Source: a virus. Taken from it: a stretch of 29,328 nucleotides of DNA. Of this stretch, positions 1-29,328 are shown in pieces. Numbering within the stretch: position 1 is the stretch's first letter; each line of letters opens with the position of its first letter. Both the position numbers and the translations under genes were made by a program. The stretch is from positions 1 through 29,328 of IMG/VR virus record IMGVR_UViG_3300028829_001700; one strand, written 5' to 3'. Under the pieces are notes generated by a model that was not told the DNA's origin, ran no database searches, and saw only the letters and a list, made by a program, of their open reading frames with translations.

Positions 1-126
1 GCAAGTTATACCGAATTGAGGAAAGCACTCGCAAAGGCCCCCGCTACGGATTATGAAAAAGCCCTAAAGCTTGTTTCAAAGCTTTCCAGTGAAGAACGCG
101 CCGCCCTAATCAAAACCATGCAATAG
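1..126 (+). CDS. 3' end of a rightward gene, product unknown (partial)
   Basis: An open frame enters from the left edge and stops at TAG 124-126, giving 41 C-terminal residues that end SSEERAALIKTMQ. The segment is helical, rich in Ala, Lys and Leu, with no recognisable motif. Its codons often end in C or G (GCC CCC GCT ACG), unlike most of the AT-rich genes further right. A strong terminator follows at once, so this is the last gene of its transcription unit. Function cannot be judged from the fragment. Confidence 0.7.
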   Translation, partial: ASYTELRKALAKAPATDYEKALKLVSKLSSEERAALIKTMQ

Positions 127-128
127 GG

Positions 129-141
129 TTTACAACGTAAA
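129..141. promoter_or_regulatory. Palindrome TTTACAACGTAAA (copy 1 of the TTTACNNNGTAAA family)
   Basis: TTTAC-AAC-GTAAA is a 5+3+5 perfect inverted repeat just after the stop of the first gene and just before the terminator. It matches three other copies at 510, 1424 and 2588, which share the longer form TTTACA-N-TGTAAA. This copy has C instead of T at the eighth base. It could be a DNA-binding site for a phage or host regulator; no binder is identified. Confidence 0.45.
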
Positions 142-144
142 ACG

Positions 145-191
145 AAAGCCTAGGGGTTTCAAAGCCCCTAGGTTTTCTTTGTGTCTTTTTT
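145..191 (+). terminator. Strong rho-independent terminator
   Basis: CCTAGGGG at 149-156 pairs with CCCCTAGG at 165-172 around an 8-nt loop. A T-rich tail (TTTTCTTTG, then eight T from 186) follows. The stem is flanked by A runs on the left, so it could also stop leftward transcripts. It separates the partial first gene from the early gene run. Confidence 0.85.
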
Positions 192-250
192 TTGAGCCGT
201 TGAAACGGTCATAATGAAGGACCGAACGGACGGAAGGCAAGGGGAACAAG

Positions 251-508
251 ATGTTTCAATACAATCCTAAGACGTGCAAGATGCTATACAAGTTATGCCC
301 TATCGGTACGATTGTGAGGCGTGATGACGGCATATGTGACGTTACAGACGTTAGGGGAGAGGAAAAGACATATCCATCCTTTGATGAAGCTTTGTGTCAC
401 TTCACACGCTTCATGTCGTGGGATAACTACACACGCCACACCCCCCCTCCCCCATCACGTACTATTCGTAAGAATACAGAAGTATGTCAGCGTTTCGGTA
501 GAGTTTGA
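251..508 (+). CDS. Small phage protein, unknown (85 aa)
   Basis: This is the first complete gene after the terminator and has a good ribosome site (AAGGGGAA, 6 nt before ATG). The protein has a compact segment PIGTIVRRDDGICDVTDV, then a Phe/Tyr-rich helix and a PPPPPS linker near residue 60, and ends basic. Three of its four Cys lie in the first 30 residues. No family was recognised. The roughly 120-nt gap to its left holds only the terminator tail and a short CCGT-TGAA-ACGG hairpin at 197-208, with no convincing promoter. It may be an early host-takeover protein by position only. Confidence 0.6.
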   Translation: MFQYNPKTCKMLYKLCPIGTIVRRDDGICDVTDVRGEEKTYPSFDEALCHFTRFMSWDNYTRHTPPPPSRTIRKNTEVCQRFGRV

Positions 509-509
509 A

Positions 510-522
510 TTTACATTGTAAA
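510..522. promoter_or_regulatory. Palindrome TTTACATTGTAAA (copy 2)
   Basis: A perfect TTTACA-T-TGTAAA inverted repeat lies one base after the stop codon of the 85-aa gene and 30 bases before the next start. It is followed directly by a tandem repeat at 521-538. Its intergenic placement fits an operator for the micro-gene cluster that starts at 553. Confidence 0.5.
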
Positions 523-538
523 CCAAGATAACCAAGAT
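521..538. repeat. Tandem direct repeat, 2 x AACCAAGAT
   Basis: Two exact 9-bp copies (521-529 and 530-538) overlap the right arm of the palindrome at 510-522 and lead into the ribosome site TCGGAG of the next gene. Direct repeats next to a palindrome are typical of protein-binding leaders, but nothing more can be said. Confidence 0.5.
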
Positions 539-540
539 AG

Positions 541-551
541 TCGGAGACTGA
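541..551 (+). repeat. Repeated ribosome-site leader TCGGAGACTGA
   Basis: The same 11 bases occur at 541-551 and 1141-1151, in both cases 2-3 nt before an ATG-ACA start. A close relative (TCGGAGATTA) is at 12121-12130 before the SSB gene. GGAG is the Shine-Dalgarno core. The shared flanks suggest copied gene starts rather than chance SD similarity. Confidence 0.55.
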
Positions 552-552
552 T

Positions 553-666
553 ATGACAGCTAAACAATTAACATTCGACATGAACGATATACGAAAAACC
601 GTATCAAGTCAATTTATACGAAAAGCCGTATATTTTGATAGTAAAAAACCATACCAGCAATCATGA
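553..666 (+). CDS. Microprotein with in-frame repeat, 37 aa
   Basis: ATG 553 sits 2 nt after the TCGGAGACTGA leader. The product contains two 9-residue in-frame repeats, IRKTVSSQF and IRKAVYFDS, encoded by near-identical 17-nt palindromic DNA units. The piece YFDSKK is identical in protein and DNA to part of the 66-aa protein at 1371-1571, so this may be a shortened relative of that gene. The stop overlaps the next ATG by 4 nt (ATGA). Function unknown. Confidence 0.5.
   Translation: MTAKQLTFDMNDIRKTVSSQFIRKAVYFDSKKPYQQS
588..632. repeat. Two palindromic repeats with 27-bp period
   Basis: TATACGAAAAACCGTAT (588-604) and TATACGAAAAGCCGTAT (615-631) differ at one base. Each can form a hairpin of 5-6 bp with a 6-nt loop. 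The 27-bp period keeps the reading frame of the surrounding 37-aa gene. They could be hairpins in the mRNA, a protein-binding pair, or simply a peptide repeat. Confidence 0.6.
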
Positions 667-728
667 TAATCGTCGGCAACACTGTCGGCTTCCTTATCGG
701 AATGTGGATCATCCTCAGAAGTAAATAA
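663..728 (+). CDS. Very small membrane peptide, 21 aa
   Basis: Its ATG overlaps the previous stop (ATGA), a common sign of translational coupling. Almost the whole peptide is one hydrophobic segment (IIVGNTVGFLIGMWIILR) followed by a basic end, so it is probably a single-pass inner-membrane peptide. No family can be assigned at this length. The coupling and the packed neighbours favour a real gene, but the length leaves doubt. Confidence 0.45.
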   Translation: MIIVGNTVGFLIGMWIILRSK

Positions 729-752
729 TTTAGACGCTAAACGGAGGTAGTC

Positions 753-899
753 ATGAAAACCAACGCATCCGAACGACGCTTTCTGGAATATCAGAAACGC
801 GCCAACCCAGACGTTCCTGAAAAACTATGGGACCGATATTGCATCTACGTGTCGTGCGTAGATGACCCCGACACCTTTGCAGAATGGGTATCACGATGA
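753..899 (+). CDS. Small phage protein, unknown (48 aa)
   Basis: A strong ribosome site (GGAGG, 6 nt upstream) precedes ATG 753. The product is charged and aromatic (RRFLEYQKR, KLWDRYCIY) and ends with DTFAEWVSR. Its end overlaps the next start by 4 nt. Codons often end in C, as in the genes on either side up to about 1128. No function recognised. Confidence 0.6.
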   Translation: MKTNASERRFLEYQKRANPDVPEKLWDRYCIYVSCVDDPDTFAEWVSR

Positions 900-1051
900 A
901 TAAGTCAGACACCACCTACAAGATTGTCCGCCTCTACAGAGACGTAGATAGGGAATCGCAAGTAATCCACACAGGACTAACATTAGAGGAAGCACAGAGT
1001 CATTGTCGTGATGAGCGTACCTCTACACCCGAATACTTCGAAGCAAATTGA
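896..1051 (+). CDS. Small conserved phage protein with GLTLEEAQSHCRD motif (51 aa)
   Basis: The layout is YKIVRLYRD, then a short turn, then GLTLEEAQSHCRDERTS. This pattern recurs in small proteins of many unrelated phages, which makes the call firm although no role is established for the family. The ATG is coupled to the previous gene (ATGA). The stop overlaps the next ATG by one base. It probably folds as a beta-strand pair plus a helix; the conserved HC pair could bind a ligand, but this is speculation. Confidence 0.75.
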   Translation: MNKSDTTYKIVRLYRDVDRESQVIHTGLTLEEAQSHCRDERTSTPEYFEAN

Positions 1052-1128
1052 TGCGCGAGTACGATGAAATTCTGGAACAGATGAGCCAGAATTGTGTACG
1101 TGAATATTCCAAACGGTACGGAAGTTAG
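1051..1128 (+). CDS. Microprotein, 25 aa, unknown
   Basis: ATG 1051 shares its A with the stop codon of the 51-aa gene (TGATG), the last link in a chain of coupled small genes from 553. The product is a short amphipathic helix (EYDEILEQMSQN) with a basic tail. It could also be non-coding; the coupling is the main support. Confidence 0.35.
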   Translation: MREYDEILEQMSQNCVREYSKRYGS

Positions 1129-1153
1129 ACTCTAACATAATCGGAGACTGAAA

Positions 1154-1369
1154 ATGACAATGCTCGTAACAGGTTACAAATCTAAGAAGCAACTCAAGGA
1201 GAGCGTAGGAAAGCCCTTGAGGTATCGAGAAACATCTATATTTGGACCCGAATATAAAGAAACAGGTAAGTTTGTAGTCGCTCACCGTCCAGCCATAACG
1301 GGATTGCCGGGCCGTGAGTTCTTTGCAGAAGTAACTATGTCAAATTCTTTAATCGCAAAGGTGAAATAA
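1154..1369 (+). CDS. Small conserved phage protein (71 aa)
   Basis: It contains the pattern KSKKQLKESVGKPLRYRETS followed by FGPEY, then a strand-rich half ending in FFAEVTMSNSLIAKV. This arrangement (VGKxLRYxETSxFGPEY, then xFAxVTMxxxLIxKV) is familiar from small proteins of many phages and has no known function. The start at 1154 follows the TCGGAGACTGA leader. A second in-frame ATG at 1160 is possible. It marks the return to A/T-ending codons after the C-rich micro-genes to its left. Confidence 0.75.
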   Translation: MTMLVTGYKSKKQLKESVGKPLRYRETSIFGPEYKETGKFVVAHRPAITGLPGREFFAEVTMSNSLIAKVK

Positions 1370-1370
1370 C

Positions 1371-1571
1371 ATGACAAATCTATACAATTTTACGGAAACC
1401 AAAGAAGAAGAAAAGGAAGAGAATTTACAGTGTAAAGCCTATCATATTCTCTACGATGAAGCCATGAAACAAGCAAATTCTACATCCTATTTTGATAGTA
1501 AAAAAGCATGGGTCAGCGAAGCTATCAAATACGCAGTTCTTATCGACAAAGTATTAGCTAACGATGGCTAA
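1371..1571 (+). CDS. Small acidic-start protein, unknown (66 aa)
   Basis: It starts one base after the previous stop. The N-terminal third is strongly acidic (TETKEEEKEEN), and the rest is helical (AYHILYDEAMKQA, then YFDSKKAWVSEAIKYAVLI). The YFDSKK stretch repeats, base for base over 18 nt, in the 37-aa gene at 553. One of the TTTACNNNGTAAA palindromes lies inside it at 1424-1436. The overlap with the next gene is 8 nt. Confidence 0.55.
   Translation: MTNLYNFTETKEEEKEENLQCKAYHILYDEAMKQANSTSYFDSKKAWVSEAIKYAVLIDKVLANDG
1424..1436. promoter_or_regulatory. Palindrome TTTACAGTGTAAA (copy 3)
   Basis: A perfect TTTACA-G-TGTAAA inverted repeat, preceded by GAA as in copies 2 and 4. It lies within the coding region of the 66-aa gene, about 50 nt from its start. 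The position would suit a roadblock or a downstream operator if it is a binding site. Confidence 0.45.
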
Positions 1572-1746
1572 ATGGCAACTGACAACTAATTATGATCTTA
1601 TTATAGATGATTTATATAAGTTACACGAAAAGAAAGATATAAATTATGTATTCAAAACGATGGAAGATGTTATAGATAAGATGTCTGAAGAAGAACTAAA
1701 CTTATGGGTATCTACCTACAACCTAAGAGGAAAGAAACATGCTTAG
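1564..1746 (+). CDS. Small helical protein, unknown (60 aa)
   Basis: Overlaps the previous gene by 8 nt and the next by 8 nt. The product is mainly helical and acidic (DLIIDDLYKLHEKKD, TMEDVIDKMSEEELNLWV). No clear ribosome site stands before the ATG, so coupling to the upstream gene is likely. No family was recognised. Confidence 0.55.
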   Translation: MAKWQLTTNYDLIIDDLYKLHEKKDINYVFKTMEDVIDKMSEEELNLWVSTYNLRGKKHA

Positions 1747-1900
1747 AAACAAAGATGCAAAAAGAATTAAGTTTAAGATTGAATTTATGCTCTTGATGGC
1801 TACAGTAGGACGTATTGAGGAGTCACAAAAAGCTTTACAAGATATCTTAGATGTTCTAAATCTTTATATAGAAGATAAAGAGGATAAATATGCTGCATGA
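1739..1900 (+). CDS. Small helical protein, unknown (53 aa)
   Basis: Starts 8 nt before the end of the 60-aa gene, after AGAGGAAAG (good SD). The product has a basic N-terminus (RNKDAKRIKFKIEF), a methionine-rich centre (MLLMATV) and an acidic helix (IEESQKALQDILDVL). It ends 11 nt into the next gene. Function unknown. Confidence 0.5.
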   Translation: MLRNKDAKRIKFKIEFMLLMATVGRIEESQKALQDILDVLNLYIEDKEDKYAA

Positions 1901-1997
1901 TCCTATATTCCTCAAAGTAATTACATTTTTTATAGCAGCTATAATTATATTGTTGGCTGTTTTAGTCATGATAAAATATAATAACAGGGATTCTTAA
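1890..1997 (+). CDS. Single-pass membrane microprotein, 35 aa
   Basis: The ATG lies inside the end of the previous gene, after GAGGAT. Residues 8-28 form one hydrophobic helix (VITFFIAAIIILLAVLVMI) followed by KYNNRD, so a short inner-membrane protein is predicted. It ends 2 nt before the next ATG. No family was recognised. Confidence 0.5.
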   Translation: MLHDPIFLKVITFFIAAIIILLAVLVMIKYNNRDS

Positions 1998-1999
1998 CC

Positions 2000-2599
2000 A
2001 TGTTTCAAACAGATCAACCTAAGATTGCAGACTATGCCGTTATGTCGCCTAATAATATGGCGCGTGTCTTTGATATGGTGTCTCTTTCTATTCAACAGCC
2101 TTGGTATAATGTAGGAAATATGTTGAAAGATGTAGATGATAACGGTCATGAAAGTAAATATCTTTTTGGGGCAAAGAGACCCGGCTTTGAATATGTAAGA
2201 GCTAACAAACAAGAACTTTACGATGTAATCTTTCTAAAAAACATGACAATAGAGGAAAGATTGCTGCATGTAGCAGGTACACCCGGCCTAGGCTTACCGA
2301 AGGCAGGTTTTGTACTGCAGCTATGCATTGGAGAGGTGGGATGTCTTGATGTACACAATCTTAACAGATTTGGCCTATCTCCTAATGTATTCAAGCTAGG
2401 TAAAGTTAAATATGATACAGCCCTAAAGAAAGCAAAGCTATATACAACTACCTTAGAAAACATAGGCGGTTGTGAGTACCTATGGGATAGTTGGTGCATC
2501 TTTATGGCGGATAAGTATCCTAAGCGATACAACAACGCCCAACATGTATCACGTCTACACGTAGAATATCTCTTACAAAGAATAGAATTTACACTGTAA
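2000..2599 (+). CDS. Possible HhH-GPD (DNA glycosylase fold) protein, 199 aa
   Basis: The middle of the protein reads TPGLGLPKAGFVLQL (94-108), then GCLDVHN (114-120). This resembles the helix-hairpin-helix and catalytic-Asp signature of HhH-GPD base excision glycosylases (LPGVGxKxA, then VDTH or VDVH). Asp117 would be the catalytic Asp. Lys101 is one place off the position of the EndoIII/OGG1 lyase lysine, so lyase activity is doubtful. The protein is short for a full glycosylase and lacks the Fe-S cysteines of EndoIII. A role in editing or processing bases in phage or host DNA is inferred. Its stop codon lies inside palindrome copy 4. The fold call is tentative; the coding call is firm. Confidence 0.55.
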   Translation: MFQTDQPKIADYAVMSPNNMARVFDMVSLSIQQPWYNVGNMLKDVDDNGHESKYLFGAKRPGFEYVRANKQELYDVIFLKNMTIEERLLHVAGTPGLGLPKAGFVLQLCIGEVGCLDVHNLNRFGLSPNVFKLGKVKYDTALKKAKLYTTTLENIGGCEYLWDSWCIFMADKYPKRYNNAQHVSRLHVEYLLQRIEFTL

Positions 2600-2600
2600 A
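2588..2600. promoter_or_regulatory. Palindrome TTTACACTGTAAA (copy 4)
   Basis: A perfect TTTACA-C-TGTAAA inverted repeat that contains the stop codon of the 199-aa gene. It stands 52 nt before the next start. With copies 2 and 3 it shares the flank GAA on the left. The gap to 2652 has no clear sigma70 promoter. Confidence 0.5.
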
Positions 2601-2652
2601 CTTAAATAAGCTATGCAAGACAAAAAGCTACGCTTTAGGAGGCAGTATCTAA

Positions 2653-2859
2653 ATGCTAGACAAAGGTTGGAGGGAGTGGGCGCAGATCATGGCTGAAGTT
2701 AAGCCATCTCTTTATGAAGCTTCTTGGAAGAAAGAAATAGGTATTATTTATCAGGAGGAATGTTACAAGGCGGACCGCGCCGTAAGCTTCAATACTTTTA
2801 TGAAAGAGATTCATAAACAACTAAACAAAGAGGATAAAAAAAATGCACGTTGTAACTAA
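2653..2859 (+). CDS. Small helical protein, unknown (68 aa)
   Basis: A near-perfect ribosome site (TAGGAGG) lies 9 nt before the ATG. The product is helical with many Trp and Lys (GWREWAQIMAEVKPSLYEASW), then a Cys-containing helix and a basic end. The next gene starts 17 nt before its stop. No motif gives a function. Confidence 0.6.
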   Translation: MLDKGWREWAQIMAEVKPSLYEASWKKEIGIIYQEECYKADRAVSFNTFMKEIHKQLNKEDKKNARCN

Positions 2860-3034
2860 ATGTTTAGACTGCGAAGGTTACGGATTTACAGAGACACATG
2901 ATCCAACCTCCTCTAAAATAATTCATTGTTTTGAATGCGATGGAGTAGGTGAGAAGTATAACGAAGAGAGCTACGATAATCTTTATGAAGCACAAAAAGA
3001 TTATGGCAATCTTGTACTTAGAATAGAAGACTGA
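2843..3034 (+). CDS. Small zinc-finger protein, DnaJ-like CxxCxGxG pairs (63 aa)
   Basis: Two zinc half-sites are visible: CLDCEGYGF (8-16) and CFECDGVGE (29-37). Each is CxxCxGxG-like, as in one zinc unit of the DnaJ cysteine-rich domain, with a 17-residue loop between. The remaining half is an acidic helix. Such single-unit proteins are common in phages and probably bind zinc and a protein partner; the target is unknown. It overlaps the gene to its left by 17 nt and has the ribosome site GAGGAT. Confidence 0.65.
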   Translation: MHVVTKCLDCEGYGFTETHDPTSSKIIHCFECDGVGEKYNEESYDNLYEAQKDYGNLVLRIED

Positions 3035-3068
3035 CTTCTATAGCTGATACAAACAAAAGGTAACACCG

Positions 3069-3317
3069 ATGAAAATATTTAAGATATACCAAAACAGTAA
3101 CAAAGACTATGACACCTACGATAGTGCTGTAGTAATAGCGAACACCGCATTTGATGCAGTTCAAATTCATCCTAATAGATATGAAAAATGGTGTAGTAAA
3201 TCGTGGGTGCACGACGTTGACCTCGTAGAGGTTATTTATATTGGCGACGTTGTAGGAGAACCTGATAAAGACATCTACCCCGGTGCCGTCATTAGTGCTT
3301 CATTCAATGCAGGATAA
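3069..3317 (+). CDS. Small conserved phage protein, DYDTYDSAVV family (82 aa)
   Basis: The N-terminus (KIFKIYQNSNKDYDTYDSAV) and the C-terminus (GAVISASFNAG) match a pattern seen in small proteins of many phages, with a central IHP and Trp residues. The family has no established role. AAAGG lies 9 nt upstream of ATG. It sits just before the dCMP deaminase gene, 5 nt apart, so both are probably translated from one message. Confidence 0.7.
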   Translation: MKIFKIYQNSNKDYDTYDSAVVIANTAFDAVQIHPNRYEKWCSKSWVHDVDLVEVIYIGDVVGEPDKDIYPGAVISASFNAG

Positions 3318-3322
3318 ATACG

Positions 3323-3787
3323 ATGAAGGAAAAACATCTTATAGCCTTTATGAAGACGGCTTATGCATTTGCTGAATGTAGTCACTCTCAACGTCTTAAG
3401 GTTGGCACAGTCATTGTTAAAGATAATAGGATTATATCTATTGGATACAATGGGACGCCTCACGGATGGGACAATGAGTGTGAGTACACTACTTTCTTTG
3501 AGGCAGATAGGCAGCTACAGGAACCTGAGCTTGTAACTAGAGAAGAGGTTCTACATGCAGAAACAAACGCTATAGCTAAACTAGCTAGGTCTAATGAAAG
3601 CGGAGAAGGTTCTACCCTCATTACAACTCACTCACCATGCATTGAGTGTGCAAAGCTAATATATCAATCAGGTGTCCAACAAGTTATCTTTGCAGAAAAG
3701 TATAGAAACGTTAATGGACTTTCTTTTCTTACTTCTTGCGGTGTAGAGACTAAACATTTTAAACTGAAGGAAAATAGCAATGTCTAA
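3323..3787 (+). CDS. dCMP deaminase-like zinc enzyme (154 aa)
   Basis: Shows the cytidine/deoxycytidylate deaminase signature: HAE at 78-80 (zinc His and proton-shuttling Glu) and PCIEC at 105-109 (two zinc Cys). The stretch KVGTVIVKDNRIISIGYNGT before it is typical of dCMP deaminase. Family knowledge: such enzymes turn dCMP into dUMP, the substrate for thymidylate synthesis, which fits the ThyX gene about 2.7 kb downstream. Length is normal for phage dCMP deaminases. The last codons overlap the next ATG, and the end LKENSN is repeated at the end of the next protein. Confidence 0.85.
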   Translation: MKEKHLIAFMKTAYAFAECSHSQRLKVGTVIVKDNRIISIGYNGTPHGWDNECEYTTFFEADRQLQEPELVTREEVLHAETNAIAKLARSNESGEGSTLITTHSPCIECAKLIYQSGVQQVIFAEKYRNVNGLSFLTSCGVETKHFKLKENSNV

Positions 3788-3998
3788 TGAAGTAAAGAAA
3801 TATCACTGGTTTTATGAAGATAATAGTTATACCTTAGAGGAGTATCTCAATAAGGTAGAGGAACTTATCTCTAGTGCTACTGTGCAAATGCAAGAGTGTA
3901 ATGGTGATCTATTCATGTCCGAATACCAGAAACTTTTAGAAGGTTCCACAAAACTAAGCTACCTTAACGATCAACTGAAGGAGAATAGCAATCTTTGA
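3780..3998 (+). CDS. Small acidic helical protein, unknown (72 aa)
   Basis: Overlaps the deaminase by 8 nt. The product is helical (TLEEYLNKVEELISSATVQM) and ends QLKENSNL. The last 20 nt before position 3992 repeat, with one mismatch, the 20 nt that end the deaminase gene and carry this gene's own ribosome site. No function recognised. Confidence 0.55.
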   Translation: MSNEVKKYHWFYEDNSYTLEEYLNKVEELISSATVQMQECNGDLFMSEYQKLLEGSTKLSYLNDQLKENSNL

Positions 3999-4005
3999 AG
4001 ATGAT

Positions 4006-4143
4006 ATGAAATTCAATGCTCTGGAGCAGATAGAAAAAATAGAGTTTGTTAGAGAGCTAAAAAATAAGTTGACTAAGTTTGAAGAAGAACTTATAAGTGG
4101 TTTTGTAAGAAACGAAGGACAAATGGAGATAGAGCATGAGTAA
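4006..4143 (+). CDS. Small helical protein, unknown (45 aa or more)
   Basis: ATG 4006 gives a charged helix (LEQIEKIEFVRELKNKLTKFEEELI). The only good ribosome site (AAGGAG at 3978-3983) is too far from this ATG, but is correctly spaced from an in-frame ATC at 3991, the place where the duplicated upstream copy has ATG. An AUC start would add five residues (start, FEDD). The 8-nt overlap with the next gene fits the style of this region. Confidence 0.45.
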   Translation: MKFNALEQIEKIEFVRELKNKLTKFEEELISGFVRNEGQMEIEHE

Positions 4144-4312
4144 TAGTATCAACGTACACAGCGTAGAAAAGATTACAGTAGATAGAGATGAATTTAATTC
4201 TTTTGTTACCACTACTGTAACAGCTACAGACAACAAAGGTAATGAACTTTCTTTTGTTATGTATAGTGATGATAAAGAAGTAACTCTTATTAACTCAACA
4301 GACAACGAATAG
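4136..4312 (+). CDS. Small beta-rich protein, unknown (58 aa)
   Basis: Starts within the end of the previous gene (CATGAGTAA). The sequence alternates hydrophobic and polar residues (INVHSVEKITVDRDEF, VTTTVTATDN, ELSFVMYSDD, KEVTLIN), suggesting a small beta sheet. A longer open frame on the opposite strand covers the same DNA but is out of line with all neighbours. No function recognised. Confidence 0.5.
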   Translation: MSNSINVHSVEKITVDRDEFNSFVTTTVTATDNKGNELSFVMYSDDKEVTLINSTDNE

Positions 4313-4323
4313 GACTATTGAAA

Positions 4324-5229
4324 ATGGAAAACCTTCTTAACACCCATGAAGACAATCGTGAAATCTTCTTTCAAGTCTATGAGCAGCCTGTAAAAGGTAT
4401 CCACACTGGGGATGCAGCACCCAATAAAAAGATGCTAATGCGTAGCAATGGTAGTGGAAATCTTGATACATATCTTGATGTAGTAAACGATAAGTATCGT
4501 GTCGTACAGAACAAAGAAATTCTTGCACCACTACAAAATCAAATGATTAACTTCTTTGACCCTCTTGTTTTGGAAGATGTAAAGATTAAAGATACTGTAT
4601 CAGCTAATGGCTTAGTGTGTTATGCAGAGTATGTCTTCCCATCTATTAAGTCAGAGATTGAAACATCAACAGGTCATAAGACCAACCTTGGGCTGCGCTT
4701 TGTAATGAAGAATAGCTTTGACGGCAAGGGTAGTGTGGTCTTTTGGTCAGGTGTCATTGACTTCTTCTGTACCAATGGCATGGTAAATGGTGCCTTCGAT
4801 GTAACACGTAAACGACACAGTAAAAACTTCAACACTGAAGGTTTTATTGATGCCTTTGCTTATTCGCTGGATCGTCATGCACTCTCAGTAGAGATGTACC
4901 AGAAGTATGCAGATACAAAGCTTGGCTCCTCTCTGGATATACAGAAGTTGTTTGATAAGCTTACCAGCACCAATCGTGCCGAAAAGAAGCGAGATGGTGG
5001 CCTAGCTGATCGCCTCTTTGCACAATGGATTGATGAAGTTAAGGTAAGGGGTAACAATCTTTTCTCTGTGCAGTCAGCTATGACACATTATGCATCACAC
5101 GATAATGATGGTCGCTTTGATTTGACAAAGGCAGGAGATGGTGGTACTCTGTACAAACGTAGTGAACAGGTCAGCAAATGGCTTTCTTCTCCTACGTGGA
5201 AGGACTTTGTGGAGCATGTAGCTGCGTAA
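4324..5229 (+). CDS. DUF932-like phage protein (301 aa)
   Basis: Features of the DUF932 / phage-plasmid-like family are visible. They are an early KYRVVQNKEILAPLQ segment, then LGLRFVMKNSFDGKGS, then FWSGVIDFFCTNGMV, where the Cys-Thr-Asn-Gly stretch is typical. The family occurs in phages and plasmids near replication genes; its biochemical role is not established. ATG 4324 was preferred to the in-frame TTG at 4318, because AGGA at 4311-4314 is 9 nt before the ATG but only 3 nt before the TTG. Codon use is less AT-rich than in the small genes to its left. Confidence 0.7.
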   Translation: MENLLNTHEDNREIFFQVYEQPVKGIHTGDAAPNKKMLMRSNGSGNLDTYLDVVNDKYRVVQNKEILAPLQNQMINFFDPLVLEDVKIKDTVSANGLVCYAEYVFPSIKSEIETSTGHKTNLGLRFVMKNSFDGKGSVVFWSGVIDFFCTNGMVNGAFDVTRKRHSKNFNTEGFIDAFAYSLDRHALSVEMYQKYADTKLGSSLDIQKLFDKLTSTNRAEKKRDGGLADRLFAQWIDEVKVRGNNLFSVQSAMTHYASHDNDGRFDLTKAGDGGTLYKRSEQVSKWLSSPTWKDFVEHVAA

Positions 5230-5256
5230 CTTTTAAAACTTTATAGGAGAGTTATA

Positions 5257-5466
5257 ATGCGCTACCGATATAAAACCCATTCAGAAATACCACCATATAT
5301 GGAAGATTATCTTCTTTCTGTTGTTGGTGATACTTCTCTTGTAGAAGTGCCTGTTGAGGACATCAATGATTTTCTCAATGGCTATGACGACTGGGCAAGT
5401 AGAGGAGATGTATCTTTACATGAAGTAAACTATAAAGATACATTTAAGGGCGACACTATCCATTAA
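5257..5466 (+). CDS. Small acidic protein, unknown (69 aa)
   Basis: Good ribosome site (TAGGAG). The product begins basic (MRYRYKTH), then has hydrophobic-acidic segments (YMEDYLLSVVGDTSLVEVPV, INDFLNGYDDW). No family was recognised. It is the last gene before the unusual leader of the cell wall hydrolase. Confidence 0.55.
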   Translation: MRYRYKTHSEIPPYMEDYLLSVVGDTSLVEVPVEDINDFLNGYDDWASRGDVSLHEVNYKDTFKGDTIH

Positions 5467-5471
5467 AGAAA

Positions 5472-5528
5472 GAAAGGGGGCGGTGAGACATACGGTCATA
5501 CTTTGTCTTGCCGCCCATATTCCTAATG
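5472..5528 (+). promoter_or_regulatory. Hairpin leader that may bridge a remote SD to the SleB-like gene start
   Basis: A purine SD-like stretch (AGAAAGG, 5471-5477) is followed by a hairpin: GGGCGG 5478-5483 pairs with CCGCCC 5511-5516, and AGAC 5486-5489 with GTCT 5505-5508, with a 2-nt internal loop. ATG 5526 has no SD of its own. With the hairpin folded, the SD lies 9 nt from the ATG; unfolded it is about 48 nt away. No U-run follows, so it is not a normal terminator. Confidence 0.5.
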
Positions 5529-6017
5529 AACTTATTTAAACTTTTACTAATTTTTACTGCTTCATTCTTAATTTCTTTTGTATTTCTTACACTAATGGCT
5601 TATGCCAATACTGTAGAAGATGAATTAGATTGTCTTGCAGAAGCAGTTTATTTTGAGGCTAGGTCAGAGCCGTTTGTTGCACAAATTGCAGTAGGAAATG
5701 TTATATATAATAGAGTTATGTCTAATAAATTTCCTAATACTTTTTGTGGAGTAGTACATCAAAGTAAGAGAAATAAACAAGGTAAACTTATTAAACATAG
5801 ATGTCAGTTTTCTTATTATTGTGACGGTAAAAAAGAAAATATGTATGACTATGAAGCTTATGAATTAAGTAAAAGAATTGCACAATTAGTTATTAAGGGT
5901 GTAATTATTGACTCCATTAGAGGAGCTACTCACTACCATGCTAACTACGTAAAACCTAAATGGTCCTTAGAAAAGAAGTACTTAGGAGAAATAGGATTAC
6001 ATAAGTTCTATAAATAA
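5526..6017 (+). CDS. Exported SleB-like cell wall hydrolase (163 aa)
   Basis: Residues 1-25 are a hydrophobic signal or membrane segment ending LMAYAN. The mature part shows the SleB / Hydrolase_2 pattern: CLAEAVYFEARSE (36-48, Glu39 and Glu44 as candidate catalytic acids), then VGNVIYNRV, CQFSYYCDG and GATHYHANYVKP. Family knowledge: these enzymes cut peptidoglycan glycan strands. A role in lysis from the periplasm side is likely, together with the M15 peptidase on the other strand. The start is uncertain: ATG 5526 keeps a clean signal peptide, while an in-frame TTG at 5508 would add PPIFL and lies within the hairpin. The gene is very AT-rich compared with DUF932 upstream. Confidence 0.8.
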   Translation: MNLFKLLLIFTASFLISFVFLTLMAYANTVEDELDCLAEAVYFEARSEPFVAQIAVGNVIYNRVMSNKFPNTFCGVVHQSKRNKQGKLIKHRCQFSYYCDGKKENMYDYEAYELSKRIAQLVIKGVIIDSIRGATHYHANYVKPKWSLEKKYLGEIGLHKFYK

Positions 6018-6030
6018 TAGAGGAACTATT

Positions 6031-6453
6031 ATGCCTTTGTCTCAGGCAAACCTTAAAAAACATTCTATAACTCTTATGTCAACAGCAAAAGAAATAGAAG
6101 AACCTGTTAGATGTTTTAGATTAGCTGCTGGTGTTATATATAAAAATATTTTAGTAAGTGTGGGAGTTAATAGTTATAAGACTGACCCCTTTCAAGCTAG
6201 GTTTGGAACTAGTGTACATGCTATACATTTACACGCAGAAGTAGCGGCTATTAAAAATGCTTTACGTAAACTATCTGTAGATGAATTAAATAAAGCAACA
6301 CTAATAGTTGTAAGAGTTAAAAAAAGAGAGCACGATAAACTATATGAAGCAACAATAGCTAAACCTTGCAGTGGGTGTCAAAGATGTATAGCAGAGTTTG
6401 GGATTAAAAATGTTTTTTATACAGGAAAAAAAGGAAGGTTACAGCAACTATGA
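6031..6453 (+). CDS. Second deaminase-fold zinc enzyme, substrate unknown (140 aa)
   Basis: HLHAEVAAI (HAE at 68-70) and KPCSGCQRC (Cys 113 and 116, with an extra Cys 119) give the full zinc and catalytic set of the cytidine deaminase superfamily. It differs from the dCMP deaminase at 3323 in lacking the GYNGT region and in having a long insert before the PCxxC. Substrate could be a free nucleoside or nucleotide, or a base in nucleic acid; the sequence does not decide. It is AT-rich like the SleB gene and overlaps thyX by 4 nt, which suggests a role in pyrimidine supply. Confidence 0.7.
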   Translation: MPLSQANLKKHSITLMSTAKEIEEPVRCFRLAAGVIYKNILVSVGVNSYKTDPFQARFGTSVHAIHLHAEVAAIKNALRKLSVDELNKATLIVVRVKKREHDKLYEATIAKPCSGCQRCIAEFGIKNVFYTGKKGRLQQL

Positions 6454-7118
6454 AATGTGAACTTATTAGTTCTTTAGGAGATGATTTAACAGTATGTAAT
6501 GCTGCTCGTGTATCATTTGATAAGGAATCAAAGTGGGCTAGAGATATACGTGTCACTGGAGAAAAAGAATTAAATTCTGGTGACAAAAAACTAATTAAGT
6601 ATCTAGCAAATCACGAACATTTTACACCTTTTACTCACTGCATGATAACAATGAGGGAAGAGGTTCCCATCTTTGTAGCTCGTCAGAGGTTTAAACACAC
6701 CATAGGGTTTAGCTATAACGAAGTAAGCCGTAGGTATGTAGATAGTGATCCCCTATTCTTTCACCCTACTCTATGGCGTAAGAAAGCAGAGAATAAGAAA
6801 CAAGGCTCAGAAGAAGACGGTATTCCCTCGCAAACTATAGTTAATAAAGCCTATGATACTTTTTTGATTGCATCTAAAGAACTTTATGATAAAATGTTAA
6901 GTATGCAAGTTGCACCAGAACAAGCCCGAATGGTACTACCACAGAGTATGTATACGTCTTACTACGTTACAGGTTCTCTTGCAGCTTTTGCTCGTGCATA
7001 TAAACTTCGCATTGAAGAACATGCTCAGAAAGAAATAAGAGACTTAGCAAAAATGTGGGATACTATCTGTTCAGATATTTATCCTGTTTCATGGAAGGAA
7101 TTAACAAGTGGCAGCTAA
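6450..7118 (+). CDS. thyX: Flavin-dependent thymidylate synthase ThyX (222 aa)
   Basis: The ThyX signature is clear: RQRFKHTIGFSYNEVSRRY at 78-96, that is RxRX7S with the NEVSRRY end, preceded by NHEHFTPFTH (54-63). In most ThyX the second residue of the signature is His (RHRX7S); here it is Gln79. Family knowledge: ThyX methylates dUMP to dTMP using methylenetetrahydrofolate, FAD and NADPH. With the dCMP deaminase and ribonucleotide reductase it completes a dTTP supply route. Length is normal. It overlaps the deaminase by 4 nt and the next gene by 11 nt. Confidence 0.93.
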   Translation: MKCELISSLGDDLTVCNAARVSFDKESKWARDIRVTGEKELNSGDKKLIKYLANHEHFTPFTHCMITMREEVPIFVARQRFKHTIGFSYNEVSRRYVDSDPLFFHPTLWRKKAENKKQGSEEDGIPSQTIVNKAYDTFLIASKELYDKMLSMQVAPEQARMVLPQSMYTSYYVTGSLAAFARAYKLRIEEHAQKEIRDLAKMWDTICSDIYPVSWKELTSGS

Positions 7119-7257
7119 AAAAACAATGGGCAGCGGTAAACCTGCTCATATCCAGCAGCATATGCGTACTAGTATTGGTGATAGTTTTAATAGCCGACCA
7201 AAGAACAAGCATAAGCGCCGAAGCTTTAAGGCTTACAGAGGTCAGGGAAAAAAATGA
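7108..7257 (+). CDS. Small basic conserved phage protein (49 aa, GTG start)
   Basis: GTG 7108 has AAGGA at the right distance inside the end of thyX. The product is strongly basic. Its end (RPKNKHKRRSFKAYRGQGKK) resembles a small basic protein seen beside replication genes of T7-type and other phages. Nucleic acid or ribosome binding is possible because of the charge, but no role is known. A different frame over the same DNA gives a hydrophobic ORF that starts inside thyX; it lacks a ribosome site and was rejected. Confidence 0.6.
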   Translation: MAAKKTMGSGKPAHIQQHMRTSIGDSFNSRPKNKHKRRSFKAYRGQGKK

Positions 7258-7577
7258 CTGATTTAGTTTCAATAGCTACATACGATAAGATTGTTTCTTT
7301 TTCTGAACATGCTACAAATAAGTTTCAGGCTGGTAAAATTTCTTACGAACAATTTTGTAATATTGAAATGATGGATTTAGGATATAATCCAAATAACCCA
7401 AAAGAAGTAGAGGAGTATCTAAACTTTATAGACGATTTAAAAGACGAGCTTATTGACATAATTTTTGTAACATGCTTACAATGTAATGCAGAACACCCGG
7501 TTACCCACATGAAGTGGGAAAAAATTCTTTGCTTAGATTGTAAGAGTGAAATAGTAAATCCAAAGAAAGAAGTATAG
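7254..7577 (+). CDS. Small protein with C-terminal zinc ribbon (107 aa)
   Basis: The N-terminal two thirds are helical (YDKIVSFSEHATNKFQAGK, then VEEYLNFIDDLKDELIDII). The C-terminus has CLQC and CLDC separated by 17 residues, a typical zinc ribbon. Start overlaps the previous stop by 4 nt (ATGA). It may be a regulator or an assembly factor for the replication proteins; nothing specific can be said. Confidence 0.6.
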   Translation: MTDLVSIATYDKIVSFSEHATNKFQAGKISYEQFCNIEMMDLGYNPNNPKEVEEYLNFIDDLKDELIDIIFVTCLQCNAEHPVTHMKWEKILCLDCKSEIVNPKKEV

Positions 7578-7765
7578 TGAAGAATTTATGGGAAAAAGAT
7601 AGAAAAACAATTTTTAGGGAGCTATATCAACAGTATCTTGAAGAAGGTTATTCACAAAAAGACGCAAAGAAATTTGCTTCGGAAGAAACGAAAGACTTCA
7701 TGTCTCATGATCGTGACTTTATAAATAACATCTTTAACTATCAGGATTATGAGGAGGAACCATAA
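7577..7765 (+). CDS. Small helical acidic protein, unknown (62 aa, GTG start)
   Basis: GTG 7577 overlaps the previous stop by one base (TAGTG), with AAAGAAG upstream. The product is an all-helical charged protein (TIFRELYQQYLEEGYSQKDAKK), ending DYEEEP. No motif. It is part of the coupled run leading to the primase-helicase. Confidence 0.55.
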   Translation: MKNLWEKDRKTIFRELYQQYLEEGYSQKDAKKFASEETKDFMSHDRDFINNIFNYQDYEEEP

Positions 7766-7767
7766 GT

Positions 7768-7989
7768 ATGTGGAAGATACTTGCTAAGAGCAAACGTTCT
7801 ACTACAGTACTAGAAACTTCTAATTATGAAAAGGAGATATGGAATCTTTTAGCGGATAGAAAACTATTTTCATCTCAATTTGGTTATGACGTAGAAGAAA
7901 TAGATAGTGGGTTCATAGCTAAACTTAATGGAGAAGAAGTTGCAACATATAGGATATGCAACGATGAGCGAAGATCACCAAGAAAGTGA
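7768..7989 (+). CDS. Small protein, unknown (73 aa)
   Basis: Ribosome site GAGGA upstream of ATG. The product has a basic start, a helical middle (NYEKEIWNLLADRKLF) and a strand-rich end (VEEIDSGFIAKLNGEEVATYRI). The last 26 nt overlap the primase-helicase gene in another frame. No family was recognised. Confidence 0.5.
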   Translation: MWKILAKSKRSTTVLETSNYEKEIWNLLADRKLFSSQFGYDVEEIDSGFIAKLNGEEVATYRICNDERRSPRK

Positions 7990-9646
7990 ATGGGTAAAAC
8001 ATATTCCATGTGGAACCTGTGGGTCAGACAATAATGGTAGTCTTTATTCGGACGGCCATACTTATTGTCATAAGTGCGGAACACATGTTCTTCCTGATAA
8101 CGTGAAAGAGGATTACGATAACATGCCACTTGATACAGTTCGTTACTCTCAACCTACTCCCAAAGGAGTTATCTCTGCTCTTACTGATAGAGGTATCACA
8201 AAAGATACAGCAGATAAATATGGTGTTCGTATTACACAGAACTCTTATGGAGAAACACTAAAACATTATTATCCTTACTACGATGTAAACAACAATCATG
8301 TTGCTTACAAAGTTCGTGATGTAGCCTCTAAGAATTTCTCTGCTGATCCTCCGGGCGCTATGTCAGCAGGTGCGTTGTTTGGTCAGCATCTCTGTCAAGA
8401 GAAAGGAAAGTATATCACCATCTGCGAAGGTGAGATTGATGCTATGTCTGTTTATCAGATGTTGGGGTCAAAGTGGCCCGTGGTTTCTATCAAGGATGGT
8501 GCAACATCAGCAGTTAAAAATTGTAAGCGTAGCTATGACTTCCTAAACAGCTACGATAATATTGTTATATGTTTTGATATGGATCAACCGGGGCAGGAGA
8601 ATTCTCGTAAGGTTGCTGAACTATTTGAACCTAACAAATGTAAGATTGTATTACTTGATTCAAAACTGAAGGATGCAAATGAATACCTTAAGGCATCTAA
8701 GGCGGCAGACTTTACTAAGGCTTGGTGGGCTGCTAAGACATTCACACCCGCTGGTATTATTAATCTTAGGGATGTTGGGGAAGAGCTATACGAAGAAAGC
8801 AATCAGACTACCTGTCTCTATCCTTGGGAAGGGATGAATACAAAGCTATATGGTATTCGTACAGGAGAGCTTACGACAGTAACAGCAGGTACTGGTACTG
8901 GTAAATCAAGCGTCATGCGTGAGCTTATGCACCACGTTCTTAAAAACACATCAGAGAATATTGGTGTTATTTCTTTGGAAGAAAACACTCACTCTACCAT
9001 CTTTCATATTATGTCTGTGGAGGCAAACTCTCGCCTCTATATTAAGGAAGTAAGAGAAAATCATAGTAGTGCCGACCTACGAAAGTGGCAGGACGCTACA
9101 GTAGGTAGTGGTAGGTTCTTTGCCTTTGACCATTTTGGTTCGATGGGTACAGAAGAAATTCTTGCTCGTGTTCGTTACATGGTTAAGGCATTGGATTGTA
9201 AGTGGGTCTTCTTAGACCATCTATCCATTCTTGTCTCAGGCTTAGATGGTATGGACGAACGAAAGAACATCGACGTTCTGATGACCAAACTTCGTAGCTT
9301 GGTAGAGGAAACAAACTGTGCTCTGATCCTCGTGAGTCACCTACGGAGGGCTGCTGGAGATAGTGGGCATGAGGATGGCAGAGAAGTGTCTTTGTCGCAT
9401 CTACGCGGCTCCCAGAGCATTGCTCAGTTGTCTGATACGGTCATAGCAATGGAACGAGATCAGCAGTCTGACGACCCCAACACAGCCAACACTACGACCA
9501 TCCGCGTACTGAAGAATAGGTATGCAGGTGAAACTGGTGTAGCTTGTCACTTGTTTTTTAATAAAGATACTGGTAGGTTGCACGAGGTAAGTAATCTAGG
9601 CGATGACTTAGAGGAAGGAGATGGTGACAACGACATTCCCTTCTAA
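7964..9646 (+). CDS. T7 gp4-type DNA primase-helicase (560 aa)
   Basis: All domains of the T7 gene 4 protein are present in order. The zinc-binding domain has Cys 16, 19, 35 and 38. The TOPRIM primase core has CEGEIDAMSVY (about 153-163) and CFDMDQPGQ (about 206). The RecA-like helicase has Walker A GTGTGKSS (about 309), LDHLSIL (about 417) and the SHLRRAAGDS loop. The tail is acidic (DDLEEGDGDNDIPF), as in T7, where it binds the polymerase. T7 gp4 is 566 aa, so length fits. It unwinds DNA and lays down primers at the fork. ATG 7964 was chosen over 7928: it has AGGAT 8 nt upstream and starts just before the zinc domain. Confidence 0.95.
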   Translation: MSEDHQESEWVKHIPCGTCGSDNNGSLYSDGHTYCHKCGTHVLPDNVKEDYDNMPLDTVRYSQPTPKGVISALTDRGITKDTADKYGVRITQNSYGETLKHYYPYYDVNNNHVAYKVRDVASKNFSADPPGAMSAGALFGQHLCQEKGKYITICEGEIDAMSVYQMLGSKWPVVSIKDGATSAVKNCKRSYDFLNSYDNIVICFDMDQPGQENSRKVAELFEPNKCKIVLLDSKLKDANEYLKASKAADFTKAWWAAKTFTPAGIINLRDVGEELYEESNQTTCLYPWEGMNTKLYGIRTGELTTVTAGTGTGKSSVMRELMHHVLKNTSENIGVISLEENTHSTIFHIMSVEANSRLYIKEVRENHSSADLRKWQDATVGSGRFFAFDHFGSMGTEEILARVRYMVKALDCKWVFLDHLSILVSGLDGMDERKNIDVLMTKLRSLVEETNCALILVSHLRRAAGDSGHEDGREVSLSHLRGSQSIAQLSDTVIAMERDQQSDDPNTANTTTIRVLKNRYAGETGVACHLFFNKDTGRLHEVSNLGDDLEEGDGDNDIPF

Positions 9647-9661
9647 CTGATAGGAAAAACA

Positions 9662-11311
9662 ATGGACGTAATACTCGACATCGAAACAGATTCTCTCAAC
9701 GCTACGCAGATTTTTTGTATCGTAACAAAGAATGTAGATACCGGACAGATAAACGTATGGAAAGGTGAAGAGTGTTACAGTAGTTTTCCTAAGTTCTCAA
9801 AAGGAGTATCAAAGTTTATTATGCACAATGGCATAAGCTTTGATGCTCCTACTTTGAACCGCCTAGTAGGCACTACTATTAATGTATCTAATGTAGAAGA
9901 TACTCTACTTCTTTCACAGCTTTTATTTCCTACACGCGAAAAACATTCTCTTGAGTCATGGGGTTTGAATTTAGGTTTTAAAAAGATAGCCTTTAATGAC
10001 TTCTCTCAATTAACAGAAGAAATGATTACGTACTGTATACGTGATGTAGATATTACATATCGTTTATGGTTAAAAATTAAACAAGAGAAACCAGAGAAGT
10101 ATCGTAAAGCTGTTGATCTAGAATACAATGTACGGCACATTGTTGACATACAAGAGCGCAATGGCTTTACTCTTGACCTTGAGAAAGCGTCATGTCTACA
10201 AGCAGAACTATCTGATAAATCTTCTATCATAGAAAAACAGTTAGAAGAAAAGTATAAGCCTATTATAGAAGAAAGGTTCTCAGAAAAGACAGGCAAAAGA
10301 TTAAAGGATAAAGTCATTATCTTTAATCCATCTAGTAGGCAGCAGATAGCTGCTAGACTAATGAAACAAGGATGGGAGCCAGATAAGTTTACACCAACTG
10401 GTCACCCAATTGTTGATGAAGGTACATTAAAGAATGTAGATATACCAGAAGCTAAGATGATTGCTGAATATCTTCTTCTTAATAAACGTACTGCACAGAT
10501 TAAATCTTGGATTAAACTTTTAGAAGATGATGGAAAGGTACATGGAAAAGTTCTCACACTTAAAGCTATATCGGGACGCATGGCACACTATGGTCCAAAC
10601 ATGGCACAGGTTCCAGCAGTATACTCTCCTTATGGGAAACAGTGTAGAGCTTGTTGGAGTTCCTCTTCTGCTGATCGCGTTCTTGTGGGCTGTGACGCAA
10701 GTTCGTTAGAGCTAAGATGTTTAGCTCATTATATGAACGATACTTCTTATACCAAAGAAGTAGTTGAAGGAGATATTCATACAGCTAATCAGAAGGCTGC
10801 TGGGCTAGAGACTCGTGACCAAGCAAAGACATTTATCTATGCATTTATTTATGGCGCTGGTGCAGCTAAGATTGGCAGCGTCGTCGGAGGGTCAGCAGCA
10901 GAAGGACAACAGCTTATTGATAACTTTCTAGGTAGTCTCCCTGCATTAGCTACTCTAAGAGAAAGAGTTGCTAATGTTTCTAAATCTGGTTACATCTCCG
11001 GCCTAGATGGTAGGAAGCTACACGTCAGGCATCAACACGCAGCTATGAATCTTTTGCTGCAGGGTGCAGGTGCTATTATTTGTAAGCAGTGGCTTGTGTT
11101 TATTGACAAGCTTATAAGAAAGCATAAGTTAGACGCTAAGTTAGTAGCTAGTATCCATGACGAATATCAATTTGATTGCCGTAAGGATCAGGCTGAACAT
11201 TTTGGTAGATTAACCAGAGAAGCTATGAAGCTAACTGAAAAGGAGTTGAATGTTAGGTGTCCGCTTGATAGCGAATATAAAGTTGGTAACAACTGGAGTG
11301 AAACACACTAA
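9662..11311 (+). CDS. T7-type family A DNA polymerase (549 aa)
   Basis: The N-terminal 3'-5' exonuclease shows ILDIETDS (Asp6, Glu8) and IRDVDITYRLW. The polymerase domain shows motif A GCDASSLELR (Asp345), motif B RDQAKTFIYAFIYGAG and motif C SIHDEYQFD (His499-Asp-Glu). It is shorter than T7 DNA polymerase (704 aa) but complete in motifs. There is no obvious thioredoxin-binding loop insert, so a different processivity factor, or none, is possible. It lies 15 nt after the primase-helicase and replicates the phage genome with it. Confidence 0.95.
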   Translation: MDVILDIETDSLNATQIFCIVTKNVDTGQINVWKGEECYSSFPKFSKGVSKFIMHNGISFDAPTLNRLVGTTINVSNVEDTLLLSQLLFPTREKHSLESWGLNLGFKKIAFNDFSQLTEEMITYCIRDVDITYRLWLKIKQEKPEKYRKAVDLEYNVRHIVDIQERNGFTLDLEKASCLQAELSDKSSIIEKQLEEKYKPIIEERFSEKTGKRLKDKVIIFNPSSRQQIAARLMKQGWEPDKFTPTGHPIVDEGTLKNVDIPEAKMIAEYLLLNKRTAQIKSWIKLLEDDGKVHGKVLTLKAISGRMAHYGPNMAQVPAVYSPYGKQCRACWSSSSADRVLVGCDASSLELRCLAHYMNDTSYTKEVVEGDIHTANQKAAGLETRDQAKTFIYAFIYGAGAAKIGSVVGGSAAEGQQLIDNFLGSLPALATLRERVANVSKSGYISGLDGRKLHVRHQHAAMNLLLQGAGAIICKQWLVFIDKLIRKHKLDAKLVASIHDEYQFDCRKDQAEHFGRLTREAMKLTEKELNVRCPLDSEYKVGNNWSETH

Positions 11312-11327
11312 GTAAAGGAAAAATTTA

Positions 11328-11831
11328 ATGAACACAATTCCACTTACAGAAGAAGATATTATCTACGCACGTTCAGTAGCTAAGTCTATCTACGATGAAT
11401 CACGCCGACAAGGACTTGATCCTACTGGTGCTACAGGATATTACTCAGCAGAGAATGAAATCATTGGGGTACTAGGTGAGATTGCAGCGGCACGTCATTT
11501 CGGTATTCCATTTGTCCCTAACATCAATCAATTCAAGCGTCCTGATGTTGGCAAGTGGGCAGTACGTACCACTAAGTACCCAAAAGGTAAGCTGCTGATC
11601 AGGCCGGGTGACCCTGCTACTGATCCTTACATGCTTGTTACAATCCCTACGTTCCGTGCTGCTAATATCATCGGATGGATTGAAGGCGAGGATGCTATGA
11701 CTGACGACAATTGGTACGACAAAGAAAGTATTCGACCAATCGTCGGACCCGGTGATGCAGCATGGGTTATCTTTCAGGATCAACTTAATTCTTTCACAGA
11801 ATTTGCTAAAAGAGAGGAAGCAGCAGCATGA
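11328..11831 (+). CDS. Possible nuclease-fold protein, unknown (167 aa)
   Basis: The pattern GVLGEIAAARHFGIPF (47-62), then RPDVGKWAVRTTKYPKGKLL, recalls the E, D and (E/Q)xK layout of PD-(D/E)xK nucleases. The final motif here reads VRTTK rather than ExK, so activity is uncertain. The rest is strand-rich with RPGDPATDPYMLV and an acidic-aromatic end. Neighbours are polymerase and SSB, so a role in DNA metabolism is likely. It overlaps the next gene by 4 nt. Confidence 0.5.
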   Translation: MNTIPLTEEDIIYARSVAKSIYDESRRQGLDPTGATGYYSAENEIIGVLGEIAAARHFGIPFVPNINQFKRPDVGKWAVRTTKYPKGKLLIRPGDPATDPYMLVTIPTFRAANIIGWIEGEDAMTDDNWYDKESIRPIVGPGDAAWVIFQDQLNSFTEFAKREEAAA

Positions 11832-12049
11832 AGATGGAAGTAAATTTAAATGATGATTGGGTAGATGAAGTAGTAGCAGCCTCGCTGCGTGATTTCGTCC
11901 GGCGTAACCATAAAAACTCAGACACCCCAATTGATGCCATGAAGGAGGTTCTTAAATTTTATAGTGTGGAGGAAGACTACAATGCTTTTATCGAAGACCT
12001 TGAGATTATGTCTGGACATAACGAAGGACAAATTAGTTTTGATTTTTAG
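11828..12049 (+). CDS. Small conserved phage protein (73 aa)
   Basis: Begins MKMEVNLNDDWVDEVVAASL and continues with two acidic helices (AMKEVLKFYSVEEDYNAF). This resembles small proteins beside replication genes of other phages, with no known function. The 4-nt ATGA overlap with the upstream gene suggests coupled synthesis. The next 86 bases hold a promoter and the leader of the SSB gene. Confidence 0.55.
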   Translation: MKMEVNLNDDWVDEVVAASLRDFVRRNHKNSDTPIDAMKEVLKFYSVEEDYNAFIEDLEIMSGHNEGQISFDF

Positions 12050-12050
12050 C

Positions 12051-12079
12051 TTGACAGGTGTAACTAAGTTTAGTAGTAT
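12051..12079 (+). promoter_or_regulatory. Sigma70 promoter before the SSB gene
   Basis: TTGACA at 12051-12056, a 17-bp spacer, and TAGTAT at 12074-12079. The predicted start is near 12086, leaving a leader of about 50 nt. A short hairpin (GCCC 12099-12102 with GGGC 12111-12114) and the ribosome site TCGGAG lie in the leader. A separate strong promoter here suits the high demand for SSB and the recombination genes after it. Confidence 0.75.
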
Positions 12080-12135
12080 CCTTTTTGTTACTGAAACAGC
12101 CCTAATCATTGGGCCTTAAATCGGAGATTAAATAA

Positions 12136-12606
12136 ATGGCTAATGCAAGATACGATCAAATTATCATTACAGGTAAAGTTTATTGGGCTTCCGTTGTAGA
12201 GCCTAATACTACCTATGAGCCTTGTTGGCAGGTAGACGTATGTATTGAAGACGACGAGACCAAAGAAAAGCTACAATCCGTCGGACTACCCATTAAAAAT
12301 AAGGGTGATGAGCGTGGTGACTTCTTCTCTGCCAAGCGTAAGGTACAGAAGAAGGATGGTAGTAATCGAGATGCTCCTCGCGTCATCGACGCAAAGCGTA
12401 ATCCTTGGGACAGGCGTCTCATTGGTAATGGTAGTTTAGCTAAGATTAAAGTCCAACCCTATGATTGGGATTATGCTGGTAAGAGCGGCGTTAGCTCAGA
12501 CTTTATGGCTATGCAGGTTATCGACCTTGTGACATATGGTGATCCATCTAATGATTTCCAAGACGAAGATGGATTTAGTATTGATGACGAACTAGCAGCT
12601 TTATAA
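12136..12606 (+). CDS. T7 gp2.5-type single-stranded DNA-binding protein (156 aa)
   Basis: The OB-fold-like body has ITGKVYWASVVEPN and ERGDFFSAKRKVQKKDG with many basic and aromatic residues. It is followed by AKIKVQPYDWDY and a strongly acidic tail (FQDEDGFSIDDELAAL). The tail is the hallmark of gp2.5 and related phage SSBs, used to contact polymerase and primase-helicase. It coats single strands at the fork and helps recombination. It is the first gene of the unit driven by the promoter at 12051. Confidence 0.85.
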   Translation: MANARYDQIIITGKVYWASVVEPNTTYEPCWQVDVCIEDDETKEKLQSVGLPIKNKGDERGDFFSAKRKVQKKDGSNRDAPRVIDAKRNPWDRRLIGNGSLAKIKVQPYDWDYAGKSGVSSDFMAMQVIDLVTYGDPSNDFQDEDGFSIDDELAAL

Positions 12607-12622
12607 GAAAGGAAGTAAAATA

Positions 12623-12841
12623 ATGAAGACGAATGAAACACTAGTACTAACAGCTCTTCGACGTGGTATGCGCGTTACTCGTAAAACTTCACTTGAACGT
12701 GGGTGGTGTGAGAACCTCACCGCTACGATCTCACGCCTTCGTAAGAAGGGACACATTATCATCGCTGTACGCGCCATGTCCCCTGTTGGTGCCTATACGC
12801 GATATAAGCTACTCGCAGAGCCTACAGCACAGGCCGCGTAG
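12623..12841 (+). CDS. Winged-helix DNA-binding protein (72 aa)
   Basis: The sequence fits a small winged helix: NETLVLTALRRGMRVTRKTS, then a recognition-helix-like CENLTATISRLRKKG, then two wing strands (HIIIAVRAM, YTRYKLL). Basic overall with a short Ala-rich end. It could be a transcription regulator and is the only clear one in the window, so it is a candidate binder of the TTTACNNNGTAAA sites; this link is inference. The ribosome site AAGGAAG is strong. Codon use is more GC-rich than in the genes around it. Confidence 0.65.
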   Translation: MKTNETLVLTALRRGMRVTRKTSLERGWCENLTATISRLRKKGHIIIAVRAMSPVGAYTRYKLLAEPTAQAA

Positions 12842-12866
12842 TAGCTAACTAAGGAGGCAACAGAAC

Positions 12867-13724
12867 GTGGTAAAATCTATCGAGACATTAGTAGAAGACA
12901 TCTACTCATTGTTCAATAATGTAGAAGAAATACAGATTGATCAAAAGCATATCGACGCTTTTGCTGATGGAGTAACCCGTTCTGTTGTCTCCGCTATTTC
13001 TGAAGTTCGTAAAGAAAGAGAGCCAAATCTAAGATTGTCTCTAGTAGGACATCAAGATAGAAAGATTTGGTATGAGATGAAGGGGGTTAAGAAAGAACCT
13101 CTTTCTTCTCCTACTCTTATCAAGTTTCTTTATGGACATATTATTGAAGAACTTCTCATTTTCTTTACTAAAGTAGCAGGGCATGAGATTAAAGAAGAAC
13201 AAGCAGAATTGTACGTTAATGGAGTTAAGGGACATAAGGATGCTACAGTTGATAATGTTCTTGTAGATTTTAAGTCAGCTTCCAGTTATAGCTTTAAGAA
13301 GTTTAAGGATGGTAGCATACTTACAGATGACCCTTTTGGTTACATTGCCCAGCTATCTTCTTATGCAGAAGCCGATAGTGCTTCTAAAGCTGGGTTTATT
13401 GTTATTGATAAATCATCTGGTGAATTATGTTATTGTCCTTTAGACGAAATGGACATGATTAATCCTGTTTCCCGTATTGACAATATTAGGGAGTTTTTGA
13501 AAAGTGACACACCTCCTAAAAAATGTTATGATCCTGTGGCTGATGGTGCCAGTGGTAACTATAAGCTTAGTGTTGGGTGTAATTTTTGTGACTACAAGCA
13601 CACTTGTTGGTCGGATGCTAACAATGGTCAAGGCATACGTACATTCATGTATTCCAATGGTCCAAAAAACTTGGTTGAAGTTGCTCGAACTCCTAACGTA
13701 CCAGAAGTAACCAACAATGCCTAA
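12867..13724 (+). CDS. RecB/Cas4-like PD-(D/E)xK exonuclease (285 aa, GTG start)
   Basis: Nuclease motifs in order: HIIEE (91-95), VKGHKDATV (GHxD, His123, Asp125), VDFKSAS (Asp134, Lys136) and QLSSYAEA (QxxxY, 162-166). Four Cys (220, 238, 241, 247) in the C-terminal third are arranged as in the Fe-S cluster of Cas4/AddB-type nucleases. Takes the place of T7 gene 6 exonuclease in this gene order (SSB, exonuclease, endonuclease I). Probable roles: primer removal, host DNA breakdown, recombination. GTG 12867 is supported by AAGGAGG 9 nt upstream. Overlaps endonuclease I by 8 nt. Confidence 0.8.
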   Translation: MVKSIETLVEDIYSLFNNVEEIQIDQKHIDAFADGVTRSVVSAISEVRKEREPNLRLSLVGHQDRKIWYEMKGVKKEPLSSPTLIKFLYGHIIEELLIFFTKVAGHEIKEEQAELYVNGVKGHKDATVDNVLVDFKSASSYSFKKFKDGSILTDDPFGYIAQLSSYAEADSASKAGFIVIDKSSGELCYCPLDEMDMINPVSRIDNIREFLKSDTPPKKCYDPVADGASGNYKLSVGCNFCDYKHTCWSDANNGQGIRTFMYSNGPKNLVEVARTPNVPEVTNNA

Positions 13725-14235
13725 ATATAGGTCAGGCTCAGAGAAAAGGACAGGAGAGTTTTTAGCAACAATCAAAGTTCCTTTTTCTTTTGAGCCTCAC
13801 TATATTGAGTATACGTGGTTAGAATATAAAAAATATCTTCCAGATTTTCTTCTACCTAATGGCATCTTTTTAGAAGTTAAAGGTAGGTTTAAATTAGAAG
13901 ACAGAAAGAAACACCTCTTTATTAAGGAAATGTATCCAGATTTAGATATTCGGTTTGTCTTCGATAACCCTAACGGCAAACTAAATAAAGGCGGTAAGTC
14001 ATCTTATGCAGATTGGTGTACAAAAAACGGTTTCTTGTTCTGTAAAAATTCAGATCATGATATAATTGAAGCATGGTCACATGAACAACTTAAACTACCT
14101 AGAAGAGGAGGACGAGAAGTTTCTATTAAGCGTAGAGATTCTACTGGAAAAGCAAAAAACAAATCCAGAAAGAGTTCTTTTTCTAAGCGTAATACTTCAA
14201 GCACTCCTAGACGCAACAAAACCAGAAACACTTAA
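13717..14235 (+). CDS. T7 gp3-type endonuclease I / Holliday junction resolvase (172 aa)
   Basis: The catalytic set of T7 endonuclease I is present: SGSEKRTGEF (Glu9), LPDFLLPNG (Asp43) and FLEVKGRF (Glu53, Lys55). DIRFVFDN and the end SYADWCTKNGFLF also match. Family knowledge: a dimer that cuts four-way junctions and branched DNA to allow packaging and host DNA breakdown. T7 endonuclease I has 149 aa. Here about 50 extra residues form a Lys/Arg/Ser tail encoded by the same DNA as the next gene in another frame. Confidence 0.9.
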   Translation: MPKYRSGSEKRTGEFLATIKVPFSFEPHYIEYTWLEYKKYLPDFLLPNGIFLEVKGRFKLEDRKKHLFIKEMYPDLDIRFVFDNPNGKLNKGGKSSYADWCTKNGFLFCKNSDHDIIEAWSHEQLKLPRRGGREVSIKRRDSTGKAKNKSRKSSFSKRNTSSTPRRNKTRNT

Positions 14236-14443
14236 AGAACCTGAAGAAGAAAAGTTGGCTAGGCGTTCTGCTCAAGCTTGGTTCTTTGCGTCAGTTGGGG
14301 TAACCGCACAAGACTTTAATGATATTTGTGATTTTGCAGGAATAGCGCCTGTGAGTATGCGAAGCTTTGCTTTTAAGGTCTTGCGCTCTAATGAAGTTAC
14401 TTATATACGTAAGCGTATTAATACTGTTCTAAACTATGATTAA
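14081..14443 (+). CDS. Conserved phage protein, unknown (120 aa), overlapping endonuclease I
   Basis: ATG 14081 (or TTG 14066) lies inside endonuclease I, giving a 155-nt overlap in another frame. The product is all-helical: acidic start (YLEEEDEKFLLSVEILLEKQ), then ARRSAQAWFFASVGVTAQDF and CDFAGIAPVSMRSFAFKVL. The AQAWFFASxGVTAxDFxxxC and AG(I/V)xP patterns recur in phage proteins of this genome position and may be a DNA-binding helical unit; the role is unknown. No good ribosome site stands before either start, so translation may depend on ribosomes reading endonuclease I. Confidence 0.6.
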   Translation: MNNLNYLEEEDEKFLLSVEILLEKQKTNPERVLFLSVILQALLDATKPETLKEPEEEKLARRSAQAWFFASVGVTAQDFNDICDFAGIAPVSMRSFAFKVLRSNEVTYIRKRINTVLNYD

Positions 14444-14455
14444 CTGGAGATAAGA

Positions 14456-14740
14456 ATGGATAACGATACAGCTATCATTAACTATATGAGAGAAGCTAGG
14501 AAAGAGGAGGCTAAACTAAGCAATCCTTTATCCTCACAGGTTGGTGGCGATCACTATAAAAAATGCAGTATACAGCCAGTAGAATATATTCACGCTAATG
14601 ACATTGGTTACCTTGAAGGTAATGTGATAAAATATATAACTCGGCATCGCGTAAAGGGTCAGGGCAAAGAAGATATAGAAAAAGCCATACATTACGCAAA
14701 ATTAATATTAGAGTTAGAATATAACACAAAGGGAGAATGA
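14456..14740 (+). CDS. DUF3310 phage protein (94 aa)
   Basis: QVGGDHYKK (28-36), IQPVEYIHAN, GYLEGNVIKYITRHRVKG and the end KAIHYAKLILELEY are the DUF3310 signature. The family is common in phages and was once annotated as a nucleotide kinase, without firm proof. Its place directly before nrdA, with a 4-nt overlap, supports a link to nucleotide metabolism. Confidence 0.85.
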   Translation: MDNDTAIINYMREARKEEAKLSNPLSSQVGGDHYKKCSIQPVEYIHANDIGYLEGNVIKYITRHRVKGQGKEDIEKAIHYAKLILELEYNTKGE

Positions 14741-16536
14741 CATTGCAGCCTATCTTAAACATTAGTATTTCACCAGACAGAGATAGTCTTTTCGATGAGC
14801 TAGGCATCGCACGGTTAAAAGAATCCTACATGATGGATCACGAACTTTCCCCACAGGAAAGATTTGCTTACGTATCTAAATCATTTTCCTCTGATCAAGA
14901 ACATGCACAGCGTCTCTATGAGTACTCCTCAAAGCATTGGCTTTCTTATTCTACACCCATCCTATCTTATGGTAAGTCCTCTCGTGGTCTTCCTATCTCT
15001 TGCTACCTAAACTATATTCATGATAGTGCAGAAGGCTTAGTAGAAAACCTTTCAGAGACTAGCTGGTTGTCTATGCTTGGTGGTGGTGTGGGTATTGGCT
15101 TTGGCATACGGTCATCAGATGATAAATCAACGGGGGTTATGCCTCACTTAAAAATGTATGATGCCTCTTCCCTCGCTTATCGTCAGGGAAAGACACGCAG
15201 AGGTTCTTATGCAGCTTACCTCGATGTAGATCATCCTGATCTTCTTCTATTTTTGGAAATGAGAAAGCCTACTGGCGATCAGAACTTTCGCTGCTTAAAC
15301 ATGCATCACGGTATTAATATTAGCGACAAGTTTATGCAGCTAATAGAAACCTCTATGACAGATGATAATGTAGACGACAGTTGGGAGTTATGTGACCCTC
15401 ACTCAAAGAAAGTATATGATGTAGTCTCAGCTAAAGAAATCTGGCAGCGTATCCTAGAGATGCGTATGCAAACTGGTGAGCCTTACCTACATTTTATTGA
15501 TCGTTCTAACGAACAGCTACCTGCATGGCTAAAGCAGAAAGGTCTAAAGGTACATCAATCTAACCTTTGTTCAGAAATTATTCTCCCTACGTCAGCAGAG
15601 CGCACAGCAGTATGTTGCCTATCTTCTATAAACCTTGAGTACTTTGATGAATGGTCTAAGGATAAGCAGTTTCTACCTGACGTATTGGAAATGTTGGATA
15701 ATGTTCTTGAGTTTTTTATTAATAATGCTCCTAATTCCATCAGCCGCGCTAAGTACTCCGCTAGTAAAGAACGATCTGTTGGTGTTGGAGCCTTGGGTTT
15801 TCACGCCTACCTACAAAGCAAAGGCATGTCCTTTGAGTCAGCCGTTGCTAAATCAATCAATATGCGGATGTTTAAGCACATCAGAACAGAGCTTGATTCA
15901 GCCAACCGAAAGCTGGGAAAAGAAAGAGGAGAAGCTCCTGATGCAAAAGGAACAGGATTACGCTGCAGTCACGTTATGGCAGTCGCACCAAATGCTTCTT
16001 CTTCAATTATTATGGGAAATACCTCCCCATCTATCGAGCCTTGGAGAGCAAACGCCTATCGGCAAGATACAATTAGTGGCTCCTTTCTAAATAAAAATAA
16101 GTTCTTAGATAAACTAATCAAGGAGAAGTGTAGTGAAGATACTAAACTTGACTATGATAAGATTTGGTCTTCTGTTATTGCCAATGATGGTTCTGCACAG
16201 CATCTTCGTTGTCTCACGGAAATTGAGAAGGAAGTTTACAAAACGTCGATGGAGATAGACCAGCGTTGGGTCATTGAACATGCAGCAGATCGTCAGCAGT
16301 ATATTGATCAAGCACAATCTTTGAATATCTTCTTTCGTCCTGACGTTGACATCAGCTATCTTCATGCTGTGCATTTCATGGCTTGGAAAAAGGGGCTAAA
16401 GACTATGTACTACTGCCGCTCAGAAAAGATTGGTAAGGCTGATAAAGTCTCTCGTAAAATTGAACGACAGATTATTCAAGAACTTGATATGGAAGCATTA
16501 GCTTCTGGCGAAGAGTGTCTGGCTTGTGAGGGTTAA
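14737..16536 (+). CDS. nrdA: Ribonucleotide reductase class I large subunit (599 aa)
   Basis: Active-site residues are all visible: ISCYLN (Cys89), SNLCSE (Asn276, Cys278, Glu280), the paired Cys in VCCLSSINL (293-294), KTMYYCRS (the Tyr-Tyr pair that passes the radical) and a C-terminal CLAC (594-597) that takes electrons. Family knowledge: reduces ribonucleotides to deoxyribonucleotides with NrdB. At 599 aa it is much shorter than E. coli NrdA (761 aa). It has no recognisable N-terminal ATP cone, so allosteric activity control is probably lost, a frequent phage trait. It overlaps DUF3310 by 4 nt. Confidence 0.95.
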   Translation: MTLQPILNISISPDRDSLFDELGIARLKESYMMDHELSPQERFAYVSKSFSSDQEHAQRLYEYSSKHWLSYSTPILSYGKSSRGLPISCYLNYIHDSAEGLVENLSETSWLSMLGGGVGIGFGIRSSDDKSTGVMPHLKMYDASSLAYRQGKTRRGSYAAYLDVDHPDLLLFLEMRKPTGDQNFRCLNMHHGINISDKFMQLIETSMTDDNVDDSWELCDPHSKKVYDVVSAKEIWQRILEMRMQTGEPYLHFIDRSNEQLPAWLKQKGLKVHQSNLCSEIILPTSAERTAVCCLSSINLEYFDEWSKDKQFLPDVLEMLDNVLEFFINNAPNSISRAKYSASKERSVGVGALGFHAYLQSKGMSFESAVAKSINMRMFKHIRTELDSANRKLGKERGEAPDAKGTGLRCSHVMAVAPNASSSIIMGNTSPSIEPWRANAYRQDTISGSFLNKNKFLDKLIKEKCSEDTKLDYDKIWSSVIANDGSAQHLRCLTEIEKEVYKTSMEIDQRWVIEHAADRQQYIDQAQSLNIFFRPDVDISYLHAVHFMAWKKGLKTMYYCRSEKIGKADKVSRKIERQIIQELDMEALASGEECLACEG

Positions 16537-16705
16537 GTTACGTATTGCTTGGAATTACTGGTGTAAAGCATTAGGCAGTAAAGCATATGAAGAAGATAAT
16601 AAAGCAGATGTTGTTGCTGTTATTCGTACATTTTGGATTATTCTTCATATACTTACTTGCCTTGCTATCCTGACTCACAACTCTAAAAACTTAGGACTTT
16701 GGTAA
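16526..16705 (+). CDS. Small membrane protein between nrdA and nrdB (59 aa, GTG start)
   Basis: GTG 16526 lies 11 nt before the end of nrdA, and the stop touches the nrdB ATG. The N-terminus is basic and aromatic (VRVKLRIAWNYWCKALGSKA), then an acidic turn (YEEDNKADVV), then one membrane helix (VIRTFWIILHILTCLAIL). The exact packing between the two reductase genes, with overlaps on one side and none to spare on the other, supports coding. Similar short membrane proteins occur near the reductase genes of other phages. Role unknown. Confidence 0.65.
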   Translation: MRVKLRIAWNYWCKALGSKAYEEDNKADVVAVIRTFWIILHILTCLAILTHNSKNLGLW

Positions 16706-17680
16706 ATGACTAAAAAACTTAAACTTCAAGACGAGCGTAATTATTTTAAGCCCTTCCATTACCCTTGGGCTTATGATGCTTGGCTAAAGCATGAGCAGTC
16801 TCATTGGCTTCATACTGAAGTACCAATGCTAGAGGACGTGAAGGATTGGAAGAGTGTTCTTTCTACAGAGGAGAAGTATTTTCTTACACATATCTTTCGT
16901 TTCTTTACTCAGTCGGACATTGATGTAGCTGGTGGTTATGTAAACGACTATCTCCCACTATTCCCCCAACCTGAAGTGCGTATGATGCTGACTAGCTTTG
17001 CTGCTAGAGAAGCTCTACATGTAGCAGCCTACTCGCACCTCATCGAATCTTTAGGGATGCCTGACGCCACCTACAATGAGTTCCTAGAGTATGAAGCAAT
17101 GAAAGATAAGCATGAATATTTTCATGATAAGCTTTCAGGAGATGCTTCAGTGCCTTTAAAAATTGCAGCTATCTCTGCATTTACAGAGGGTCTAGCATTA
17201 TTCTCCTCTTTCATAATGTTGTTAAATTTTCCTCGACATGGTAAAATGAAAGGAATGGGGCAGATTGTCACATGGTCTATTGTAGATGAAACACAACATG
17301 CTGAAGGTATGATCCAATTGTTTCGTGCTTACGTCGAAGAAAATCGTGACGTATGGAACGATAAGACAAAGGGAGAGATATATACTACAGCTACTGAAAT
17401 GGTAGACTTAGAAGATAAGTTTGTTGATCTTGCTTTTAAAATGGGTAAGGTTGAAGGACTAAGAGATTATGAAGTAAAGGAATATATTAGATATATCGCT
17501 GATCGGCGGCTTATCTCTATGGGCCTGAAGGGAATTTACAAAGTAAAAACAAACCCTCTTCCTTGGGTAGAGACAATGATCAATGCACCTACTCACACAA
17601 ACTTCTTTGAGAATCGTGCTACTGATTATGCTAAAGGAGCTTTACAAGGTAATTGGAGTGATGTTTGGAAAACTAAATAA
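16706..17680 (+). CDS. nrdB: Ribonucleotide reductase class I small subunit (324 aa)
   Basis: The di-metal ligands of ferritin-like NrdB are present: Asp71 or Asp73 (TQSDIDVAGG), Glu102 and His105 (REALHVAAYSH), Glu161 (FTEGLALF), and Glu195 and His198 (VDETQHAEG). Tyr109 stands four residues after His105, the place of the radical tyrosine in E. coli NrdB (ExxHxxxY), so a normal tyrosyl radical is expected. It generates and stores the radical used by NrdA. Length is slightly below E. coli NrdB (376 aa). A chance-looking TTTACAAAGTAAA palindrome occurs at 17535-17547. Confidence 0.95.
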   Translation: MTKKLKLQDERNYFKPFHYPWAYDAWLKHEQSHWLHTEVPMLEDVKDWKSVLSTEEKYFLTHIFRFFTQSDIDVAGGYVNDYLPLFPQPEVRMMLTSFAAREALHVAAYSHLIESLGMPDATYNEFLEYEAMKDKHEYFHDKLSGDASVPLKIAAISAFTEGLALFSSFIMLLNFPRHGKMKGMGQIVTWSIVDETQHAEGMIQLFRAYVEENRDVWNDKTKGEIYTTATEMVDLEDKFVDLAFKMGKVEGLRDYEVKEYIRYIADRRLISMGLKGIYKVKTNPLPWVETMINAPTHTNFFENRATDYAKGALQGNWSDVWKTK

Positions 17681-17695
17681 TGTAGGGAGATTAAC

Positions 17696-17995
17696 ATGGC
17701 TAGAGATTATAAAAGAGAAAACAAGGTAACAAAAAGTAAACCTAAAAATATTGCTAAACGTGTAGCAAGAAATAAGGCACGTAGGGAAGCTATTAGAAAA
17801 GGGCGAGTATCTGTTGGAGATGGTAAGGAACTAGACCATATTAAACCTATAAGTAAAGGAGGTTCTAATAAAAAGTCTAATATTAGAATTACAACTAAAA
17901 GCCAGAACAGTTCCTTTGATCGTAATCCTGATAAGTCAGTAAAGAAAAATAGACTTAACAAAAGAAAAGGGAAAACTACTAAAAAGAATGCTTAA
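17696..17995 (+). CDS. Small HNH-type endonuclease (99 aa)
   Basis: The core is GKELDHIKPISKGGSN (Asp47-His48), then KSNIRI (Asn62) and SQNSSF (Asn71), an HNH layout without the zinc Cys pairs. Both ends are rich in Lys and Arg (KRVARNKARREAIRKG, KKNRLNKRKGKTTKK). This kind of free-standing HNH protein is widespread in marine phages; it may be a homing enzyme or a DNA processing nuclease. Arginine is mostly AGA/AGG here, while nrdB next door uses CGT, consistent with a later insertion. It overlaps the next gene by 8 nt. Confidence 0.75.
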   Translation: MARDYKRENKVTKSKPKNIAKRVARNKARREAIRKGRVSVGDGKELDHIKPISKGGSNKKSNIRITTKSQNSSFDRNPDKSVKKNRLNKRKGKTTKKNA

Positions 17996-18560
17996 CTTAC
18001 TCCCATACAAGCTATATGAACATCAACTTCCAAAAGAACTTTGCAAAGGCTTAATAGGCATGGCTAAAGCTGACTTTGAGAACGCCGAAGTTTACGAAGA
18101 TGGTGAAGATGTAAAGAATACTTCAGTCAGAAATAATAAAATTAAATGGTTTAATAATTCAGAAATTATTGAAATACTTAGTACATATGCTGAGAAAGCT
18201 AATGTAGAAGCTAATTGGTTTTTTGATGTAGATAGTCATGAAGTTCCACAAGTATCTTCCTATGGGCCGGGAGAGTTCTACGATTGGCATGTTGACATAG
18301 GTGTAGAAAGCCCTGATGAAGTTCACTTTAGAAAAATTACCGTAGCGGTTAATTTAAATGACGACTATGAAGGTGGTGAGTTTCAGATTGAAAAGTGGTG
18401 TGCGCCTAATGTAAGGCACAGGGCTAAAACAATCACCAAGGCTAAGGGGATAGGTTCTGTTCTAGTCTTTCCCTCCTTCCTACATCACAGAGTTAAAGCA
18501 GTTACAGAGGGAAATAGATACTCCTTAGTCTGTTGGTTTAGGGGATCACGCTTCTCCTAA
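17988..18560 (+). CDS. 2-oxoglutarate/Fe(II) oxygenase, prolyl-4-hydroxylase type (190 aa)
   Basis: Iron ligands fit the double-stranded beta-helix family: FYDWHVDIG (His101, Asp103) and FLHHRVKAV (His166 or 167), followed by GNRYSLVCWFRG with Arg177 to hold 2-oxoglutarate. VSSYGPGEFYDWH and EGGEF are typical of PKHD-type hydroxylases. It would hydroxylate a protein, amino acid or nucleic acid target, unknown here. Family members are frequent in aquatic phages. It ends the reductase unit; a new promoter starts 14 nt later. Confidence 0.85.
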   Translation: MLNLLPYKLYEHQLPKELCKGLIGMAKADFENAEVYEDGEDVKNTSVRNNKIKWFNNSEIIEILSTYAEKANVEANWFFDVDSHEVPQVSSYGPGEFYDWHVDIGVESPDEVHFRKITVAVNLNDDYEGGEFQIEKWCAPNVRHRAKTITKAKGIGSVLVFPSFLHHRVKAVTEGNRYSLVCWFRGSRFS

Positions 18561-18573
18561 ATTAAAATAGTTG

Positions 18574-18602
18574 TTGACTTTTCTAAAATATAACTATATA
18601 AT
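18574..18602 (+). promoter_or_regulatory. Near-consensus sigma70 promoter for the hsp20 unit
   Basis: TTGACT at 18574-18579, exactly 17 bp, and a perfect TATAAT at 18597-18602. The predicted start is near 18608-18610, leaving a leader of about 63 nt with two hairpins. The best promoter match I found in the window. Confidence 0.88.
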
Positions 18603-18608
18603 GTAGAG

Positions 18609-18636
18609 ACAGTCGCTTAAAAGGGCTGTTTTTATC
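18609..18636 (+). terminator. 5'-end hairpin with U-run just after the promoter (attenuator or leader helix)
   Basis: ACAGTC 18609-18614 pairs with GGCTGT 18624-18629 (six pairs, one G-U), loop of nine. The run TTTTT follows, so the shape is that of a weak terminator starting at the first transcribed base. It may cause early termination, or serve as the first helix of the thermometer-like leader and protect the 5' end. Confidence 0.5.
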
Positions 18637-18642
18637 TTATTT

Positions 18643-18666
18643 GTATTTGCTAAAAGAAAGGAATAC
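18643..18666 (+). promoter_or_regulatory. ROSE-like RNA thermometer hairpin over the hsp20 ribosome site
   Basis: GUAUUUGCU (18643-18651) faces AGGAAUAC (18659-18666) across a 7-nt loop. Five Watson-Crick pairs are followed by U-G, a bulged G, then C-G and U-A. The element UUGCU opposite the Shine-Dalgarno AGGA with one unpaired G is the defining 3' hairpin of ROSE elements, which control small heat shock genes in alphaproteobacteria and E. coli ibpA. AGGA is 9 nt before the ATG of an Hsp20 gene. Known ROSE leaders are often longer with more hairpins. Confidence 0.72.
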
Positions 18667-18671
18667 ACATA

Positions 18672-19103
18672 ATGAACGTAGTAACATTTGCCCCTCACTT
18701 CGAGAAGATGCGTAACTTTATGCTTGATGTAGACAAATATCTTGAGCCTCTAAATTATGTAGCACAATCTGTTGCAAACAGCAGTACTTATCCATTTCAT
18801 AATATCTATAAAAAAGAAGAGAATCATGTTATTGAGATTGCTCTTGCTGGTTTTACTAAAGACGAAATTGAAGTAGAACTAGAACCTAATATTTTAACAA
18901 TTCAGAGTACAAAATATAAAGGTAAGACACCTACTGTAGATATGAAGTTTAATGGTATTTCTAATAGAAATTTTCGGAGAGTTTTTTATCTAGCTGATAT
19001 GATGCGAGTTATCTCTTGTAAAATGGAAAATGGTATGCTAACAATAACCATTAAGAAAGAAGTACCTGAAGAAAACAAGCCTACAAAAATAACAGTAGAA
19101 TAA
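18672..19103 (+). CDS. Hsp20 / alpha-crystallin small heat shock protein (143 aa)
   Basis: The alpha-crystallin domain spans about residues 40-131: YPFHNIYKKEENHVIEIAL, AGFTKDEIEVELEPNILTI, FRRVFYLADMMRV, and the closing CKMENGMLTITI (family pattern xxxxGxLxIxI). A short C-terminal tail contains KITVE, like the IxI/V anchor used in oligomers. It resembles IbpA-type holdases that keep unfolding proteins soluble without ATP. In a phage it may protect virion or replication proteins or help capsid folding. It is first in a unit with its own promoter and a thermometer-like leader. Confidence 0.9.
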   Translation: MNVVTFAPHFEKMRNFMLDVDKYLEPLNYVAQSVANSSTYPFHNIYKKEENHVIEIALAGFTKDEIEVELEPNILTIQSTKYKGKTPTVDMKFNGISNRNFRRVFYLADMMRVISCKMENGMLTITIKKEVPEENKPTKITVE

Positions 19104-19115
19104 GGAGTACTGGGT

Positions 19116-19865
19116 TTGCCTATCAATAAACTACCCACAATTTATATTGGTTATGATCCACGCGAACGAGATTATGTTCGTGCCTTAGATAAATCAATTA
19201 GAATGAACACTAAAGACACGTATAACATTGTGCCTATTGTACAAAAGGAAGTACGTCGCTCAGGTCTTTACTGGCGTAGCCCTACTACAGACTTAGAAGG
19301 GAATCGTGTGGATGTTTTTGATGGCAAACCCTTTTCTACTGAATTTAGTTTTACCCGCTTTTTAGTTCCTTTTCTAAACCAAATGTCTGGATTAGCTCTC
19401 TTCATGGATGCTGATATGTTTGTTCGTTCAGATATTACAGAAATATTTGATCTATACGGACAGAGTAATCAATACGCTATTAGTTGTGTACAGCATGATC
19501 ATGCTCCATCAGAAAAAACTAAAATGGATGGACAGGTACAAACTATTTATAGACGTAAGAATTGGTCTTCTTTTGTTTTATGGAACTGTGATCATCCTTG
19601 GGTAAAACAGTTTAACATAGGAGATGTCAATACTAAGTCAGGCTCTTGGCTACACGCCTTTGAATGGATGGATACATATCCTATTGGTTCAATTAAGGAA
19701 GAGTGGAATTGGCTTGATGGAACTTCCGATGAAGACGTGGAAGCAAACAATGTTCATTTCACAACAGGAGGTCCGCTATACCCTGATTGGCAGGGTAAAC
19801 GTCCTATAGATAATGAGTACGCAGCAATGTGGAAAGATTTTTATAAACACGCAGTACAAGGATAA
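19116..19865 (+). CDS. Glycosyltransferase, GT8-like (249 aa, TTG start)
   Basis: Begins with PTIYIGYDPRERDYVRALDKS, as in GT-A glycosyltransferases, and has the metal-binding DxD motif in LALFMDADMF (Asp98, Asp100). TEFSFTRFLVPFLN before it and HFTTGGPLYPDW near the end also fit. It would transfer a sugar from a nucleotide sugar to an unknown acceptor: phage DNA, a virion protein or a host surface glycan. TTG 19116 has AAGGAG 7 nt upstream and no better start exists before the conserved strand. The next gene begins 10 nt later. Confidence 0.8.
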   Translation: MPINKLPTIYIGYDPRERDYVRALDKSIRMNTKDTYNIVPIVQKEVRRSGLYWRSPTTDLEGNRVDVFDGKPFSTEFSFTRFLVPFLNQMSGLALFMDADMFVRSDITEIFDLYGQSNQYAISCVQHDHAPSEKTKMDGQVQTIYRRKNWSSFVLWNCDHPWVKQFNIGDVNTKSGSWLHAFEWMDTYPIGSIKEEWNWLDGTSDEDVEANNVHFTTGGPLYPDWQGKRPIDNEYAAMWKDFYKHAVQG

Positions 19866-19875
19866 TAATAATAAA

Positions 19876-22170
19876 ATGATTCGTTTTGTAACTTCTTTTA
19901 GCGCAGACGGCTACGAAAGATATGCTCAGAAGATGCTAGAATCCGTAGTGGAGAATTGGCATCCTGATCTAAAGCTAACAGCGTATTACCATGATTGTGA
20001 AGAAGCCCTTGTTTCTGCTTTTCCTAAAGCATCCAACATTGAGTATCGTAATCTTAATGAAGTAGAAGATATGTTAGCATACCGTGAGCGTATGAAGGCG
20101 TATGATGGTACAGCTAATGGACAGACTGCTTATGATTGGCGTATGGACGCTATTAAGTGGTGCCACAAGGTCTACGCGCTAACTGATTTGGGCTTAGAAC
20201 TAGCTGACAAAGACGCAGAGGCTGGTTGGATGTGTTGGCTAGATGCTGATACAGTGACAACCAAGCCGCTTACCGTAGAGAAAGTCTCAGCCCTCCTGCC
20301 AGAAAAAGCACATCTAGTGCATCTTGGCCGTAAAGACGTAGACTATAGCGAGACATCCTTTATTGGATTTAATCTCAGCTATGAATCTCCTGTCTATATG
20401 ATTGCTGACCTTCGTGGCTGCTACGATATTGGCGAGGTTGTCTCTTATCGCGAGTGGCACGACGGCTTTATCTTTGAGCGTCTACTAAAGATTTATACGG
20501 CACATGGTATGCGTGTCCATAATCTAACTCCTGATGTAGAAGGATTAGCAGCCTTTCAAAGCTCCCCTCTATCTCAGTACATGACACACTATAAAGGTGC
20601 CTTAAAGAATAATCTATCAGATACTCAGGTAGCACCAGATATTAAGTTACCAAGATACCGCCAACTTGCTGATCTTATCCGCACATATGGCAGTGAAACC
20701 TTTGTAGAGGTTGGTACATGGAACGGTGGCCGCGCCATTGAGATGGCTCTAGCTTCCTTTGAAAGTAAAGAAAAGCTACACTACATTGGCTTTGATTTGT
20801 TTGAAGAAGCTACTGAAGAATTAGATGTCTACGAATTAAATAGTAAACAACATAATACACTTACCGCTGTAAGCAATCGCCTAAAAGAATTTGCTGCTAA
20901 AATGAAGGAGGATGGTAAAGAGTTTACCTTTGAGCTTCATAAAGGAAATAGTAAAGAAACATTAGTTGCTGCTAAAGAAAGCCTTGCTAAAGCGAATTTT
21001 GCTTATATTGATGGAGGGCATTCAGAAGAGACGGTACTCAGTGACTATAAAAATCTAGAGCATTGTGATGTTATTGTCTTTGATGATTACTTTAGCAAAG
21101 ATCAAGAAGGAAATATTCTGGGTGAAGAATATCTAGGAACTAATCGCCTTATTGACGGCTTTAAAGATACACTATCTGAAGGACGCTGTATTGTTCTTCC
21201 CTCACAGGATAAGGTTAAAGGTGGAGGTATTACCCATCTTGCTCTCCTGCTCTCTAAGGATGACCTTCCACAGCCTCCTGTTGACCTTCTAAAGGTTCCG
21301 ATTATTGTTAAGCCTAAAGACTCTATGCCTAAAGAGTATATTATGCAGAGCATTAATGATAATCTAAAGCTAATAAAAAAGTGGGGCTTTGTCCAAAGTT
21401 GTAAACCTAACGCAGAACATGCAATTGTTGTTTCAGGCGGTCCCTCAACTGATTATAAAAAGCTAAAGAAAGTTATTAAAGAAACAAATGGTGTGGTACT
21501 ATGTGTAAAGCATAGTTATCCAGAACTATTAAAGAATGGTATTGTTCCTTTTGGGTGTATTATTCTTGATCCGCGTTCTATTGATGGCGTTTCTACTCAT
21601 GGTATTGTACGGAAAGATTTATTTAATACGTTAGATAAGGATACAAAATTCTTTGTGGCGTCTATGACAGACGTTAGCGTTACTAAATATCTTATGAGTA
21701 AAACAGATAATGTATACGGATGGAATGCTTATTCCGAAGCAGTTGTAGAAGCAACTAAAAATGAAAGCTTCGCTATTGACGAAGGTCTTAATATTCCTAA
21801 AGATACTACTTTCGTAACTGGGGGTACGTGTTCAGCAATGCGTACTATTGGGATGTTTCATATCCTAGGCTTCCGTAACTTCCATCTATTTGGTTTTGAT
21901 TGCAGCATCCCAGAAATGACAGATGATATGAAAAAGGAAAGGACAGAAGACGATAAGCCAAAGTATCTAAATGTTGAGACAAATGGTGCAAAGTTCTGGA
22001 CTACAGGAGAGCTTTTAGCTATGGCACAAGATTGTGAGAAGTTGTTTAGTAATCAGGATATTGAAATGAATGTTTCTATTTATGGCGAAGGAACTCTTGT
22101 TGCAGAAATTTTTAAAGATACTTATCATGCGGATAAACCATACTATAAGGATTTAATTAAACAATGTTAG
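19876..22170 (+). CDS. Three-domain glycosyltransferase / methyltransferase / MptE-like protein (764 aa)
   Basis: Domain 1 (about 1-240) is a glycosyltransferase-like fold with WLDADT (from about 121) and WHDGFIFERLL. Domain 2 (about 265-430) is a class I SAM methyltransferase of the Methyltransf_24 kind: FVEVGTWNGG (276), YIGFDLFEE, YIDGGHSEE (377), DVIVFDDYF. Domain 3 (about 510-764) resembles MptE / DUF115 proteins: AIVVSGGPSTDY (517), ILDPR, FVTGGTCSAMRTIG (646), LFGFDCSIP. DUF115 proteins act in flagellin or surface sugar pathways. The fusion suggests a single enzyme that builds and methylates a glycan. ATG 19876 was chosen because an upstream ATG at 19813 lies inside the previous gene and adds 21 unlike residues. 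Confidence 0.75.
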   Translation: MIRFVTSFSADGYERYAQKMLESVVENWHPDLKLTAYYHDCEEALVSAFPKASNIEYRNLNEVEDMLAYRERMKAYDGTANGQTAYDWRMDAIKWCHKVYALTDLGLELADKDAEAGWMCWLDADTVTTKPLTVEKVSALLPEKAHLVHLGRKDVDYSETSFIGFNLSYESPVYMIADLRGCYDIGEVVSYREWHDGFIFERLLKIYTAHGMRVHNLTPDVEGLAAFQSSPLSQYMTHYKGALKNNLSDTQVAPDIKLPRYRQLADLIRTYGSETFVEVGTWNGGRAIEMALASFESKEKLHYIGFDLFEEATEELDVYELNSKQHNTLTAVSNRLKEFAAKMKEDGKEFTFELHKGNSKETLVAAKESLAKANFAYIDGGHSEETVLSDYKNLEHCDVIVFDDYFSKDQEGNILGEEYLGTNRLIDGFKDTLSEGRCIVLPSQDKVKGGGITHLALLLSKDDLPQPPVDLLKVPIIVKPKDSMPKEYIMQSINDNLKLIKKWGFVQSCKPNAEHAIVVSGGPSTDYKKLKKVIKETNGVVLCVKHSYPELLKNGIVPFGCIILDPRSIDGVSTHGIVRKDLFNTLDKDTKFFVASMTDVSVTKYLMSKTDNVYGWNAYSEAVVEATKNESFAIDEGLNIPKDTTFVTGGTCSAMRTIGMFHILGFRNFHLFGFDCSIPEMTDDMKKERTEDDKPKYLNVETNGAKFWTTGELLAMAQDCEKLFSNQDIEMNVSIYGEGTLVAEIFKDTYHADKPYYKDLIKQC

Positions 22171-22565
22171 GAATTGCGGAATCAGTTATAGGTGTTACAG
22201 GAAAAATTCTTGATAAATTTATTGAGGATAAAGACCTAAAGACTAAGCTAGAAGCAGAGCTTAATGAGCAGCTAGTGTCCCTCGATCTTGCTCAAGCACA
22301 AGCTAATATTGAACAAGCAAAGCATCCCTCTATCTTTGTAAGTGGAGCTAGACCAGCCATCATGTGGGTCTGCTGCTTTGCTCTTGCTTGGCAGTTTATC
22401 CTTGCTCCTGTTACAAGCTGGGGGTTAGCCATTTGGTATCCTATTATTACGCTTCCTGTGTTAGACACTCAGTCTCTTATGACGCTTCTATTATCTCTTC
22501 TAGGACTTGGCGGTATGCGCTCTGCTGAAAAGTGGAAAGGTGTTGCCAGAAATAATATGAAATAA
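22164..22565 (+). CDS. Holin-like protein, 3-TM type (133 aa)
   Basis: The N-terminal 60 residues are amphipathic helix (LDKFIEDKDLKTKLEAELNE, then LDLAQAQANIEQAKHPS). ARPAIMWVCCFALAWQFILAP and further hydrophobic stretches form two or three membrane helices (about 63-112). The end is basic (MRSAEKWKGVARNN). This is the layout of the 3TM phage holin family, which opens the inner membrane at lysis. Overlaps the glycan gene by 7 nt and the terminase by 1 nt. Confidence 0.75.
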   Translation: MLGIAESVIGVTGKILDKFIEDKDLKTKLEAELNEQLVSLDLAQAQANIEQAKHPSIFVSGARPAIMWVCCFALAWQFILAPVTSWGLAIWYPIITLPVLDTQSLMTLLLSLLGLGGMRSAEKWKGVARNNMK

Positions 22566-23074
22566 TGGCACTCAACGATAAACAAGAGAAGTTTGCACAA
22601 GCTTATGTACTCTATCGAAATGCTACCGAAGCTGCTAAGGCTGCGGGGTATGCGGGTAGGTCTGCATATAATCAAGGTAGTAGGCTTTTAAAGATAGGAG
22701 AAGTAAACGAAAGAATTGAAGACCTTGAAAAGGAGATGGAGACATCTATTGATTATGTTGCTGAGATTGAAAAGCAGTATACATATGCTACCAACAATAA
22801 TCATACTAACTCTGCGCTTAAAGCACTTGAACTTCTTAGTAGATTACGTGCTCCTACAGACGAGGATACGCCTACTACTGTGGAGGAGTTGGAAGAAGAT
22901 ATTGTCAAAAGTCTTGAGCTATTAGGCGAGGACAGAACCATCAAGCTTTTCACAAAGTGTTCTTGGTTCGATGAGCAAGAAGAAGAGATGGAAGAGCTTC
23001 AGGAAGAAGTTGAAGAGCTAGAAGAAATCTTAGATGAGTTAGCTGAAAAAGAGATTATTGATGATCAAGTGTGA
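22565..23074 (+). CDS. Small terminase subunit (169 aa)
   Basis: LNDKQEKFAQAYVLYRNATEAAKAAGYAGRSAYNQGSRLLK at 3-43 is the Terminase_2 helix-turn-helix start: a (K/Q)xxFxxxYxxxxNATxAAxxAGY pattern that binds the packaging site. A central helix follows, then a long acidic coiled coil (EEEMEELQEEVEELEEILDE at 139-158). No large terminase gene is in the window; it probably lies beyond an edge. The last gene but one of the rightward arm. Confidence 0.85.
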   Translation: MALNDKQEKFAQAYVLYRNATEAAKAAGYAGRSAYNQGSRLLKIGEVNERIEDLEKEMETSIDYVAEIEKQYTYATNNNHTNSALKALELLSRLRAPTDEDTPTTVEELEEDIVKSLELLGEDRTIKLFTKCSWFDEQEEEMEELQEEVEELEEILDELAEKEIIDDQV

Positions 23075-23210
23075 GGATAAATGTACGATAGACCTTAACC
23101 ATCATTATTGTATTAAGTGTAATCGTTCAGTTGAAGAGATAAAAGAAGATAACGAAAAAAAGAAACAGGAAAAACTTCTCAAGAAAGCTTGGAAGAATTT
23201 ACCTGTTTAG
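23061..23210 (+). CDS. DUF1289-like small zinc protein (49 aa)
   Basis: CEDKCTIDLNHHYCIKCNRSVEEI matches the DUF1289 outline (CxxxCxID, YCxxCxRxxEEI): Cys 4, 8, 17 and 20. A Lys/Glu-rich helix follows. DUF1289 proteins are small, common in proteobacteria and of unknown function. ATG 23061 overlaps the terminase end by 14 nt. It closes the rightward arm and is followed by a terminator 23 nt later. Confidence 0.65.
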   Translation: MIKCEDKCTIDLNHHYCIKCNRSVEEIKEDNEKKKQEKLLKKAWKNLPV

Positions 23211-23232
23211 GCTTGTCCCTTAATAGACACGC

Positions 23233-23264
23233 GGAAGAGCATGGTTACTCTTCCATTTTATTTA
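23233..23264 (+). terminator. Rho-independent terminator at the end of the rightward arm
   Basis: GGAAGAG 23233-23239 pairs with CTCTTCC 23248-23254 around an 8-nt loop, followed by ATTTTATTTA. It serves rightward transcripts only: on the other strand the stem is followed by GCGTGTCT, not a U-run. Confidence 0.8.
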
Positions 23265-23279
23265 TAACTCCAAATAGTA
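23258..23279. repeat. 22-bp direct repeat, copy 1 (copy 2 at 24096-24117)
   Basis: TTATTTATAACTCCAAATAG plus TA is identical in both places, 838 bp apart. Read on the minus strand it contains the codons for TIWSYK, a stop, and the GGAG ribosome site for whatever follows. Copy 2 serves the end of the M15 peptidase and the start of the 249-aa virion gene. Copy 1 serves only remnants. Confidence 0.85.
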
Positions 23280-23311
23280 AGCACCATCCTTACATCAATA
23301 GCTCCTTCCAT
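23258..23311 (-). pseudogene. 17-codon ORF with C-terminal TIWSYK copied from the M15 peptidase gene
   Basis: On the minus strand, AAAGGAG stands 7 nt before an ATG that opens a 17-codon frame ending TIWSYK and TAA. The M15 peptidase ends with the same six residues, the same stop and the same DNA (22 bp identical). Following it on the minus strand is ATG GAA GAG TAA, a dead gene start. It looks like the remnant of a duplicated gene boundary rather than a working gene, though the strong ribosome site leaves a small peptide possible. Confidence 0.5.
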
Positions 23312-23334
23312 TGATAATCTCCTTTATTATGGTG
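23282..23334. repeat. Nested inverted repeats downstream of the leftward arm
   Basis: Outer arms CACCAT (23282-23287) and ATGGTG (23329-23334) enclose inner arms ATCAAT (23294-23299) and ATTGAT (23310-23315). On the minus strand this would fold soon after the stop of the 249-aa gene and hide the start codon of the 17-codon frame. No U-run follows, so it may slow transcripts or protect the 3' end of the virion message. Confidence 0.4.
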
Positions 23335-23344
23335 AATAATTATT

Positions 23345-24094
23345 TTAATCTACAGAACTATTTTTAATATATATCATTGAAAAGTCTGCAGAAATTGAGT
23401 TATTTGTTCCAGAAGATACTGCTCGTGCTTCTACGTCAGTTTTTTCGGGTATTAAGATAGGATACCGGATAACAAAATCTGCAGCAGCACCCTCACTAAG
23501 AGACTGTTTCAGCAAAGCTCTAAACACACCGTCTAATTGACGTTGAACAAATTGAGCAGTGACATATTGGTTATTATTAGTCGTTCCAGTAGAGAAGTTT
23601 ACATGATCTAAAAATCCAGTGTATCCGGCTGGTACTGTCCACATAGCCATCAGCGTCTGGTTTTCACCTGCAGTAATACGAGCGTATGTAGTCCCGCCAT
23701 TGGTGATGTTTAAGTCGGCAGTTGGTTCTTGTGAGCCTAATACAAATGCACGAAAAACACGAAGAAAGGTTTGTATTGTAGTAGCTGTACCTGCACCAGC
23801 TAGTGTTACTTCTTCACTAACTTCATTGTAGTCTTCGTCTAAACCTTGTATTGTAACCTTAACACCATTATCAGTTGCCGGTGAACCTGCGGCGGTAGTT
23901 ACCGTCATAACAACAGCAGAACTAGGGTAAGCGTACAGTCCACCTGCATCCCAAATAGTTTCTTCTGTTCCGTCTACGTCTGGATTAAATCCAAACTTAA
24001 AAATTGTTTTGTGATTTTCTATCTGACCACGAGCAACTTGTAGTTCAAAAGGTTCGTTTTTACCAAAACGTGTAATTGAGGAAGGTATTGCCAT
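23345..24094 (-). CDS. Probable virion structural protein, beta-rich (249 aa)
   Basis: Starts MAIPSSITRFGKNEPFELQV, then a long series of short strands with Thr, Ala and Gly (VVMTVTTAAGSPA, VKVTIQGLDED, VTLAGAGTAT, TYARITAGENQTL), and no Cys. Such an all-beta, Cys-free protein within the virion arm of a podovirus-like genome is most likely a tail, decoration or fibre-associated protein. I recall similar starts in other marine podovirus proteins of unknown function. The ribosome site TTTGGAG comes from the end of the M15 gene, 1 nt away. Confidence 0.6.
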   Translation of the reverse strand: MAIPSSITRFGKNEPFELQVARGQIENHKTIFKFGFNPDVDGTEETIWDAGGLYAYPSSAVVMTVTTAAGSPATDNGVKVTIQGLDEDYNEVSEEVTLAGAGTATTIQTFLRVFRAFVLGSQEPTADLNITNGGTTYARITAGENQTLMAMWTVPAGYTGFLDHVNFSTGTTNNNQYVTAQFVQRQLDGVFRALLKQSLSEGAAADFVIRYPILIPEKTDVEARAVSSGTNNSISADFSMIYIKNSSVD

Positions 24095-24095
24095 A

Positions 24096-24488
24096 TTATT
24101 TATAACTCCAAATAGTAGGACGCGGTGTTGTATCAGAGTTTAACATAGTATCAATATGTATGAACCTTTTATTGTGTGGTCCTCTTTGTGCTACCCCTAT
24201 CCCTGTAAAGCCGTGTAGAATAGCTTTATTAACTAATGCATAAGCTTGGCTACCTGAGATAGCTACGTCTACAGCCTGACCGAGAATATGCGCTGACTTA
24301 GGAGAGCCTCCTACTGCTGCATTGTATTCAGAGCTACGGTAGCCTGACGTAATAACCATAGGCTTACCGTAATCTTCACGTAGAAGAATAAGTTGTTTCA
24401 TAAACTCTTTGTCCATAAAACATTCTCCTGTACCCTTACATCCTAATTCTTTCTCAGTAAAGTATTTCCAGTCGTTTGTCCCAGACAT
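24096..24488 (-). CDS. M15-type peptidase, probable endolysin (130 aa)
   Basis: The peptidase M15 pattern is complete: ITSGYRSSEYNAAVGG (Arg51), SAHILGQAVDV (zinc His67 and Asp74) and FIHIDT (zinc His111). Family knowledge: cuts D-amino-acid or L-Ala-D-Glu bonds in peptidoglycan stems. There is no signal peptide, so release through a holin is expected. It may act as the endolysin, or as a virion-borne peptidase given its place among structural genes. Start ATG 24488 overlaps the upstream stop by one base, with AAAGG nearby. Confidence 0.85.
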   Translation of the reverse strand: MSGTNDWKYFTEKELGCKGTGECFMDKEFMKQLILLREDYGKPMVITSGYRSSEYNAAVGGSPKSAHILGQAVDVAISGSQAYALVNKAILHGFTGIGVAQRGPHNKRFIHIDTMLNSDTTPRPTIWSYK

Positions 24489-24733
24489 TATTTTACCTTT
24501 ACTAAAAAAGAATCTAACTTAGCATCTAGCCTATCAAATCTATCCATGATTTTATTAAGGTCTTTCTCTACGTCTGCCTTAGTCGCATAGGTTTTGGCGA
24601 CCTCTTCTCGTGTGTCAGCCACGCGCCGCTTAGTATCCTGTACCTGTTGGCTAATACCACGCACCCACCATATAAAGGAGCCACCGGCTATACTTAGTAT
24701 TGCATTCCAAATCATAGTAGGGTCACTAGGCAT
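24488..24733 (-). CDS. Small membrane-anchored coiled-coil protein, holin or spanin-like (81 aa)
   Basis: One N-terminal membrane helix (MIWNAILSIAGGSFIWWV) is followed by a long charged coiled coil (VQDTKRRVADTREEVAKTYA, then KDLNKIMDRFDRLDAKLDSF). This shape fits an inner-membrane spanin or a class III-type holin. Being next to the M15 endolysin supports a lysis role. The ribosome site AAAGGAA is good. Identity beyond the shape is not certain. Confidence 0.6.
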   Translation of the reverse strand: MPSDPTMIWNAILSIAGGSFIWWVRGISQQVQDTKRRVADTREEVAKTYATKADVEKDLNKIMDRFDRLDAKLDSFLVKVK

Positions 24734-24751
24734 TTTATTTATTCCTTTAAA

Positions 24752-27700
24752 TTAATCTGTAACGATAGAACGTGATGAGTCAAGAATGTCTTGTAAATTT
24801 TCAGTTGCTTCTGCTTTAATATCTCTAGCTTGTGGTATGTTTCTTAAAAAAGGGACTAAGTCAGCTATAAAACGAGCCAATGATCTAGATTCTCCTTTAG
24901 CTCCATAATTATACAAAGCTGCTGTTCCCTTTTCTAAGCTTGAAGCGCTAGGACCAAGAATAGCAGCAATGAAATTTGTTCCGTACTTCTGCGAATTAAT
25001 CGCATCATAAATAAGAGTAAAGCCACCTAATATATTAGTTCTCAGTAAAGCTTGTAGAAGTTTATCTTTCCCGTCTAATTCGTCAAAGGGGCTTTCTTCA
25101 TCCCCATATCGGATATTATCTTTTAAACCTTGGATAGCTAAAGCCATTGCCATAATTCCTGCTAAGGCTACTCCATATTTTAGGGCGTCTGTAGCGGGAA
25201 TACGTCCCTTGGTTAAAGGAACAATAATTTCTCGCCACATACGAGTGCCTACTGTATTGCCAAAGACCAAGGCAAAACCCTTTAGCTGTGCTACGGAAGC
25301 GTAATGAGGGTCTGACATCCATAAAGGTCTATTAACAGCATTAGGAGCCATAATAAACTCATTCACTGTTCTAGATAAAGCTTTACGAATAATCTCAGGA
25401 TCACCATCTTCTACATTTTTAGCTTTAGAATTAGGAGTAGCATACCAAGCTTGTACTGATTCAGCATCAGGATTGGTGATACCTTGTTCCGCTAAACGTC
25501 TTCTAGCAAGTCGATATTCTTGAGTCTTTGTTTTCCCTGCATTTACAATCTTTAAATCATTACGCATCTGCATACGAGTAGCCTGAAAAGCAATATCTCT
25601 ACTTATCTGCGTTACAGTTGTTAGAAGGGTAGCTTTAAAAAAAGCATTAGTTACTTTACGAGCTACCGTAACATTGGCTAGATCACCAAAGCGTTCCGCT
25701 AGGCTTCCATCTAAACCTTCTAGAATACCAGCAAAAGCTTTTTCTTTTGCATTCATTTTCATCTTAGGAAAGAATTTTCTACTCCCCGCCCTTAACGCAT
25801 TATAAGAAGCACTTACTGTACCAAATAAAGCATACCGAGGATTTAACCTAGATAAGACAATAATAGGTTCAGATAAAGCTGTAAGACCAGCTAAAGGAAG
25901 TGTTAGTATGTATTGCCCAGTTAGTATCCACTTTTGAATACCCTGTACCTTCTTATTACGTAAGGGCTTATACTTACTTTGTGTAGCATCATATAAATCA
26001 GAAATCCACTCTTGTTCTTGTTGAGTAGTTTCTTTTAGTGTCGGAAGAATGGTGTTAATTTCATTAGCCATTTCTTTACCAATGATTCTTTTGTTAGCGT
26101 CTAAAACATATTTATACATAAGACCTTCAATATCAGTCTCTACTAATCCTGCTTTATCTAAAGCTTCTACATCTTCCTTACTAAGTCGCCTCTCTTGTTC
26201 AAAAGACTTTTGACTAGAGACTGCTTTATTAGAATCGCCTACATTAATTTTATCGTCTGATTGTGTATTGTCGTAAACACCTTCATTATCGTAAATATTT
26301 TCAACAATAGAAGAAGCACTAGCTTTACTTTTACCTCTGCCCATAAGAACTTTAATCATTCTTTTCCTATTTAAAGGACCAGTTTTATAAACCCTAGGAA
26401 GGTAGCCTTCTTCAAAGTTAAGCTGAATACCTGCTTTATTGAGACGATCATAGAAACCATCATAAATAGGTTCAAAAACTGTTTTGTTAGATAAGTTTTT
26501 AAACTTGTCTGAATTTATAATAGATTCTCTAATAGATGCTTCCTCATTAGGAGCAGCCTGAACACGCTGTGTGTACTCATTTCTTAATTCTTGTACCTCA
26601 TTATCTAAGCCAAGAACCGTCTCTGTATCTATGTCACCTGCGTTATAAGCATTGCTAACATCTTCTCCTAATACAGAAGAACCTTCATAAGTTTCTTCAC
26701 TAAAGACTGCATTTTCTACAGACTTTTTATTTAACTTAACAGGTCTTTTAATGCGCCCTGTTTTAGGGTCTACAGGAGCATTTCCTAAAAACTCTCTAAG
26801 TTTTGTAGCAACGCTATCAATACGAGCATCACCATCTAATTCACCAGTAGTCATTACTTTAAATACACGACGACTAACTGCTTTAGGAATAGCTCTCTGA
26901 AGAATAGGAATACGAAAGCTTCTACGCAACTCTCTAAAAATAGGCTGTAGTTGATCAGCATCTTGCCCTACAGCAGCACTAATATTAGAGGCGTTGTTAG
27001 CAAATAAATTAACAATACGTGCTTCACCCTCTCCTCTACGAGAGAATGGAGCTAAAACACTTAAAGCACTACGCATTAGACCTGAAATAATAGGTCTATC
27101 TGTCATCTGTTTAGAAGACTTTTCTCTTCCAAAGGTTCGTGTACCTGTCGCACCAAAAGACCCTCCAAGCTCAGTTTCCTGATCTCGCACACCCTTGGCT
27201 AACTCATCTAAAGTTTCTTCTAGTTCTATAGCTCTATTAGCTGACTGTGTTTGTAGTACACCTCCTAAAGCAGAAGTACCTGCTCCAGCAGCTTTACCAC
27301 CTACAACGCCTAAAGCACCAGCATCAACAAGTCTATTAAAGTATTCAGCACCTTCGTAAGGAATAGCAGTCTTATCAGCAGCCAAACCAGCAGCAGCTAT
27401 TTGCGTAGCCTCTTGTGCAGTTTCAGTAATTCCTTCAGATAAACCGCCTCTTAAACTTCCTTTAGCAACATTACCAGCAAATTTTAGACCTTTTGTTACA
27501 GCAGTTTCTGCTACTTCTTTACCTACTTTTTTACCTAGTTCATCTGTTACCGCTTTTTTACCAAACTCTTTAACAAAACTTTTAAGTAAAAGACTAGCGC
27601 CAATCTTGTCCAAAACACCAATAACAACACCACCAGCGGAAGCAGCCTTATCAGCTATTTCTGGGTCAGCGCCTAAATTAAGAGCTTCTTCTTTTACTTG

Positions 27701-28465
27701 TCCAGTACCAGCTAAACCTCCAACCATAAAAGGAAGTATTAAAGCTGTAGCAGCACCCGCAGCAGTCCCACCAACAGCAGCAACAGGTATAGCAACTAAT
27801 CCTGCTCCTATAGAAGGACCAAGAGAACCTATGGCATCACCCAACATATCCTTTAAAAGTAAACCACCACTTTCTAAAGCTGCGCCAATGCCTTCTGTTT
27901 CATAATCTTCAGTAACCTCACTAATACGTTCAGTAAAAGAAGAAGTACGAGTAGGAATACCATAAGTTTTAACGTCTTCTTCTTGTTTTTGAGCATCCTT
28001 TATAGCCCACTGCTCTAGCTCAGGACTATTAATAAGACGACCATAGACACCAATGCCTTCAGCAGCGTATCTCTGGAACTCATTAAATGATCTACCAACC
28101 CTATTACCAAAACTATCTGGGTCTGCAGGAGTAACTGGAATAGGAGAAGCAGAAGGAGCAGAAGGAGCAGAAGAAGCATCAGCTTCCTCAGTATCAGTAA
28201 AGAGACTTTCTGTGGTCCTTCCTTTAAGAAGGTCTTCAGACTCTTGTAAAATCTTTAATATTTCAGGAGAAAAACCCTGTTCTTCTTGAACCATAGGAGT
28301 TTGTTCAACTGCTACATCAGGACGAGTTTGACTGCCCCTAGAAAGAAAGCTTTCTGCTTCCCTACTAGACTCTCCATAAAAAGAAGAAGGAGAAGGTTCT
28401 TCGCTACCTACACTTTGTAGTAGTTGATCAGCTTCCGCTAAAAGTTGTTGTGTGTTAGCAACCAT
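24752..28465 (-). CDS. Very large probable internal virion / ejection protein (1237 aa)
   Basis: The first 130 residues are acidic and low complexity, with Ser/Glu-rich stretches and a run of APSAPSASPIPV. A Gly/Ala-rich hydrophobic region (about 205-260: GAGLVAIPVAAVGGTAAGAA, LILPFMVGGLAG) follows. Long charged helical segments come next, then hydrophobic stretches near 855-880 (YILTLPLAGLTALSEPIIVL) and 1095-1115 (YGVALAGIMAMALAIQGL). Size, position and the mix of soluble helices with membrane-seeking parts fit the T7 gp16 class that crosses the host envelope during DNA ejection. I see no lytic transglycosylase motif like that at the N-terminus of gp16. No strong ribosome site is visible; the upstream gene ends 6 nt before. 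Confidence 0.65.
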   Translation of the reverse strand: MVANTQQLLAEADQLLQSVGSEEPSPSSFYGESSREAESFLSRGSQTRPDVAVEQTPMVQEEQGFSPEILKILQESEDLLKGRTTESLFTDTEEADASSAPSAPSASPIPVTPADPDSFGNRVGRSFNEFQRYAAEGIGVYGRLINSPELEQWAIKDAQKQEEDVKTYGIPTRTSSFTERISEVTEDYETEGIGAALESGGLLLKDMLGDAIGSLGPSIGAGLVAIPVAAVGGTAAGAATALILPFMVGGLAGTGQVKEEALNLGADPEIADKAASAGGVVIGVLDKIGASLLLKSFVKEFGKKAVTDELGKKVGKEVAETAVTKGLKFAGNVAKGSLRGGLSEGITETAQEATQIAAAGLAADKTAIPYEGAEYFNRLVDAGALGVVGGKAAGAGTSALGGVLQTQSANRAIELEETLDELAKGVRDQETELGGSFGATGTRTFGREKSSKQMTDRPIISGLMRSALSVLAPFSRRGEGEARIVNLFANNASNISAAVGQDADQLQPIFRELRRSFRIPILQRAIPKAVSRRVFKVMTTGELDGDARIDSVATKLREFLGNAPVDPKTGRIKRPVKLNKKSVENAVFSEETYEGSSVLGEDVSNAYNAGDIDTETVLGLDNEVQELRNEYTQRVQAAPNEEASIRESIINSDKFKNLSNKTVFEPIYDGFYDRLNKAGIQLNFEEGYLPRVYKTGPLNRKRMIKVLMGRGKSKASASSIVENIYDNEGVYDNTQSDDKINVGDSNKAVSSQKSFEQERRLSKEDVEALDKAGLVETDIEGLMYKYVLDANKRIIGKEMANEINTILPTLKETTQQEQEWISDLYDATQSKYKPLRNKKVQGIQKWILTGQYILTLPLAGLTALSEPIIVLSRLNPRYALFGTVSASYNALRAGSRKFFPKMKMNAKEKAFAGILEGLDGSLAERFGDLANVTVARKVTNAFFKATLLTTVTQISRDIAFQATRMQMRNDLKIVNAGKTKTQEYRLARRRLAEQGITNPDAESVQAWYATPNSKAKNVEDGDPEIIRKALSRTVNEFIMAPNAVNRPLWMSDPHYASVAQLKGFALVFGNTVGTRMWREIIVPLTKGRIPATDALKYGVALAGIMAMALAIQGLKDNIRYGDEESPFDELDGKDKLLQALLRTNILGGFTLIYDAINSQKYGTNFIAAILGPSASSLEKGTAALYNYGAKGESRSLARFIADLVPFLRNIPQARDIKAEATENLQDILDSSRSIVTD

Positions 28466-28471
28466 TTATTA

Positions 28472-29328
28472 TTACTTATTGTATCTTTTAAGATAGTTAG
28501 CCCAATTTTCGTCAATATCTTTGTCTTTATTTCTACGATGATAATCTTTAAAAGCTTGTTTAAACGCTTTTCTTTGTTTACTCCCACTTTTGTCAAACCA
28601 CCCGCCCGTGTTAGGAAATGTACTCTCTAGTTCTTCTGCTTTAGTCTTCATATAATCATCTAAATATTCATTATCTTGTTTAGTTAAAGTAGCTTTACCA
28701 CCCCTTAACGTATAGTCTAAAGTCATAGTAGAATTACGAAGCGTTAATGCTTTGATCATGCGATCAAATTGATCTTTTTGTGCTTTATTTTGTGCGGTAG
28801 CCCTAGCAGCTTTAAGCTCTGCAATTTTAAGATCATAGTTAGCTGCATCTTTAATATAAGCAGCTTCGTCCTTCTTTAGATTAAACTTAGATTGCATAAG
28901 TTCTAGAGGAACATCCTTAATCTTAGAGGCTAATGCTGCGTCTTCTCTATTAAGTTTAGAAAGCGTACTAATAATACCAGAAGATTTAGCACTCTTACCA
29001 AGCACCTGTAGGAAGGTCTGTCCTCCCGGTTGAGCTAGAATCTCTGTACCTAAATTAGCAAGAGATAACCAACGATCATTGTCAAGACCTGTACGACGCT
29101 CTTCTAATTCTGCACCCTTTTCGGTAGCTCGTAATTCTTGAGCTTTAAATAACTCTTCTCGTGTTTCTCTCATTACGTCAGGTAATCTTGATGACGAAAA
29201 TGGAGACTGAGTTGTAGCAGCATCAAGTTTAGCTGCAAACTGAGCATCATATCCTTCAGGATAAGGAGCATCGTCTGTTTCCTGCTCTCTCATACGATCC
29301 TCTGAAGCAGCAGCAGGAGGAGCAGCAG
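28472..29328 (-). CDS. Virion protein, helical (5' end beyond the window)
   Basis: A frame with stop at 28472-28474 runs leftward across the whole end of the window. The first ATG in view is at 29293, but the frame stays open to the edge through an Ala/Pro stretch (AAPPAAASEDR), so the true start is probably outside. The product has a charged helical body (TREELFKAQELRATEKGAEL, AYIKDAANYDLKIAELKAAR) and a basic end. It is probably another internal or tail-associated virion protein, judging from its place before the 1237-aa gene. Confidence 0.6.
   Translation of the reverse strand, partial: AAPPAAASEDRMREQETDDAPYPEGYDAQFAAKLDAATTQSPFSSSRLPDVMRETREELFKAQELRATEKGAELEERRTGLDNDRWLSLANLGTEILAQPGGQTFLQVLGKSAKSSGIISTLSKLNREDAALASKIKDVPLELMQSKFNLKKDEAAYIKDAANYDLKIAELKAARATAQNKAQKDQFDRMIKALTLRNSTMTLDYTLRGGKATLTKQDNEYLDDYMKTKAEELESTFPNTGGWFDKSGSKQRKAFKQAFKDYHRRNKDKDIDENWANYLKRYNK

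Follow-up and report, generated by a model that had tools for sequence, protein, structure and literature searches.

Does the leader of a phage-borne small heat shock gene act as an RNA thermometer of the ROSE type? The gene lies on a 29,328-base IMG/VR virus fragment, which was analysed over its entire length and is referred to here as the window; its source is called a marine phage. The plus strand carries T7-type replication and nucleotide genes (helicase-primase, endonuclease I, ThyX, ribonucleotide reductase, and small terminase), and additional genes are located on the minus strand. The closest relatives of the encoded DNA polymerase are those of the pelagiphages HTVC103P and HTVC104P, with 48% identity, and no similarity of the window to known phages was found at the DNA level. 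The hsp20 gene (18672..19103, plus strand) starts with the ATG at 18672 and encodes a small heat shock protein of 143 amino acids (PF00011, E 2e-17), which was IbpA-like according to NCBIfam, with a score under the cut-off. A 2OG-Fe(II) oxygenase gene lies upstream, and the two genes are separated by a promoter and a leader of ~63 nt. We conclude that the hsp20 mRNA very probably begins with a leader (positions 18609-18674) that serves as a ROSE-like RNA thermometer of a phage branch; melting was modelled, and temperature-dependent translation is inferred.

The promoter is of the sigma70 type (TTGACT-17-TATAAT, 18574..18602, plus strand) and agrees with the consensus at 11/12 positions. It ranked first among the 51 promoter-like sites detected in a scan of positions 10,000-29,328, a total that equals the chance expectation. 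The corresponding transcription start (+1) is inferred to be at about 18609. Within the clade of the window, the promoter is kept before the hsp20 leaders. Many phage leaders have a -10-like or a T4-type late element ~11-14 nt upstream of the first hairpin, designated hairpin I. TATAAT was present at this site in 9/10 leaders of the window's clade, in 30/41 of the HTVC group, and in about half of the cyanophage groups; the late element WATAAATA was present in 36/60 leaders of the Melnitz group and 47/63 of the Mosig group. The promoter type varies across phages while the RNA leader stays conserved.

The RNA element extends on the plus strand from the inferred +1 to the ATG (about 18609-18674) and contains two hairpins with one bulged G each. 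Hairpin I (18609..18629, plus strand; ACAGUC[G]CU UAAA AG GGCUGU) begins at the inferred +1, has its single bulged G at 18615, and is supported by folding, covariance models, and compensated pairs. It is immediately followed by a terminator-like U-run (18629..18635, plus strand), which is constant in the window's clade, with at least 5 U in 8 positions in 10/10 leaders. Hairpin II (18643..18666, plus strand; GUAUUU[G]CU ... AGGAAUAC) places the anti-Shine-Dalgarno sequence UUGCU, with the bulged G at 18649, opposite AGGA at 18659-18662, and is supported by sequence, folding, conservation, and models. The Shine-Dalgarno sequence AGGA (18659..18662, plus strand) is thereby sequestered, as judged from the sequence and from modelled accessibility. 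The helix consists of eight pairs, namely (adding 18600) G43-C66, U44-A65, A45-U64, U46-A63, U47-A62, U48.G61, the bulged G49, C50-G60, and U51-A59. Both hairpins were present in the minimum-energy fold of the leader (z = -2.07), and the bulged-G form was the energy minimum at 15 C. RNAalifold, applied to eight related leaders, likewise returned two hairpins with a single bulged G in each, hairpin II being identical to the bulged-G helix of the window.

An initial annotation, made from sequence alone, had already described UUGCU (18647-18651) facing AGGA with one bulged G in front of a clear Hsp20, downstream of a near-consensus sigma70 promoter. Both descriptions held, the pairing at exactly these bases. 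The further claim of five additional Watson-Crick pairs (GUAUU with AAUAC) held only in part, since U47-A62 had been counted twice and the helix comprises eight rather than nine pairs. The proposed start of the element at 18597 failed, as this position falls within the -10 box. Hairpin I, which is part of the element (18609-18629), had not been described.

To assess conservation, hsp20 leaders were collected by similarity of the proteins, not by likeness of the leaders, and named phages were added. The collection comprised 242 distinct leaders of 60 nt each, nearly all from phages and mostly from marine ones; the bacterial Marivita leader L051 was included. As controls served 176 Shine-Dalgarno-bearing leaders that came from the same contigs but belonged to other genes. 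The choice of start codons favoured starts having a Shine-Dalgarno sequence, which was also required of the controls. The bulged-G anti-Shine-Dalgarno hairpin was found in 238/242 hsp20 leaders versus 13/176 controls (shuffle mean 24), and the strict form UYGCU...AGGA in 217/242 versus 4/176 (shuffle mean 11). A hairpin I with a single bulged G was present in 243/256 leaders versus 9% of shuffles; when a different bulged base was required, just 4-10 leaders complied. The UYGCU/AGGA pairing was kept at 21 related hsp20 loci, and every leader of the window's clade retained promoter, hairpin I, and hairpin II. Because the leaders are related by descent, these counts do not represent independent events. 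In the set examined, the ROSE-like leader is near-universal upstream of phage hsp20. Among the only four exceptions is Vibrio phage IBT_VpB-34 (L058), whose hsp20 has no bulged-G leader. The unverified record 'Pseudomonas phage Y7' (OQ572409) was excluded from the phage counts as probable bacterial DNA; the ibpA in this record (OQ572409.1, L059) gave a full ROSE_3 match of 69 bits.

In the alignment of the window's clade, 100% of cells were paired, and four pairs of hairpin I were compensated, with both sides changed. Hairpin II was invariant in this clade and among the eight closest leaders, and its covariation therefore derives from more distant phages. Across 87 leaders, 11/15 pairs showed compensated changes, and the covariation score was 0.54, compared with 0.19 for shuffled and at most 0.15 for slid versions of the alignment. 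The 87-leader alignment was fitted to a model and is thus biased toward the structure. Two covariance models, R1 (from a seed of 17 leaders in register) and R2 (87 leaders), contained no leader from the window's clade. A whole-leader MAFFT alignment of 54 phages was dropped as a model basis, as the group with UUCG loops was out of register. With both models, positions 18609-18674 were the top match on either strand of the window, with 17.2 bits and E 0.006 for R1 (runner-up 10.9) and 20.0 bits and E 0.008 for R2 (runner-up 13.2); these E-values are rough. The hsp20 leaders of the window's relatives were also matched by a model made without this clade. A filtered scan of whole records with R2 did not report the window, and the match is therefore clear by rank and modest by score.

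The initial annotation had classified the leader as a ROSE-like thermometer and had proposed a search with the ROSE family model and an alignment of related phage leaders as checks. The Rfam models RF00435, RF01832, and RF02523 gave no match in the window at strict or loose thresholds; neither the 43-bit curated cut-off of RF02523 (ROSE_3) nor the curated cut-offs of RF00435 and RF01832 (ROSE, ROSE_2) were reached. The alignment revealed conserved pairing of the UUGCU/AGGA type and compensatory changes. The sequence, structure, and gene-context features of the ROSE-like class are present in the window leader: the UYGCU/Shine-Dalgarno pairing in the 3'-proximal hairpin, a single bulged G inside this pairing, two hairpins (two to four in the class) in a short leader, and a small heat shock gene downstream. 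For the remaining feature, temperature-dependent opening and translation, the support comes from modelling only. Furthermore, RF02523 matched the hsp20 leader of Methylophilales phage Melnitz-3 at 34.1 bits, under its 43-bit cut-off, and R2 gave 29.5 bits for the Pseudomonas-type ibpA leader in OQ572409. Thus, the short ROSE of Pseudomonas and the phage leaders belong to one structural type. The window leader is a divergent member of the ROSE-like branch that fails the formal Rfam test, and in this sense the classification is supported, with the function inferred.

In the proposed mechanism, hairpin I at the extreme 5' end would be the stable one, and hairpin II would pair UUGCU with AGGA around one bulged G, leaving less access for ribosomes in the cold. 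On warming, the weak step formed by U.G, bulged G, and C-G would allow hairpin II to open, and more Hsp20 would be synthesized. The U.G / bulged G / C-G step of hairpin II in the window also occurs in a ROSE-like RNA of solved structure, where it weakens the stem and where deletion of the G cuts heat induction (PMC11342760). The modelled accessibility of the Shine-Dalgarno sequence in the window leader rose from 0.07 at 5 C to 0.37 at 45 C. Shine-Dalgarno accessibility was below that of the control leaders at all temperatures modelled (p 4e-4 or less) and increased with temperature. The control leaders opened with temperature as well, and the modelled opening was gradual rather than switch-like. 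Nearest-neighbour folding parameters omit the special bulged-G geometry and tertiary contacts and cannot show a switch. Melting within the growth range of the host and a rise of Hsp20 translation with temperature are inferred, and expression data are lacking.

R2 was also run blind over 190 alphaproteobacterial genomes. The 13 best matches all ended at a start codon, that of hsp20 in seven cases, rpoH in five, and dnaK in one, whereas the next two did not end at the start of any of these genes. NCBIfam confirmed four rpoH and two hsp20 products; for another hsp20 product (L398), there was merely a weak match to IbpB, and the remaining products were named from sequence or by similarity to phage Hsp20. 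Since the model knew nothing of bacterial genes, this association constitutes the strongest functional evidence. The phage-type ROSE-like leaders concerned (L390-L402), upstream of rpoH in five genomes, of dnaK in one, and of hsp20, belong to Alphaproteobacteria mostly with small genomes.

The leader and the gene had further been proposed to come together from an alphaproteobacterial host. In the Hsp20 tree, the window's clade was nearest to that of pelagiphage HTVC103P, with weak support (82/63), and no bacterial or host donor was resolved for it. As this leader also occurs on hsp20, rpoH, and dnaK of small-genome Alphaproteobacteria and the tree is unresolved, such an origin is plausible only and remains one possibility. 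Cyanophages encode small heat shock proteins of the proteobacterial class A, which sets these apart from the proteins of their hosts, and Prochlorococcus is without one of its own (PMC3827213). Thus, gene and sensor appear to travel together.

Four other readings of the leader were considered. The one that survives best is self-repression, in which the main role of the leader is to bind Hsp20 and translation is blocked until Hsp20 is drawn to aggregated proteins. E. coli IbpA represses its own translation via the ibpA 5' UTR, for which Arg93 and probably also Tyr34 are needed (PMC10474464); the equivalents in the window Hsp20 are Arg99 and Tyr40. Outside the HTVC group, 217/229 distinct Hsp20s retained the equivalent of Arg99, as did the four proteins inspected from that group. 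One RNA element common to hsp20, rpoH, and dnaK leaders would also fit a shared trans-acting binder. However, the arginine sits in a generally conserved stretch of the alpha-crystallin domain, thermosensing alone accounts for the bulged-G/Shine-Dalgarno pairing, and binding data are lacking. The balance tips against self-repression as the chief role, and it remains a live complement that could operate alongside temperature sensing.

We consider it improbable that the structured leader merely lowers basal translation or guards the 5' end of the mRNA, without sensing temperature in the host range. The position of hairpin I at the inferred 5' end and the gradual modelled opening favour this reading; it leaves unexplained, however, the bulged G kept in both hairpins, the UYGCU motif, and the blind link to heat shock genes. 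Similarly doubtful is an intrinsic terminator or attenuator formed by hairpin I and the U-run just past the promoter, with the thermometer being secondary. In its favour, hairpin I is stronger in the window's clade (median -14.8 versus about -7 to -9 kcal/mol), and the U-run is present in 10/10 of its leaders. Against it, few leaders of the HTVC and cyanophage groups have the U-run, although these groups retain hairpin I and its bulged G; moreover, the stem of the window from +1 is weak (-6.1 kcal/mol), and the site was not reported by a terminator scan. Chance pairing around an ordinary Shine-Dalgarno site, for which a relaxed match in about 7-10% of control or shuffled leaders could be cited, is all but ruled out by conservation across phages, covariation, and the models made without the window's clade. 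Two other candidates were dropped, namely CsrA-type GGA sites in both hairpins, as hairpin I does not retain GGA (the window has GGG there and L021 has GGU), and cross-pairing of UCGCU in hairpin I with the Shine-Dalgarno sequence, which fails in the L014 clade.

Among known thermometers, the short ROSE of Pseudomonas ibpA (RF02523, ROSE_3; PMC3669281) shares with the window leader two hairpins within ~60 nt, UYGCU opposite the Shine-Dalgarno sequence with a bulged G in hairpin II, a bulged G also in hairpin I of the family consensus, and a small heat shock gene downstream. The window leader differs in being unmatched by the Rfam model, A+U-rich, and located in a phage, and in having a sigma70-type instead of a sigma32 promoter and a U-run after hairpin I. 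Rhizobial ROSE (RF00435) and enterobacterial ibpA ROSE (RF01832) have the UYGCU/Shine-Dalgarno core and the bulged G and likewise precede small heat shock genes, but are longer, with three to four hairpins, and gave no match in the window. The ROSE-like oppF thermometer (PMC11342760), whose solved structure contains the identical U.G / bulged G / C-G step, serves a bacterial ABC transporter gene. The hsp17 thermometer of Synechocystis (PMC4166951, PMC4477652) also precedes a small heat shock gene, but is a single hairpin. In phages, temperature-responsive leaders are known for lambda cIII, SPbeta blyA, and sigma70 of gut Caudoviricetes (PMC11182007). None of these is ROSE-like or located on hsp20: cIII uses alternative structures, sigma70 is reported to be of the fourU type, and blyA reportedly has a similar agsA-like terminal hairpin. 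A ROSE-type thermometer on phage hsp20 has not been reported in the open-access literature searched; subscription papers were outside the search.

While phage RNA thermometers are known from few cases (PMC11182007), the ROSE-like leader almost always accompanies hsp20 in phages that infect SAR11, methylotrophs, and cyanobacteria. This points to phages adjusting their chaperone production to temperature through translation, without reliance on the transcription control of the host. If true, this would explain heat-responsive phage hsp20 under phage late or sigma70-type promoters, and it raises the testable question whether warming alters the supply of phage chaperone and the burst. A bolder reading, which we regard as no more than possible in its entirety, is that a mobile cassette for heat sensing, made up of ROSE-like leader and class A hsp20, is common to marine phages as a group, that this cassette works in SAR11, methylotrophs, and cyanobacteria under different promoters, and that hsp20, rpoH, and dnaK of small-genome Alphaproteobacteria are controlled by the same RNA element. 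As the element is shared with host rpoH, phage Hsp20 may then also act on host rpoH messages.

Two further observations concern the leaders of the window's clade. Most members have an unusually stable hairpin I, and the U-run comes after it (18609-18635 in the window, as well as L005, L009, L014, and L021), an arrangement that resembles an intrinsic terminator at the +1 of its own transcript. In the L014 leader (5926-6003), the Shine-Dalgarno region (AGGAGGUAUAC) pairs with the -10 region (GUAUACUUCC) when DNA upstream of the inferred +1 is included in the fold; an RNA beginning at +1 would be without most of this partner.
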